Source: Candidatus Thalassarchaeaceae archaeon (GTDB taxonomy: Archaea; Thermoplasmatota; Poseidoniia; Poseidoniales; Thalassarchaeaceae). From it: a stretch of DNA of 64,000 nucleotides. A program made the translations under genes and the position numbers. Each line of letters opens with the position of its first letter. Position 1 is the stretch's first letter. The DNA is taken from NCBI GenBank assembly GCA_943841885.1, contig CALSZZ010000002.1, positions 278,262 through 342,261 on the forward strand. Reading direction: 5' to 3'. The notes beneath the pieces were generated by a model that was not told the origin of the DNA, made no database searches, and was given only the letters and a program-made list of their open reading frames with translations. Below are positions 1 through 64,000 of the stretch, piece after piece.

Positions 1-840
1 TAATAGTAAATATTTTCCAATAATGGCCAAGAACTCTGATAAATTAGGAGGTAAAATCCAAGTTGATAATATTGCAGCAATAATAAATCCTGGTACGAAG
101 TAGGGGATTACTCCAATTTGTTTATTTTGATTATTTTTCTTGTTAATACGATTTCCTAGCCAAGCGCATAGTGGAACCACTACAAACAAAAGCGACACCC
201 TAGACAATTTAACTGCAGTCGCTATGATCATTGCTTCTTGTCCTATTGTTTCACCGGCAGCTATGGCTTGAGGTACGGCATGAATTACAGACCCAGACCA
301 AATCCCTCCCTGTTGTTCTGTCAAACCAAGAACCGATGTTAATGGAGGAATTAACAAGAAGGTAACCAATCCTAGTAAATTAATAATTGCTAAAATTACT
401 GCTACTCTTTCCTCTTTCAATCTTAAACTTGGTGATACGGCTACTACTGCACTATTGCCACATATTGCTCCCCCTGCTCCAAGTGCTACAGATGTCTCTA
501 AATCTAATTTAAAATATTTACCAGCGATATAGCATATTATGAAACTAGTTATTGCTGTTGAAAATGCTACAGCAATGCCAAACAAACCTATTTCAGGTAC
601 AAAAAAAGTTCTTATATTTAGCCCGAAACCAAGTAATATTATGGAAATTGGTAATATATAACTAATAATCCATCGCCCTCCTTCTCCAGTGTTAGGGATA
701 TAAAAAGCGATAACGGAACCTAGGATTAATGCTATAGTGCTAGATCCAATGTTGAAATTTATACTTGAAAGAAATATATTAGTTAAGTATGCAATTAGTG
801 CAATTAATATGGCTATACTTATTCCTATATTTTTACTCAT
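1..840 (-). CDS. YeiH/UPF0324 family putative anion exporter, 3' partial
   Basis: This open frame starts with ATG at 840 and runs off the left edge after 280 codons, so the C-terminus is missing. It encodes a very hydrophobic protein with about eight or nine membrane segments. Family hallmarks are visible: GAGGAICGNSAV near residue 115 and SVIHAVPQA near residue 185. They match the UPF0324 (YeiH) family, annotated as putative sulfate exporters, although the substrate is not established for most members. A GGTGAT ribosome binding site lies just upstream of the ATG. The gene follows the TraB-family gene by 18 bases, so the two are probably cotranscribed with folP. The family call is firm; the transported ion is unknown. 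Confidence 0.82.
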   Translation of the reverse strand, partial: MSKNIGISIAILIALIAYLTNIFLSSINFNIGSSTIALILGSVIAFYIPNTGEGGRWIISYILPISIILLGFGLNIRTFFVPEIGLFGIAVAFSTAITSFIICYIAGKYFKLDLETSVALGAGGAICGNSAVVAVSPSLRLKEERVAVILAIINLLGLVTFLLIPPLTSVLGLTEQQGGIWSGSVIHAVPQAIAAGETIGQEAMIIATAVKLSRVSLLFVVVPLCAWLGNRINKKNNQNKQIGVIPYFVPGFIIAAILSTWILPPNLSEFLAIIGKYLLL

Positions 841-858
841 AAAATATCACCTTTTATT

Positions 859-2028
859 CTAAAAGAATATATTGAAAATCGCACCACCCGCTATTAATGA
901 TCCTGCTGTAGATCCAATATTCCCTCCTATCACAACTAACATAACTCTCCCTACTTTATTTTTCCAAAATATTGAGTAATCTGAGAGTGTTATGAATTCT
1001 TGAGCATCTTTTCCAGTTGGTGGTACCATTTTGATCTGTGTGTAGCCTGCAAACCAACCTGCTGCGAGGCTCGGATTAAGGGATGTAAATGGTGACGCCA
1101 AAGCACCTACAATTACAGATAAAGGATGTCCGCCAGCAATTAATATGCCTATTCCTGCAAGTAATGCATTCAATACTAGCCAGACTGAAATAGAATCCCA
1201 TACTTTAGTAAAATCTCCATCATAGGCCATTTTACCAACTAATGTGGCTAGAATAATTGGAATCAATAACATCAAATATTTAGGTAAGTTAGATTTCTTA
1301 GGTTGTTTCTCCAATTCTGGTAATCTTGAAATCATTTCTTTAGAAGGTTTTTTCAGATTATCTTGAATTCCAGATAGGTGTCCTGCACCTACAACTGCTA
1401 GAATTCTACCTTTATCACGTATTTGTTGTATTCTACCACTCAGATAAGCATCTCTTTCATTAATTAGTACATGGCCTGCATTTGGTGCAACTTTGTAGAC
1501 ATCTTCCATCATACTACTTAGCAAATCACTATCTTCCAATAACTCTTCTAAATCAATATCATCTTCTTCAACTTCTTCCCATAATAATGAATTTAGTACT
1601 CTTAATTTCTCTCTAATTCCCATTTTATCCCATGCCCTTCTCAAGGTAATAATCACATCCCTATCTATTAATTCTACAGGAATTCCAACTTCATCAGCTA
1701 CATTAATCGCAGCCAACAATTCAGCACCAGGCTTCTCTCCTGAATTAATTCCCATTTTTCGTTGCTGGACTGATATAGCAGATTGCAATATTATCATAGC
1801 TGACTTTCCATCATTAATTATTTTCATCAAGTCTTCATTATCTATTCCTTCTGGCCTCTTTAATGAAGATAATCTTGATTCACAGAGTTCAACTGCAACA
1901 ATATCAGGTTTATATTCTGCAATCTGTTCTTTTACTAAATTTACCGATGTAGTACTTACATGCGCAGTTCCAAGTAAGCGAAGACTATCATCTATATCTA
2001 TGATATTTTTTGTATATTCAGACATCAT
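859..2028 (-). CDS. TraB/PrgY-family membrane protein
   Basis: The 389-residue protein has an N-terminal TraB/PrgY/GumN-type domain: RLLGTAHVSTTSV near residues 18-30, VAVELCESR near 44-52, and a second conserved VVGAGHLSGI near 214-223. It is followed by several C-terminal membrane segments (about residues 250-389). TraB-family proteins are thought to be membrane-bound proteases or chaperone-like proteins; the enterococcal founders shut down sex pheromone. Archaeal members have no assigned role. The ATG overlaps the folP stop by four bases (ATGA), so it is translationally coupled to folP. Length fits archaeal members of the family. Confidence 0.85.
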   Translation of the reverse strand: MMSEYTKNIIDIDDSLRLLGTAHVSTTSVNLVKEQIAEYKPDIVAVELCESRLSSLKRPEGIDNEDLMKIINDGKSAMIILQSAISVQQRKMGINSGEKPGAELLAAINVADEVGIPVELIDRDVIITLRRAWDKMGIREKLRVLNSLLWEEVEEDDIDLEELLEDSDLLSSMMEDVYKVAPNAGHVLINERDAYLSGRIQQIRDKGRILAVVGAGHLSGIQDNLKKPSKEMISRLPELEKQPKKSNLPKYLMLLIPIILATLVGKMAYDGDFTKVWDSISVWLVLNALLAGIGILIAGGHPLSVIVGALASPFTSLNPSLAAGWFAGYTQIKMVPPTGKDAQEFITLSDYSIFWKNKVGRVMLVVIGGNIGSTAGSLIAGGAIFNIFF

Positions 2029-2864
2029 CCTTCCTCCAATGCGGCCATAGACCTAAACAGGTCTAGATGTTCTGGAACATCATGTACTCTGATTATATCA
2101 ACTTCTTTTGTTGGTGACATAGCCGCAACACCCAATGTCCCTGCGAGTCTATTTTTGGTTTCATTCCTTCCTAATAAATCGCCGAACATTTTTTTCCTAC
2201 TCACTCCCCACATAAGTGGCATAGAATTATCAGAAATTATCTCTCTCCCTGCTGAGAGAAGTTTTAAATTGTGTTTTAGTAATTTACCAAATCCTATTCC
2301 CGGATCATTGATAATATTTTTACTTTCTACTCCAGATTCTATTAATTCCTCGCTAACTCCTCTCAAGTATTGTTTAACTTCTGTAACTACATCTTCATAA
2401 ATCGGGTTATTTTGCATATTTCCAGGTATTCCTTTCATATGCATTATACAAATTGGACATTTATTTTCCAATATCACATTTTTCATTTCAGGATCTGATA
2501 ATGAAGAAACATCATTCACCATGTCTGCGCCATATTTCAGTGCACTCATTGCAACTTTAGATTTTCTTGTATCTATGGAAATTCCAATGTTTGGTAACTC
2601 ATCCCTAATTATCTCGATTGCTGTTGAAACTCTATTAATCTCTTCTTCTAATCTTACTTCAGAAGCACCGGGACGAGTTGATTCGCCTCCAATATCAATC
2701 CAATCAGCACCATTTTCAGCCATTAATATTGCCTTCTCTGATATTTCTTCTAGATTATTAACTCTAGATTTTTTATAAAATGAGTCTGGGGTGACATTAA
2801 TGATGCCCATTATTCTAGGAAAACCATCGTTTCGGCATTTTATAATAGGTCGCCAGTCAGCCAT
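2025..2864 (-). CDS. folP: Dihydropteroate synthase
   Basis: FolP condenses 6-hydroxymethyl-dihydropterin pyrophosphate with p-aminobenzoate (or a related arylamine) to give dihydropteroate. The 279-residue protein shows the full set of motifs: MGIINVTPDSF near residue 20, the pterin-binding DIGGESTRPGA near 57-67, SIDTRKSKVA near 97-106, NDPGIGFGK near 186-194, GVSRKKMFG near 220-228 and a closing IRVHDV. The start is supported by a GGAGGA ribosome binding site six bases upstream. Its stop overlaps the TraB-family start. Together with FolB, a FolM-like SDR and a pterin dehydratase elsewhere in the window, it indicates a largely bacterial-style folate or pterin route. Confidence 0.95.
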   Translation of the reverse strand: MADWRPIIKCRNDGFPRIMGIINVTPDSFYKKSRVNNLEEISEKAILMAENGADWIDIGGESTRPGASEVRLEEEINRVSTAIEIIRDELPNIGISIDTRKSKVAMSALKYGADMVNDVSSLSDPEMKNVILENKCPICIMHMKGIPGNMQNNPIYEDVVTEVKQYLRGVSEELIESGVESKNIINDPGIGFGKLLKHNLKLLSAGREIISDNSMPLMWGVSRKKMFGDLLGRNETKNRLAGTLGVAAMSPTKEVDIIRVHDVPEHLDLFRSMAALEEG

Positions 2865-2918
2865 CTTATCCTCCTATCCTACGTATCCTTTATGATGTGA
2901 CAGACATGCAACCCTGTA

Positions 2919-3569
2919 ATGGCTATGGGAGAGGACATAGGTGATGAACTCTTACAAAGTAGTAGTGGACTATCTAATAATCAGGCCCCAGATGGGCAAA
3001 CTCTATTGATAATGGATTCAATAATACAGAGATTAAAACCAAAAGACTCCCATCATGTTAGGGAAATGATAAATCAAAGAGGATTGATGTCAGGTGCACT
3101 AATGATGACTAGTGCTTTATTTTGGTGGATATCGATAAAAAAAGGCGGAAATACCGTCAATGACTCTGAAATTCCCTCATCTATGATTGGTCAATTTGGG
3201 TTTGAAACTCTAAGTTTAGTGGTTGCTGTAATAATTTTTGTATCAACTTTTGTCGTCGTAATGGGGAGGGAAAAAGGAAATGCTACTATTTCAAATATAG
3301 GTGGTTTATTAATCGTCCTAGGAATATTCTACATAATAGAGCCGTTAATTCTTCATTATGATGAATTAGGTGCCGAATCTGCTTTATTTGCTTCTGGAAG
3401 ACTATTCACACTCTCAATTATGGTATATTTAGGCTCAAAATTCTTTTTTGATGCCTTACTTCTTCAATGGGTTAGTTCAAGTATGCTTAATATGGATGTG
3501 AATATTTCTTCACCTTTTGAAATAACTGGTGATCAGGGACATACTGATGAAGAGGACCCTTACGCATAA
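2919..3569 (+). CDS. Four-helix membrane protein of unknown function
   Basis: I do not recognise this 216-residue protein. It has a polar N-terminus (about 60 residues), then about four hydrophobic segments near residues 62-78, 97-116, 126-144 and 160-180, and a short acidic C-terminal tail. No catalytic motif is visible. An in-frame ATG two codons downstream (2925) is an equal candidate start; neither has a clear ribosome binding site. It lies five bases upstream of trm56 and probably heads the trm56-carA-carB transcription unit, divergent from folP. Confidence 0.75.
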   Translation: MAMGEDIGDELLQSSSGLSNNQAPDGQTLLIMDSIIQRLKPKDSHHVREMINQRGLMSGALMMTSALFWWISIKKGGNTVNDSEIPSSMIGQFGFETLSLVVAVIIFVSTFVVVMGREKGNATISNIGGLLIVLGIFYIIEPLILHYDELGAESALFASGRLFTLSIMVYLGSKFFFDALLLQWVSSSMLNMDVNISSPFEITGDQGHTDEEDPYA

Positions 3570-3574
3570 CATCT

Positions 3575-4129
3575 ATGTCATCTAAAGGGGCAAATGATAT
3601 TTCTGTGCTTAGACTCGGTCATCGCAGGGAAAGAGATAAGAGAATAACATCTCATTTGGGCCTCACAGCTCGTGCATTCGGTGCCGATAAGATAATATTA
3701 TGTGGGGAAGAAGATAAATCTCCTCTCGAAACATGGTCTTCGGTAACTTCACGCTTCGGTGGAAACTTTGATTGTTATTATGAACCAAAACCATTAAAAT
3801 TTCTAAGGAATATTTCTAAGGAGAACTCTTCAACTATAGTCCATTTGACAATGTATGGGGAAGAATTAGAGAAGACAATTTCTAAAATTCCTGATAATAA
3901 ATCAATTATCATCATTGTTGGGGGAACTAAAGTTCCAGGAGAAGTTTTTGGCCTAGCCGATTATAATATCTCTATTGGTAACCAGCCACACTCTGAGGTA
4001 GCCGCTTTAGCTATTTTCCTAAATTCATTTGTTGGTAAAATTGATCCTGATAAAAAATTTGAAGGCGGAGAGATAAAAGTCTTACCCTCTGCTCGTGAAA
4101 AAAAAGTTTTCATCGTTGAAGAAGAATGA
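3575..4129 (+). CDS. trm56: tRNA (cytidine(56)-2'-O)-methyltransferase
   Basis: aTrm56 methylates the 2'-hydroxyl of C56 in the T-loop of archaeal tRNAs, using S-adenosylmethionine. The 184-residue protein begins with the signature VLRLGHRRERDKRITSH (near residues 11-27), followed by LTARAFGADKI. It ends with the SPOUT trefoil-knot region around VGGTKVPGEV, the typical SAM-binding fold. Length matches the family (about 180). The enzyme is archaea-specific, so it is good evidence for the domain of the source. The stop overlaps the annotated carA start by four bases (ATGA). Confidence 0.92.
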   Translation: MSSKGANDISVLRLGHRRERDKRITSHLGLTARAFGADKIILCGEEDKSPLETWSSVTSRFGGNFDCYYEPKPLKFLRNISKENSSTIVHLTMYGEELEKTISKIPDNKSIIIIVGGTKVPGEVFGLADYNISIGNQPHSEVAALAIFLNSFVGKIDPDKKFEGGEIKVLPSAREKKVFIVEEE

Positions 4130-5538
4130 TTTTTCATTCATTAGCATCTATTTTAAGTATATTATTCTCAATGATTAATAGTCGTAGTTTGGCAGCATTG
4201 CTGATGCCGAACTCGGGAGTTAGACGAGGATTCTCCCCCGGGGCTTTATGTTTGGGAGTAAATGATTGCCCAACATTTACCGATGCAGCCGATGTTTTGA
4301 TAGATTCCAAAATAAAAAATGCCCCTAAAGGTAACAAAGGAGTACTTTTGTTGGCAGATGGCTCTAGATTCGAGGGAAAGTTATTTGGCTCAGAAATAAT
4401 TTCTCAGGGTGAACTAGTTTTCATAACAGGAATGACCGGTTATCAAGAAAGTTTAACAGATCCTTCATTTGCTGGCCAAGTACTTACATTTACTTGGCCC
4501 TTATTGGGTAATTATGGGATAATACCAGGCCAATCTGAATCATCAAGAGTCCATCCAAGGGGCGTTATATGTAAACAATTAATTAAAATACCCGACCATA
4601 GAAACAGTGTTGGCAGTGTTCATGACTTTCTGCTTTTACATGATATTCCCGGCATAGAAGGAATAGATACTAGAGAATTAACAAAAAAGGTAAGAGAATT
4701 TGGAACTCTACTATGCGCTTTCGGACCTTTGGAGAAGGAAGATGAAATATACTCATTATTGAAAAATATGTCTCCTCCTGATCATGAAGATTTAGTTTCT
4801 TCTGTAACTTGTAATGAAGCTGTAGTAATAAATCCTGGAGCAACTGATATCGCAGGTCAAAAGTTACCAAGATTAGTAGCGATAGATTGTGGAGTTAAAT
4901 ATAATATTTTAACTGAATTATGCAATCGTTTCGAGGTAGTTTGGTGCCCCGCTTCTATTGATTTCAAGACAATAGTTGACGTCTGGAATCCTGATGCTAT
5001 ATTTGCTTCAAACGGCCCAGGTGATCCAGCACATGATGGACTTGCCTTAATGGCTAGGAAATCTTTAGCAGAAGCAGTACGTTCTGAGATACCTGTTATG
5101 GGAATTTGCTTAGGTCACCAACTGATGGGTTTGGCTGCTGGATTGAGGACATATAAGCTAAAGTATGGCCATAGAGGTACTAACCAACCAGTTTTAGATG
5201 TTGAAACAGGTAAGGTGATAATAACCAGCCAGAATCACGGCTACGCTTTAGAAGATCCAAATAACGGCATGTTATCACCTCATCCTTCTGGATTATGCTC
5301 AGATATCAATGAAAATATTTTGGGAGCTGATTTCAAGGTACGTCATATTAATGCGAATGATAAAACTGTAGAAGGGTTAGATCTGATTGATAGGCCTGCA
5401 TTCACGATACAATTCCATCCTGAGGCATGCCCCGGTCCACATGACGCTTCTTCACTATTTGATAGATTTTCTAACCTCGTACGAAATAAAAAAAAATCTA
5501 ATTTGAAATCAATAACTATGGAAAGGAATGATCTTTAA
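4126..5538 (+). CDS. carA: Carbamoyl-phosphate synthase small (glutaminase) subunit
   Basis: CarA hydrolyses glutamine and passes ammonia to CarB for carbamoyl phosphate, which feeds pyrimidine and arginine synthesis. The C-terminal class I glutamine amidotransferase domain has the nucleophile elbow MGICLGHQ (Cys near residue 327), SQNHGYA, and the His-Glu pair in QFHPEACPGPHD. The CarA-specific N-terminal domain starts only near residue 70 (VLLLADGSRFEG). The first 65 or so residues are extra compared with bacterial CarA and partly hydrophobic, so the ATG at 4126 may be too far upstream. Alternatives are ATG at 4171 or 4204, or TTG at 4348 behind AAAGGAG (4336-4342), which would clip the first strand. 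Its stop overlaps the carB start (TAATG). Confidence 0.93.
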   Translation: MIFHSLASILSILFSMINSRSLAALLMPNSGVRRGFSPGALCLGVNDCPTFTDAADVLIDSKIKNAPKGNKGVLLLADGSRFEGKLFGSEIISQGELVFITGMTGYQESLTDPSFAGQVLTFTWPLLGNYGIIPGQSESSRVHPRGVICKQLIKIPDHRNSVGSVHDFLLLHDIPGIEGIDTRELTKKVREFGTLLCAFGPLEKEDEIYSLLKNMSPPDHEDLVSSVTCNEAVVINPGATDIAGQKLPRLVAIDCGVKYNILTELCNRFEVVWCPASIDFKTIVDVWNPDAIFASNGPGDPAHDGLALMARKSLAEAVRSEIPVMGICLGHQLMGLAAGLRTYKLKYGHRGTNQPVLDVETGKVIITSQNHGYALEDPNNGMLSPHPSGLCSDINENILGADFKVRHINANDKTVEGLDLIDRPAFTIQFHPEACPGPHDASSLFDRFSNLVRNKKKSNLKSITMERNDL

Positions 5539-8500
5539 TGCCTCGTAGAAATGATATTCAAAAAATTGCTATACTGGGAAGTGGTCCAATTAGGATAGGG
5601 CAGGCTGCTGAATTTGATTTTTCGGGCTCTCAAGCATGTCGTGCATTAAGAGATGATGGTTATGAGATAGTGATTATAAATTCTAATCCAGCTACTATTC
5701 AGAATGATCCCGAAATGGCAGATAAAATATACATAGAACCACTTCTCCCTGAAGTTGTTAGACGTATTTTAGATATTGAGAAGCCTGATGCTCTACTTGC
5801 TGGCATGGGAGGTCAAACGGCACTAAATATCGCGTCTGCATTAGCTCACGATGGTTCACTTGAAGAACTAGGTGTCGAACTAATAGGTTGCGACCTAGTT
5901 TCAATAGATGAAGCTGAAGATAGAGATTTATTTAAGAAAACGTGTGAAGAAATAGATCTTCCAGTCTGCCGTGGAATCGCTTGTTCGTCTATAGATGATG
6001 TCCTATTGGCCGCTGAAAATTTAGGAGGATTTCCACTTCTGATTAGGCCTGCTTTTACACTTGGCGGATTAGGAGGAGGCACTGCATTCAATAAAGGGCA
6101 ATTAGTTGAGATTGCAAGCCAAGGAATACTCCATTCTGCAATAGGACAAGTATTAGTGGAAGAAAGTATACTGGGTTGGCAAGAACATGAATATGAAGTT
6201 ATGAGAGATGATGCAGATAACGCGATTATTGTCTGTACTATGGAAAATTTAGATCCAATGGGAGTTCATACTGGTGAATCTATAGTCGTAGCCCCCCAAC
6301 AGACTCTTTCTGATCAAGATCATCAGATGTTGAGGGACGCTGCATTAAAATTGATTCGACGTTTAAACATCAAGGGCGGATGCAATGTACAATTTGCATT
6401 TGATCAATCTAATGGAGACTTTCGTGTAATAGAAGTAAATCCACGAGTATCTCGTTCTTCTGCACTTGCATCAAAAGCCACAGGATATCCCATTGCTAGG
6501 ATGGCTGCTCTGATTGCAGTGGGGTATACTTTAGATGAACTACCAAATCCAATAACAGGTGAAGGAACTACTGCTGCATTTGAGCCAACCTTAGATTATT
6601 GTGTTGTAAAAATTCCAAGATGGCCATTTGATAAATTTAGAACTGCAGATAGAACAATTGGGACATCTATGAAATCTACTGGTGAAGTAATGGCTATCGG
6701 ACGTTCTTTCGAAGAAGCATGCCTAAAAGCATGGGCTAGTCTAGAATATGGTAAACCGCACCCAACGCCATTGACTATTGCCGATTGTTCAGATGGAGAA
6801 TACAGGGACATTGATTCAACTACGCCATTACCAAGTAATATTTTGGACGAATGGCTCAGGATCCCTTCAGACAGGAGAATGAGTGCGATTTTTGAAGCCT
6901 TCAGAAGAGGATATACTATCGAAGAAGTAAGAAATTTGACTGGCGGTATAACTCGATGGTTTTTACATAGATTTGAAACCATGGCTTTAGTTGAAGCCGA
7001 AGTAAAATTAATTGGAAACTCTGGATTAGATACTTCACAAATATCTGAAAAAGATCTAAGATATTGGAAAGGAATGGGTTTCTCAGATCTTTACATAGCA
7101 AATGCTCTTGTGGGTTTTAATGTCAATAAATCTAATAGAATTATTTCAGAAATAGATGAATTTTCAATTACAAAAAGAAGACATGATCTAGGTATTCATC
7201 CCAGATTTAGGATGGTCGATTCTTGTGCAGCAGAATTTGCTGCAGTGACTCCATATTACTATTCAACCTATGAAGGAAGTAAGATTACACATGGCATAGA
7301 CAAAACTCCTGAGGCAAAAAATAGTAGTAAAAAAAGAATAGTTGTAGTTGGTTCTGGGCCTATCCGAATAGGTCAAGGTATAGAATTTGATTATGCATGC
7401 GTCCACGCCGCGGGGGCTATTCAAGATCTCAATCATGAAGCAATAATAATCAACAATAATCCTGAAACTGTATCGACCGATTTCGATACTAGTGACAGAC
7501 TTTATTTTGATCCTCTGACTTTAGAAAATGTTTCAGAGATATTATTGAGGGAATCTGCAGATGGAATTCTACTTCAATTCGGAGGTCAAACTGCTATAAA
7601 CCTAGCATTACCGCTCAGTATTAATCTAAATTATCTAAAGTCTTTAGGTTTAAATACTGTTATCAAAGGAACAAGTCCATCTGCAATTGATGAAGCGAGT
7701 GATAGATTTCGCTTCGAGAAATTTGCCTCAAATAACAATCTCAGGATGCCAAATGGGCTTACAGCCAAATCTTCTGATGATGTCCGCTCTGCTGTTAGAA
7801 AAATTGGGTATCCGGTACTGATTAGACCTTCATATGTCTTAGGTGGGAGGGGGATGGAGATTTTATCTTCAGATATTCAACTTGAAGCATATATGGCAGA
7901 AGCATACATTGCTAATGATAAACCTCTATTAATTGATGAATATTTAGGCAATGCTATGGAGTTAGATGTTGATGCTGTTTGCGATGGAAAAACAGTACTC
8001 ATTGGTGCCATAATGGAGCACCTTGAAGAAGCAGGGATACACTCTGGAGATTCAACTTGTTTTATACCTACTCAAAATGTTTCTGATGACATGCTATCCG
8101 AAGTAAAAAAATGGACAAAAAAAATCGGCTTAGGACTTGATATAAGAGGTTGTTTTAACATACAATTTGCCATCAAAGAAGAAATTTTATATGTTCTGGA
8201 AGTAAATCCTCGTGGCTCTAGAACCTTTCCCTTTGTAGCCAAATCAACCGGCATCCCACTAGCTAGAATCGCAGCCAGGGTGGCTTTAGGAAATCAACTC
8301 AGTGAACTTCCCATTCCTCCTCCTCAGAATAAAACAGTTTGTGTTAAAGCACCAGTTTTTCCATTCATTAAATTAAGGGGACTAGATCCTGCTCCAGGCC
8401 CTGAAATGAAATCAACAGGTGAAGTCATGGGCTCCCATATCCGTGCTTCTGCAGCATATTTGAAAGCGAGGATGGCAACTGAGTCTCCAATTCCTACCGA

Positions 8501-8903
8501 GGGAGGAGTTTATGTGACAGTTAACGATAAAGATAAAATTAGAGTTATTACTCATGCAAAAAAATTACAAGATATGGGTTTCAAATTATATGCAACTAGT
8601 GGTACTTCCAGTATTTTAAGAGAGTCAGGAAATCTCGATGTAGAAACTTGTTATAGGATTTCTGAAGGTTCTTCTCCTGATGCATTAGATCTAATGAGAC
8701 AAGGTAAAATTAATTTGATAATAAATACTCCTAGTTCTACAGGTGGGGCGGTTTTGGATGGTAACATGATGAGAAGATTGGCTGTGGAATTGAATATACC
8801 ATTTGTGACTACTATGGCCGGGACAAAAATGGAAGTTGAAGCAATTTATGAAGCCAGATTAGGTATGCCAGAACCACGCGCCCTTGAAATTTCTTCACTT
8901 TAA
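5538..8903 (+). CDS. carB: Carbamoyl-phosphate synthase large subunit
   Basis: CarB makes carbamoyl phosphate from bicarbonate, ammonia and two ATP. The 1121-residue protein is full length, with two homologous ATP-grasp halves. The first opens with ILGSGPIRIGQAAEFD near residue 13 and the second with VVGSGPIRIGQGIEFDYA near residue 605. Each has a glycine-rich ATP loop and an EVNPR metal-binding motif. The C-terminal MGS-like allosteric domain (about residues 990-1121) carries LYATSGTSSILRE. The ATG overlaps the carA stop, so the subunits are translationally coupled. It is convergent with lysS, with only eight bases between the stops. Confidence 0.97.
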   Translation: MPRRNDIQKIAILGSGPIRIGQAAEFDFSGSQACRALRDDGYEIVIINSNPATIQNDPEMADKIYIEPLLPEVVRRILDIEKPDALLAGMGGQTALNIASALAHDGSLEELGVELIGCDLVSIDEAEDRDLFKKTCEEIDLPVCRGIACSSIDDVLLAAENLGGFPLLIRPAFTLGGLGGGTAFNKGQLVEIASQGILHSAIGQVLVEESILGWQEHEYEVMRDDADNAIIVCTMENLDPMGVHTGESIVVAPQQTLSDQDHQMLRDAALKLIRRLNIKGGCNVQFAFDQSNGDFRVIEVNPRVSRSSALASKATGYPIARMAALIAVGYTLDELPNPITGEGTTAAFEPTLDYCVVKIPRWPFDKFRTADRTIGTSMKSTGEVMAIGRSFEEACLKAWASLEYGKPHPTPLTIADCSDGEYRDIDSTTPLPSNILDEWLRIPSDRRMSAIFEAFRRGYTIEEVRNLTGGITRWFLHRFETMALVEAEVKLIGNSGLDTSQISEKDLRYWKGMGFSDLYIANALVGFNVNKSNRIISEIDEFSITKRRHDLGIHPRFRMVDSCAAEFAAVTPYYYSTYEGSKITHGIDKTPEAKNSSKKRIVVVGSGPIRIGQGIEFDYACVHAAGAIQDLNHEAIIINNNPETVSTDFDTSDRLYFDPLTLENVSEILLRESADGILLQFGGQTAINLALPLSINLNYLKSLGLNTVIKGTSPSAIDEASDRFRFEKFASNNNLRMPNGLTAKSSDDVRSAVRKIGYPVLIRPSYVLGGRGMEILSSDIQLEAYMAEAYIANDKPLLIDEYLGNAMELDVDAVCDGKTVLIGAIMEHLEEAGIHSGDSTCFIPTQNVSDDMLSEVKKWTKKIGLGLDIRGCFNIQFAIKEEILYVLEVNPRGSRTFPFVAKSTGIPLARIAARVALGNQLSELPIPPPQNKTVCVKAPVFPFIKLRGLDPAPGPEMKSTGEVMGSHIRASAAYLKARMATESPIPTEGGVYVTVNDKDKIRVITHAKKLQDMGFKLYATSGTSSILRESGNLDVETCYRISEGSSPDALDLMRQGKINLIINTPSSTGGAVLDGNMMRRLAVELNIPFVTTMAGTKMEVEAIYEARLGMPEPRALEISSL

Positions 8904-8911
8904 ATCAATTT

Positions 8912-10492
8912 TTAAGAAACTGTTTCAAATATCTTAATTATGTCTTCTTTTTGTAATTCTGAAATTATAGCGGCTATTTTTGGCCCCTTATTTTTATTAA
9001 TTAATATCCAATAAAGAGCTACATAGGCATCTTTAATTTTCAAATCTAATTCTTTTGCCGAATCTCTTATTTGATTATTTATTACACTTTCATCCCATTC
9101 ACAATTAATAAATCTATTTTTCAAATTATATATGAATTTTATTTGTTGAGTAGTTATATTTTCACTAGCAATTGTGTTTATTTCTTTCTGAATATTTATC
9201 TTAGAGTCTTCAGGGAAATGTGGGCCATTTATCCAATTTCGCATCCTTTGTAATCTGCCTTGTAAAATCATAGTGGGTTCATCTTGTATATGACCACTTT
9301 TTTGTAATGATTTCCATACATCGTCGTCATTATTTTTTATTTGAGCCAATAAAGCCAGGTGACGAAACGAAACTCCCGCCCATGAATCCTTTGGATTATC
9401 GCCTCTTGATATCTGACTTAACCTAAGTGCTCCATTATTGGTTTCTTTGGCAATTCTTTGTCGACGCGTCATTTCTTCATCTATTACATTCATAGATTCT
9501 GATAATAATCGTTCATATTCATCCGCCATTTCAAATAAAGTATCTCCAGTATCAAAATCAATATGCCGGTTAACTTTACTTCTTGCTATAATATATCGAA
9601 GTATTTCCGGAGGCACTAATTCCAATGCTTCCACTGGTCCTATAGTTACTCCTTTGGAACTGGACATTGGCCCCATACCTTTTATCTGAATCCATTCATA
9701 TATCATTTTCTTTGGGGGTTCACTCCCAAGTAGCCTACATATTGGTATCCCAGTGTCATAACTGCCTCCTGCAGAACCATGATCTTTACCTGCAGGCTCA
9801 GATGTGATGTTATGTATTCCCCAGCGTGCAGCCCAATCTATCCTCCAAGGTAATTTTCCTTCTGCTTTATTTATATTAGAAGTCCCCTCAACACCATTTT
9901 TATCAATCCAATATACATATGGCTTATCATACTTAGTTACTTTAACACCATCCATGCTACCATCTGTTCCAATAGGGGAATATGGAAACCAGTCTACAGG
10001 TAATTCACGCCCAGAAATATTTTCTATTATTTCTCTAATCTCCTCCTTTTTATTTATCGCAATATCAATTTTATTGGCAAATTTACCTTGGGCATAAACT
10101 TCATGATTCATCACTATTTCAGGAATTACTCCAATTTTTTCTAGAGAGGCCAAGAAAGGTTTTAGAAAATACTCCGCATAACTCCCTCCTTTTTTATTGG
10201 GTTCTCCATTTGAATCAGGCGCGGGTACAAAAGCCAAAGGTACTCCAATATATTTTTGATAACTCGGAGATAAGAAATCATAAACTCTCCGAAGGGGGTC
10301 CATCGAGTCTACTATGAATATATATTTTGATTTTAATCCTATATCTAGGCAAGCTCTGTGTATCATCTCAGCACTAAGAATTTCTCTAATATGGCCTATG
10401 TGAAATTCACCAGACGGAGTTATACCAGACGCGCAAACGTGTGAATCTCCTCTTTTTTTGAGTGTTTGTGCGGTATGGTCCGCCCAATGCAT
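8912..10492 (-). CDS. lysS: Class I lysyl-tRNA synthetase
   Basis: This enzyme charges tRNA-Lys. It is the class I (LysK-type) form found in most Euryarchaeota and a few bacteria. The 526-residue protein has the class I signatures: ASGITPSGEFHIGHIRE near residue 21 (HIGH motif) and a KMSKS-equivalent MSSSKG near residue 276. GSAGGSYDTGIPI precedes the second motif, as in LysK. The C-terminal third is helical, consistent with the anticodon-binding domain. ATG 10492 is the natural start. The GfcR-like gene lies nine bases upstream on the same strand. Confidence 0.94.
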   Translation of the reverse strand: MHWADHTAQTLKKRGDSHVCASGITPSGEFHIGHIREILSAEMIHRACLDIGLKSKYIFIVDSMDPLRRVYDFLSPSYQKYIGVPLAFVPAPDSNGEPNKKGGSYAEYFLKPFLASLEKIGVIPEIVMNHEVYAQGKFANKIDIAINKKEEIREIIENISGRELPVDWFPYSPIGTDGSMDGVKVTKYDKPYVYWIDKNGVEGTSNINKAEGKLPWRIDWAARWGIHNITSEPAGKDHGSAGGSYDTGIPICRLLGSEPPKKMIYEWIQIKGMGPMSSSKGVTIGPVEALELVPPEILRYIIARSKVNRHIDFDTGDTLFEMADEYERLLSESMNVIDEEMTRRQRIAKETNNGALRLSQISRGDNPKDSWAGVSFRHLALLAQIKNNDDDVWKSLQKSGHIQDEPTMILQGRLQRMRNWINGPHFPEDSKINIQKEINTIASENITTQQIKFIYNLKNRFINCEWDESVINNQIRDSAKELDLKIKDAYVALYWILINKNKGPKIAAIISELQKEDIIKIFETVS

Positions 10493-10501
10493 ATTGACAC
10501 C

Positions 10502-11080
10502 TCAAACAGATACTACTCTGACTAACCCTCTTAAAGGAACGCCTTCTAATTCATCAGTAATAGACTTATTTGCAAGTACAACACATAAGGAAACATTACT
10601 GCCCATTGTTTTTAGATTATTTATCGTTTTCTTCATGGTGGTTCCAGAAGATATCACATCATCTATTATAACTACATTTTTACCTCTTACATCTGCATAA
10701 ACATCCGAAATATGTCCATTTCCATCTTCACTTATACTCCTACTTATTGATAGTTCCAAGTCCATCATACTGGCAATTGATTGAGCAAATGCTATCCCAT
10801 TGAGACTTATGCCTACAATGACATCAATTTCGTCTCCACATTCTTCTTCTATTATGTCGCAAAATATTGAGGATATAGCCTCAATTCTAGATCCTTTTAC
10901 TGCTATGGACCTCCATCCAACTCTAATATCAATTGGTTGTTCTTCAACAACTTCTTTAGCCGAAAGCCACAATACAGTCGTTTGAGAAAGTGACATTTCA
11001 TCCGCTATTTGTTGTGTACTCAAGCCTTCAGTACGATAACTCTCTACTTGTTTTCTAAGTTCCTCTATACTCATTTGCAT
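10502..11080 (-). CDS. gfcR: GfcR-like regulator: HTH plus PRTase domain
   Basis: The 192-residue protein joins an N-terminal helix-turn-helix (about residues 16-38, GLSTQQIADEMSLSQTTVLW) to a type I phosphoribosyltransferase fold with the PRPP-binding loop VVIIDDVISSGTT (near 133-145). This is the architecture of the orotate-PRTase-like proteins of Euryarchaeota. In haloarchaea one of these, GfcR, activates glycolytic genes. It may therefore be a sugar- or nucleotide-responsive regulator rather than a true PyrE. The target genes cannot be read from this window. A second ATG two codons downstream of 11080 is possible. It sits between dut and lysS on the same strand. Confidence 0.8.
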   Translation of the reverse strand: MQMSIEELRKQVESYRTEGLSTQQIADEMSLSQTTVLWLSAKEVVEEQPIDIRVGWRSIAVKGSRIEAISSIFCDIIEEECGDEIDVIVGISLNGIAFAQSIASMMDLELSISRSISEDGNGHISDVYADVRGKNVVIIDDVISSGTTMKKTINNLKTMGSNVSLCVVLANKSITDELEGVPLRGLVRVVSV

Positions 11081-11153
11081 AATACATGCCTGTCACTCTA
11101 GTGCTATGAATCCACCGACAATAGACATGATTTTTTAATTAAAAAAGTAACTT

Positions 11154-11603
11154 TTAGAATTTACCAGTACTTCCAAAACCACCTGCTCCTCGCTCAGTTT
11201 TACCTAATTCATCTTCATCAACTTCTGTAAAAATTACATCTGGTATAGGGCAAATTAGTAATTGAGCAATTCTTTCACCTGCGGTTACTGTGTAGGATTC
11301 ACTTTCTCCTATCCATGTCATTAAGACAAATAACTCTCCTCTGTAGTCTGAATCAATTGTTCCAATGCTATGGGGCAATATTAATCCTTTTTTACCTAAT
11401 GAAGAACGTGACCTGACCTGACCTTCATAACCATTAGGTATTGCAACCCGAATCCCTGTACGTATTTTCATACTCTTTCTAAATGGTACTGTCATATCTT
11501 CCAATGCATACAAATCCCACCCTGCAGCATGTATACTTCCTCTTGTGGGCATCTTGGCCATTGAATGAATTTTTGCAACTTTAACTTCCAACGCCTCAAC
11601 CAT
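11154..11603 (-). CDS. dut: dUTP diphosphatase (trimeric dUTPase)
   Basis: Dut hydrolyses dUTP to dUMP, keeping uracil out of DNA and supplying the thymidylate precursor. The 149-residue protein shows the five trimeric dUTPase motifs in order: AAGWDLYALED near residue 26, RSRSSLG near 65, the uracil-binding GTIDSDYRGEL near 82-92, GERIAQLL near 108, and the C-terminal arm RGAGGFGSTG near 137-146. The length matches cellular trimeric enzymes. It is divergent from the aIF2-beta gene with about 70-90 bases between the starts. Confidence 0.95.
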   Translation of the reverse strand: MVEALEVKVAKIHSMAKMPTRGSIHAAGWDLYALEDMTVPFRKSMKIRTGIRVAIPNGYEGQVRSRSSLGKKGLILPHSIGTIDSDYRGELFVLMTWIGESESYTVTAGERIAQLLICPIPDVIFTEVDEDELGKTERGAGGFGSTGKF

Positions 11604-11690
11604 GTCACTAGCAAAGGAGGTAGCCTTTTTACATTTAGCAAACTGTAATTACTCCGGTGGGGTGAAAAAGGAATGGCCATTGGAGGTACT

Positions 11691-12095
11691 ATGACTGATT
11701 ATGAATCACTTCTCGACAGGGCCAGAGAAATGATACCAAAAGATATCAGTGAGAGGTCGAGATGGACCATGCCTGAACCTGATGTTTTAATAGAAGGAAG
11801 TCAGACAATATTGAGAAATTTCTCAGATATTGTTGATGCTATGGATCGCGATGCAAATCACGTTTATCAATATCTATTAAATGAATTGGGAACATCTGGT
11901 ACTAGGGAACAGATTAGAATAATGTTCAAAGGACGAGTCCCACCAAAAAGAATTAAAGAAAAAATAGTTTCTTATGTTAAGTCATATGTAATTTGCAATC
12001 AGTGCAGATCTCCAGATACTAGTTTCATTAAAGAAGCTAGAACAACTCTTCTAAAATGTCAGGCTTGCGGAGCAACTAGGCCAGTTAGATTATAA
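11691..12095 (+). CDS. Translation initiation factor aIF2 subunit beta
   Basis: aIF2-beta is one of three subunits of the archaeal factor that brings initiator tRNA to the ribosome. The protein has the N-terminal helical part, the central alpha-beta domain (FKGRVPPKRIKEKI), and the C-terminal zinc ribbon with two CxxC pairs (CNQCRSPDT and CQACGATRPV). I prefer the ATG at 11691 (134 residues) because GGAGGT lies four to five bases upstream. The ATG at 11673 would add six residues (MAIGGT) encoded across that same ribosome binding site. Confidence 0.93.
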   Translation: MTDYESLLDRAREMIPKDISERSRWTMPEPDVLIEGSQTILRNFSDIVDAMDRDANHVYQYLLNELGTSGTREQIRIMFKGRVPPKRIKEKIVSYVKSYVICNQCRSPDTSFIKEARTTLLKCQACGATRPVRL

Positions 12096-12118
12096 GATAT
12101 TTTTTATAATATATTTAA

Positions 12119-13141
12119 TCATATGGGTGCAAAATCTAATATTATTTTCCCACGATTTTTCCTATCATGCATATGCCGCTGGGCTTCACGAACATCTTCA
12201 AATCTCCAAATCGAATCTATTATTGGATTAATACTTCCAGATAACATCATTCTATTCAATTCCTGAAGATGACTACTAAATATCCTCTCATCATCTAAAG
12301 TTCCCATATGGACTCCAAAAACGGATTTATTGGATTTCATCATTTTTATTGGGTTGAATCTTGGAGTATCAATCCACATTTTCAATGCAGCAAACCACGA
12401 CCTTTTCGACCTTGGAACAGCAGAAGAAGCACCAAAACAATGCAACTTACCTCCATTTCTCAGTGCTTTATATGATCTCATCAAATGCTTTCCTGCAACT
12501 GGATCTATTGCCTGATGAACTCCATGGCCTCCTGTTAGATCTTTACATATTTTAACAAAATCATCTTTATCTTTATCCACAAAATGCATTCCAAGAGATT
12601 CCACAAAATCTTTTTTCTTGCTTGAAGCAGTTCCTATGATTAAAGATGCGCCATAAGCATTACATATTTGTGCTGCTGCTGTCCCCACTCCTCCTGCTGC
12701 ATGATGAATTAATATAACATCACCTTTTTTTATACAGCCTAAATGAACTAGCATATGGAAAGCAGTACCATAAGTTACAGGAATAGATGCAGCTTGATCA
12801 TAGGTCATTTTTTCAGGTATCATGATTACTCTATTTTCTGTAATTACTATTTCTTCAGAATAACCTCCAAAACCCGGAATAGCAATTACTCTATCATTCA
12901 GGCTAACTTTTGAGACAAGTTTTCCTATTTCAGTAACTTCTCCTGATACCTCATAACCTGGAGTAAAAGGAAAATCTGGACTTGCACCATACAACCCCTG
13001 CCTCATCATAAGATCGGCAAAATTAATTCCTGCTCGGTGAACTCTAACTCTAACTTCTCTTTCACCAATATTCTTTTTTTCCTGGTCTATTATATCTATC
13101 GCCTCAAGGCCTCCGACCTTTGTATAAATTATTTTTTTCAT
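12119..13141 (-). CDS. Zinc-free MDR oxidoreductase, quinone reductase/VAT-1-like
   Basis: This 340-residue protein belongs to the medium-chain dehydrogenase/reductase superfamily. It has AGINFADLMMRQGLY near residue 37, PGYEVSGEV near 60-68, and the Rossmann loop HHAAGGVGTAAAQ near 145. The zinc-binding cysteines and the GHE motif of alcohol dehydrogenases are absent, which places it with NADPH:quinone reductases and VAT-1-like proteins. The substrate cannot be told from sequence. GGTGAT lies four bases upstream of the ATG. It is last in a four-gene minus-strand cluster with a nitroreductase and a pterin dehydratase. Confidence 0.87.
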   Translation of the reverse strand: MKKIIYTKVGGLEAIDIIDQEKKNIGEREVRVRVHRAGINFADLMMRQGLYGASPDFPFTPGYEVSGEVTEIGKLVSKVSLNDRVIAIPGFGGYSEEIVITENRVIMIPEKMTYDQAASIPVTYGTAFHMLVHLGCIKKGDVILIHHAAGGVGTAAAQICNAYGASLIIGTASSKKKDFVESLGMHFVDKDKDDFVKICKDLTGGHGVHQAIDPVAGKHLMRSYKALRNGGKLHCFGASSAVPRSKRSWFAALKMWIDTPRFNPIKMMKSNKSVFGVHMGTLDDERIFSSHLQELNRMMLSGSINPIIDSIWRFEDVREAQRHMHDRKNRGKIILDFAPI

Positions 13142-13153
13142 TTTATCACCATA

Positions 13154-13726
13154 TCAGGGTAGAAATTTTCTTATTTCGGAGACCTTTTTCTTCTGTTTTT
13201 TTGGTATTTTTTGCGGATATCCTACTTTAAGGAAACCTACAATTTTTTCTGATTTTATATTTATTTCTAATCTATCATAGGTCATTGAATTTCTGGTAAT
13301 GCCACCAGTACTCCATTGAGATCCAATTCCCATATCCCAAAGCGATAGAACAAGATTGTGTAAAGAACAAACTGTGGCTGCATAATCTTCTTGTTCTCTG
13401 AATAAATCTTTAGGACTTTTTTTTGCTGTTACTGCGATAATTACTGGAACATCCATTATCTTCGAAATAGCCCTATTGACAGAAGCCATTGTATCTTCTT
13501 CTTTATTATTTTTAGCCTTTATTTTGGCTAATGAAATCACAGTAGGTAATAATTTTTCCCTTGTTTTTTCACCTAATACGTAGTAATTCCATGGATGAGT
13601 TTGTTTATGACAAGGTGCATTACTAGCCGCTTGAAATGCTATATCTAAATCTGTCAATTTCACATCTTGGTCTGTGAAGTGGTAAATACTTCTTCTACTA
13701 TTCAGAAGATTCTGTACTATACTCAT
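13154..13726 (-). CDS. Nitroreductase-family FMN oxidoreductase
   Basis: The 190-residue protein has the nitroreductase layout: NSRRSIYHFTDQDV near residue 9 (the FMN-binding Arg-Ser-x-x motif), SNAPCHKQTHPWNYYV near 35-50, and a C-terminal conserved region with GIGSQWSTGG and FLKVGYP. Such enzymes use FMN and NAD(P)H on nitro compounds, quinones or related substrates. The frame is open further upstream to 13747, but the ATG at 13726 avoids overlapping the upstream dehydratase and fits the family start. The physiological substrate is unknown. It is flanked by two other redox or pterin genes on the same strand. Confidence 0.85.
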   Translation of the reverse strand: MSIVQNLLNSRRSIYHFTDQDVKLTDLDIAFQAASNAPCHKQTHPWNYYVLGEKTREKLLPTVISLAKIKAKNNKEEDTMASVNRAISKIMDVPVIIAVTAKKSPKDLFREQEDYAATVCSLHNLVLSLWDMGIGSQWSTGGITRNSMTYDRLEINIKSEKIVGFLKVGYPQKIPKKQKKKVSEIRKFLP

Positions 13727-13734
13727 GCAAATTC

Positions 13735-14061
13735 CTAATCCAAACAATCAAATTTTGCTGCTAGAATAAAATCTGCCTCGGCTAATCCATCAATTTTATG
13801 AGTAAAAATCTTGACTTTGACTCTTCCCCAGCCTAATTCGAAATCAGCATGATGATTTTCTTCTTCACATATGCCTCCAAGTTTGTTTGTGAAATTTAAT
13901 GCATTTATAAAATCATCAAATAACCACTCTCTTTCCAAATGATGTAAGGATATAACTTTCCAATTATCATCAATTTCTTTACGTAATACATTACATTCTT
14001 CTTCATTCAAAGGAGGAATTCCTCCTTCACAAGGTATACACTTTTTCTTACTTAATTCCAT
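13735..14061 (-). CDS. Pterin-4a-carbinolamine dehydratase
   Basis: This family dehydrates 4a-hydroxytetrahydrobiopterin, recycling the pterin cofactor of aromatic amino acid hydroxylases. Many prokaryotic members may have other roles in pterin or molybdopterin metabolism. The 108-residue protein contains ENHHADFELGWGRVKV, with the catalytic His pair of the family's E-x-x-H-H-P-D-type motif, and a downstream THKIDGLAEADF segment. The frame extends to 14157, but ATG 14061 lies only four bases after the upstream stop and gives the usual length. No aromatic hydroxylase is visible in the window. Confidence 0.88.
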   Translation of the reverse strand: MELSKKKCIPCEGGIPPLNEEECNVLRKEIDDNWKVISLHHLEREWLFDDFINALNFTNKLGGICEEENHHADFELGWGRVKVKIFTHKIDGLAEADFILAAKFDCLD

Positions 14062-14065
14062 TTTA

Positions 14066-14518
14066 TCAATCCCATATATGTCCGTCTCTACTTCCTTCTG
14101 CATTCTTTTCAGCTTTTTCTTGAACATTTGCTCTTCTTCGCATATCTTCCTTTTCAAATGTTAATAATTCCTCATCTTCTAAATATGTTTTTCGAAGATG
14201 AATGATTATTTTTATTTGAATAATACTGTCCTTTGAAATTGATAAAAAATTGCCTTCAGTATCTAATATATCTACTGAATTTCGAGTAGTTCCTATTAAC
14301 ATACCCCCTATCTTACGATTTTCTTTTTGAGACAGAACTCTATCATCTATACTTATTTCGATTAAATCATCTTTTCTTAAACCATGTTTCCTATCTATTA
14401 ATGGGCCATGAAAAACATCTTCCGTTTCTTTTAAATCTGGAGAGCCATTTTCTATATACATTTTCTTGGCCCATTCTGGTAAATTTTTGATTACTGATGC
14501 CGTCTTGTCTCCAACCAT
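14066..14518 (-). CDS. Conserved-looking protein of unknown function
   Basis: I do not recognise this 150-residue protein. The middle part (about residues 45-105) alternates short strands with turns, for example DDLIEISIDDRVL and GGMLIGTTRNSVDILD. It could be a small beta-barrel of the SH3 or Sm type, but this is only a guess from the pattern. The C-terminal 40 residues are strongly charged and helical. It is the first gene of the cluster with the pterin dehydratase, nitroreductase and MDR enzyme, which suggests but does not prove a shared role. ATG 14518 is the first start in the frame. Confidence 0.6.
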   Translation of the reverse strand: MVGDKTASVIKNLPEWAKKMYIENGSPDLKETEDVFHGPLIDRKHGLRKDDLIEISIDDRVLSQKENRKIGGMLIGTTRNSVDILDTEGNFLSISKDSIIQIKIIIHLRKTYLEDEELLTFEKEDMRRRANVQEKAEKNAEGSRDGHIWD

Positions 14519-14635
14519 GACTTATCGTACATGTAACTCTAAAAAAAGAGATAGGGTTATTGTTTACTATTTTAGGACGTCATCCGACTAATGATTTCAA
14601 GTGCCATGATGTTAGCCATATGTCTGAGGGGCACC

Positions 14636-15730
14636 ATGGCATCAATGAATTGGCGATCTATACCTACAGTTTTATACCCTCAAGAAATATTAGATAAGGC
14701 ATTCTCAAGAGCCAGTAAACAAGCTAACTTAGTTGAAGATCCAGATAAATACCACAGAGTTAGAAAGCAAATGAATAGGATGGTCCAATCTGCTGCTGAT
14801 GTAATCTCTTCAACTCTACTTGATTATATTGAAAAATGGCCAAGTCTAAATTCTTTATCTGATTTTGATCAAGCTTTAGTCGATGCAGCTGTAGGTAATG
14901 ATGACTTTCGTAGAAATTTAGGAGCATTACAGTGGGCATCTGACAAAGTGATAAGAATTGCTTCCATTTCACAACAAAAAATGCTCAGATTAAGAGAAAT
15001 TGATGGTTTTCACAAAGAAAGAAGACACGCTTATGGTAGGATTTCCTCAATAGTTGATCAAATTTCCGATTCTATAATGTGGTTGGGGGATGCTAGGAAT
15101 ATACTTAGAAAATTACCTTCAATTGATTCATTAGAGCCCTGCATAGTAGTAGCAGGTTCTCCTAATGTTGGCAAATCAGCATTGATAAATTCTCTTTCAA
15201 GTGGAGAGCCAGAAGTAGCCGAATATCCATTCACTACGAAACAATTGCATCTAGGGCATTTTGAACATAGAAGGCGAGTCTATCAAATGGTAGATACTCC
15301 AGGCCTATTAGATAGGCCAATGTTTGAAAGAAATAGTATTGAAATGCAAGCCATTGCAGCATTGGAAAATATTGGAGATGTTCTTTTATTTCTAATTGAT
15401 TCTACTGAAGGAGCAACAACTCCGCTCAAAGAACAAAAAAATTTATTCAAAGAAGTCCAAAATATGATAACCGGTAAGCCAATATTGACTATTCATACTA
15501 AATCTGATTTATTTGATAAAAATCCATCAAATTTTGATATCCTTATCAGTGCAAAAACTGGCTCAGGTATCGAAGAACTTAGAAATATAATAATAGAAAA
15601 AATTGCTTCAAATATTATATCTGATCCATTAAGCTTACCTGAGCACTGGTATCGCGAAGACGATTCAATAAAACCAATAGGTTCCCAACAAGAAATTTTA
15701 CGGCGTCAAGATGAAGCTAGATATCTATGA
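14636..15730 (+). CDS. NOG1-like GTPase
   Basis: The 364-residue protein (from ATG 14636) has an N-terminal helical region typical of NOG1 (Nog1/GTPBP4), followed by a GTPase domain. G1 is AGSPNVGKSALIN near residue 173, G3 is DTPGLLD, and G4 is TKSD. Eukaryotic NOG1 acts in large ribosomal subunit assembly, and archaeal relatives are assumed to do likewise. The frame opens at 14591, but GAGGGG just before 14636 favours that ATG; 14645 is also possible. Its 3' end overlaps the stop of a tiny zinc ribbon gene on the other strand. Confidence 0.88.
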   Translation: MASMNWRSIPTVLYPQEILDKAFSRASKQANLVEDPDKYHRVRKQMNRMVQSAADVISSTLLDYIEKWPSLNSLSDFDQALVDAAVGNDDFRRNLGALQWASDKVIRIASISQQKMLRLREIDGFHKERRHAYGRISSIVDQISDSIMWLGDARNILRKLPSIDSLEPCIVVAGSPNVGKSALINSLSSGEPEVAEYPFTTKQLHLGHFEHRRRVYQMVDTPGLLDRPMFERNSIEMQAIAALENIGDVLLFLIDSTEGATTPLKEQKNLFKEVQNMITGKPILTIHTKSDLFDKNPSNFDILISAKTGSGIEELRNIIIEKIASNIISDPLSLPEHWYREDDSIKPIGSQQEILRRQDEARYL

Positions 15731-15844
15731 TATATGCCAGTTATGGCCACAGACAGTACAAAAAATCTGATGTCCACCAAATGAATTATCAAGGCCTCCA
15801 ATATCTTTTTTGGACCCACAGTTAGGGCACTTAGGTACAACCAT
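15725..15844 (-). CDS. 39-residue zinc ribbon protein
   Basis: This short gene encodes 39 residues with two treble-clef-like cysteine pairs: CPNCGSKKD at residues 6-14 and CTVCGHNWH at 29-37, the classic CxxC-x19-CxxC zinc ribbon. There is a tryptophan and histidine after the second pair. The stop codon (15725-15727) lies inside the 3' end of the convergent NOG1-like gene. An in-frame ATG at 15850 would add two residues. Small zinc ribbons of this kind are common in archaea and often bind RNA polymerase, ribosomes or nucleic acid, but nothing here shows the partner. Confidence 0.75.
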   Translation of the reverse strand: MVVPKCPNCGSKKDIGGLDNSFGGHQIFCTVCGHNWHIS

Positions 15845-15890
15845 GCACATGCCACTATCATGTGGTTATTCAAAGATACTATCAAATATA

Positions 15891-16475
15891 TTACGCATCT
15901 CTAAATTTTCTGTACAATTCTCTTAAGGGAAATGCCATTTCTGTTGCCCCAATAAATAAAAATATTCCAATCCCTCCGATTATCAATTCCAATATTGAAT
16001 TTAGATGTATTTCTATTTGTAAACTTGCATCTTGTTGACTTATTGCTGAACTATCTTTTCCCGCAGTGATAAATCTATACTCGCCGGGTTCCATTTCAAA
16101 TTTTAATTCCCCATCAGCATTAGATCCTCCAGCAATGATATATTCCTCAAAATCTGATTCAGTACAGTTTGTTAAGCCATTACTATCTGGTTCGCAAGAC
16201 TCATCATATTGTTGTATTACTCCGAACCAACTTCTTTCTGATTCTTCCCAAGTAACGGAAATTTTGATTTCGAGTAGACTAAATGCATTTGGGACCTCAA
16301 TATCCGAACTAGTCATTGCAACCCTGCATCCAATTTCATCATCATCACTACAAGGTACTATTGGTATATCATTTACAACTTCTTCTGTGGAGTAACCAAT
16401 GACACTACCAATCATGATAACTATACATAGAAATCCTACAAAACCAGGTAATATTGATAGAATTCTCATCATCAT
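15891..16475 (-). CDS. Membrane-anchored protein with an external cysteine-bearing domain
   Basis: I do not recognise this 194-residue protein. It starts with a hydrophobic segment (about residues 6-28) and ends with a second one (about 160-178) before a basic tail. The roughly 130 residues between them are acidic and beta-rich and hold four cysteines (in VPCSDDDEIGC and ESCEPDSNGLTNC) that could form two disulfides, which suggests an extracellular location. It follows the small zinc ribbon membrane protein gene by 17 bases, with pyrH upstream, so the three may be cotranscribed. Confidence 0.7.
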   Translation of the reverse strand: MMMRILSILPGFVGFLCIVIMIGSVIGYSTEEVVNDIPIVPCSDDDEIGCRVAMTSSDIEVPNAFSLLEIKISVTWEESERSWFGVIQQYDESCEPDSNGLTNCTESDFEEYIIAGGSNADGELKFEMEPGEYRFITAGKDSSAISQQDASLQIEIHLNSILELIIGGIGIFLFIGATEMAFPLRELYRKFRDA

Positions 16476-16492
16476 ATTTTCATTTCCATTGT

Positions 16493-16786
16493 TTAGCTCT
16501 GTAAAATATTAATTATTAAAAGAAGGATTGCAAAAGCAGGGAAGAAATACATCATTATTGTCAATCTTTTTCTAGATTTATCTTTTTTCTTCCAAGAATC
16601 TTCGCATTCCAAATTATTACAAACTGGCGGCTGACTTTCAAGAGTAATTGGCTTCCAACATATTGAGCAATGCCTATGGGGGGACACTCCTGATTTTTCC
16701 TTTCTCTTATTCTTTCTAGATGCTGCTTCTCTAGCCTCCTTTGCTGTTCTTTGAGCAGCCCTTAATATCGTATCTTTACGACTCAA
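16493..16786 (-). CDS. Small zinc-ribbon membrane protein (DUF2116-like)
   Basis: The 97-residue protein has a basic N-terminal 35 residues, then HCSICWKPI (near 39-47) and CNNLECEDSW (near 56-65), which form a C-x2-C and C-x4-C metal site. After a run of lysines and arginines comes one membrane helix (about 76-95). This order matches archaeal zinc-ribbon membrane proteins of the DUF2116 type, whose function is unknown. The start is TTG at 16786, directly after the pyrH stop, with GGTGAT overlapping that stop. It is probably translated by coupling to pyrH. Confidence 0.75.
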   Translation of the reverse strand: MSRKDTILRAAQRTAKEAREAASRKNKRKEKSGVSPHRHCSICWKPITLESQPPVCNNLECEDSWKKKDKSRKRLTIMMYFFPAFAILLLIINILQS

Positions 16787-17491
16787 CTAATCACCATTTA
16801 CTGTAGTACCTTCAAATTCGCTTCCCTTAATTGCATTTTTTATATTTTCTATCTGTCTTCCATCCAAAATGTTTAATGTTAATTTAGATTTATTTGCTAA
16901 TGAAACTCCTACGGGGTCTACTACTTGTGATGCTCCTGCAATACAATGTTCTGCCGGGCCGACAATTTTCTGTAATTCATCTAATGTCAAGGCATCAAAA
17001 GATCTTGCCTCTTTATTATTTCTGGGGTCCTCTTCATACACTTTATTTACATTTGTTGCAATTATGCACTTGTCCGAATTCGAAGAAATTGCCAATTCAA
17101 TTGCAACAGTATCAGTAGTGTGCCCTGGAATAGTCCCCCCCATTACAACAACATCATACTTCTCCATAAGGGATACTGCTTCAGAAACATTTTTAGGAAT
17201 TTGTTCTGAGACAAATATTCCAGAATTTTGAAACACTTCTTTGACAATTGAAGCATTTAATCTAGTTGCAAATATCCCAATTCTATCAAGGGCTAAAACA
17301 TCATTAATAATTGGTTTAACAAGTTGGATGCTTTCTCTTGCCGGACTCCCTCCTCCAACTACTAAACCGAGTTTTACCCCAGTAGAAATTTGTTCTTTTA
17401 CCATTACAGTCAAATCTTCAAGCCAACTCTGTCTTTCTTGTACTTCGGGCCGCAATAAACTTCCACCTACTGCGGCCACGATGTTCTTCAT
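16787..17491 (-). CDS. pyrH: Uridylate kinase, archaeal type
   Basis: UMP kinase phosphorylates UMP to UDP. The protein belongs to the amino acid kinase fold: VAAVGGSLL near the N-terminus, GLVVGGGSPARE near residue 42, VVMGGTIPGHTTDTVA near 113-128, and a C-terminal VDPVGVSLANKSKLTLNIL. Length (234 from ATG 17491) fits archaeal UMP kinases. ATG 17503 would add four residues (MQQS). It leads the two small membrane protein genes on the minus strand and is divergent from prf1. With carAB it covers two steps of pyrimidine synthesis in the window. Confidence 0.93.
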   Translation of the reverse strand: MKNIVAAVGGSLLRPEVQERQSWLEDLTVMVKEQISTGVKLGLVVGGGSPARESIQLVKPIINDVLALDRIGIFATRLNASIVKEVFQNSGIFVSEQIPKNVSEAVSLMEKYDVVVMGGTIPGHTTDTVAIELAISSNSDKCIIATNVNKVYEEDPRNNKEARSFDALTLDELQKIVGPAEHCIAGASQVVDPVGVSLANKSKLTLNILDGRQIENIKNAIKGSEFEGTTVNGD

Positions 17492-17589
17492 TGACTGTTG
17501 CAAGAAGATGTCCCCTTTGAAGTTCTATGCTCTAGATACGCTGAAGGGTTGAAATGTAGCCTCCTATGGCATTTCACAGGAGGGTGTCT

Positions 17590-18837
17590 ATGGCTGAGGA
17601 TTTAGAATTACAACAACGTCGCTTAAAACTAAAAAAAGTTCTTACTGAAGTATCTGCTATGAGGGGAATGGGCACTGAATTAGTATCAGTAATAATCCCT
17701 CCTGATAAGATGATTAGCGATGTAAGGCATCATCTTACGCAAGAAGCCGGCCAAGCTGCAAACATAAAATCTAAATCAACAAAAAAACATGTCACAGATG
17801 CAATAGAATCAGCTATTTCTACTCTTAATAGATATAAAAATCCTGGTGAATTAGGAATAGCATTATTTGTCGGTCATGTAATAACTGGAAATAATAAAAC
17901 CCGACTAATTTCTACTGTGATAGATAATCCGCCAGAAGCATTTCCCTCTTTCAGATACAGATGTGACTCATCTTTTGAATTAAGTCAATTAGAAGAGATG
18001 CTGATAGATAGAACTGCATATGGGCTTTTTGTTATAGATAGATCTGAGGCTGCTTATGGCCTAGCATCAGGAAAAAGATTACATTGTCAAGAACATATTA
18101 CTTCTTTAGTCCCTTCCAAACATGGAAGAGGGGGCCAATCAGCACAAAGATTCGAAAGATTAATTGAAGAAGCTGCTCATAAATTTTTCAAAAAATCAAC
18201 TGAAAGAGCTTGTGCGTACTGGCTTCCCATGATTCAGGATCTTAAAGGAATAATTATCGGAGGACCAGGTGCTACCAAAGATTTTGTAATTAGAAATGAT
18301 TACTTTCACCACGAAATAAAGAAATTGATTCGAGAACCATTTTTTGATGTTGGCTATTCAAATGAAAGTGGACTTAGAGAACTCATCCAAAGAGCGGGAG
18401 GTTTAATGGATCAAATTGAACTAGATGTTGAAAGAAAGATTGTTGATATTTTTCTTCGTGAAGTTATGCAACCTCATCCAAAGGCAACATACGGAGAGTC
18501 AATGATACGTTCTGCACTTGAGCAAGGTGCCGTTGAAACCTTATTACTTTCAGAGGCCATTACAAAGCGTAGAGTACATTGGTCTTGCAAGTCATGCAAA
18601 AATACTTGGGTAAGTACACAAAATAGAACCTCAGAAATTCCATTATGTACTAATTGTAAATCTGAAGAAGTGTTTGAAATGTCTGACAAAACAGTTGATT
18701 TGATAGATGAACTTTCAATCTTAGCAGAGCGAACATCTTCAAAAGTAAGGCTAATCTCATTAGATACTGAAGAAGGAGCTACGTTGGATGCTGCATTTGG
18801 AGGTATAGCAGCTATTCTACGTTATGCATGGTCATGA
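17590..18837 (+). CDS. prf1: Peptide chain release factor aRF1
   Basis: aRF1 recognises all three stop codons and triggers peptide release. The protein (415 residues from ATG 17590) shows NIKSKSTKKH near residue 58 (the NIKS stop-codon loop), the GGQ loop HGRGGQSAQRF near 178-188, and a C-terminal zinc ribbon with CKSCKNTW and CTNCKSEE. It is related to eukaryotic eRF1 and marks the window as archaeal. I prefer ATG 17590 because AGGAGG lies about seven bases upstream; ATG 17566 has no ribosome binding site. argS follows nine bases downstream. Confidence 0.95.
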   Translation: MAEDLELQQRRLKLKKVLTEVSAMRGMGTELVSVIIPPDKMISDVRHHLTQEAGQAANIKSKSTKKHVTDAIESAISTLNRYKNPGELGIALFVGHVITGNNKTRLISTVIDNPPEAFPSFRYRCDSSFELSQLEEMLIDRTAYGLFVIDRSEAAYGLASGKRLHCQEHITSLVPSKHGRGGQSAQRFERLIEEAAHKFFKKSTERACAYWLPMIQDLKGIIIGGPGATKDFVIRNDYFHHEIKKLIREPFFDVGYSNESGLRELIQRAGGLMDQIELDVERKIVDIFLREVMQPHPKATYGESMIRSALEQGAVETLLLSEAITKRRVHWSCKSCKNTWVSTQNRTSEIPLCTNCKSEEVFEMSDKTVDLIDELSILAERTSSKVRLISLDTEEGATLDAAFGGIAAILRYAWS

Positions 18838-18846
18838 GGCGTTATT

Positions 18847-20589
18847 TTGGAAATTTTAATTAAAGATATTTATCCATTTTTCAAAGATGTAATGTCTTCT
18901 TTGAACTTGGATGAACAAATTCTGTCCGGATTACTTGCTCCAGCAACGATTGGAGGAAATACAGATCTTGCGATACCTTGCCATTCACTTTCTAAAATAA
19001 TGAAAAAATCTCCTGTAGATATTTCTGAGGAGATAGTTTCATTAGTTTCCGATGATATTCTTTCTATTGCCAAAGTTTCGTCCAAGAATGGTTTTGTTAA
19101 TATTAGTGCTACAAATAATTATATCGAATGTCAATTATCTCGTATATTTAAAGATGAAAGACTAGGCGTCCTACACGATCAATCACGTACATTTGTTGTT
19201 GACTACTCCGCACCTAATGTCGCCAAGGAAATGCATGTAGGGCACTTGAGATCAACAGTTATCGGAGACTCAATAGTAAGATTATTATCATTTAAAGGAT
19301 ATACTGTATATCGAGAAAATCATATTGGAGATTGGGGCACTCCATTTGGTATGTTGATCGAACATCTTCTTGATTTAGGTGAAGATAAAGCTGCAAAAGA
19401 ATTGGGGGTTGGTGATTTGGATAGTTTTTACAAGCAAGCTAGATCAAAATTCAATACAATTGAAGACTTTGCATCACGATCTCGCAATAGAGTTGTAATG
19501 CTACAAGGAGGCGATAAAGAAACACTACGTCTCTGGAAAATACTAGTTTCCGAATCAATGAGATACTTCAACGAAGTATATTCGATTTTAGGAGTTCTAC
19601 TATCTGATTCTGATATTAAGGGAGAGTCTTCCTATCATGACTTACTGCCGGTTGTTATGGACAGACTATCAAAATCTAATATTTTAATAAATAGCGATGG
19701 AGCAGAAGTTGTTTTTCCTACAAAAAAATGGCTTAATAGAGAAGGAGATGAAATGCCAGTAATTATTCGCAAAGGTGATGGAGGATACAATTATTCTGCT
19801 ACTGATTTAGCATGTATTATTGATCGTATAGAAAGATTAAATTGCACAGATTTAATTTATGTTGTCGGGACGCCTCAAAAACAACATTTTGAAATGGTTT
19901 TTGATGTTGCGGAAATGGCTGGTTTTTTGCACAAAGGTCACAATGCAACACATGTTAATTTCGGGTCAGTACTAAATCAAGATGGAAAAATCCTCAAAAG
20001 TCGAGAGGGTAATACCATAAAACTTGTTGATCTATTATCAGAGTCTATTTCTAGGGCTAAAGATGTAATATCCGAGAAAAATCCAAATTTATCTGCTAAT
20101 GAAAAGTATAATTCTGCGAAAATGATAGGAATAGGGGCAGTCAAATATGCAGATCTTTCAACTGAAAGAAGTAAAGATTATGTCTTTGACTGGGATATAA
20201 TGCTTTCCTTCGAAGGAAATACTGCACCATATCTACAATATGCTTATGCAAGAATTTGTAGTATATTTTCTAAATCGGATATCTCATCTACTTCTCTTTA
20301 TGATTCGATTTTCATCATTATTGATAAAGAAGAAGAACTTTTGGCAAAACGTCTTCTCTCATTTGCAAACATAATTGAAGAATCTATAATTACCTTTTCG
20401 CCTCATAAATTATGTAATTATTTACATTCTCTGGCTTCTTCCTTTGCTTCATTTTATGAGAATTGTCCTGTATTGAAGAATGAGAATAAAGAATTAATTA
20501 AAAGTAGGCTTGCTTTGTGCGATTTAACAGGTAGAACTTTAAAATTAGGTTTAGAATTACTAGGAATAGATTCTCCAGAGAAAATGTAA
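18847..20589 (+). CDS. argS: Arginyl-tRNA synthetase
   Basis: ArgS charges tRNA-Arg. The 580-residue class I enzyme has an N-terminal Add1-like domain (about 1-115), then YSAPNVAKEMHVGHLRST near residues 120-137, which includes the HVGH form of the HIGH motif. GNWGTPFG-like sequence (GDWGTPFG) follows near 160. ILKSREGNTIKL near 383 corresponds to KMSKS, and a helical DALR anticodon-binding domain closes the protein. The start is TTG at 18847, nine bases after the prf1 stop with GAGG upstream; no ATG fits better. It is convergent with the M28 peptidase gene, with the two stops directly adjacent. Confidence 0.95.
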   Translation: MEILIKDIYPFFKDVMSSLNLDEQILSGLLAPATIGGNTDLAIPCHSLSKIMKKSPVDISEEIVSLVSDDILSIAKVSSKNGFVNISATNNYIECQLSRIFKDERLGVLHDQSRTFVVDYSAPNVAKEMHVGHLRSTVIGDSIVRLLSFKGYTVYRENHIGDWGTPFGMLIEHLLDLGEDKAAKELGVGDLDSFYKQARSKFNTIEDFASRSRNRVVMLQGGDKETLRLWKILVSESMRYFNEVYSILGVLLSDSDIKGESSYHDLLPVVMDRLSKSNILINSDGAEVVFPTKKWLNREGDEMPVIIRKGDGGYNYSATDLACIIDRIERLNCTDLIYVVGTPQKQHFEMVFDVAEMAGFLHKGHNATHVNFGSVLNQDGKILKSREGNTIKLVDLLSESISRAKDVISEKNPNLSANEKYNSAKMIGIGAVKYADLSTERSKDYVFDWDIMLSFEGNTAPYLQYAYARICSIFSKSDISSTSLYDSIFIIIDKEEELLAKRLLSFANIIEESIITFSPHKLCNYLHSLASSFASFYENCPVLKNENKELIKSRLALCDLTGRTLKLGLELLGIDSPEKM

Positions 20590-22308
20590 TTAATTATATG
20601 TTAAATGATAAGCAAAACTACCATAAATTATACCAGAGACTGCTAAACTTTCTCCATTAAATCTCTCCATGGTATCCAAATAAGTGTGATATTCAGAAGA
20701 ACCAGAGCCATAACAAGAAATAACATTACCAAATTTTTCTTCACTTATTTGATTCATGAAAGGAGCAAAATCAGAGTTATTAGGCATATCAGGAGTTTCG
20801 ATATATCTAACGTTAATTGAATATTTTTCATATAATGAAGAGAATTGATTTTCAAACTCCTTTACTATATTTTTAATATCCTTAATATCCTTATTATTAT
20901 TCCCGAAAATTGTTACTCCTGTATTTCTCTCTAAATCAACATGGTTCATATCTAGATTTATATACGTCCTTAGATTTTCTTCAAGATTTTCTTTATGTTT
21001 ATTAACCCATTCAGTTGATCCCCAAAGACCTTCTTCTTCGCCTCCCCATGTACAAAACCAAATACTATAGTATGGCTTTCCTTTTTCTTCAAGAAGTAGG
21101 CTGAACTGTCTTGCGATTTCCTGAACTGTTGCAGCGCCTGCAGTGTTATCGACAGCTCCTTGGCCGTTGTATACTGTATCATGATGCGCTCCAAATATAA
21201 TCAATTCTTCAGTTTCTCCTTCTATAATTCCACAAGGGACATATATTGTTTCTTTCCCTTGATTTTGTACATCTATAATCAACTGAACTCTTGATTCGCC
21301 GTCAATGACCTTTTCGGATAAATGTTCACCTGTACTTCTGGAAACCATCATGAGTCCAATATTTTCTGGTAAACTCCCAAATGCCTCAACATCTAATGAT
21401 TTGAAATATGGGACACAATCTCCTTCTACCAAATCATCGCAATTTATATTGTCATTTACTAATATCAGTGCGACTAGTTGATTTTCTTGCGCTCTCTTGA
21501 ATAAAATTGTATTACTTTCTGTTGCAGGTATATCTCCTTCTCCTTCCATTAACCATACTAGCCCTATTTTGTCGGATGCTAAGTCCCAATTTTCACTATC
21601 ACTACCTCTGTTTAAATCAATTATTTCTACAGAATTTGCATATCTAATATCTGTATAACCGCTGTATCCTTGTATTACGTAATCTTCTCTATGTGTAAAT
21701 TGAGTTATTTCTCTATTAGCGTCGGCTAAAGAACATGGACTAAACCCTCCAACTATATTTCCGACATCTCCTGGTTCACATGTGGATAGTTCAAATTGAT
21801 TTCCCATTACAAACATAGGTACTGAAAAATCTTCCAATGTAGAAGGAATTCCCATTTCAGAAAAATTATATTTAATTGAATCTGCTGTATTTTTTTCTTC
21901 TATGGTTCCGGACAATCTACCTCCCCACTCTGGATGACCTAAGTTTACCAAAGTTTGAGTGTAAGATATTGTCTGTTCTATATCAAAGTCAATTAATACA
22001 TATTCATCATCACCTCCAATAAAATTAATTATCTCATCAGAATATAAAAGAGCCCCTCCTGAGGTACCAATAAGTAGGATTGAGATAACTCCCAATGATA
22101 AAATTGGAGTATTTTTGACAACATTATACCCTACTTGAACTTTACTTTTTGTTTTCGTTATGATGCCATTATTAAATATTTCAGCATCGATAATTTCAAA
22201 ATTTTCTAATTTCTTTACTAATTCATCTTTGTTACCACTTTGAGATAAATTACGAGATTTCAATTCATTTTTCAATTGTTTAACGGTCATTTCTCTCCAT
22301 TGTTTCAT
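20590..22308 (-). CDS. SAP-domain-bearing membrane M28 aminopeptidase
   Basis: The protein has an N-terminal SAP-like helix-extension-helix (about residues 5-40: MTVKQLKNELKSRNLSQSG then KDELVKKLE), one membrane segment near residue 70-90, a protease-associated-like insert, and an M28 zinc peptidase domain. Zinc ligands and catalytic residues are visible: GAHHDTVYN, GAVDNTAGAATV, WGGEEEGLWGS and the late EYHTYLDT. M28 enzymes are aminopeptidases or carboxypeptidases; this one should face outward with the SAP part inside. Possible starts are GTG 22323, ATG 22320 and ATG 22308. I chose 22308 because GGTGAG precedes it. It is the last gene of the minus-strand run, 60 bases after the UbiX-like gene. 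Confidence 0.88.
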   Translation of the reverse strand: MKQWREMTVKQLKNELKSRNLSQSGNKDELVKKLENFEIIDAEIFNNGIITKTKSKVQVGYNVVKNTPILSLGVISILLIGTSGGALLYSDEIINFIGGDDEYVLIDFDIEQTISYTQTLVNLGHPEWGGRLSGTIEEKNTADSIKYNFSEMGIPSTLEDFSVPMFVMGNQFELSTCEPGDVGNIVGGFSPCSLADANREITQFTHREDYVIQGYSGYTDIRYANSVEIIDLNRGSDSENWDLASDKIGLVWLMEGEGDIPATESNTILFKRAQENQLVALILVNDNINCDDLVEGDCVPYFKSLDVEAFGSLPENIGLMMVSRSTGEHLSEKVIDGESRVQLIIDVQNQGKETIYVPCGIIEGETEELIIFGAHHDTVYNGQGAVDNTAGAATVQEIARQFSLLLEEKGKPYYSIWFCTWGGEEEGLWGSTEWVNKHKENLEENLRTYINLDMNHVDLERNTGVTIFGNNNKDIKDIKNIVKEFENQFSSLYEKYSINVRYIETPDMPNNSDFAPFMNQISEEKFGNVISCYGSGSSEYHTYLDTMERFNGESLAVSGIIYGSFAYHLTYN

Positions 22309-22368
22309 TCCCCTCACCATCACGTTATTGGAATTGTCTTTTTTCCATGAGTATCAATAATTATTTTC

Positions 22369-22947
22369 TTATTTTTTTTGAACTTCTGTCCCCTTCCATC
22401 TCTTTCCTAAATTATGTTCAATGTCCAATTGATCCATAATTCTTGCAACTACGAAGTCAATCAATTCTTCTATAGATTTAGGTTTGTGGTAGAATCCAGG
22501 ACTCGCTGGTAGTATGATTACACCCCATGTTGACATTTTCGTCATCGCTTCTAGGTGAGCAGTTGCAAATGGAGTTTCCCTGGGGACTATTATTAGTTTT
22601 CTACGTTCTTTCAAGGCCACCAAAGCACTTCTAGTGGCTAAATTATCAGAAATTCCTGCTGCTATCTTTCCTATTGTTGTCCCACTTGTCGGGCACAGTA
22701 TATATGCATCATATTTAGCAGAACCAGAAGCTGGCCTAGCAGCTAAGTTTTTATTATCATGTAGTGTGATATTTTCTCTGTTGGCCATCTCTTGAGGAGT
22801 CATTGAACATTCTAAATCTAGATTTATTGAACCAGCATTAGTAACTATCAAATCTATTTCCCAGTTTGCTTCCGAAAGTGCTTCAACTAGTCTCACTGCA
22901 TATTGTGCTCCGGAGGCACCTGTAACTGCGACTACTGCCCTTTGCAT
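22369..22947 (-). CDS. ubiX: UbiX-like flavin prenyltransferase
   Basis: UbiX joins dimethylallyl phosphate to reduced FMN, making the prenylated flavin used by UbiD decarboxylases. The 192-residue protein begins with AVVAVTGASGAQYAVRL, the FMN-binding loop, and has PTSGTTIGKIAAGISDNLATR near residue 90 and KLIIVPRETPFATAHLEAM near 120-138, all typical of the UbiX/Pad1 family. The frame extends to 22962, but ATG 22947 fits the family start. No UbiD gene is in this window. It lies downstream of the class V aminotransferase in the lipoate/branched-chain dehydrogenase run. Confidence 0.92.
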   Translation of the reverse strand: MQRAVVAVTGASGAQYAVRLVEALSEANWEIDLIVTNAGSINLDLECSMTPQEMANRENITLHDNKNLAARPASGSAKYDAYILCPTSGTTIGKIAAGISDNLATRSALVALKERRKLIIVPRETPFATAHLEAMTKMSTWGVIILPASPGFYHKPKSIEELIDFVVARIMDQLDIEHNLGKRWKGTEVQKK

Positions 22948-22990
22948 GAAAAGCCGTATCATTCTTGTAATTTGAAGTGTTGCCTAAATA

Positions 22991-24178
22991 TTATACACAT
23001 TCATTCAATGATTCTGCTAGATATTTATATTCATCTTTATGGTTGTAAAGTTGAGAAGATATACGAATATATCTTGTATTGTGTAGTTTCCAAGGAAATA
23101 CTGGAACTTGGATAGAATATTCATCTAATAATTTATTGTGTAAAGGATCTCCTTGAATGCTAAAGGGTGGAATTTCTTTATCTGGGAGCTCTAAAGAAGC
23201 TATCGCGGAGACCATATCATCTGGAAAAGGAGGCCTAATTCCTAACTCATCACATAATATATTTCTTCCCTGTATCGCTAATTTTCGATTCTTTTTTATT
23301 ATCTCGTCCCATCCTCCATTAACCATCATTTCCATATGTTGAATAGATTTAGGAATACACATCCACGGAGTTGGATCATACGTCCCTGACCATGCGAATT
23401 CAAACTCAAATTTGTCTTGTGCTTCTCCTGTAAAGGAAGCCCCGTGGCTGATACTCAAAGGTGTAATATTTTTTTTCTTATCTTCACGTATATGCAAAAA
23501 TGCAGAACCTTTTGGACTACATAACCATTTGTGACAATTTCCGGTAACATATGCTGCATTTATTTGTCTCAAATCTAGATCTATAATTCCGGCTCCATGT
23601 GCAGCATCTAATAAGACATCTATATTTTCTTTTTCCAATCTTCTTATTATTTCTTCAAAAGGCATCCTCATCCCAGTCGGACTTGTTACTGTATCAATTA
23701 ATGCCAATACAGTCTTTTCACTCACAGAATTCATTATAATATCTACTACTTCTTTTTGATTTTTTACATCGAATGGAATTTCCACAACTATTGTTTCTGC
23801 ACCCACACTTTTTGTAACATAGTCTACTGTATTTCGACATGCTTCATATGTATGGTCTGTTACAATAATCTGATCTCCATTTTTTAAATCAAGATTTTTT
23901 AAAATAGTATTAACTCCATATGTAGCATTTGTGACAAATACTAATCCTTCGGGATCAGCATTAATAAATTTAGATAATACCTGAATCGATTTCTTCCAAT
24001 AGTCAAAATATTCTCTTTCAAAGAATCTTACGGGGTCATTTTCTATTTTTCTCCTATATTCTCCCTGTTGCTTCAAAACCTCAATGGGACTTGCACCATA
24101 TGAACCATGATTAAGGAAAACAGTATCCTCATCTAATTGCCAATATTTAGAAAGAACACTCTTTTGCGGTAAGGCCAT
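22991..24178 (-). CDS. Class V aminotransferase, isopenicillin-N-epimerase-like
   Basis: This PLP enzyme of fold type I starts with FLNHGSYGASP near residue 20 and carries the Schiff-base lysine in TGNCHKWLCSPKGSAFL near 220. The aspartate that pairs with the PLP nitrogen is in LLDAAHGAG. The family includes cysteine desulfurases and isopenicillin N epimerases; the N-terminal and lysine motifs are closest to the epimerase-like group, most of which have no known substrate. ATG 24178 lies eight bases after the lipB stop; the TTG at 24199 would overlap lipB. It is not necessarily linked to antibiotic synthesis. Confidence 0.85.
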   Translation of the reverse strand: MALPQKSVLSKYWQLDEDTVFLNHGSYGASPIEVLKQQGEYRRKIENDPVRFFEREYFDYWKKSIQVLSKFINADPEGLVFVTNATYGVNTILKNLDLKNGDQIIVTDHTYEACRNTVDYVTKSVGAETIVVEIPFDVKNQKEVVDIIMNSVSEKTVLALIDTVTSPTGMRMPFEEIIRRLEKENIDVLLDAAHGAGIIDLDLRQINAAYVTGNCHKWLCSPKGSAFLHIREDKKKNITPLSISHGASFTGEAQDKFEFEFAWSGTYDPTPWMCIPKSIQHMEMMVNGGWDEIIKKNRKLAIQGRNILCDELGIRPPFPDDMVSAIASLELPDKEIPPFSIQGDPLHNKLLDEYSIQVPVFPWKLHNTRYIRISSQLYNHKDEYKYLAESLNECV

Positions 24179-24186
24179 AATTAATT

Positions 24187-24852
24187 CTAAGGCAACCAAT
24201 CTAATGGTTTTTGTGGAATCCTCTCCAAAACTCTCTCAATATTTGAAATAAGTGCTTTCTCTAGGCTTTCTCTATCAATTAGTTTCCCTTCTATATCATG
24301 TGTATATCCTAATTTATCCAATGAGGTTGTCACTTTTTTTTCTAGTCCGCAACATAATAAAGACTCAATCCTCTCACCGGGGGTGGCGTAGTTCAGTGCT
24401 AATCCATGTCTACTTACCCAATGGAGAAATGCCAAACCTATTGAACAGATTTTTTTATCATCTACCCACACTCCCATCATCTCTTTATTCCTGTAACCAT
24501 TGATGCCACAATCATGTAGTGTTCTAATTACTAATTCTTCCATTTTACCTATTATAGCCCTAATATTTTGTTCGCCTGGATCCCATTTAATAATTGGATA
24601 AACAACTAGTTGACCCGGGCCATGCCACGTAATACCTCCGCCTCTATCAACGTTGGAAGTTTCATAATCCTCATCTACAATTATATTTTCCCTCACTGCC
24701 TTAGCCCCCATGGTAACTATTTCGGGGTGCTCAACTAAAATTATAACATCATTAATTTCATTATTTATTCGCAACTTTTGTATTCTCTTCATTTCGTCAT
24801 CTACTACTTTGTGAGGCAGGATCCCTGCTCTAAGGATTTTAATTTCTTTCAA
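24187..24852 (-). CDS. lipB: Octanoyltransferase LipB
   Basis: LipB moves an octanoyl group from acyl carrier protein to the lipoyl domain lysine of E2 subunits. LipA then inserts the sulfurs. The 221-residue protein shows VEHPEIVTMG near residue 41, RGGGITWHGPGQLVVYP near 70-86, the lysine in KKICSIGLAF near 133, and SRHGLALN near 146. A cysteine (LLCCG) sits where the catalytic Cys is expected. The start is TTG at 24852 with GAGGGAT upstream. It lies directly after the E3 gene and belongs functionally to the branched-chain dehydrogenase operon with lipA. Confidence 0.92.
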   Translation of the reverse strand: MKEIKILRAGILPHKVVDDEMKRIQKLRINNEINDVIILVEHPEIVTMGAKAVRENIIVDEDYETSNVDRGGGITWHGPGQLVVYPIIKWDPGEQNIRAIIGKMEELVIRTLHDCGINGYRNKEMMGVWVDDKKICSIGLAFLHWVSRHGLALNYATPGERIESLLCCGLEKKVTTSLDKLGYTHDIEGKLIDRESLEKALISNIERVLERIPQKPLDWLP

Positions 24853-24860
24853 CTAATCCC

Positions 24861-26299
24861 TCAAGATATGTGTATCGCGTGACCTAATGTCTTCAAAACA
24901 CCTTCATGGAATGATTCCGTCATTGTCGGATGTGCATGCACAGTATCAGCAATGTCTTCTAATAAAGCACCCATTTCTAATGCTAATACAAATTCTCCAC
25001 TTAATTCTGCAATATGAGTGCCAACAGCTTGAATGCCAAGAATGACATGATCAGATTTCCTTGCCGTCACTCGAATAAAGCCACCAGTTTTCTCAGCCTC
25101 TAGTGTGAGTGCTCTACCATTAGCCGCCAAAGGAAATTTTCCAGTGATAACTTCTTCACCCAAATCTCTTGCTTCATCTGGACTTAATCCAACTGATACA
25201 ATTTCAGGTTCAGTGAAAACTATTGCTGGAATGGCAACTTTATCGAAATCTCTATTCTTTCCAGCAATTATTTCAGCCACCATTTCTCCTTGTGCACTCG
25301 CTTTATGGGCCAACATCGGCTCTCCTGCAACATCTCCAATTGCAAATACGCCAGGCGCAGAGGTTCTACATTTTCTGTCAATTCTAATGAAATTACCTGA
25401 TGAATCCATTCTAATTCCCATATTTTCTAAACCCCAACCCTTTGAATTTGGTCTCCTTCCGACAGTAACTAATACTTTGTCAACTTTTACAGTGTGTTCT
25501 TCTTTATCTTTTTCAAATCGTAAATGAACTTTCCTAGAAGCTCCTTTCCCTTTAATCTCAGCACCCCTAGCCAATGCTTTGGTGTGGATTGAAACTTTCT
25601 TCATTTTCAACCATCTTTCTAAAGGTCTTCTAATTTCTTTATCTATTATTGAAAGAATATCATCTAAACCTTCTATGACAGTTACTTCAGTTCCTAATTT
25701 AGTCAATGCGCATCCTAATTCTAATCCTATATATCCTCCGCCTACTATTGCAACACTTTTTGGAAGTTCTTTAAGTTCTAATGCGCCTGTTGAAGATAAG
25801 ATAAATTCTTCATCACATGGCATGAATGGTAGGTCTATTGGACTTGATCCTGTTGCAATTATGACATTCTCCGATTCAATATTTATTATACCATTTTTAG
25901 TTTTTACATTACAACTCTTTGAACTTTGAAAACTCGCCCAACCCTCAATTATCTCAACACCCGCTCCTTTCAGTAGAGATTCAACACCTTTTGTTAATTT
26001 ATTTACTATCGAATCTTTCCATAATGTCATGGCCTCCATATCGATTTCTACTTTTCCATCAATGGTAAGTCCCATATGGTTATCTTGAGATGAATGTTTT
26101 TGTAATGCTTCAAATCTCTCTGCACTATGAATTATTGCTTTACTTGGGATGCACCCTACGTTGAGACAAACCCACTCCTGCCTTATTTCCTTCTACAATA
26201 ACAGTATCTAGGGCCCAACTGTCCAGCTCTAATGGCTGCAACATAGCCCCCTGGTCCTGCTCCTATTACCAAAACTTGACATTTACGTGTTTCTGACAT
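24861..26299 (-). CDS. lpdA: Dihydrolipoamide dehydrogenase (E3), frame broken near the N-terminus
   Basis: E3 reoxidises dihydrolipoamide of the dehydrogenase complex with NAD+, using FAD. The uninterrupted part (24861-26075) holds the NAD-binding loop AIVGGGYIGLELG, the second FAD motif FAIGDVAGEPMLAHKA and the C-terminal HAHPTMTE with the active-site His. The N-terminus starts at ATG 26299 (MSETRKCQVLVIGAGPGGYV). The frame is then lost near 26211-26216 (a GGGCCC run) and again near 26165-26176. The redox-active CLNVGC (26150-26168) is back in the frame of the main part. Each break is one extra base. Since all key motifs survive, sequence error is likelier than loss of function. E2 overlaps the start by 17 bases. 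Confidence 0.9.
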
Positions 26300-27622
26300 T
26301 TGACGACCTCACATAAAGATAAGAGCTGGAGTTTCCAAACATTCTTTTTAGATTCTGAATTAAAGCCGCGCCATCTGCTCCATCTACTACTCTGTGATCA
26401 AATGAACTTGATACGTTCATTATCCTTCTAATGACAATGTTTCCATCTCTGACGACAGGCATTTCTCGAGCATTATGAACTCCAAGTATTGCTACTTCTG
26501 GATGATTTATTATTGGTGTAGCGCCAAGACCTCCATCTCTTCCTAAACTTGTTATCGTAAACGTAGATCCACTTAATTCATCCAAGCTCGCTGTTCCATT
26601 TCTAGCAGAACTTGATACTCTTTGCATCTCAGATTGCTGCCCTCCAAATATCCATCGCTTCTACATGTTTTACGACTGGAACATACAATCCTCGTTCTGT
26701 TTGTGTTGCTATTCCAATATGTAGGGCACCAAATCCTACTTACGATATTGGCCCTGGTCATCATATCTAGCATTAGATTCAGGGTGCTGAGGCAATTATT
26801 TTACTTAGTGCAATCATTATGAAGGGTAAGTAGGTTAGTTTTGGTTTGCGTTTCATCTCTAGTTTCATTTAATGCCTGTCTTAATTTTTCTAATTCTGTA
26901 ATATCAATTTCTTCAAAATATGAGAAAATGAGGTATTGTTCTTTTACTAATTACCATCTGTTCTGCAATTTTTCTTCGTAAACCAACAACCTTTACTTCT
27001 GTAATATCTTCTCTTTTCATTTTAATAGAATTTATTTTATTATCTCCTGTCATTCCGTCTGATGCTACATACAAATCTATATCTGAGTGGACGTATTCTA
27101 CCAGCAGGACCAGTTCCGTTTATTGTTGTGAGATTGACTCCAATCTCTCTAGCTCTTCTTCTAACGGCTGGACTCGCTAAGGTCTTTCTGTGAGCACTTT
27201 TACTATTGGATAATGATGTATTTTTAGAGCGCCGCAACAGGTTCACGCACTGCAACAGGTTCACGCACTGCAACAGGCCTCAGGCACTGCAACAGGTTCA
27301 GGCACTGCAACAGGTTCAGGCACTGCAACTGGCTCTGAAACATCTAAAATATCTGAAATTTCATTACTTTCGTCAGATGAATCTAAATCAAAACTAATGA
27401 GAGTTGTTCCTACAGCCACCATATCTCCTATGTCTCCACTTAGTGATGACACCACACCCATTCACCGGAGATGGTATTGTAACAGTAGCTTTATCAGTCT
27501 TCACATCAACTAATGGCATCATCTTCTTTCACAGTAGAGCCAATGACAACGTGCCATGTCACTATTTCTCCTTCTACTACTCCTTCTCCAATATCTGGAA
27601 GTTTAAATTCATAATTTACCAT
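26283..27622 (-). pseudogene. bkdB: Branched-chain 2-oxoacid dehydrogenase E2, with many frame breaks (probably sequence errors)
   Basis: E2 carries lipoate and transfers the acyl group to CoA. From ATG 27622 (AGGAGGA just upstream) the parts appear in the right order but in changing frames: a lipoyl domain ([14 protein letters not shown], lysine in DVKTDKATV), a Pro-Glu-Val-Ala linker, a peripheral-subunit-binding domain (SPAVRRRAREIGV) and a catalytic domain ending in SSFDHRVVDGADG. Frame breaks lie near 27516, 27458, 27280, 27232, 27092, 26926, 26841, 26788, 26754, 26733 and 26630. Where I could locate them they are single added bases beside short runs such as CC, GGG or TTTT. Between breaks the coding is intact. 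I read it as a functional gene in a poorly resolved stretch, but true decay cannot be excluded. Confidence 0.85.
27233..27337. repeat. Tandem 18-bp repeat in the E2 linker
   Basis: About five to six copies of an 18-base unit (GCACTGCAACAGGTTCAG or its C variant) lie head to tail. On the minus strand they code for a Glu-Pro-Val-Ala-Val-Pro linker, as expected between the lipoyl and binding domains of E2. One copy (27265-27283) is 19 bases long, with GCCTC in place of GTTCA-like sequence. That extra base throws the frame, which is direct evidence for a single-base insertion. Confidence 0.85.
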
Positions 27623-27669
27623 TTTAGTCCTCCTGAGTTTTTTTTATCGCTCCAATTATTCTAGATGTA

Positions 27670-28635
27670 CTAAGGCATATAATCCCATTCTGTAGTATGA
27701 GGGAAAGGCGTATCCCAGCCCGTAACTCTTTGTATTGGACTTTCGAGATTGTAAAAGCATAACTCTTGGATCGAAGCAGAAAGTTCTGAACCGAAACCAC
27801 TTGTTTTGGGGGCTTCATGAACGATTACACATCTTCCAGTTTTTTTAATAGATTTAATTATTATATCTTTGTCCCAAGGTAAAAGAGTTTGTAAATCAAT
27901 TAAATCACAACTAATTCCAGAGTCAATTATTGCTCTTTCAGAAACGTGAACCATGGTCCCCCAAGCTATAACGGTACAATTTTCGCCTTCCATCGCTAAT
28001 CTGCCTTGTCCCAAAGGTATCTTGTAGTATTCTTCTGGAACTTCTGCTTCAGAATGATTTTTCCATGTTGGTACATCATGAGGATCTCCATAAAAAGGAC
28101 CCCTGTAACATCTTTTGGGCTCAAAGAAAATAACTGGATCATTTGATTCTATCGAACTAATCAATAAACCCTTAGAATTATATGGTGTTGAACAGTAAAC
28201 AACTTTTAATCCAGGGGTATGTGTAAACTGTGATTCGGGTGATTGAGAGTGATGATGTCCGCCTCTTATTCCTCCTCCCGCTGGAGTGCGTATTGTAATT
28301 GGACACCAAAATTCTCCTCCAGATCTATGTCTAATCTTAGCAATTTCATTTACTATTTGATCATAAGCAGGAAATATGTAATCAGCAAATTGTATTTCTA
28401 CAACCGGCCTAAGTCCATTAATTCCCATTCCAAACGCAATAGCAGCTATGCCGCCTTCAGATAACGGAGTGTCAAAAACGCGATGTTTACCAAATCTTTC
28501 CTGTAATCCATCACTAGTTCTAAAAACTCCTCCAAAATATCCTATGTCTTCACCGAATAATAACACATCTTCATCCTTATCAAGCATATTGTCGAGGGCA
28601 CTATTGACAGATTGAACCATATTCATTTCGACCAT
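27670..28635 (-). CDS. bkdA2: Branched-chain 2-oxoacid dehydrogenase E1 subunit beta
   Basis: E1-beta forms the thiamine-dependent decarboxylase with E1-alpha. The 321 residues match the BkdA2-type subunit: LFGEDIGYFGGVFRTSDGL near residue 25, GLRPVVEIQFADYIFPA near 74, GGHHHSQSPES near 123-133, DPVIFFEPKR near 165, and KTGRCVIVHEAPKTSGFG near 265. The frame stops early after TEWDYMP. A one-base shift near 27672 would continue as [16 protein letters not shown] to a stop at 27624, matching the C-terminus of bacterial BkdA2. The annotated end is therefore probably an error. The ATG overlaps the E1-alpha stop (TAATG). Confidence 0.93.
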   Translation of the reverse strand: MVEMNMVQSVNSALDNMLDKDEDVLLFGEDIGYFGGVFRTSDGLQERFGKHRVFDTPLSEGGIAAIAFGMGINGLRPVVEIQFADYIFPAYDQIVNEIAKIRHRSGGEFWCPITIRTPAGGGIRGGHHHSQSPESQFTHTPGLKVVYCSTPYNSKGLLISSIESNDPVIFFEPKRCYRGPFYGDPHDVPTWKNHSEAEVPEEYYKIPLGQGRLAMEGENCTVIAWGTMVHVSERAIIDSGISCDLIDLQTLLPWDKDIIIKSIKKTGRCVIVHEAPKTSGFGSELSASIQELCFYNLESPIQRVTGWDTPFPHTTEWDYMP

Positions 28636-29900
28636 TATTCAACACTCCATTTCTTCATTTCATCCCATTGTTCTTGAAGATGCCAGGGGACACTCTCGTA
28701 TACTTCTGTGAATATTGTATCAGAAGAAGGGTAAGGGCCATTTGCTAAGTCTCCATATTTTACTGCTTCCTTGTAAGCAGCAATAACTTCTTCATCTATT
28801 TTTAATTCTAATTCTTCTTGTTCCTTTTCTGTCCATTGAGAATTCTTAATTAGATGGTCTTTCAATCTTTTTATTGGATCTCCACCTGGCCAATATTCAT
28901 GTTCATTCGAAGGGCGATATCTAGAGGGATCGTCACTAGAACTATGAGCACCTGCTCTGTAAGTTAAAATTTCGATATGAGTTGCACCAAATCCCATTTT
29001 AGCCCTCTCTCGGGCCCATTTGGTAACCGAGTAAAGTGCTAAAAAATCATTACCATCTACTCTGAAACATGGGATTCCGTATGCCAATCCCCTTGTGGCA
29101 AAATTATTACTACCACTTGCGATGTTATAGTGCGTTGAAATTGCCCAGTGGTTATTTACTACATTTAATATCACAGGGGCTTTGAAAACACTGGCAAAAT
29201 TAAGTCCATAATGGTAGTCTCCTTCTGCGGAAGCACCATCTCCAATCCAAGTTATAGTTACTTCATCCAAACCTTTGTATTTAGAGGCCAATGCTACTCC
29301 AACCGCCTGACTAAATTGTGTCCCTACCGGACTGGAGATTGAGATAAAACGACCATCTTTGTATGTATAATGGACTGGCATTTGCCTACCTTTGACATTA
29401 TCTTCTACATTCCCGACACAATGACAAATCATACTCACCATATCTCTACCTCTGACAAATTGAGCACCAGGTTGACGATATGTGGGGAATATCCAATCTT
29501 CGTTATTCAGGGCCATAGTTTGTGCTATTGCAATACCTTCTTCTCCAAATGATTGCATATAAAATGATAACTTACCAGTTCTTTGCATCTTCATCATCCT
29601 ATCATCAAAAATTCGTAGACGAACCATATGTTCTAATCCTAATTTTAATTCTTCAAATGTTAAGTTAGGATTCCATTCTCCCATCGCTTCTCCTTTGTCA
29701 TTTAGAACTCTTACTAGTCCTACGGCGTGATTATATGTTTCATCTGCATCACAATCAAATTTTGGTTTTTTAAGATCCTTTGGATGCCATTTCCATGGTT
29801 CAAAAGAAGAAGAATCACCAGGCCTATGTGGTGCATCAGGGATGTGCAGAGGGATTTGTTCCTCCTCTGCTCTAGACATGTTATGCCCTACCCTATTCAT
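28635..29900 (-). CDS. bkdA1: Branched-chain 2-oxoacid dehydrogenase E1 subunit alpha
   Basis: E1-alpha binds thiamine diphosphate and decarboxylates 2-oxoacids from leucine, isoleucine and valine. The branched-chain type is shown by the N-terminal IPLHIPDAPHRPGD (near residues 16-29), LSFYMQSFGEEG (near 110), and the phosphorylation-loop-like YRAGAHSSSDDPSRYRP near 320. These match bacterial BkdA1 better than pyruvate dehydrogenase. The thiamine motif runs from GDG (220-222) to NN (about 248-250). An internal ATG at 29879 is an alternative start. It lies nine bases after lipA and overlaps E1-beta by one base. Confidence 0.94.
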   Translation of the reverse strand: MNRVGHNMSRAEEEQIPLHIPDAPHRPGDSSSFEPWKWHPKDLKKPKFDCDADETYNHAVGLVRVLNDKGEAMGEWNPNLTFEELKLGLEHMVRLRIFDDRMMKMQRTGKLSFYMQSFGEEGIAIAQTMALNNEDWIFPTYRQPGAQFVRGRDMVSMICHCVGNVEDNVKGRQMPVHYTYKDGRFISISSPVGTQFSQAVGVALASKYKGLDEVTITWIGDGASAEGDYHYGLNFASVFKAPVILNVVNNHWAISTHYNIASGSNNFATRGLAYGIPCFRVDGNDFLALYSVTKWARERAKMGFGATHIEILTYRAGAHSSSDDPSRYRPSNEHEYWPGGDPIKRLKDHLIKNSQWTEKEQEELELKIDEEVIAAYKEAVKYGDLANGPYPSSDTIFTEVYESVPWHLQEQWDEMKKWSVE

Positions 29901-29909
29901 CTTATTATA

Positions 29910-30971
29910 TTACTTTGTAATTACTGTCCTATCTGAGTTATGGTATGAAATATTTGATACCGCTGATCCAGTAGAACTTTTTATTGCTACAGGGATACCT
30001 CCATTTGATTCGTTAAACAACAAACCTGCTCTATAAGAGGAGCGTACCAAAGGTCCACTTGCTACTGCCTTGAAACCCATCTCTCTTGCCAAACCATCCC
30101 AAATAGCGAATTTTTCCGGTTCTGGAAATCGAGAAACTGGGAGATGCTTATGGCTCGGTTGGAGGTATTGCCCCAAAGTGATCATATCAACACCTGCCTT
30201 TCTTAGTAACTTCATAGCTTCGATAATTTCTTCATCAGTTTCGCCAATACCTACCATTATGCTTGATTTGATTTTAAGATCGGGCCTTAATTTTCGAGCC
30301 GTTCCAAGTACGGCCAATGATTGACTAAACGATGCTCTTGGATCTCTCACTGTGGAATCTAGTCTAGGTACACATTCAACATTATGGGCAAATACTTTCA
30401 GGGGTAATTTATCTAATAATATTTCTAATGCATCCAAATTACCATCTAAATCTGAACATAGTAATTCTAATCCAACATCAGGGTTTTCCTTTTTTACTTC
30501 AATAATACAGTTTCTGTAGTGTTCCGCACCGCCATCTTCTAAATCATCCCTGTTTACAACAGTAATCACTGCATATTCTAAACCCATATTTTTTATTGCA
30601 TCTGCTAGTTCTTTAGGCTCATTTTTGTTTAAATCCTCGGGAGTTTTTACTGTACCCACAGCACAAAACCTACAACCTCTTGTGCATACTTCGCCTGCAA
30701 TCATAAAAGTTGCAGTACCTCTACCCCAACAATCATGGATATTCGGACATTTTGCCTCCTCACAAACAGTGTTCAGTCCATGTTTTCTGACATTCATTCG
30801 GGCTTCATTAAATTTTTTCTGAGCATCACCTATCGGTAATGAAGTCTTAAACCAACTGGGGAGTCTTTTTCTATTCGCTTTCCGTTTTTCAATAGCATTC
30901 ATTTTTTTGTCTTTGGGAACTCGAAAATCTTCATTTTTGCCGCTTTCAACAATTGGAAGACGCGGCGCCAT
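29910..30971 (-). CDS. lipA: Lipoyl synthase
   Basis: LipA inserts two sulfurs into the octanoyl group bound to E2, using radical SAM chemistry. The 353-residue protein carries both iron-sulfur motifs: CEEAKCPNIHDCW (auxiliary cluster, near residues 69-81) and CTRGCRFCAV (radical SAM CxxxCxxC, near 96-105). The C-terminal RSSYRAG supplies the serine ligand of the auxiliary cluster. The first 30 residues are basic and variable, and ATG 30971 may be slightly long. It leads the minus-strand run through E1, E2, E3 and lipB, so substrate and cofactor enzymes are made together. Confidence 0.95.
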   Translation of the reverse strand: MAPRLPIVESGKNEDFRVPKDKKMNAIEKRKANRKRLPSWFKTSLPIGDAQKKFNEARMNVRKHGLNTVCEEAKCPNIHDCWGRGTATFMIAGEVCTRGCRFCAVGTVKTPEDLNKNEPKELADAIKNMGLEYAVITVVNRDDLEDGGAEHYRNCIIEVKKENPDVGLELLCSDLDGNLDALEILLDKLPLKVFAHNVECVPRLDSTVRDPRASFSQSLAVLGTARKLRPDLKIKSSIMVGIGETDEEIIEAMKLLRKAGVDMITLGQYLQPSHKHLPVSRFPEPEKFAIWDGLAREMGFKAVASGPLVRSSYRAGLLFNESNGGIPVAIKSSTGSAVSNISYHNSDRTVITK

Positions 30972-31063
30972 AGCACATCCAAAAGAACATAAACATTAAC
31001 TATTATCATACTTGTCTCTCTTATCTTCCTAAACCTTGTAAAAACTAGATGCTTCGGAGGAGC

Positions 31064-31825
31064 ATGAATCGGGGAACTGTAATAGTTACTGGAGGCGCCA
31101 AGAGGATTGGAAAAGCAATTTCGTTAAAACTTTCTTCGGATGGTTATTCAATAGCAATACATTATAATAAATCTTCAGAAGCTGCATTTAATTTAGTCAA
31201 AAAAATACAATCAATCGGAGGTGAAGCAGCTGCGTTTGATGCAGATTTAAACGACTCAGATGCTGTTTCTAAATTAATACCAAGAATAAAATCTGCCATG
31301 GGGCATATTTCAGGCGTTGTAAATAATGCTTCACTTTTTTCCTATGACGATATTTTGTCAATTACCGATGATACTTGGGATGATCACATGAATGTTAATG
31401 TCAAGTCACCAATCTTACTAATAAAAGGTTTATACAAATTAAATAATGGCAAATCCCAATCGTCCGTAGTTAATATTCTAGACCAAAAGATTTCAAATCC
31501 TAATCCTGATTACTTATCATATACTGCTTCTAAATTTGCTTTATTTGGTTTAACAGATACCTTGGCAAGAGGACTTGCCCCAAGTGTACGAGTTAATGCA
31601 GTTGCACCTGGGCATACAATTGCTAGTCCTGAACAATCTGAAACTGGTTTTTCAAAATCTCAATCTGAAACACCTTTAGGTGTTGGCCCTAGTCCTGAGG
31701 ATATTGCAGAATCAGTGTCATATCTTATGAAAGCAAAATCTGTAACGGGACAGATAATATTTGTTGATTCTGGAGAGAGATTTCTCTCTAGAAAGAGAGA
31801 TGTTGTCTTTGAGACGGAGAATTAG
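31064..31825 (+). CDS. FolM/pteridine-reductase-like short-chain dehydrogenase
   Basis: This SDR enzyme (253 residues from ATG 31064) has the NADPH loop VTGGAKRIGKAI near residue 6, whose Arg-Ile after Lys is typical of pteridine reductases and FolM. It also has VVNNASLF near 84 and the catalytic YTASK near 152. The C-terminal GERFLSRKRDV resembles FolM-type proteins. The next gene, one base away, is folB, which supports a role in reducing dihydrofolate or dihydromonapterin. A 3-oxoacyl-ACP reductase is the alternative. GGAGGA lies just upstream of 31064; the frame also allows ATG 31049. Confidence 0.82.
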   Translation: MNRGTVIVTGGAKRIGKAISLKLSSDGYSIAIHYNKSSEAAFNLVKKIQSIGGEAAAFDADLNDSDAVSKLIPRIKSAMGHISGVVNNASLFSYDDILSITDDTWDDHMNVNVKSPILLIKGLYKLNNGKSQSSVVNILDQKISNPNPDYLSYTASKFALFGLTDTLARGLAPSVRVNAVAPGHTIASPEQSETGFSKSQSETPLGVGPSPEDIAESVSYLMKAKSVTGQIIFVDSGERFLSRKRDVVFETEN

Positions 31826-31826
31826 T

Positions 31827-32225
31827 ATGAATCCTGTAAAAAATATCTTCTTACAAAATTTTAGTGATAAAAAGATTTTTCAGACTGTTTTCTTAGAATC
31901 TGCAATACGTCACATAGATATTGGAATTCATAATTTTGAAGTGGGCCATCCTCAGAGAATTCAGTTTGATATTTTTGTGGCAGTTGATAGTAATAGAGAA
32001 TTAGTAAATGATGATATTGATAACGCATTAAATTATGAATATCTAATTGAGATTATAGATTCTAAAATACAAGGAAAGAGAGTATCGCTTTTAGAAACAC
32101 TTGCTTATGATATTTTAGAGGATGTGCTATTGCCAGAGAAAGTTGTAGCAGCCACAGTAATTGTTTCAAAATTAGACATTCTAGACTCAGGTAAAATTGG
32201 ATGTTCCGTATCTAGGCTAAAATAA
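31827..32225 (+). CDS. folB: Dihydroneopterin aldolase-like protein
   Basis: FolB converts dihydroneopterin to 6-hydroxymethyl-dihydropterin, the FolP substrate precursor. The 132-residue protein has the FolB fold pattern: the N-terminal strand IRHIDIGIHNFEVGHPQRIQFDI and its central helix near NALNYEYLIEIIDS, where the tyrosine and the following residues match the family. VSLLETLAYDI carries the conserved glutamate. Length suits the family (about 120). ATG 31827 follows the SDR stop by one base; the frame upstream to 31761 overlaps that gene and is not needed. Confidence 0.83.
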   Translation: MNPVKNIFLQNFSDKKIFQTVFLESAIRHIDIGIHNFEVGHPQRIQFDIFVAVDSNRELVNDDIDNALNYEYLIEIIDSKIQGKRVSLLETLAYDILEDVLLPEKVVAATVIVSKLDILDSGKIGCSVSRLK

Positions 32226-32240
32226 TATCTTGTTATTCTA

Positions 32241-32325
32241 TGGTGCTGGGAGTGGGATTTGAACCCACGAAGGCCTTGCCACCGGAGCTTAAGTCCGGCC
32301 CCTTTGACCGCTCGGGTATCCCAGC
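32241..32325 (-). tRNA. tRNA-Leu (anticodon UAA)
   Basis: The minus strand folds into a class II tRNA. The seven-base acceptor stem is GCTGGGA paired with TCCCAGC, with discriminator A and an encoded CCA (32241-32243). The anticodon stem is CCGGA/TCCGG with loop CTTAAGC, so the anticodon is TAA, reading UUA codons. A long variable arm and the T arm GTGGG-TTCAAAT-CCCAC complete it. The long variable arm fits leucine. No intron is visible. It is convergent with folB and lies upstream of a surface protein gene on the other strand. Confidence 0.95.
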
Positions 32326-32441
32326 AAGCACAACGCCGAGGCTTCATGTTTTCAATCGAACTGATAATTTACTCTAAATTACGATGCATATAGTGTACTA
32401 ACTTCCCGAACGTTTTAACAATTTGATTATATCCGAAGAGC

Positions 32442-35372
32442 GTGTCTAATTCTCCTTCGCCGATTTTTACTCATCAGAGTACTAAAATAGCACTTTTTAT
32501 GACTTTGTTATTTTTAGTTCCACTTTATGCTCCATTTAACCAAAATTTAGAAGAAAATAGAGAATTTGAGAATAATTACTATGCATCTAAAGATACCAAT
32601 ATGTATAGATTATATTTCGCGGAAGAGATTTCTAATGATTCTGGGGGTGGAGACGGTTCAATCACTACTAAGGTCCCTGATGAAGGAGGGCAAAAAACAG
32701 GAAGTGTGTTGGATGAAACTATAGAATTCACAACTCCAAAATTACGTTCTTCTCTAGATTTCGAAACTCGTTCCTCAAGTAGTTCTGGTTACTACATCCC
32801 ATTATATTTATTTCTCAAGGCATCAGGGCCGAGTGGATCTAACGTTGAATGGACAATCACATTAAAGGCCTCAGGATCTCAAATAGGCACTGCATCTCTA
32901 AGCAATGAGGCCTGCGTTTCTGGCATAACAAGTAGTTGTGATGATTTTGATTATGAGTTATTTGAAATAGATGTAGGGTCAAGGGACCAATTCACCGTTT
33001 CTAAAGATGAAAGGTTAGAAGTTATTGTTGATGCATCTATGTCAGGTTGTGATGGAGGAGGATTATTTTCTTCATGCGAGGCTGAAATTGCATGGAATGA
33101 AATTGATGGAGATTCAAGATATTCAAGTATTGAAGTAGATGCCAATGCAATTTCTGATAGTTTAATTGTGTTACAGAGAGAAGGTTCAGAACTAGTAGAA
33201 GGGCCTGAGTTAACCTGGTATCCAAATGATGTCATTTCTGAGAGAACTATGCAATTTACTTTTGATGTCAAAAGTGCTTTTGGAAGATACGATATAGCCG
33301 ATGTAAAACTTTTGATGCGTGATCCAGATGGAAATTACAGAATTGATGAAGTAATACAATCTCAAGATAATGAGGATATTGAGGACACTTCTTCTGGAAT
33401 ATATGGTAAGTATTTGTGGACATATCCAAGTGGCTTACCTTCTGGGGAATATTCAGTTGAATTAGAAATAACTGATATCCAAGGGCATTCCGCTGTAATT
33501 GAGCACGAAAAAATCCAAATGAAACAATGGGGAGTAGCATTAAATCATAGATTTGATCAATATATAGAATTTATAGCACCGGGGGAAACTACACCAATAC
33601 CTCTCCAACTAGTTCATAGAGGAGATTCTACGAAATCAATGGATGTTGAGTTAAGTGTCCAAACTTCATTGGGTACTTCTTGGTTAGTAGAGTTTGACTC
33701 ACCAGGAGGATACACTCTAGATCGGGGTGGAGATATATTAAATCCAATTTTGTCATTAAGGGCCCCTGACGATTTGAGTAGGACGCCTGGTAAAATAAAA
33801 ATAACTGCTCAAGCAAAGGGACTGAATGATGATGGCAACTTAGCATTCGTACATTCAGAGTTGGAGCTGGATTTAGAAAAAATTGATGTTTATCAACCTC
33901 CTGAAATTTCCCTATGGTCTGAAGAACATGATGTAGCCATCGCCAACTCGACTAGGGGGGACTCTATTGATCCAGACATACCAAGATATGTTGAGTATGG
34001 GGAATTCAATCCATTTATTTTAGAAGTATTTAATACAGGTTTTGATGCAGATTCTTTTAGAATAGATATTTTGAAACGCTCAAAGGCTATTTTCCAGGTA
34101 TTTGATAATGATACTGGTAACAGAATTCTAGAAGATGAAGGGGATGGTACATTTCATATCTCATTATTAGAAAGGCATTCCACTCAAACCTTGAAATTTA
34201 GTATAAAACCTTCTGATGACAGAGAAGATTCAGATATCGGTCAAATTGAATTAGAAATAATCAGTGAAGGAAATGCATCTTTACGTTCCACCATTATTTT
34301 TACCATTCAAAGAACATTTGGGATAAGGGCAGAAGTATCTCAAGATTGTGATGGTACTCCTCTTGGGCAGATTGAGGTATCTCTTTGTGCACCTAATTCA
34401 GATAATCCTACTGTTGATCTAAGGGCTAGAATAACAAATACTATGGAAGACGATCAACCTTCAACCCAGTGGAGAATTCAAAATCCTGCCTCACTATTGA
34501 AAAATCTAGATATCAATCCAGTTTTTGGCCAATGGCAATTCACTGTTAAGGATAAAGACGGAATATCAGTACCAAGGGTCACTCTAGGTCCTAATGACTA
34601 TACTGAAGTTTTTGTAACAATCACACTGACAGATCAAGTTGAAGCCGGCAATCATACTTTGTATTTGAGAATAATAGAAGATACGGAAGATCCTGATCCA
34701 AGGTATTTTGATTTGCCTATAACATTTGAAATTGGCGAAGGAGATCCTGACTTAGAAATTGTTCAAGTTTCTCCAATTTCAAGATTCATCCCAGGTGAAC
34801 CTTACTCAATACAAATGAAAGTCCGTAATAAAGCCAACACTCCTATGACCGTTTTGTTAGATTCATCTGTAGAAGAAACAGGCTGGAGTATAACTATAGA
34901 AGGAAAATCTGGCTCACCCTTAATCGAATTAGATGCCTTCGATGAAGAAACTTTTACTGTTGAGGTATTGGTCCCAGAAGATGCGAATAATGGTGATAAA
35001 ATACCAATTTCAATTACTGCAACTCCCTTGGACACAGAACAAAGCTTTTCAGATGAATTCACAGATGAATTTCAACTTAATGCCGTTATAGAAATATCTT
35101 CGATTAAAGAAATAATAATCAATGAAATCACTCATCCAAGATTTTCAACAATGGTTTTCGCCTTAGTAGCAATTTTAATTATTTTTGCGGGAGTACAAAG
35201 TCGTATGAACAGGAGAAAATGGGCCACTCAGATGGCTTATTTGGAAATGTTATCTGATGGCGGGAATGAAGATGAAAACACACAAAATAATATTGATATC
35301 CCCGATCCTATAAAGGTAGTTGAAGACCCAACTCCTGAAAAATATGAACAAGATGATATAGAACTAGTTTGA
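32442..35372 (+). CDS. Large anchored surface protein, unknown function
   Basis: The 976-residue protein starts with GTG at 32442 and has a signal or anchor segment at about residues 16-33 (IALFMTLLFLVPLYAPF). Nearly 870 acidic, beta-rich residues follow, and then a C-terminal membrane helix near residues 904-922 and a 55-residue acidic cytoplasmic tail. The ectodomain contains repeated Ig-like or NEW3/CARDB-like units, for example YSIQMKVRNKANTPMTVLLD near 790. A cysteine cluster lies near residues 158-212. No catalytic motif is visible. It lies 79 bases before the 2979-residue protein, which suggests a shared surface role. Confidence 0.8.
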   Translation: MSNSPSPIFTHQSTKIALFMTLLFLVPLYAPFNQNLEENREFENNYYASKDTNMYRLYFAEEISNDSGGGDGSITTKVPDEGGQKTGSVLDETIEFTTPKLRSSLDFETRSSSSSGYYIPLYLFLKASGPSGSNVEWTITLKASGSQIGTASLSNEACVSGITSSCDDFDYELFEIDVGSRDQFTVSKDERLEVIVDASMSGCDGGGLFSSCEAEIAWNEIDGDSRYSSIEVDANAISDSLIVLQREGSELVEGPELTWYPNDVISERTMQFTFDVKSAFGRYDIADVKLLMRDPDGNYRIDEVIQSQDNEDIEDTSSGIYGKYLWTYPSGLPSGEYSVELEITDIQGHSAVIEHEKIQMKQWGVALNHRFDQYIEFIAPGETTPIPLQLVHRGDSTKSMDVELSVQTSLGTSWLVEFDSPGGYTLDRGGDILNPILSLRAPDDLSRTPGKIKITAQAKGLNDDGNLAFVHSELELDLEKIDVYQPPEISLWSEEHDVAIANSTRGDSIDPDIPRYVEYGEFNPFILEVFNTGFDADSFRIDILKRSKAIFQVFDNDTGNRILEDEGDGTFHISLLERHSTQTLKFSIKPSDDREDSDIGQIELEIISEGNASLRSTIIFTIQRTFGIRAEVSQDCDGTPLGQIEVSLCAPNSDNPTVDLRARITNTMEDDQPSTQWRIQNPASLLKNLDINPVFGQWQFTVKDKDGISVPRVTLGPNDYTEVFVTITLTDQVEAGNHTLYLRIIEDTEDPDPRYFDLPITFEIGEGDPDLEIVQVSPISRFIPGEPYSIQMKVRNKANTPMTVLLDSSVEETGWSITIEGKSGSPLIELDAFDEETFTVEVLVPEDANNGDKIPISITATPLDTEQSFSDEFTDEFQLNAVIEISSIKEIIINEITHPRFSTMVFALVAILIIFAGVQSRMNRRKWATQMAYLEMLSDGGNEDENTQNNIDIPDPIKVVEDPTPEKYEQDDIELV

Positions 35373-35419
35373 TTATTTCTAGGATATGTATGAACTACGC
35401 TCCATTCTTCTTAAGACCC

Positions 35420-35427
35420 TTATAATT
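35420..35427 (+). promoter_or_regulatory. Candidate TATA box for the 2979-residue protein gene
   Basis: TTATAATT lies 25 bases before the ATG at 35452. With the usual archaeal spacing the transcript would start almost at the ATG, so the message would be leaderless or nearly so. This is a sequence match only. Confidence 0.45.
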
Positions 35428-35451
35428 ACGGCATAGATTCAGGGTAGTTTT

Positions 35452-38400
35452 ATGGATGTGTCATTTGAGAAATCTGACAATGGCGTCCATCTCAGAAAGA
35501 TACGTTCAGCTATATTCTTTAGTTTAGTTATGCTTTGTGCTTCATTATCGGCTTTAGAGTTTGGAATTTGGAAGGCTATGGCTACAACTGACCAAGATGG
35601 CGACGGATTAAGCTATGGTCTTGAATTCTTAATTAATACTCAACCTCAAGATTGGGATACGGATAATGATGGGTTACCCGATGGTTGGGAATGGCAATAT
35701 GGGCTAGATCCACTGTCTTCTTTGGGTAATAATGGATCCACAGGTGATCCAGACTTAGACTCATTGAATAATTTAAATGAATATTTATACTCAATTCCTT
35801 CTAATTGGGACTTTTCAGGAACTCCAAATGAATTAGATAATGGCGTATGGTGGAATGGTACTGTACCTGTAAGTAATTGGGATGAAGAAAGTGCTATGCA
35901 ACTTCTTCAAGGTTCAGGAGGAGACGGTTTCGATGAAGATCCAGTTGGAAATATATGCGCCGATACCTTTGATAACGATGGAGATGGATTGGTGGATGAT
36001 TTCGATAATGATAAAGATGGAGATGCTGATTGTTCTTCAGATGATGATGATGGCGATGGTCTAATTGATGAAGATGTAAATGGTTGGGATACTGATGGCG
36101 ACGGAATCCCCGATGGCTGGGAAGTGGCATATGGGCTAGATCCTACGTCCAATTCTAATATGGATGGAACATTCGGTGATCCTGACGGTGATGGATTAAT
36201 CAATTTGTATGAATATATTAATCCAGCATGGAATACGAGAAATGGTAGCACTTTCCCTCCCACTCAATATTTTAGGCCGGGCCCTGTAAATATGACATTC
36301 ACTACATCTCCATGCAATCCCGTTCTTGAATTAGGCCCAGGGGGCTGTCAAATATTTACTGCTGAGGTTGATGGAATAACTCAAACAGATCCTCAGAATA
36401 ATGATACAGACGGTGACGGTCTGAATGATTCTCATGAGGCTTTAATTCTGTTAACAGATCCAACAGAACCTGATACTGATGGTGATGGAATACCTGATGG
36501 TATTGAAGTAAACGGTCTATACGGAGATCCGGAACAACCTTCCGATCCACGTGATAATAATACCGATGACGATCATCTTGATGATGGTGAAGAAGATACA
36601 AACGGAAATGGGATTATCGATGAAGGTGAAACAGATCCAACTAGGATAGAAGATGAAGGAGATATTGATAATGATGGATTACAAAATTGGGAAGAAAATC
36701 TAACTTGTACCTTTTGGGATAATCCTGATTCAGATGGAGGAGGAATAAGTGATGGCGATGAATTAGATTTTATGAGATCCACTAATCCTTGCATTTCTAC
36801 TGTTAATCTTGAATTCATAGTATTATCATGGGATTCTAATGTGAATACTTTACAACTAAATTCCACAGAAAATATAAATCCAAACCCTGTTGATTGGAGA
36901 CAAAATCAAGCCCCTATGGCATATTATGTTTCTTTATCAGGTAATTTAACAGGTTTCAGATTTAGCAGTATATTTGGGGACACTTTAAGGGGTGTAGATA
37001 CTGAAATGCCTTTAGGTGTAGCTTCAATAATTATTACGAATGGTTCATGGTGTTGGAATGCTACTGCAGGGGCTATTAATGATCCTCACTGTGATGATGA
37101 TTACCCTGACCTAGATTCAGACGGCTTAGCAGATTGGGAAGAATTAGAAGGTACGTGGGGATTTGTTTCAAGAATAAATATGACAGATTCAGACGGTGAT
37201 GGTGTAGATGATTTATCGGAAATTCAAAATTCAACTAATCCTATGGAACCTTGTCATAATTTATTGGATACAGACGGCGACGGATTAAATAATTATTTCG
37301 AAAATAACACAGGTTGTAGTTTATCATTTGGAATATCTCCTGGTAATATGACATTAGATACTTATCTCACACTGTGGAATCAATCTGATTCTGATAATGG
37401 AGGAGTTTCGGATGGTCAAGAGTATCTCGATGGAACTAATCCACAAAATAATCCTGCTGATGACATTAACCCTACAGATACCGATGGCGACGGGATACCA
37501 GACACTATAGAGCAGGATATTGGTACTGATTGGTTAGATCCAGATACAGATGGCGGGGGAATCCCTGACGGCCAAGAATGTCCAGAATCATTCTGGTCAA
37601 CAGATTGCCTGGATTCTACTTCTGATCCTTTCAATTCCAGTGACGATATTGATTTCAATTCTCTATATTTTTCAGCTTATAACCTGTCCTCAGGAGCAGA
37701 TCCAAGTCTGAAACATTACTGGAGATGGCATACTTATGATTCTTACACTGGTGTTTCATGGGGCGTAAATTCTTCACTTACAGGAAATACTGTAATAACT
37801 CCAGCCTCCAACATCAGTCAAGGAGTTTCAGATCCTGCTTTCTGGAATTCATCTTCTGCAACTGATTGGGAGTTAGTATTTGATAGTGGATTATTAACTC
37901 CTGGTATTGAATTAATAGCCCCATATAATGTTTTTGAATTTGATAGTTGGACAGAATTTACTGCAGGATTAAATTTCTCAAATTATACGCGTGATATTAT
38001 CATTGATAATTCTAATATAGATTCTTTATTTATTTCTGCACCTGAAATTATTTTCTCCTCAGAAATAAGGGAAAACTCAACATTTTTTACCGCTAGCCCT
38101 TATGCTACTGACCTTCCTGATGACTATCTCTCTAGTGCCGGGCAATTAGTAAATAATATTACTCAACAAGTAATAAATAGTTCCGGGGCGATTTCTGCAT
38201 GGGATAAAATTCTTGCAATACAAGACTTCATAGTAAACGGCAATGAAACATTCACTTTCTTGCGGAACCATGATGGATCTTCAAGGCCCAGTGATTTAGG
38301 CATGGAAAGTGATTTGTCTCATTGGATTCTAAACTCTTCACTTGAAGGAAGTTGTGATGAATTCACATCTTTATTCGCTGTTATGTTGAGACATGCAGGA

Positions 38401-41400
38401 ATGCCTAGTAGAAAAGTTACTGGTTTTGCAGAAGGTGATTGGAATGGTAAATCCTTTGATATTTATGGGAAAGATTTTACTTGGTGGGTCGAAGTACACC
38501 TACAAACGAATCAAAATCAAGGCAATTTGGATATGGGTTGGATTCCTTTTGAAGCATGCCCTGATATGTCCTTAGTCGAGGTTACTAACGTATCATGGTC
38601 GCCTGATACATTGAAACGTGATTTAATTGGTGAAAACATTTCTGTTGATGGTGTATTAAAGTTTGTTGATAATTCATCAGTAGCACCAGAAATTGACTTA
38701 TCTCTTTATTTAATTTCTCCATTAGAAGTATCAAATATTCCTGGCTCGGCTTCTTTAAATGAATATCTAGTCGCTACTACAACTACTGATGAAAATGGTC
38801 TTTTCAATCTATCAGGACTACCTGATGAAATTATTAGCCCTGGTTATGCTTCATTGGTAATTCAGACATCTAAGAAAAATTATGTAGGAGATCAAGGCAT
38901 TAGTTTTTCATGGACAATTAATATAACTGATAATGTAAATATTAGTATTCTTGAACCTATGCCAATCATAGAACCTATGCTTGGTGTTGGAGTAAATACA
39001 ACTATTTCAGGACAAATGTCATGGGCAAGTAGTCCAAAAATAGATCCTACACTAGTTGATAATTTACAACTAGAATTAAGTTATTCTACTTCTCTTGATG
39101 GTGATGTAATTATATCAACCGAGATAGGAGCAGGAGGGTATTTCGAATTTATTGTCCCAATACAAGATAATGAGCCACTTGGAATTATTAATGCTACATT
39201 GGACTTCTTTGGTTGGCATCAAGATGATTTTAACAATTTAACAAATCCATTGTATCATGCTAATCCAAAATCATTAACACTACCTCTTAATATAACTCCA
39301 TCTCCAAATATGTCTATAACTCTTGAAAGTAGTAATATAAATAATACAATAATCGATATTAATTCTTTCATTTTTCTTAATGGAACTGTTCTTAGTCGAG
39401 GGCTCAATCCAAGTTCATTGAATGGTACATTATCATTAGATATGCGTAGATCTGATATGAATGGACCTTATGTAAATCTAAAAAATTGGAATTTAAATAC
39501 GTCATCCTGGACAAGTAATCCAGGAGAATTTGAGATTGTGTGGTTCTTCAACGAATCCGAAGTACCAATACCTGCAGGACTGGTAGAAGTTAAATTCCAA
39601 TTTAATGCCGACAATTTATCTGCTTCTGATCAGGAAACATTTTCCGATACGTTTGGAATCAGGAGTGAAATATATTTCAACTATACACTTGTTGCTGATA
39701 TGAGAGGGACGCTTATTGATGTTGATGTTATTTTATCCGATCATACTGGAACTTCATTTGCAAGCTTTTTAGGAAATTATACTCTAGACTTTAATGGTAC
39801 ACAGGTTTGGAATGTTTCCGATCCACCTACTCCCAAATTATTAGTTGAATGGACTCCATCTTTGGATATAGTCCCTGGAGACTATTCTTGGGAATTAAGT
39901 TACAGCGGTACGACATGGCTTAAACCATCAAATATTGTTGATCAAATTAGAATTCGAGGTAGGGCCAATGTAACTACAACTATTGGATCAGAATGGTCCC
40001 AGGGCGGAGATTTGAGTAGTCCTAACTGGATTAGTGGTATTGCTAGAGATATCGTTCTAGGTAATGCTATAATTGGAAATAATTCTTCTATATCTCTTAC
40101 TTTACAAGTTCCTTCTAATTTACCACCTTCGCCTGATGGTTTTCCTCCTGCTCCAATAGTTTATGACTTGGCATTTGGTTGGATAGATGAACAAACAGGA
40201 GAGTATAATCTATCATTTGTGATGCCAGGGGAAATCGCTTCGGGAGTTTATGATTTAAGAATTGATTTAGATTTCTCGATAAATCCACCACCTGGAGGGA
40301 GGTATTATCAAGATAATTCTGTTTTATTAATTCAAGCCGGGATACAATCTGAGTTCTTAGTCACTACGAATGATTCAGTAGCCATTGTAGTTGCTGGTGA
40401 AAATATACAATTGAATGTTACCGTTAATGACATTGCAGACTTTTCACGACTTTCTAATGTCACTGTAGAAATTTACTTCGATTGGGGGGGGCCATCGCAG
40501 AATTTGTTACAGATAGTCCAAACTAATAACGACGGTACAGCTTCATTTAATGCTTTAATACCATCAATCACTGTTCCAGGCTATTATGAATTAAGAATTT
40601 TCGCACCCGATGACCTAACAGATAACTTAGATGATGAAAATGCTGGCCGCTGGCTCAGTCATGAGATTTTTGTTAATTTAACCGTACAAGTACCTAGTTT
40701 AGTGCAGATTAATTCAATACCTTCTGAAGTTACTGCACTTCAATTTTTTACAGTTTCAGGAGTGGTGATGGATTCAGTAGATGCAAATAGAACTGTCCAA
40801 GGGCCAGTTGATATTGAGATATTTTTCTTGGACGATCCCGAAGAAATTTTGATTTCCGACTTTACTACAAGTATAAATGGAAGTTTCACTATCTCAGTTC
40901 CTACAGATGTCTCCGGAGATGGAGTTTCTAGTGGCTTAAAGATATTAATAGTTAGTGTAGTTAATGATTCAAGTCCATTCTACCTAACTGGAACTGGCGA
41001 TACTAATATCTTAGTGCGTGGAATACCAAATTTTGTTGATACTAGTCCTTTTATAAATACTGTAGCGGATAGAGGAAGCTCGATTTCAGTTGCAGCAACT
41101 CTTGTAGAATTCAATGACAATAATAGGCCATTAAGTGACTTTTCTGTTAATGTTAAATTTCATGATACGTGGTTGGGTGCCAACATAACTGGTGAAGAAG
41201 GAGAAGTTGATTTTACATTCACTATTCCTAATAACCATCCTTTAGGCCTAATAAATGTATCATTTTTCTTTAATGGCTCCGAAACTTTACATTCTACTAT
41301 CAAGATAATTAATACAATAACTATCAGGTCTCCTACATCGATTGAAATTTATCCAATAGTCGCTAATCCTTTTCCAGGGGATTTCTTTAACATATCAGGT

Positions 41401-44391
41401 TCATTAACTTCTGATAATAATTCTGCTTTAACTAATAGGCAAGGGACTTTACTAAGTCCCGCACTTACTTTCTCTATAGATGGCGATTTTAATACATTCA
41501 TCGTTTCTTCAATATCTATTGACTCTGATGGTAACTGGTCGGCAGAAATTAGATTAGATTTATCATTCCCTAGAGGGGTTCATGGGATTGATGTTGTGTT
41601 TACTCCTGGAGTAAGTTATTATGGAGAAAGTACAAATAATTCAATTTTTGATAGTAAAGGGTATTCATTACTATCAATCCTTAGTCCACTAGATCTCGAT
41701 CCAGACAGTAGAACAATAAGAGGAGATTCAATTTCTATCAATATTTCAATTATTGATAATGCAGGCTCAGCAGTAATCGCAGTACCATATGACGTAAGTA
41801 TTGATGATGTTATTATGGAAACAGGATTTACTGATTCTAATGGGGAATCAGCATCAATTATTTCCATAAATCCATTTACTACACCTGGGCCAATTACTAT
41901 TACTGTATCTTTTGATGGTATTAATGGTTCAACGGGACTTCTTGGGGACGAATCATTTACTAGGTTAGTAATATTAGCTCCAACAGTTATAGAAATATTA
42001 GAAATTACAGGCTCATTTATTGCTGGTGAGAAAATTACATTCCAAGGCACACTAACCGATGAACATGGTGAGAATCTACTCGGTCCTGAAGCATCTTCCG
42101 GGGGAATTTTACATCTTTTTATAGACGACTTAGATGTTGGTCCAATGTACACCACTCAATCAAATGCGTCTACTACCATTTGGAATGTAACCTATGATGT
42201 TCCACCAGACATTAATTATGGAGGGCATTCAGCTTCTGTAAGTTTCTTGGGGGGATTCACATGGGTAGATCCTATGGGCCAAGGCGATTCCCTAAATCCA
42301 GAATACTATTTACCATCGTTAGCAAATATTAATTTTAATATTTCACAATTATCTCAAGTTATAATCACCACTCCGCCTAGTGATGTTGATCGTAACGATC
42401 TAGTCTTAATTGAAGGCCAACTAACAGATAAAGTAGGAAGGGAAATACCTAGTAGAAATTTAGAAGTATTTATGAATGAACAATTCATGACAGATTTGAT
42501 AGTTGATGAAAATGGTGAATTTAGTGTCTATATTCCAATACCTCCAGATATGGATTTAGGGCCACAAATCGTGAAGATTATTTTTTCAGGTGAAGAATTC
42601 ATCCTTCCCTCAAATTCTTCTACAATTTTTGTAGTGCATGGGCCTGTATTCCCATTTGTGTATACTCCTAATTCTGCAGCCGTAGGCGATTCTCTATTAA
42701 TCGAAGGTTCCGTTAAAGATAATTTACAAGATGGTTGGTTATCCAATCATACAATAGAAATTCTTGTTGATGGAGTTTTGATGGGAATAACTACTTCTAA
42801 TTCTACAGGTTATTGGGATTATGAATGGACTATACCCGAATCTCTAGATATTGGCAATCACACATTAACGGCTTTCTCTCCCTCTCAAGGATATCATCGG
42901 CAAGGAATTTATGAAACAAACCTTACAGTAGCATATCATACAGTTATTTCTCTATCAATTGAATCCAATTCAATGACAAGAGGTGATCATTGGAAATTCG
43001 ATGGTAGGTTGTATGAGGGAGATACTCCTTATCAACTAGGACTAGAAAATAGAGAAATATCTGTATTATTGAATGGAGTAGAAATATCAAAATTATTTAC
43101 TAACAATGATGGTTCTTTCATGTATAATCATTCCCTGGGATATCAAATATCTAGAGGGATTCATGACGTTAACTTCTTATTCGACGGTGAATTATTTTAT
43201 CTTCCCTCTAATACAAATATTACGACATATGTTAAATCAGATATCAGTATAGAATTATCTCCGATAACTCATACAATTATACGTAGTTCAGAAAATCAAC
43301 CAATAAAAATACAAGGCTTTGTGAGGGAAATAGGTGGGCAATTTAACGTATTTGAAAATTTGACTCTTAAGTTGTATTCTGGAGAAAGTGATTTACCATT
43401 TAGAAACGACCCATGGGCTAGTTCTGGAACACTTAATTTTCAAATAATTTCTAGTGCTCGTGAATTTATGGAACCAGGAATAAATAATTTAGAACTCTTA
43501 ATCCAGGCAGATGAATCTCGTTATCTAAATGGGGCCTCAATCAATGTAGATGTCACTGTTCTTGTTTCTGTTGATTTTGATTTCTCCAGTCTTGATTTAT
43601 CTAATGGCCAGAGAATACTACGAGGTTCTGTTAATCTAACAGCAAATGATACCGGGGAGCCTTTGCCCAATATTCCAATGTCTGCTTTACTAGTTAACGG
43701 CTCCACTACACATTTTTCTTCTATCAAACTAACAGATGATAATGGTCGTTTTAATTATGAATTCAAATCATTATCTCCGCTACCTCCTTTATCTGATAAA
43801 GCATCATGGGGAATTTTAAATGTCCAATTATCATCAGATTCAGATTTTATTGACCCACTTAGCCTATCTGGACTTGTGTTGCAAGGTAACTTGGAGATAA
43901 GTTATGAAGTAACTTCCGATAAGTCATTTTTCCAGTCAACAATTTTTGGAATTATGTTTGTAATTTTAGTATCTTCATTAGTTGGTACTTTTGTAATCTT
44001 TAATCGACGAAAGATGTCTGAAATATCTGAAATAGCTGGAATATTCAATTACGCTTCAGAACTTCTTGAAGCTGGTGATGAAATGAGGGCAGCAATATTC
44101 GAGTGTTACCAAAATCTTTGCGAGGTCTTCATGCGCAGAGGCTTTTTACGCCGTGGTTTCGAAACAGTTCGAGAGTTCGAATTGGCAATTAGGCTAGCGT
44201 TGCCTGAAATTAGTGAAAATTCTCTGGTAGCTCTAGACAGAATATTTGAAGAGGCCCGTTATTCGAGTCATATTTTGGGAGAATCTGATCGTAAAAATGC
44301 TCAACACGCACTTTCTTTAGTACTAAATGAATTAGAACAGTTGCAAGACGTACCCACTAGAAGAGAGGAATCAATTGAACTAGAAAACTAA
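35452..44391 (+). CDS. Giant surface protein: calcium-type repeats, degenerate transglutaminase domain, Ig-like repeats, DUF4129
   Basis: The 2979-residue protein has an N-terminal membrane segment (about 18-37) and then DxDxDG calcium-type (thrombospondin-3-like) repeats to about residue 725. A transglutaminase-like domain follows near 900-1045. Next come about 1750 residues of Ig-like repeats, a membrane helix (about 2826-2850) and a cytoplasmic DUF4129-like domain (about 2855-2960) containing RAAIFECYQNLCEVF and EEARYSSH. In the transglutaminase core the cysteine is present (Cys968 in GSCDEFTSLFAVMLRHAG). The usual HAWVEV reads TWWVEV (Thr1010 for His), and the aspartate is Glu1034. It may therefore be inactive or altered. 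DUF4129 normally accompanies transglutaminases, so the ancestry is clear. It probably sits on the cell surface as a long calcium-stiffened stalk. Confidence 0.9.
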   Translation: MDVSFEKSDNGVHLRKIRSAIFFSLVMLCASLSALEFGIWKAMATTDQDGDGLSYGLEFLINTQPQDWDTDNDGLPDGWEWQYGLDPLSSLGNNGSTGDPDLDSLNNLNEYLYSIPSNWDFSGTPNELDNGVWWNGTVPVSNWDEESAMQLLQGSGGDGFDEDPVGNICADTFDNDGDGLVDDFDNDKDGDADCSSDDDDGDGLIDEDVNGWDTDGDGIPDGWEVAYGLDPTSNSNMDGTFGDPDGDGLINLYEYINPAWNTRNGSTFPPTQYFRPGPVNMTFTTSPCNPVLELGPGGCQIFTAEVDGITQTDPQNNDTDGDGLNDSHEALILLTDPTEPDTDGDGIPDGIEVNGLYGDPEQPSDPRDNNTDDDHLDDGEEDTNGNGIIDEGETDPTRIEDEGDIDNDGLQNWEENLTCTFWDNPDSDGGGISDGDELDFMRSTNPCISTVNLEFIVLSWDSNVNTLQLNSTENINPNPVDWRQNQAPMAYYVSLSGNLTGFRFSSIFGDTLRGVDTEMPLGVASIIITNGSWCWNATAGAINDPHCDDDYPDLDSDGLADWEELEGTWGFVSRINMTDSDGDGVDDLSEIQNSTNPMEPCHNLLDTDGDGLNNYFENNTGCSLSFGISPGNMTLDTYLTLWNQSDSDNGGVSDGQEYLDGTNPQNNPADDINPTDTDGDGIPDTIEQDIGTDWLDPDTDGGGIPDGQECPESFWSTDCLDSTSDPFNSSDDIDFNSLYFSAYNLSSGADPSLKHYWRWHTYDSYTGVSWGVNSSLTGNTVITPASNISQGVSDPAFWNSSSATDWELVFDSGLLTPGIELIAPYNVFEFDSWTEFTAGLNFSNYTRDIIIDNSNIDSLFISAPEIIFSSEIRENSTFFTASPYATDLPDDYLSSAGQLVNNITQQVINSSGAISAWDKILAIQDFIVNGNETFTFLRNHDGSSRPSDLGMESDLSHWILNSSLEGSCDEFTSLFAVMLRHAGMPSRKVTGFAEGDWNGKSFDIYGKDFTWWVEVHLQTNQNQGNLDMGWIPFEACPDMSLVEVTNVSWSPDTLKRDLIGENISVDGVLKFVDNSSVAPEIDLSLYLISPLEVSNIPGSASLNEYLVATTTTDENGLFNLSGLPDEIISPGYASLVIQTSKKNYVGDQGISFSWTINITDNVNISILEPMPIIEPMLGVGVNTTISGQMSWASSPKIDPTLVDNLQLELSYSTSLDGDVIISTEIGAGGYFEFIVPIQDNEPLGIINATLDFFGWHQDDFNNLTNPLYHANPKSLTLPLNITPSPNMSITLESSNINNTIIDINSFIFLNGTVLSRGLNPSSLNGTLSLDMRRSDMNGPYVNLKNWNLNTSSWTSNPGEFEIVWFFNESEVPIPAGLVEVKFQFNADNLSASDQETFSDTFGIRSEIYFNYTLVADMRGTLIDVDVILSDHTGTSFASFLGNYTLDFNGTQVWNVSDPPTPKLLVEWTPSLDIVPGDYSWELSYSGTTWLKPSNIVDQIRIRGRANVTTTIGSEWSQGGDLSSPNWISGIARDIVLGNAIIGNNSSISLTLQVPSNLPPSPDGFPPAPIVYDLAFGWIDEQTGEYNLSFVMPGEIASGVYDLRIDLDFSINPPPGGRYYQDNSVLLIQAGIQSEFLVTTNDSVAIVVAGENIQLNVTVNDIADFSRLSNVTVEIYFDWGGPSQNLLQIVQTNNDGTASFNALIPSITVPGYYELRIFAPDDLTDNLDDENAGRWLSHEIFVNLTVQVPSLVQINSIPSEVTALQFFTVSGVVMDSVDANRTVQGPVDIEIFFLDDPEEILISDFTTSINGSFTISVPTDVSGDGVSSGLKILIVSVVNDSSPFYLTGTGDTNILVRGIPNFVDTSPFINTVADRGSSISVAATLVEFNDNNRPLSDFSVNVKFHDTWLGANITGEEGEVDFTFTIPNNHPLGLINVSFFFNGSETLHSTIKIINTITIRSPTSIEIYPIVANPFPGDFFNISGSLTSDNNSALTNRQGTLLSPALTFSIDGDFNTFIVSSISIDSDGNWSAEIRLDLSFPRGVHGIDVVFTPGVSYYGESTNNSIFDSKGYSLLSILSPLDLDPDSRTIRGDSISINISIIDNAGSAVIAVPYDVSIDDVIMETGFTDSNGESASIISINPFTTPGPITITVSFDGINGSTGLLGDESFTRLVILAPTVIEILEITGSFIAGEKITFQGTLTDEHGENLLGPEASSGGILHLFIDDLDVGPMYTTQSNASTTIWNVTYDVPPDINYGGHSASVSFLGGFTWVDPMGQGDSLNPEYYLPSLANINFNISQLSQVIITTPPSDVDRNDLVLIEGQLTDKVGREIPSRNLEVFMNEQFMTDLIVDENGEFSVYIPIPPDMDLGPQIVKIIFSGEEFILPSNSSTIFVVHGPVFPFVYTPNSAAVGDSLLIEGSVKDNLQDGWLSNHTIEILVDGVLMGITTSNSTGYWDYEWTIPESLDIGNHTLTAFSPSQGYHRQGIYETNLTVAYHTVISLSIESNSMTRGDHWKFDGRLYEGDTPYQLGLENREISVLLNGVEISKLFTNNDGSFMYNHSLGYQISRGIHDVNFLFDGELFYLPSNTNITTYVKSDISIELSPITHTIIRSSENQPIKIQGFVREIGGQFNVFENLTLKLYSGESDLPFRNDPWASSGTLNFQIISSAREFMEPGINNLELLIQADESRYLNGASINVDVTVLVSVDFDFSSLDLSNGQRILRGSVNLTANDTGEPLPNIPMSALLVNGSTTHFSSIKLTDDNGRFNYEFKSLSPLPPLSDKASWGILNVQLSSDSDFIDPLSLSGLVLQGNLEISYEVTSDKSFFQSTIFGIMFVILVSSLVGTFVIFNRRKMSEISEIAGIFNYASELLEAGDEMRAAIFECYQNLCEVFMRRGFLRRGFETVREFELAIRLALPEISENSLVALDRIFEEARYSSHILGESDRKNAQHALSLVLNELEQLQDVPTRREESIELEN
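35590..37640 (+). repeat. Acidic DxDxDG repeat region within the giant surface protein
   Basis: About a dozen irregular copies of a GAT-ACT-GAT-GGC-GAC-GG-type DNA motif code for Asp-Thr-Asp-Gly-Asp-Gly loops followed by Ile/Leu-Pro-Asp-Gly or Asn-Glu. This is the calcium-binding type 3 repeat pattern. Copies diverge at the DNA level, so the region is old and selected as protein rather than a fresh tandem array. The opposite strand gives His-rich open frames that are artefacts. Confidence 0.8.
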
Positions 44392-44892
44392 TTATTCTAT
44401 TTGTAGTTCTAAGTAATCATTAATCCATTTACCATTAGAAATTTTTTGATTTTCTCCTATCTTAAATGTCTCAATCATCCCCCCAAAAACTTCTGGACTC
44501 ATTATTCTAACAAGATTATTGCCTTTATTTCTACTAGTTTCAACAATTATTTCAGTAGGAAATCTTGTCGACAAAGGAATTTTAATTTTAGAATTATCTA
44601 AAATTCCTCCTACATCCTCTAAAAATAAATCTAAACTTTTGTTACTTCTTGAAGATATTTTTTCGGATTTTATAGTGTCTGATATTTCTGAGATAATACT
44701 CTTGTGAGTATTATTTACTTCTTCCAAATGAGGCATATTAGACAAAAAACTATTATGCATAATTTCTGCAGTGACATCTAGCCCAGGATTAGGATTATTA
44801 GGTACTTCTCCATGTATATTCAAACCATCCTCAATCGATAATTCTATTCTCATCCACTCCATATTATCATTCCCCAAACATCTAACTCGCAT
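44392..44892 (-). CDS. Protein of unknown function next to the XPD-like helicase
   Basis: I do not recognise this 166-residue protein. It is mostly polar with a mixed helix-strand pattern. A central charged helix lies around residues 58-95 and a more beta-rich C-terminal half contains IIVETSRNKGNNLVRIM. There are no membrane segments and no metal motifs. Its ATG overlaps the helicase stop by one base (TAATG), so it is translationally coupled to the helicase and could be a partner of it. It is convergent with the giant surface protein, with the stops adjacent. Confidence 0.65.
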   Translation of the reverse strand: MRVRCLGNDNMEWMRIELSIEDGLNIHGEVPNNPNPGLDVTAEIMHNSFLSNMPHLEEVNNTHKSIISEISDTIKSEKISSRSNKSLDLFLEDVGGILDNSKIKIPLSTRFPTEIIVETSRNKGNNLVRIMSPEVFGGMIETFKIGENQKISNGKWINDYLELQIE

Positions 44893-46967
44893 TAACCCAT
44901 TGATTCTTTGAATCTTTTTGCAGGCTCTGGAAAATAATCAAAAAATGACTTAGTAAATTTACCCGTTCTTTCAGGATTACTTACTTCTATAGTTTGTAAT
45001 GAATCTGGCATACAAATTTTATAATTTCTTTGTAAAAGTCGATTTTCTAGAAGTACTACTAATGCCCTATCTTCTCCTTTTCTTATTGGTCTTCCTATTG
45101 CCTGCATTAAATTATTTATAGCTGGTTGCGAACTTGAATATCTCCATGCTAAAGAATTCCCAAACCGTTTCTCATAATATTTTTTTAATGCATCTTGTTT
45201 TGCACTAGGTGGTGCCAATGGTAACCCAACACATATCACAGCTTGGAGGATATTATCGGGATAATCTACGCCCTCTGAGAATTTACCCCCTAATACGCCC
45301 ATCAATACCCCCCTCTCTCCATTCGATTCTAGTTCATATAGTATCTTTTTGTTAATTTCTATATCTCTTTTTGACATCGCCCTCTTCTCTTCAATTACTT
45401 TAATTCTTGGCCATGACGAGGGTAACCAATCTTCTTCTAGGGTTCTAAATTTTTCCATCATGGCATAACTTGGAAAGAATAATGCTATGTTACCTTTAGA
45501 ATTCTTAATAGTTAAAGAAATGTGTTGATTTATCTTGTTCGTATTCGTTAAACCTCTGGAGGTGAACTTAGTTGTCACATCTCTTGCTATCAAAACAGGT
45601 CGTCTGTTAGAAAGAAAATCAGATTTATATTCTCTAGAAATACTTTTTCTATCTTCAGGTATTTGTAGTACATCTGAATACATTGAAGGAGGGTATAATG
45701 TTCCAGACATTAGTATTGATCCACTAGTTTGTTCAAATAACGGTCCGCTAACTACTCCTGGATCAAGTAAAAAACTATGAACTCTGATTGGCTGTTTAGT
45801 TTGTTCTCTTCTTTCCCGGCTACTGGAGGGAATTCTATCAATAACTAATGCTAATGCAGAATTATTTTTGTACTCCAAACATATTTCTAACAAATATGCC
45901 AGTCTAGAACATGCTGTTTCGTCTTCATCTTCTCCAAGTTCTTCTGGAGTCACAACATACAATAATTTTATCATTCTGTTAAGTATTTTATATTTTTTCT
46001 CTCGACTTACATCTAGTGATTCCATTAAACTTTCATTAATATTATTTAAAAAATCACTTGTTTCTATTTTCATATCTTTCTTATCGCCTAATTCCTTTTC
46101 CTTTGCATCATACCATTTTATCATATCTTTCTTAAGTTTATTCAATTGCCTTTTTAATTTCCTAATCTCATCTATTTCTTCAGAATCAAAGGTATTTTCT
46201 ATGTCTGATTCATCAATTGCTTTCTCTTTATCTGCTAAATACTCATTAGTTTCATCATAAGCATGTCCAAATGCTTTACGTTGTAAACTTCTTTCTAGTC
46301 CATTCCTGACTCTATCGGGTAAATTATGTGCTTCATCAACTATTAGAATGGAATTTACCAGATCTACACCCATCGATGAGAGCGATGATTTCATTATATT
46401 TTCAATAAATACATGGTTATAATCACATACTATGACATCAGCATCCTTTGCAGCAATTCTTGCAGCCGCCCAAGAACAGATTTTTTCATCTCTACTCAAT
46501 TTAATTACTTCTTCAACATGCATCGGTCGTTCTAATATCATATTTGCCAGTTTCACTTTATTACTTCTTCTAGTCTTTTCTTGAATTCCAAATTCACAAT
46601 TACATTCTCCAGTTATTGGTTGAACTTCTTCACACATACTTTCTCGACCAATCATATCAGTCAATTTTATTTGTAATTGATTAGTTAATTTTTGATTAAT
46701 TTTTTTAATTGTATCTACAACTATCTTATGTTGCGACTGTCTCCCTGTTAAAAATAATATTTTTTTACGATTCTTTGATTGACTTCTAACTTTTAATGCA
46801 GCTGCAAGGGAAGCAGCAGTTTTACCAATGCCTGTAGGTGCCGAAGCAATAAGGAAACCATTTTCTTCGAGTATACTTATAGAATCAAGTAACATCTCTT
46901 TTTGAGAATCTCTAAGTTCATTATGAGCAAAGAATTCACACGCAGATGTCAGTTCTCCCTCGCCCAT
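44892..46967 (-). CDS. XPD/Rad3-family iron-sulfur DNA helicase
   Basis: This superfamily 2 helicase (691 residues from 46967) has Walker A in SAPTGIGKTAASLAAAL near residue 41 and the DEAH box in LIVDEAHNLPD. The cysteines for an iron-sulfur cluster lie between them (MCEE, ECNCEF and KICSW). Motif VI appears as AIGRPIRKGEDRA near the C-terminus. These make it XPD/DinG-like; archaeal XPD unwinds DNA 5' to 3' in repair. An insert rich in Lys/Asp near the Arch domain position (about residues 250-330) is helical. The frame extends to ATG 47030, adding 21 hydrophobic, unconvincing residues. MGEGELTSACEFF at 46967 fits family N-termini better. Confidence 0.9.
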   Translation of the reverse strand: MGEGELTSACEFFAHNELRDSQKEMLLDSISILEENGFLIASAPTGIGKTAASLAAALKVRSQSKNRKKILFLTGRQSQHKIVVDTIKKINQKLTNQLQIKLTDMIGRESMCEEVQPITGECNCEFGIQEKTRRSNKVKLANMILERPMHVEEVIKLSRDEKICSWAAARIAAKDADVIVCDYNHVFIENIMKSSLSSMGVDLVNSILIVDEAHNLPDRVRNGLERSLQRKAFGHAYDETNEYLADKEKAIDESDIENTFDSEEIDEIRKLKRQLNKLKKDMIKWYDAKEKELGDKKDMKIETSDFLNNINESLMESLDVSREKKYKILNRMIKLLYVVTPEELGEDEDETACSRLAYLLEICLEYKNNSALALVIDRIPSSSRERREQTKQPIRVHSFLLDPGVVSGPLFEQTSGSILMSGTLYPPSMYSDVLQIPEDRKSISREYKSDFLSNRRPVLIARDVTTKFTSRGLTNTNKINQHISLTIKNSKGNIALFFPSYAMMEKFRTLEEDWLPSSWPRIKVIEEKRAMSKRDIEINKKILYELESNGERGVLMGVLGGKFSEGVDYPDNILQAVICVGLPLAPPSAKQDALKKYYEKRFGNSLAWRYSSSQPAINNLMQAIGRPIRKGEDRALVVLLENRLLQRNYKICMPDSLQTIEVSNPERTGKFTKSFFDYFPEPAKRFKESMG

Positions 46968-47050
46968 AAAAAGAACTTGAAAATAGAATGACCAAGAAGA
47001 TTGGCTTTGTATTATTGAAAAATTACTCATTATGGTTTAATTTATGTTGC

Positions 47051-47067
47051 CTCGTGTATGGCACGAG
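47051..47067. other. Perfect hairpin between the small repeat protein and helicase genes
   Basis: CTCGTG and CACGAG are perfect six-base arms around a five-base loop (TATGG), in the 59-base gap upstream of the helicase. Archaeal terminators are usually T tracts, and no T run follows here, so an operator or RNA processing site is equally possible. Confidence 0.4.
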
Positions 47068-47089
47068 ACGGTGTGTGTTGAGTAGTATC

Positions 47090-47335
47090 TCATCGATTCC
47101 TTTCAGAAAATTTTGACCTACTTGATAATCCAGCAAATCCTCTTGTATTTCTATATTCTATCCCTCTTGGAAATCTTGGAGCTTCTTTAGCATTATATCC
47201 CACGGCATTCGAGAGCTTAGCTCTTTGAACTATGCCTGCAAAACCTCTTTGGAATTTATCTTTGGATTTGGGAGTGTTGACGAGGGGGTTTTTAGGCCCC
47301 CCCGCATTTTTTGTGTGCATCCCATCTTCGCCCAT
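47090..47335 (-). CDS. Small basic protein with two RGFAG repeats
   Basis: I do not recognise this 81-residue protein. It is basic and glycine-rich and contains a duplicated unit: QRGFAGIVQRAKLSN near residues 29-43 and TRGFAGLSSRSKFSE near 64-78. No membrane segment or cysteine is present. A GGTGAGA ribosome binding site overlaps the stop of the ribbon-helix-helix gene eight bases upstream, so the two are surely cotranscribed. The duplication and charge suggest binding to nucleic acid or an acidic partner. A toxin-antitoxin-like pairing is possible but has no direct support. Confidence 0.65.
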   Translation of the reverse strand: MGEDGMHTKNAGGPKNPLVNTPKSKDKFQRGFAGIVQRAKLSNAVGYNAKEAPRFPRGIEYRNTRGFAGLSSRSKFSERNR

Positions 47336-47343
47336 TCTCTCAC

Positions 47344-47727
47344 CTATTGAGCGTTCGATTCGCTATCATATCGTATTTCAATTTCTTTCATTCTGGATGA
47401 AATTAATTTATCTACAGTTGCTCCTTCGACTATTTCACGTCTAATTAATTCTCTAGCTCCTTGTTTTAGGACAGATTCTGGTGATTCTGCATGTATTTTA
47501 CAGAAGTCTTTCATCCTAACAGATAGATCTGGTCCCAAATTAACTTCTATTATGTCTCCTATTGAAGTTAGAGGACTCTTAACATATTTTTTAATTGCCT
47601 CTCTTATGACGTCAGACCTATTTCTTGTACCTTCTAATCCAACTCTTTGATCTAACTCTAGTAAGAAATCCTCGGGTATTCTCAGAGATACCATTGGGCT
47701 GTTCCCTGCCACTCGAGAGGACTTCAT
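47344..47727 (-). CDS. Ribbon-helix-helix transcriptional regulator
   Basis: The protein has a MetJ/Arc/CopG-type ribbon-helix-helix: a strand PMVSLRIPEDF, then a helix LLELDQRVGLE and a second helix RNRSDVIREAIKKYV (about residues 12-50 counted from ATG 47727). The C-terminal 75 residues could serve for oligomer formation or ligand sensing. They lack the histidine and cysteine pattern of NikR. Alternative starts are ATG 47751 and 47790; I chose 47727 because the upstream residues are poorly conserved-looking and fall in a repeat-rich leader. It is divergent from the HD phosphohydrolase gene, which it may control along with itself. Confidence 0.82.
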   Translation of the reverse strand: MKSSRVAGNSPMVSLRIPEDFLLELDQRVGLEGTRNRSDVIREAIKKYVKSPLTSIGDIIEVNLGPDLSVRMKDFCKIHAESPESVLKQGARELIRREIVEGATVDKLISSRMKEIEIRYDSESNAQ

Positions 47728-47741
47728 TGAACGACCCAAAG

Positions 47742-47773
47742 TACATTTCATGTATAAATGTAATGCAATTGCA
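47742..47773. promoter_or_regulatory. Candidate operator: inverted and repeated TACATTT boxes
   Basis: TACATTT (47742-47748) and AAATGTA (47756-47762) form a perfect inverted repeat with a seven-base spacer. They are followed at once by the palindrome TGCAATTGCA (47764-47773). A further AAATGTA copy lies at 47778-47784. The cluster lies between the ribbon-helix-helix coding region and the AT-rich promoter, where an autoregulatory site would be expected. The coordinates are read directly; the function is inferred. Confidence 0.45.
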
Positions 47774-47799
47774 ATGCAAATGTAGTACAATTTATCATA

Positions 47800-47823
47800 A
47801 ATTATAAAATATATATAATTATT
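47800..47823. promoter_or_regulatory. AT-rich divergent promoter region
   Basis: This run holds TTTATAAT on the minus strand (47801-47808), facing the ribbon-helix-helix gene, and ATATATATAATT on the plus strand, facing the HD gene. Both are good archaeal TATA candidates with room for transcript starts about 25 bases on. The HD gene also has a strong ribosome binding site, GAGAGGAG, at 47864-47871. Confidence 0.5.
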
Positions 47824-47875
47824 TTCAGTCTATTTGAAAGGTAGAACTACTTGCCAATTATGAGAGAGGAGTTTT

Positions 47876-49195
47876 ATGAAAATAATTAATGATACTATTC
47901 ATGGTCAGTTTAAACTGAATGGTGTCTGTGAAGAATTGCTCAAAACACCAGAGATGAATAAACTTAGTCATATTAAGCAATTAGGATTGGCGCATCTCGT
48001 TTTTCCTGGGGCCCACCATACTCGCTTTGAACACTCTTTAGGAGTATCTCATGTAGCAGGCATGATGGCCGATCAACTAAAATTAGATTCTCATGAGAAA
48101 TTAACTGTGGAAGTCGCAGGTATGTTACATGATGTTGGTCATGGACCGTATTCACATACTTTAGAACATATTTTGCACGAAAGAGGGGGATTAGATCATA
48201 TGTCCATAACCGAAGGAATAATTTTAGGAGATTATGATATAATTAGAGATGATGAATCCCGCATAAATAAAAATAGAGTTTTAATTCCTGACATACTCGA
48301 AAAATATGATCTAAATCCACAAGAAGTTGCGGGTTTAATTCGAGGACCTAACGCAGGTGGTACTGAAAGATCATTACTTTCATGGATTGAAGGACAAGAA
48401 GATTTTGTAGATATAGATAATACCCTTGAGCACTTAATACATGGTCCAGTTGATTGTGATCAGATAGATTATCTATTACGTGACTCTCATTTCACTGGCG
48501 TAAAGCATGGAGTAATAGACCATAGGAGATTGATATCAAGTATGGCTAGAAAAGGCGGTGACATTTCAATCAAAGAAGGAGGATTAACCTCTTTAGAAGG
48601 AATGTTGATGTCTCGTGGGTTAATGTACAGTTCAGTTTATTTTCACAGAGTCACTAGAGTCACAGAAGTCATGCTATCGAGTGCCGTTGAGAGAAGCATG
48701 GATAATCTTCCGGATTCAGTAGATATGCAAAGATTTGTTGATTCTGAGGTATGGGGCGCTTTAAACGAAGCTAACGATTTTTCTAAAGATATAATTAGCC
48801 GTTTTAAATACCGTCAATTGATGAAAGTATGTATCAGTAGAAGGCGCCAAGAATTATCTGATTATCAAGTAACAAGATTGGTCGAAATGGCTAAAGATTC
48901 TGCTAAAAGACGTATTTTTGAAGATGATATTGCCCACAGAGCAGGATTATCTCCAGGTTATGTATCCATTGATATGCCTAGCGTAAAACTACTTTTATCA
49001 GAACCTAGAATGTCTCAAGTTGATATTAAAATAATAGGTGATGATGGGAAAATACGTTGGTTAAAAGAACATACTCCTATTGCAGATGCATTGCGTAATC
49101 GTCAAGTAAGTCAATCAGCAGTTTATGTAATGACAGTCCCTAGCCATAAAGAAGTAGTTTCAAGTCTAATTGAAAGGCATTTGTTTAATATTTAA
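47876..49195 (+). CDS. HD-domain phosphohydrolase (dGTPase/SAMHD1-like)
   Basis: The 439-residue protein has the HD metal site in HTRFEHSLGVSHVAGMM (near residues 48-64) and GMLHDVGHGPYSHTLEH (near 82-98). The late aspartate is in VDCDQIDYLLRDSHF (near 188-202). This is the pattern of the COG1078 family, related to dGTP triphosphohydrolases and SAMHD1. Members hydrolyse dNTPs or other nucleotides, and the substrate here is not known. The start is supported by GAGAGGAG five bases upstream. It is divergent from the ribbon-helix-helix regulator. Confidence 0.9.
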   Translation: MKIINDTIHGQFKLNGVCEELLKTPEMNKLSHIKQLGLAHLVFPGAHHTRFEHSLGVSHVAGMMADQLKLDSHEKLTVEVAGMLHDVGHGPYSHTLEHILHERGGLDHMSITEGIILGDYDIIRDDESRINKNRVLIPDILEKYDLNPQEVAGLIRGPNAGGTERSLLSWIEGQEDFVDIDNTLEHLIHGPVDCDQIDYLLRDSHFTGVKHGVIDHRRLISSMARKGGDISIKEGGLTSLEGMLMSRGLMYSSVYFHRVTRVTEVMLSSAVERSMDNLPDSVDMQRFVDSEVWGALNEANDFSKDIISRFKYRQLMKVCISRRRQELSDYQVTRLVEMAKDSAKRRIFEDDIAHRAGLSPGYVSIDMPSVKLLLSEPRMSQVDIKIIGDDGKIRWLKEHTPIADALRNRQVSQSAVYVMTVPSHKEVVSSLIERHLFNI

Positions 49196-49231
49196 TAGAC
49201 TACGATATTGTGTCGCATAGCCATTCTTTAG

Positions 49232-50668
<1,437 letters not shown>

Positions 50669-50698
50669 TTATTGTTATTTTTATTTTCAATTATTTTT

Positions 50699-52402
50699 TT
50701 ATGTATCTAGATCTGTAGTATTTGCTTCAGACTTTGTTGCTGCTCTATTTACTAGTACATATCCTATTATTATTATCCCTGATGAAATAACAATTAATAT
50801 TGGTATGACATATGAAAAACCAGCCTCATCTTCATTTATTTTCCAATTAATCGTTTCACTCGTCATATTGCCTCCTCCGAAAGAGTCCTCTTCGACTATC
50901 TGGGTTGGAGTTAAGATTACACATTTTAACTCTTCATTACCTGCTTTACTATTTCTCCAATCAAATATTATTTCTCCAATTCCTCCTGCTTCTACCAATA
51001 CATTAGGATAACTATCTGTTTCAGCATTTTCTCCTGTGCTGTTAAGGTAACATGTTATTGCGATATGTGCAGCAGCAGTCCCTTCATTGACTACTTTTCC
51101 TATCATGGCAATTGATCCCTTAACCTCTTCAGTGCTTTCTTCCGATTCCAAACTCATCCATTTAATACTTGGAGTATTTTGATTTATTATTATTATTTTG
51201 TCATTACTTAGTTTTATTCCGGAACTACCATAATTATCAATTTCAGAATTCTCTGGATTCCAGGCCGTCCTATATTTTATTACATTAATTACTGCATCTT
51301 CTCTCCAAATATCATCTACAGCCCAGATATTATCATCAGACCAACCTATTTCGATAATTCTCTCTCTGCCTCCATCTATGTATGATATTCCATCTGCATT
51401 ACTAAAATTAGTATAAGTATCAATTCCATATAGTCCTTTAATCTGATATTCTACCCATACAGCATCAAATTGTATATACTGACCCATAATTCTCCTTTCC
51501 CATTTGTCGGTTAGGTCTCCAGAGCCTGTTGTATCTTCACTCCAATTTATTTCACTTTCAGGCATACCTCTGATGTCATGATCATCTAGGCTACCAATAA
51601 TTTTTGTACTGGTTAACGTTATTGATGCATTATCATCATTAAGTAAAATTGGTCCTGAACGAATTAAATCATTTGCTACTAATTCAATATTTCCAGTTGC
51701 AATAATATTAGCACCTATTATTGTAGAGTTATATGATTTTAAGTCCCCTGAAATATCAATTGTATAATCACGGAATCCAGAAATCATCATATTCGTATAT
51801 TCTAAATCACTGGCAAGATATTTGTCAGTGACTCCGTTGTAGACAACTGAAACTGTACTTAAAGATATAGGAGTTGACCCATAACCACATAATCCTATAA
51901 TGAGTTTTTCTGCGGAAGAATTATATGACTGAATATTGTAAGAAAATTCTGTATTATTCATCGTTAAAACTTCATCTAGTATGTATGCAGTCGCTCCATT
52001 GAAATTAGAATTAGTAGATGATTCTAATCTAATTTCAAAATCATCGCCGTAAGATGTTATATCAAGTCTAATCGTTGATCTATTGAAATCATCACAATAA
52101 CCATACCCCTTCAAATCAGAAGGTATATTTTCTGATGTAAATATTGTTTGTTCAAGTACTAATAATCCGCCTTTATCTATTTTTAAAGATGATTCCGGAG
52201 AGAAAACAATTTCAGAATCAATTATTGTCAATTTCCCACCATTCAGTATCTTTACAACACCATCTATATTTTCTCCATCTGTCCAAGTAACATCAGATTC
52301 TATCAACATTTCATCTGTATTTTGGGCTGAACTATTGCCAATTATTCCCAAATTTGCTATGAAAAATAATAAACTTAAAATTACTATGTGTCTTTTCTCC
52401 AT
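50699..52402 (-). CDS. Secreted, C-terminally anchored beta-helix-like protein
   Basis: The protein (567 residues from ATG 52402) has a clear signal peptide (MEKRHIVILSLLFFIANLG then NSSAQ). The beta-rich ectodomain begins with short repeating strands such as GVVKILNGGKLTIIDSEIVF and GGLLVLEQTIF, like the start of a right-handed beta-helix. A late CARDB-like part precedes a membrane helix near residue 525-545. GAGGT lies a few bases upstream of 52402; the frame reaches back to 52483 through residues without family character. No enzyme motif is visible. It is likely another glycosylated surface protein. Confidence 0.8.
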   Translation of the reverse strand: MEKRHIVILSLLFFIANLGIIGNSSAQNTDEMLIESDVTWTDGENIDGVVKILNGGKLTIIDSEIVFSPESSLKIDKGGLLVLEQTIFTSENIPSDLKGYGYCDDFNRSTIRLDITSYGDDFEIRLESSTNSNFNGATAYILDEVLTMNNTEFSYNIQSYNSSAEKLIIGLCGYGSTPISLSTVSVVYNGVTDKYLASDLEYTNMMISGFRDYTIDISGDLKSYNSTIIGANIIATGNIELVANDLIRSGPILLNDDNASITLTSTKIIGSLDDHDIRGMPESEINWSEDTTGSGDLTDKWERRIMGQYIQFDAVWVEYQIKGLYGIDTYTNFSNADGISYIDGGRERIIEIGWSDDNIWAVDDIWREDAVINVIKYRTAWNPENSEIDNYGSSGIKLSNDKIIIINQNTPSIKWMSLESEESTEEVKGSIAMIGKVVNEGTAAAHIAITCYLNSTGENAETDSYPNVLVEAGGIGEIIFDWRNSKAGNEELKCVILTPTQIVEEDSFGGGNMTSETINWKINEDEAGFSYVIPILIVISSGIIIIGYVLVNRAATKSEANTTDLDT

Positions 52403-52452
52403 CAAACCTCGCACACTTGTATACTCCATGAATAGTTCGGTTGTTTTAGTAA

Positions 52453-52460
52453 CTTTATAC
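52453..52460. promoter_or_regulatory. Shared TATA element between the surface protein and carS
   Basis: CTTTATAC reads as TTTATAC on the plus strand, 36 bases before ATG 52496, and as TATAAAG on the minus strand, about 50 bases before ATG 52402. One element may therefore serve both directions, or only the better minus-strand match may be used. Confidence 0.4.
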
Positions 52461-52495
52461 GATAGACTCTTTCGTTGCCTCATGCTGGCAATGTT

Positions 52496-53149
52496 ATGGA
52501 TGCAGTCGAGTTTTTCATCAACGTTCTCACAGTTTTGATTCTATACGGTCCTGCTTATCTCGCTAATACAGGCGCAATGCTGTTTGGTAAATGGATTCCT
52601 GATGCAACAGGAATTCGTAAAATAATCATCGATAAAGGACGAAATTGGCATGATGGCCATAGGATTTTGGGTGATGGTAAGTCCTGGAATGGTCTTTTAG
52701 GAGGTTCTTTTACTAGTGCTTTATTGATGCTAATTTCACATACAATATGGGAAGGAAGGACCTTTGAAAAATCAAAACCATTTGTAGATCCATTAGAAAT
52801 GGCCAATAACACTGATTGGTTTTGGTTAGTTAATGACTCATATACAGCACTATTTTTAGGTTTTTTATTAGGCCTAGCTTGCTTAATAGGTGATTCAGCA
52901 GGGTCATTTTTCAAGAGAAGAAGGGGATTAAAAAGGGAAGGAAATATAAGTTCTAAAGCCCCAATACTTGATACTATTCCTTTTGCCATCTCAATTTTCT
53001 TATTCAGCTTTATACTATTTCCTAGTCAAACATTTACAAAAGAAGAATTAATTTTACCAATAATAACACTATTGCTTTTAACTCCTGTCATTCATCGTTT
53101 AACAAATATTTTAGGTTACAGATTGGGCTTAAAAGATGTACCTTATTGA
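52496..53149 (+). CDS. carS: CDP-archaeol synthase
   Basis: CarS activates the archaeal diether lipid precursor with CTP, giving CDP-archaeol for polar head-group attachment. The 217-residue membrane protein has about five membrane segments and family motifs RILGDGKSWNGLLGG near residue 50 and GDSAGSFFKRRRGLKREG near 131-148, followed by PILDTIPF. These mark it as the archaeal CTP:lipid cytidylyltransferase. The start is ATG 52496 rather than TTG 52475, since it suits the likely TATA element at 52453-52460. purD follows on the same strand. Confidence 0.92.
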   Translation: MDAVEFFINVLTVLILYGPAYLANTGAMLFGKWIPDATGIRKIIIDKGRNWHDGHRILGDGKSWNGLLGGSFTSALLMLISHTIWEGRTFEKSKPFVDPLEMANNTDWFWLVNDSYTALFLGFLLGLACLIGDSAGSFFKRRRGLKREGNISSKAPILDTIPFAISIFLFSFILFPSQTFTKEELILPIITLLLLTPVIHRLTNILGYRLGLKDVPY

Positions 53150-53203
53150 TAATAACATATACGTTCTTATTGGTCATTAACTTCGGATTGAGTGGGAAGT
53201 TAC

Positions 53204-54469
53204 ATGGATATACTAATCATAGGTAGCGGAGGGAGAGAACATGCTTTCGCGATTGGATTCAATGAATCTGAATCTGTCAATAATATACACGTTGCCCCTG
53301 GTAATGTTGGTACCTCAAAAATAGCAATAAATCATGATATTGATATCTCAAAACCAGAATTAATTCTTGAATTGGCATCTAAATTAGGTGTCGATCTTGT
53401 AGTTATTGGCCCTGAAGTGCCACTTGTAGATGGTGTAGCAGATCATTTAATGAAATCTGAAATTCCTTGCTTTGGACCAATTTCAAAATGGGCAAATTTA
53501 GAGGGTTCAAAGAAATATGCAAAAAAAATAATGAAAAAATTGAATATACCTACAGCAAATTTTGTGGAGTTATCTAAAATCTCTGCAAGTCATAATATTT
53601 TGAATATTTTTAATCCTCCATGGGTAATCAAAAGAGATGTATTAGCCGGAGGTAAAGGAGTTACTGTTACAGATTCTAAGGAAACAGCAATATCTTCAAT
53701 AAATTATGCCATAGAGTCTGATGGGCGTGTATTAGTGGAAGAGTTCATGGAAGGAGAAGAAGCCTCTATCTTAGTTATAATGGATGAATCTGATTATGTA
53801 TGCTTGCCCCCCAGTCAAGACCATAAACGTTTGAAAGACGAAGATAAAGGGCCAAACACTGGAGGGATGGGGGCCTATGCTCCCGCACCAGTTGTAACTC
53901 CCTCGATAATGAAGAGAGTAGAAGAACAAATAATACAGCCTATACATGTATATTTAAAAAATCAAGAATTTCCTTACAGGGGTTGCTTGTATATTGGAAT
54001 AATGATAGATAAGGACGGAGCACCAAAGGTGGTAGAGTTTAATGTAAGATTTGGTGATCCTGAGACCCAAGTTACAGTACCTTTAATTTCATCAGATATA
54101 GGTGAATTATTTTATTCTGCTGCAACAGGTAATCTTTCTAATTCCAATATAGCCTTCCATAATTATAGTTCTGCAACTGTCGTATTAGCCTCAAATAATT
54201 ATCCACTTAAGCCCATCACCGGAGATATAATCTCAGGTAACGATGTTATCATTGAAGAAGGAGAGATAAGGGCTTTTATTCATTATGCAGGTGCCTCATT
54301 AAATAATCACGGAGAGTATATCTCATCAGGGGGAAGAGTACTCTCAGCAACAGGCATTGCCCCTACTCTAAAAGAAGCAGTTGAAGCTGCATATCAAATT
54401 GTAAATAATATTCAATTAAAAGACTCTCATTATCGTTCAGACATAGGTTTTAGAGCATTGCAGAGATGA
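53204..54469 (+). CDS. purD: Phosphoribosylamine-glycine ligase
   Basis: PurD joins glycine to phosphoribosylamine, the second step of purine synthesis. The ATP-grasp protein (421 residues from ATG 53204) opens with ILIIGSGGREHAFAIG and has VVIGPEVPLVDGVAD near residue 65, KRDVLAGGKGVTV near 140, the conserved SQDHKRLKDEDKGPNTGGMG near 204-223, and the metal-binding VEFNVRFGDPETQ near 280. All are typical of PurD. GTG 53192 would add four residues; ATG is preferred. It lies 113 bases upstream of the aglB-like gene on the same strand. Confidence 0.96.
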   Translation: MDILIIGSGGREHAFAIGFNESESVNNIHVAPGNVGTSKIAINHDIDISKPELILELASKLGVDLVVIGPEVPLVDGVADHLMKSEIPCFGPISKWANLEGSKKYAKKIMKKLNIPTANFVELSKISASHNILNIFNPPWVIKRDVLAGGKGVTVTDSKETAISSINYAIESDGRVLVEEFMEGEEASILVIMDESDYVCLPPSQDHKRLKDEDKGPNTGGMGAYAPAPVVTPSIMKRVEEQIIQPIHVYLKNQEFPYRGCLYIGIMIDKDGAPKVVEFNVRFGDPETQVTVPLISSDIGELFYSAATGNLSNSNIAFHNYSSATVVLASNNYPLKPITGDIISGNDVIIEEGEIRAFIHYAGASLNNHGEYISSGGRVLSATGIAPTLKEAVEAAYQIVNNIQLKDSHYRSDIGFRALQR

Positions 54470-54518
54470 ATACTAAACCTCTTCTCAGCATCAATAAGGG
54501 TGTTACTCCCACGAACGG

Positions 54519-54577
54519 TTAAAACAACCCGTCATTTCCCCGCGATGTTGGGCCTTGAGGCTGCAACACACGGTGAT
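54519..54577 (+). promoter_or_regulatory. Candidate TATA element and ribosome binding site of the aglB-like gene
   Basis: TTAAAA (54519-54524) could act as a TATA element with a start near 54546. GGTGAT (54572-54577) lies five bases before the ATG at 54583 and fixes that start. The ribosome binding site is convincing; the TATA match is weak. Confidence 0.45.
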
Positions 54578-54582
54578 ATAAT

Positions 54583-57500
54583 ATGGAAAAAAATGAAGAG
54601 GCGGCAAAAGGTAATTTCTTTTATCAAGATATTGCTTCTGTTCCTGTAATATTGGCTACATTAATGGTGCTATATTTCGGAGTTAGTTTTGCTGTCAATG
54701 GAGATATAGGGAATGAAGGATATGCTAACATCTTTATTCTACCTTTATCCGCTGCATTAGCATCGGTTATTGGTAGAATAAGTACATCTTATTCTATGCC
54801 AAATTTTTCTAATTATCGTTCCTTTATCGCTTCTACAGCCATAGTTATATTTGCTTTTTTAATAGATTTTATTGCAAATTTTGATAATAACGTTTTCTTT
54901 CTTACTTTTACACTAGTTGGTATATTATCGGTATTTTTATCCGAAGCAAAACGTATAGAAGAATCTGACTTAATTCTCACAACTATTATTGGTTTCCATC
55001 TAGCTGTTTCTTATGCTTCTAATTTAATTTTCGATCCAGGCTTAGATATAGACTCTCAGAGAACTGATATTGGTATTGCTTTCATTTCATTTTGGTTAGC
55101 ATCTATATCAATTGGATTTACATTAATGGGCTTATTAAAGGGGACATTAAATCAAGCAGGAAAAAGCATTATCTTTTCAGAGATACCTAATTTTCCAAAA
55201 AATCGTTCTTTCGTAATATTTTCATCCATCATATCTATTGTTTACATTATTCCATTGTTCCAATTTGATAATTATGAAAATCTAGGAGTAATATGGGCTG
55301 TTTCGACAAATGTAATAATCTTATTTTATGCTCTCTGTTACTTTGAGAAATGGCATGTCCTTGGATCTATGGTTCTTATTAATTGGTTTATTTTTACTAT
55401 GGCTCATCTTCAAGAGATTGGTAATACATTTTATCCAGGAATATTCGAAGAAGAAAGTTTCACAGGCGCATTTTCATGGGCATTCATAACCTTTTGGCTA
55501 AATGTCGGAGCGATAACTATAGCTTCAAAAGGATATTTTGGAGATATAGCACCAATGCGAAGTAAAAGTAAATTGAGGATATGGTGGGATTCTAATTATT
55601 ACTCAATTTTAATTCCTCTCTCATTCATTGTAGCTCTGACTGTAAGAGTTGTTTGGAATGTAATCCCTGCTATGAATGCCCCTGGGACTGGGACATGGGA
55701 TATGTCTGGAGGATCTGATCCTTGGTACATGAAACGTATCGTGGATTACATCTTAGCAAATAATAGTCACTTTATTTTTGATGCTGATAGGGCTTATCCA
55801 ATGGGAGCGATAAATCCTAGGCCACCATTGTTTACTTGGTCTTTAGCATTAGGTGGCATGGCATTATCATGGATTTTAGAATCAGATAACACCGGAGAGA
55901 TTGTATGGTGGAGTATAGCTTCTTTACCTGCCATTTATGGCGCACTCGTAGTTTTCCCTGTCGCAGGCATAGCATACAAAGTTCATGGAAAAAAAGCTGC
56001 AATAATTTCTGCCTGGCTTATAGCACTAATGCCGGGCCATATTAGTCGTTCCACTTTTGGAATGGTAGACCACGATTCTTTTGCAATTTTACTTCTATCA
56101 ACTGCATTTTATTTTTGGGTTAATGCTCTTTCACATATGAACCAAGAAAGAATTTTTTCAAAAACTTCTTCAAATCCATTATATCTTCTCGCTGGAATAA
56201 GAGAAACTTGGGTTAGAAATCCTAGGGTGATGTCTAACGCAACCTTAGCGGGAATCGCCTTTGCTGTGATGGCTTTAGGATGGAAAGGTTTCGTTTACGG
56301 GCCTGGAATTTTATTCTTGGTATTTTCTTTACAGGTATTATTCAATTTATTTCGCTCCAAGGATAGCTTACAACTCACATCCGCAAGTTTACAGATGTTA
56401 TTTACGCTATTTTTAATCCCACTTCCTTTCTACGCCTGGCCAGGTTTAAATTTAGTCTTAGATCCGAGTGGACTTCAACCACTTTTCTATATTATAGGCT
56501 TTACATTTATACTAGGTTGGACGACTTGTTCATTCAGGGATAAACCATGGTTACTGGTTCTCGGCGTTGGAACTATTCTAATTTCACTTATTTTATCACT
56601 ATTGTATATTTTACAAGAGGCTAATATATATGCTGGCTGGGATATTCTCTTCTCTGGTGGTTTTTACTTTGATAAGAATAAGATTTTTGGAACTATTGGA
56701 GAAGCTCAAGCACCTAGCAGAGGAGTTTTATTTGCATCCTATGGTCCAATTGTATCATTAATAGGACTAAGTTATGCATTTGTATTCCTTTGGAGGGGTG
56801 TAAGAACAAATAAGATGCCATTCACATTACTAGGATCTTGGGGAATTATTTCGACATACATGGCCTGGTCTGCGGGCAGATTCATAATCAATGCAACTCC
56901 AGTAATGGCAATTTTGGGGGGCATTGGAATTGCAATGCTCTGGCAATCAGCCAACTTTGGAAACTTTACTAAAGAATGGCGAAATTCTGGTATCGGAACT
57001 CCTCGTGCAAGATTCAATTCTCTTTGGCCAGCTACCAAAAAAAGCGTTGGTGTACCTGTTTTAGTTATTGTATTCATGCTGGTCTTTACTCAACATATAA
57101 CTTACGGTATAGATTCAGGAATACCTAGGAATTCTCAATCTGCTACAGATGTAGATAAAGCTATTTACGACATAACTCCAGATATCCTAAGGGAAAATTT
57201 ACTTGGCGAATTCTCAATACTAGGGGGCGGAGACTACAATCCTAATTCGGCTAATGGTTTAGAATATATGGGGACATTCGGCCCAAGTTTCAATTCATAT
57301 GGTTGGAATGATGCTTATGCTTGGCTTGAAGAGCAAGACAGAGATATAGGATTTAGTAACCGTCCAGCATTTTTATCTTGGTGGGATTATGGTTTTAGTG
57401 CTTTAGCACAAGGACAACATCCAACAGTAGCAGACAACTTCCAATCAGGAATACCTCACAGTGGAGGTATGCTTCTTTCTCAAGGGCAAGATGATACAAT

Positions 57501-60500
57501 CGCTCTATTCATAGCTACTCTTGCTATGGGTGACAAGAAATACAATAATGAAGTAAGCCAAGATTTATTGGCATCATTGTCAGGAACTATGAGCACCCTT
57601 CAAATAGAAGAATTTAAAAATATTATTGAGAATACACAATCGTCATTTGTATTAGAAAGAACAATGAAATTGAGAGCATCTTCTGATAATGTCGAATTAC
57701 TTAGTGGATATTTATTAGATGCCAATGGCAACCCTTCAATTATTGAAGAATGGGTTGTGGTTAATGAAGACGGAACTAGAACCTCAATGGGCCAAAATCA
57801 ATCAGCTGCTCTGTCTCTATACAATCAATCTAGGAGCTCTTCTTCAGTATCTTCTACTATGGCATCATGGAATGAAGATATGCCTCCTAGTCATTATTAT
57901 ATTGGTAATTATAAATATACCAATGACTTGATTAATGACTTTGACTCACCCTCAACTCCTATTCATAAAACAAATTCAAAGTTAGCAATGTTAAGGAATT
58001 TCCTAGTTACGGCATTCGATACTGATCAATTAGTAGATATTTATCATGGGCTCTCTTCAATAACTTATTCTATCCAAGATTATGAAAATTCATTAGGAGA
58101 GAATATTGAAAGGAATAATGAAATAAGATATTTTGCAGTTGATAACCGCTTATTCCCAAAAGGGGGGGCATATTATGAAGATTATTCATATCATCGTAGT
58201 GAAACTACTGGCATTTTCCATGCTCCAACAGGACTTTCAGGCTTAGATATGGATGATTATATAGCTACTTTTTATCAATCTCAGAGAGGAGACGGACCAA
58301 TTGTACCTAGAAGTCCACAAGAATACAATGATGCTTATTTGTCAGATTTAGAATTACAACAAAGTGGCGCATTATCTGATTCTACACAAGTAATTAGGTA
58401 TGTGGATATAGACTATCAACATCAAGAGCAATTCTTTGAAACCATGGTTGCTAGGACTTATGTGGGCTATGGATCTTCAACTTTAGGTCTGGAAGGAGAT
58501 GCAGAAACACCTTCAGTATGGGTTAATCCTCAAACAACCGGAAAGATCGGAGCACCAGGTTCCTACTTACAGAATGCTTGGGCCCTTCCTGGTGCTATGA
58601 TGAATCATATGGTAATATCGAACTGGTATGATAATGATTATGATGACGATGGTATACTCAATTCTGTCGACGATTCTAAATGTCTAGATATCATTGAGAA
58701 TAATACGGTATCAGATATTTCTTCAGGAGATAATAAAATAGAACTAGAAGATGCATCTCTGCTGCCATTCGACGGAGGGGCTTATCTCTATCACATAGAA
58801 GGAAACCTCTCCATTAAATGGACTGGTAAAGATGGCAATACATTAACAGGAGTTACAGGTATATCTAAGAATGTAACTTCAAATTCATTACTTTCTCACA
58901 ACCCAGACCCACTTTGTAGTTCTATTTACGACTCAAATCATTTTGTTAAAATTCTGAAATACTACAGTGGTGCAACCCTTGAAGGAACTGTTTCACTCGA
59001 TGGAGAGGGAATTGTACCCAATGCACGAATACTAATTGAAAGAGATGCATTCAGTGGAGAAGAAATGCCAGATGAGAATGGAAATGTAATTGACGAAGAT
59101 CCAAGGACATATTGGGTGCCAATAGGACACACTGATGCAAATTCAGAAGGAGAATTCTCATTCACAGTACCTTCAGGTAAAATACGTGTTTCAGCATTCA
59201 TTGGAGAGACTAATCTCGATGCAGCCCGTGCTTCAATTATGAGTTCAGATGTTGGGCAAACAATGTTTGAGTTGACGATTGAAGAAAATAACCAAAGAGC
59301 AATTAATCCTGTCACAGGAATATTGGGTAATGTTTCAGGATCTACATGGTTATCTGAAACTATAGTTAACGTATCTGAGACGCAGGGGCATAGTAATGGT
59401 GTCGAAAAAGTTGAAGTATCGATTGATGTATCTTCATCTTCATCATCTGGTGTATTGTCCTGGACCGGAAATTCAGAATTCAATGGTGCACCTATATTGG
59501 ATGCGGAAGTAATTCTTTCTCCTTCGTCAGACCTAATTGAATTAGATGACTATGTAGTAACTACTTCTAACGGCTCTGTAGACGGTGAGAACTTACAATT
59601 CCAAGGAACTGGTGAGGTAATATTTAGTGGCCCTGGTAGTGTCCGCTCTGAAAATATTCTGTCCGTCTCAGATTTTACTGGAACGCATATTCAAAGTATA
59701 TACAATAATCATAGCGTTTCAGGAGATGGATTATTTACTGGTGTAGGAAAAATTACAAACGGGATAATAAATGATATCATAGAAATTAATGATTGTCAAA
59801 ATGATTCTATCCCAACAGGGGAAGATATCTGTAAATTGGCAGATGGAGAATATCTGATGGATGGCATCTTCAATGCATCAGGAAAATATACCTCTGTAGG
59901 AGTATCTACATTTACTAGGGGCCTCAATCAAGCAACTTTGCTAGGTTCGGGAATATTTACTACTAGTGAAGAGACCAATCTTGATTCTTACGGGATAATT
60001 AACGGTACTGGAGTATTTTCTGGTTCTGGTTTATTTAGTGGCCCAATGGTTCAACCTGGTACATTCACAGTGAATAATGCAATACCCGGATTATACGATA
60101 TAACTATCATCCTTGAAGATGGGACATCAGTTGACTTAGATAGTACTTTCAATGTACCACTACTAGGATCCTTAGCGCCCATTTTAATTGATGTTCCAGC
60201 AGGATCAATATCTGGTTCATTAGTCGATACTTCGGGAGAAGTTGTTAATTCATCAATTTCACTCATTCTAAATGATAATATTTCTTCTTCTAAGGATGCC
60301 ACTGAGGATTGTTCGATTGTTAATTTCGCACCGTGCTTAATTTATCCAGATGAACAAGGAAAGATATTGTTTGGCCCAATTGCTCCTGGTGAATATATTG
60401 TAGAGATTGATTCAGATATGGATGGAATGCCTGAAGTAAGTGAATTATATATCTTTGATACAAATTCACCTTCCGATGTCTCTTTCCCGTCACCTTTACC

Positions 60501-63500
60501 AGATACCTCAGATATTTATTTTACAGTATCTGATGAAGGCGTCAATGTAGCAAATCTAAATATTTCTTTTTATCAGGAAAATATGCCAGATCATGAAATA
60601 GCTGTAAATTATGACTCTGAATCTAGTAATTACTTCGTTGAATTGACTCAAGGAACATGGATATTAAGTCATGATATTGATGAAAACAAACAAATTTGGA
60701 AGAGCATAGATGTTGATTCTGAAGATATGAATTTGGAGATTAATATAGAAATTAGTAAATTAATTTCGGGTATTGTTAAGAATACTATACAAATAGACTC
60801 TATTACCGGAGAGCCGATAGAAAATGTACTTCCAAATACATTAGTTTCTTTCTTTTGGGATGGTTTAAGTACTTCGGCATATACAAATTTAGAAGGTCAA
60901 TTTGAAGTCACTTTACCTGTGAATTCTACAGTAGATGTTTCAGTGGAGTATTCACTTGAGAAAGCGTATTCTTCCAGTGCTAGATTTATTGTAAATGATG
61001 TATTATCAGATACTCAAAATATTACTTTATTGGTAGAAGAATCAGTGATAGTTGACGGCACTGTGAATATGGATGTCATTGGTAATTATTATACGGATTC
61101 ATTGAAAGACTGGAGTGAAATTAATGTTATTGCATCACAATCACCCGAAAACTCTAGTTTACCTGACACTAGGGCCATTGTCGATTCCAGTGGTAATTTC
61201 CAAATGTACTTAAAAGAAGGAGATTGGAAATTTACATTGATAGACAGCCCTGTTCTAAGTGATGAACAAACTATTACAATAAATAATACAAATAAGATAG
61301 TTGACTTACTTACACAATCTAATCACAGCACTCTAGTTATCGATTTTTACCTAGATCAAAGTGGAGATTCTAATATTTCTAACGGTACTTTGGTTTCTTA
61401 TCCCTTTGCCATTAAATCGTTAAATCCGTTAATTCCTACAAAAGAAATTTCTTTGGATGATCCTGAATGGATTTCTGAGGGGCGTGCTGAAGTAAATCTA
61501 ACTCCTGGATCTTACTCAATTGTTATTGATAGGCCAAATCCTAATTCTGGAAACTTATTTGACACACTTTATACTACAGACGACAATATTAGAGTTGGCT
61601 TAATAGCTGAGAATATTAGTACTTCAATAGCCTTTGAACCTAACTGGCTTACTAATATAACTTTCAATAATGAAAGTGGAGGTCCTCTTTCTGACCATCT
61701 TGTAAGATTCAAGGATATGGAGTCAGGATGGTTATTATCTTTTATGACTAACTCTTCAGGATCAATTTCTGAATATATTCCTGAAGGTGAATGGATGGTT
61801 ATTGTCGAGAACTTTGAATCCAGCCCGGGAATTTATGAAAGTCTAAGGCAATCAATATCAATTTCTTCGATATCTGCTGGATTAAATTCAATCATGTCCA
61901 CTGCAGAAGTTGCCATGGTAAATATCATATTGTCTAATGATGGAGCTCCATTATCTGATATTCAAGTTAATCTCGAAAATACTGAAAGAGGTAGTCTAAA
62001 CTCCCTATACTCTAATGACTTAGGAATAATCGAATTAAAGATAGAACCTGACTACTGGAACTTAGAATTAAATTATACTGATTCTGAAGGGGTAATGTGG
62101 ATAGTTGAAAGCATGCCAATCTCCGAATCTGGTCTAGTTGCTGGAAATAATACTGATGTTTTAGTAAATGTTACTAAATTAGTTATACTAAAAGGTACTG
62201 TATTTTGGGATCTTAATGATAACCAACAACCTAATTTTGGAGAAGGAGTTTCGAATGTTACTGTATCATTAGAATCAGGTACAGAAAATAAACATCTGAC
62301 AACAGATGAAGATGGCGCTTGGTCGATATATTTGCTATTTGGAGGAACATGGAATATTTCTACCTATATTGATGGTTTCAGTAATGAAACATCCTCAGTA
62401 TCTCTTATATCAGATTCCAATTCAAAACATATACAAATTACAGCCGGTTCTGTTTCTGTTTCTGGTAGCATATCTTACATTGATGAAAATCAATTTAATC
62501 AAATAAAGGATGATTTGACATTTATCTTAGTTCCTTCGGAAGGAATAGTCAGGGAAAGAGTAACTCCAAACATGATAATGGATGAAAATAATTCTTGGAA
62601 TGGGGAGTGGAATGCTATGTTAGAGCCAGGAGATTGGATCGCATGGGCGTTTGTTTCTTCTTCAAATGAAGTTCCATATTTAGTGTCGATCGACAATCTT
62701 GATGTCGGTGTCGATGGTGGATCAATTGACTCAGAATTATCTCTTGGAGGTAAATTAGTATTGGACACAGAATGGCTGGATTATGAAGGTACTCCTCGCT
62801 CACTGACTGATATAGAATCTCATAATATAGTAATCAACTTACAATCCTCAGGAATAAGTTGGGATGAATCATTAGATTCGGAAGGTCTACTGGAATTAAT
62901 ATTACCAGTAGGGAGAATTGATACTTCAAGTTCTTTCAACATAACTCAAGAGGATAGAAATATGGATTATTATGGTGGACAGGGAGCAACTATTAGGCCA
63001 TCTCAAGAGACACCTATTACAACTCTCATGATTGATCGTTTATCTAAACAAGATATCTCTATAACTAACTCAGGTGTTGATAATGTAATGCTTTCCTTGA
63101 ATAATACAAACTGTAATTTAGATTGTAACTATGATAATGTTGTTTTCAAGTTAGATATAGAATATCTTGGCCATCAAGCCTTCGACAGTTATTCAATTAG
63201 TTCAGTAGTTCCTGGTGCAGACGGCCAAGATTGGTCTGTTGAATTCAAGGACTCAAACAACTCTTGGGTATCAACCGCATCAATTGAACTCGGCTTAGAA
63301 AACTCTCTTAATTTGGACGACTTTAGCGTTCGAGTTATCCCACCTAATGCATCTACAGCTCATCATTTAATTAATGGTCATCAAATTAAGATTATTTTTG
63401 TTACCGATCAGGGATATAGTTTAGAACATCCATTGTTGGTAAACGTGCCTCAGAATAATCTATTCTCTTCAATAGGTTACTCTGATGAAATAATCGGAGT

Positions 63501-64000
63501 CGCTCCTGGCGAACCGTCAGTTATAGACTTTAATTTCATTAATGATGGAAATGGTGATGACGTATTTACTTTTGATTTTTCAGTAGACTCTCTAGAAAAT
63601 TGGAATGTTGCAGGAATTAGTTCTCAACCAATTGCTCCTTTTACAGAAGGGCAAACATCTGTTACAATTACTCCTCCATCTAATATGTCTGACGACCCTT
63701 ATACTTTGAGTCTTTTAGTTACCGATTCAGACGATAATTCCTACGGACCATTTGATGTTCTTGTACAAAAATCATCACCTATATTGTCTTTGTCTTCATC
63801 TACGAAAATCCAATTGTTAAGTGGTGACTCTGGTCCAATTTCAGGTGAATTTGCAACATACTTGGTGAAAGTTGAGAATAATGGATTAATTGACGCCGAT
63901 TCAGTCGAACTAAATATTATTCTCTGTCAAGATATATATTGTGTCGAGAAGATCAATGTAAACGGTTCGGATATTCGTAATGTTCCAGCTAATGGAGAAT
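54583..64000 (+). CDS. aglB: AglB/STT3 oligosaccharyltransferase with a giant C-terminal ectodomain, 3' partial
   Basis: AglB transfers lipid-linked glycans to asparagine in N-glycosylated proteins. The frame is open to the window edge (3139 codons). Residues 1-890 hold many membrane helices with the external-loop motif GGSDPWYMKR (376-384, Asp379), the second acidic motif GMVDHDSF (493-500), and NPRPPL (411-416). The STT3 signature WWDYG is at 933-937, within LSWWDYGFSALAQGQHPTVADN. The usual soluble C-terminal domain seems to end near residue 1345, where a TSP3-like DYDDDGILNSVDD occurs. At least 1790 further residues of carboxypeptidase-regulatory-like, Ig-like and NEW3/CARDB-like repeats follow. 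Typical archaeal AglB has under 1000 residues. The end of the protein, and any final anchor, are beyond the window. Confidence 0.93.
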   Translation, partial: MEKNEEAAKGNFFYQDIASVPVILATLMVLYFGVSFAVNGDIGNEGYANIFILPLSAALASVIGRISTSYSMPNFSNYRSFIASTAIVIFAFLIDFIANFDNNVFFLTFTLVGILSVFLSEAKRIEESDLILTTIIGFHLAVSYASNLIFDPGLDIDSQRTDIGIAFISFWLASISIGFTLMGLLKGTLNQAGKSIIFSEIPNFPKNRSFVIFSSIISIVYIIPLFQFDNYENLGVIWAVSTNVIILFYALCYFEKWHVLGSMVLINWFIFTMAHLQEIGNTFYPGIFEEESFTGAFSWAFITFWLNVGAITIASKGYFGDIAPMRSKSKLRIWWDSNYYSILIPLSFIVALTVRVVWNVIPAMNAPGTGTWDMSGGSDPWYMKRIVDYILANNSHFIFDADRAYPMGAINPRPPLFTWSLALGGMALSWILESDNTGEIVWWSIASLPAIYGALVVFPVAGIAYKVHGKKAAIISAWLIALMPGHISRSTFGMVDHDSFAILLLSTAFYFWVNALSHMNQERIFSKTSSNPLYLLAGIRETWVRNPRVMSNATLAGIAFAVMALGWKGFVYGPGILFLVFSLQVLFNLFRSKDSLQLTSASLQMLFTLFLIPLPFYAWPGLNLVLDPSGLQPLFYIIGFTFILGWTTCSFRDKPWLLVLGVGTILISLILSLLYILQEANIYAGWDILFSGGFYFDKNKIFGTIGEAQAPSRGVLFASYGPIVSLIGLSYAFVFLWRGVRTNKMPFTLLGSWGIISTYMAWSAGRFIINATPVMAILGGIGIAMLWQSANFGNFTKEWRNSGIGTPRARFNSLWPATKKSVGVPVLVIVFMLVFTQHITYGIDSGIPRNSQSATDVDKAIYDITPDILRENLLGEFSILGGGDYNPNSANGLEYMGTFGPSFNSYGWNDAYAWLEEQDRDIGFSNRPAFLSWWDYGFSALAQGQHPTVADNFQSGIPHSGGMLLSQGQDDTIALFIATLAMGDKKYNNEVSQDLLASLSGTMSTLQIEEFKNIIENTQSSFVLERTMKLRASSDNVELLSGYLLDANGNPSIIEEWVVVNEDGTRTSMGQNQSAALSLYNQSRSSSSVSSTMASWNEDMPPSHYYIGNYKYTNDLINDFDSPSTPIHKTNSKLAMLRNFLVTAFDTDQLVDIYHGLSSITYSIQDYENSLGENIERNNEIRYFAVDNRLFPKGGAYYEDYSYHRSETTGIFHAPTGLSGLDMDDYIATFYQSQRGDGPIVPRSPQEYNDAYLSDLELQQSGALSDSTQVIRYVDIDYQHQEQFFETMVARTYVGYGSSTLGLEGDAETPSVWVNPQTTGKIGAPGSYLQNAWALPGAMMNHMVISNWYDNDYDDDGILNSVDDSKCLDIIENNTVSDISSGDNKIELEDASLLPFDGGAYLYHIEGNLSIKWTGKDGNTLTGVTGISKNVTSNSLLSHNPDPLCSSIYDSNHFVKILKYYSGATLEGTVSLDGEGIVPNARILIERDAFSGEEMPDENGNVIDEDPRTYWVPIGHTDANSEGEFSFTVPSGKIRVSAFIGETNLDAARASIMSSDVGQTMFELTIEENNQRAINPVTGILGNVSGSTWLSETIVNVSETQGHSNGVEKVEVSIDVSSSSSSGVLSWTGNSEFNGAPILDAEVILSPSSDLIELDDYVVTTSNGSVDGENLQFQGTGEVIFSGPGSVRSENILSVSDFTGTHIQSIYNNHSVSGDGLFTGVGKITNGIINDIIEINDCQNDSIPTGEDICKLADGEYLMDGIFNASGKYTSVGVSTFTRGLNQATLLGSGIFTTSEETNLDSYGIINGTGVFSGSGLFSGPMVQPGTFTVNNAIPGLYDITIILEDGTSVDLDSTFNVPLLGSLAPILIDVPAGSISGSLVDTSGEVVNSSISLILNDNISSSKDATEDCSIVNFAPCLIYPDEQGKILFGPIAPGEYIVEIDSDMDGMPEVSELYIFDTNSPSDVSFPSPLPDTSDIYFTVSDEGVNVANLNISFYQENMPDHEIAVNYDSESSNYFVELTQGTWILSHDIDENKQIWKSIDVDSEDMNLEINIEISKLISGIVKNTIQIDSITGEPIENVLPNTLVSFFWDGLSTSAYTNLEGQFEVTLPVNSTVDVSVEYSLEKAYSSSARFIVNDVLSDTQNITLLVEESVIVDGTVNMDVIGNYYTDSLKDWSEINVIASQSPENSSLPDTRAIVDSSGNFQMYLKEGDWKFTLIDSPVLSDEQTITINNTNKIVDLLTQSNHSTLVIDFYLDQSGDSNISNGTLVSYPFAIKSLNPLIPTKEISLDDPEWISEGRAEVNLTPGSYSIVIDRPNPNSGNLFDTLYTTDDNIRVGLIAENISTSIAFEPNWLTNITFNNESGGPLSDHLVRFKDMESGWLLSFMTNSSGSISEYIPEGEWMVIVENFESSPGIYESLRQSISISSISAGLNSIMSTAEVAMVNIILSNDGAPLSDIQVNLENTERGSLNSLYSNDLGIIELKIEPDYWNLELNYTDSEGVMWIVESMPISESGLVAGNNTDVLVNVTKLVILKGTVFWDLNDNQQPNFGEGVSNVTVSLESGTENKHLTTDEDGAWSIYLLFGGTWNISTYIDGFSNETSSVSLISDSNSKHIQITAGSVSVSGSISYIDENQFNQIKDDLTFILVPSEGIVRERVTPNMIMDENNSWNGEWNAMLEPGDWIAWAFVSSSNEVPYLVSIDNLDVGVDGGSIDSELSLGGKLVLDTEWLDYEGTPRSLTDIESHNIVINLQSSGISWDESLDSEGLLELILPVGRIDTSSSFNITQEDRNMDYYGGQGATIRPSQETPITTLMIDRLSKQDISITNSGVDNVMLSLNNTNCNLDCNYDNVVFKLDIEYLGHQAFDSYSISSVVPGADGQDWSVEFKDSNNSWVSTASIELGLENSLNLDDFSVRVIPPNASTAHHLINGHQIKIIFVTDQGYSLEHPLLVNVPQNNLFSSIGYSDEIIGVAPGEPSVIDFNFINDGNGDDVFTFDFSVDSLENWNVAGISSQPIAPFTEGQTSVTITPPSNMSDDPYTLSLLVTDSDDNSYGPFDVLVQKSSPILSLSSSTKIQLLSGDSGPISGEFATYLVKVENNGLIDADSVELNIILCQDIYCVEKINVNGSDIRNVPANGE

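Follow-up and report, generated by a model that had tools for sequence, protein, structure and literature searches.

The usual picture of archaeal AglB is that of a minimal enzyme with one subunit and fewer than approximately 1,100 residues. The eukaryotic oligosaccharyltransferase (OST) has accessory subunits (ribophorins, OST48) with lumenal beta domains and a C-terminal transmembrane (TM) helix beside STT3. The window analysed here, a stretch of 64,000 nucleotides (G000:C2:278262-342261), carries the gene of a predicted single-subunit N-glycosylation oligosaccharyltransferase of an archaeon assigned to Poseidoniia (Marine Group II, MGII, type) by its kinship with Marine Group III and Ca. 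Poseidoniia records. A single AglB match was found in its own genome, as in most relatives, and the protein seems to be the sole enzyme of the archaeon for putting sugar chains on surface proteins. It is like the AglB of A. fulgidus (3waj/5gmy) in the catalytic TM region and the WWDYG globular domain, but it has approximately 1,650 residues beyond the ordinary enzyme (hereafter, the tail), a C-terminal TM anchor, and an N-terminal membrane extension of the MGII type. Eukaryotic OST accessory subunits can be compared with the tail only in how they would work; theirs are separate subunits, and none of the hits that were read was a sequence match to them.

An initial annotation of the window had given about 1000 residues as the upper limit for known AglB proteins. 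This is correct for characterised enzymes, such as the A. fulgidus enzyme of 868 residues (PMC8342417), whereas the long form is common in Thermoplasmatota genomes. Like the tail, cell-wall stalk proteins, CnaB/SpaA-type pilins and alpha-2-macroglobulin-like strings consist of prealbumin- or Ig-like beta-sandwich domains, but the likeness is at the domain level with low TM-scores, and no enzyme is attached to theirs. NOMO1/NOMO2 of the multipass translocon (BOS complex) in the endoplasmic reticulum (ER) is also a prealbumin-like beta string ending in one TM helix and, unlike the window AglB, is not an enzyme. The NOMO rod is about 27 nm long (PMC8327139), and the protein determines the spacing of the ER and carries force (PMC8327139, PMC12262048). 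Prokaryotes are without BOS components (PMC9630114).

A continuous reading frame for AglB and its tail

The gene starts with the ATG at 54583 on the forward strand, and its frame is open for 3139 codons up to the window edge (54583..63999, residues 1-3139 of 3231). When the same contig was read onward, the stop was found after codon 3231, at window coordinate 64278, 278 bases past the window. The initial annotation had proposed looking beyond 64000 for a stop and an anchor, and the extended reading supplied both, the latter as a predicted C-terminal TM helix. There was no stop, frameshift or composition jump at the junction of the ordinary AglB and the tail, and GC3 was even along the gene (0.20-0.29). 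A match was observed in 39 of 40 relatives, and all of the genes of the same order that were read from ATG to stop (26/26) encode 3124-3238 residues. Across the class, 116 of 119 genomes matched, nearly always within one gene; the other order of the class has AglB versions of 2.3 kaa (Marine Group III). The search for the same fusion in related marine archaeal genomes was successful in both MGII and Marine Group III. When the window gene was compared with its nearest relative, the tail contained zero indels and its three parts gave dN/dS values of 0.084, 0.106, and 0.057, against 0.045 and 0.041 for two parts of the core. These low ratios (dN/dS 0.06-0.11) indicate purifying selection on the tail.

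The draft source genome comprises 6 contigs and is 80% complete, and the aglB frame is broken in the single-contig genome G025, which might speak for an assembly chimera or a missed stop joining two genes, as the initial annotation had considered for the junction. However, the break in G025 sits at a run of N, and further cases of the fusion come from the 26 complete MGII genes, from Marine Group III, and from three 'chromosome'-titled records (L140, L188, and L195). With every full gene of the order long and purifying selection acting on the tail, the fusion is not a chimera; we give this explanation next to no chance and regard it as refuted for practical purposes. The long AglB is a selected unit and a genuine single polypeptide, in agreement with the earlier proposal that AglB and the ectodomain share one frame.

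Extent of the ordinary enzyme and the N-terminal extension

The STT3/AglB TM catalytic region is located at 55573..57222 (forward strand, residues 331-880). Alignments placed the catalytic motifs GGSDPWY, DHD, and TIGE at residues 376-382, 496-498, and 704-707, respectively. The ordinary AglB C-terminal globular domain follows at 57223..59217 (forward strand, residues 881-1545) and contains WWDYG at residue 933 (57379-57393), which was invariant in 19 aligned relatives. Pfam STT3 (PF02516) matched residues 378-781 with 53.5 bits against a cut-off of 24.5 (E 3.6e-14), and the core profile matched the A. fulgidus AglB structure 3waj with an E of 1e-23. Hence, the motifs and the WWDYG signature named in the initial annotation were confirmed. 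NCBIfam TIGR04154 (archaeosortase A system-associated STT3) matched residues 344-967 with an E of 2.2e-47, but with 162 bits, below the curated cut-off of 450 bits, so that the protein is not assigned to that family. In the long AglBs of family f17 (L205-L211, 1851-1924 aa), WWDYG was unrecognisable by pattern search.

The ordinary enzyme had at first been taken to end at residue 1340 (base 58600). This position falls inside the ordinary globular domain, and the boundary had to be moved. A beta module around 'VKILKYYSGATLEG' (YYSGATLEG..., residues 1453-1545; 58939..59217, forward strand) is common to ordinary short AglBs. Since the 'YYxGAxxxG' module is present in both short and long AglBs, its end was taken as the end of the ordinary enzyme, and the globular domain is predicted to end at about residue 1545 (base ~59218), where the extra part starts. 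Profile alignment with short AglBs of the phylum stopped near residue 1538 with one set and near residue 1645 with another.

The N-terminal extension of approximately 330 residues (54583..55572, forward strand, residues 1-330) was observed only in MGII. By hydropathy, seven hydrophobic segments precede the usual first STT3 helix at about residue 342. No convincing relative of the extension was found in Pfam or the PDB. Families f13, f20, and f26 have N-terminal extensions of their own, apparently unrelated to that of MGII; a link with those of f13 or f26 was sought, and none was found.

Predicted membrane anchoring and domains of the tail

All TM calls were made from hydropathy. The STT3 bundle extends to about residue 835, and the next helix appears only at 3203-3221, followed by SRSTRRPGAPF. 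The C-terminus of AglB, which consists of one predicted TM helix and a basic tail, would face the cytoplasm according to the positive-inside rule, in which case residues ~840-3200 would make up a single outer loop held in the membrane at either end. The initial annotation had described a long stalk displayed on the outer face. An ectodomain on the outer face is consistent with our results, but an outward-displayed stalk is not; the tail is not a free stalk, because the C-terminal TM helix anchors it to the membrane at its other end as well.

N-X-S/T sequons were above the expectation from composition in MGII tails, weakly in the window protein (z 2.2) and more clearly in five others (z 3.3-9.2). 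The excess reached z 4.1-10.2 in the tails of f18, f24, f27, and L140; it was smaller in f30 (z 1.6) and absent in Marine Group III (z 0.7). As most of the tails tested had such an excess, the tail is probably exposed outside and itself glycosylated. Only two other open reading frames of the window had a z above 2. One is CDP-archaeol-synthase-like, with a slight excess (3 sequons, z 2.3). The other, at window positions 35452-44388, encodes a surface-type protein of 2979 residues with 84 sequons against 39 expected (z 7.9) and is likely to be a major N-glycoprotein.

The tail occupies 59218..63999 on the forward strand (residues 1546-3139 in the window) and runs on to about residue 3200. It is a string of prealbumin/carboxypeptidase-regulatory-like and Ig-like beta-sandwich domains. 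When 30 tails were searched with Pfam, CarboxypepD_reg was found in all 30, SdrD_B in 18, NOMO_5th and SpaA in 13 each, NEW3-type domains in 7, and CARDB in 6; in the window protein a CarboxypepD_reg domain lies at 62239..62424 (forward strand, residues 2553-2614). AlphaFold models, for which alignments of the window sequence and 45 homologues were used as the input, were nearly all beta, with a mean pLDDT of 67 for residues 1450-2480 and 73 for residues 2420-3139. Foldseek matched the first half of the tail to CnaB/prealbumin-type strings and the second half to Ig- or macroglobulin-like strings, both with low TM-scores. Strand counts lead to an estimate of about 16 domains, and scaling from the NOMO rod suggests that the tail, if straight, could reach about 40 nm. 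An insert at 59560..60042 (forward strand, residues ~1660-1820) is specific to MGII; it is absent from giant AglBs outside MGII and was modelled with low confidence.

The tails were compared by hhalign, starting after the shared module. The MGII tail matched those of f7/f25 over 1137 columns (E 1e-51), f11/f26 over 1225 columns (E 4e-48), f18/f8 over 1240 columns reaching the TM helix (E 8e-38), and Marine Group III over 878 columns (E 8e-25). The tails of f35, f27, and f6 had weak direct matches to MGII and near full-length matches to other long groups (Mmassil-f27, E 6e-42; Mmassil-f6, E 3e-42; DHVE2-f35, E 2e-78), and that of f17 was tied less strongly (Mmassil-f17, E 4e-28, 809 columns). 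Four large surface-protein sets and one reversed tail, used as controls, gave E values above 0.04, and a half-rotated tail was divided into two in-register matches. These matches and controls indicate that the order along the tail is conserved, beyond the domain type alone.

A single-sequence search of the PDB with a tail gave no matches. With the tail profile, the best PDB match was NOMO2 (E 9e-32), but the match repeated one profile region and was non-collinear. Furthermore, a control profile, built from unrelated CarboxypepD_reg proteins of this phylum, likewise ranked NOMO2 first (E 2e-18). A specific kinship with NOMO or the BOS complex was accordingly rejected, and NOMO is treated here as an analogue, without kinship beyond the domain type.

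Distribution in Thermoplasmatota and possible roles of the tail

Of the 243 genomes of the phylum that were searched with a profile, 230 contained AglB. The gene was read in representatives of approximately 40 families and in 80 titled records, which came from a scan ordered by similarity to a query from Thermoplasmatota. A long AglB (~1.85-2.7 kaa) with one C-terminal TM helix and a basic end was observed in most of the Thermoplasmatota families examined, including records of Marine Group III, Methanomassiliicoccales/Methanomassiliicoccus, DHVE2/Aciduliprofundum sp., and Ca. Haladaptatiplasma, among others; other families have short AglBs of 1.0-1.43 kaa without the C-terminal TM helix. In most examined families of the phylum, abundant ocean plankton and methanogens among them, AglB is thus two- to threefold the usual size and has a conserved, anchored outer part. 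In the core tree (64 sequences, quick method, unrooted), the length label required two changes, against approximately 17 for shuffled labels. The 19 short sequences formed one group (SH-aLRT 95), and L221 (1442 aa) represents one later shortening in which the C-terminal TM helix was kept. Deep in Thermoplasmatota, the tail would have been either gained or lost in a single event, and the unrooted tree fits either.

Open papers on AglB in Thermoplasmata, Marine Group II/Poseidoniales, Methanomassiliicoccus, Aciduliprofundum, and Thermoplasma did not mention the long AglB, which is no proof of its novelty. The enzyme family and the domain types were known already; what is new is their inherited, doubly anchored combination across most of the phylum. 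The finding also calls for caution with annotations that split or truncate long aglB genes. In the viral collection, only two contigs (IMG/VR L201 and L202, classed viral) had AglB, both of the ordinary length of 1083 aa. A record titled Flavobacteriaceae bacterium TMED121 (L131, NHFW02000028.1) contains an aglB resembling that of Marine Group III, probably as contamination of that bin.

The gene order in the source genome is purD, aglB, a membrane subtilase, and a large surface protein. The subtilase (Peptidase_S8, E 1e-38; L032:13574-14812) is membrane-anchored; its gene begins 34 bases downstream of the aglB stop and adjoins aglB in other MGII genomes as well. In a motif scan, purD was upstream in most MGII loci and a subtilase or surface protein was downstream in many; the scan saw no such order outside MGII.

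The initial annotation had raised a role of the tail in recruiting or scaffolding acceptor proteins, which is possible, and also a link to the cell envelope lattice; Cuniculiplasma (order Thermoplasmatales) has been reported without a distinct S-layer (PMC5155288). The interpretation that we prefer, tentatively and at somewhat less than an even chance, is that of an AglB with an inherited accessory ectodomain. The tail, probably itself glycosylated, would make a flexible rod or arch, some 16 domains long, that is tethered at its two ends and lies next to the catalytic site. As an accessory subunit built into the enzyme, it would retain emerging surface proteins close to the active site and hold AglB where export takes place. 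In the eukaryotic enzyme, separate subunits with lumenal beta domains are thought to play this part. Our confidence in this accessory function, which we infer, is modest: many families of the phylum have short AglBs that evidently manage without a tail, and the sequon excess is weak in the window protein and absent in Marine Group III. A bolder form appears unlikely, in which a NOMO-like, doubly anchored rod would make one polypeptide into a machine that replaces the eukaryotic accessory and translocon subunits, docks the enzyme to the export channel and handles surface proteins, MGII having added a second membrane module at the N-terminus. The testable question raised is what an oligosaccharyltransferase gains from a large accessory ectodomain, supplied in eukaryotes by separate subunits.

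The tail could instead have a chiefly structural role, as a beta-rod anchored at both ends that fixes a distance or carries load in the envelope as NOMO does in the ER, with the enzyme as only one of its anchors. The shared architecture and the top rank of NOMO2 among the PDB profile matches point in this direction, but that rank is non-specific, and such archaea are single-membraned, a second surface to space from not being evident; we consider this role unlikely, to about the same degree as the bolder form. We favour substrate handling over spacing alone, since in all long-form families the tail has remained fused to the enzyme, and since spacing requires a second surface. Somewhat less probable again is a passive, heavily glycosylated shield or part of a glycocalyx, made with the enzyme and also its substrate. 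A shield would suit the excess of sequons in the majority of tails (z as high as 10), with none of note in most other window reading frames. Against it, the window protein, f30, and Marine Group III have little or no excess, and the strict collinearity and the domain order kept across the phylum exceed what a passive shield needs. We are more doubtful still about cleavage after synthesis, with an ordinary AglB as one product and a distinct, membrane-anchored surface protein as the other, for which the adjoining subtilase is a candidate in MGII; many families have the long form although the motif scan showed no subtilase neighbour in them, and no conserved linker marks the boundary in the alignments read.

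Archaeosortase A is encoded in the source genome (G000:C3:84084-84911; TIGR04125, over the cut-off) and also in G025, G142, G130, G141, and G157. The last 100 residues of the window AglB had no NCBIfam match to a PGF-CTERM-type signal, and the protein was hence rejected as an archaeosortase A substrate. The AglBs of some other families (L085, L140, and L161) end in weak PGF- or Loki-CTERM-like signals, Loki-CTERM being over the cut-off in L140 and PGF-CTERM just under it in L085, and these signals suggest that the three proteins may be archaeosortase substrates.
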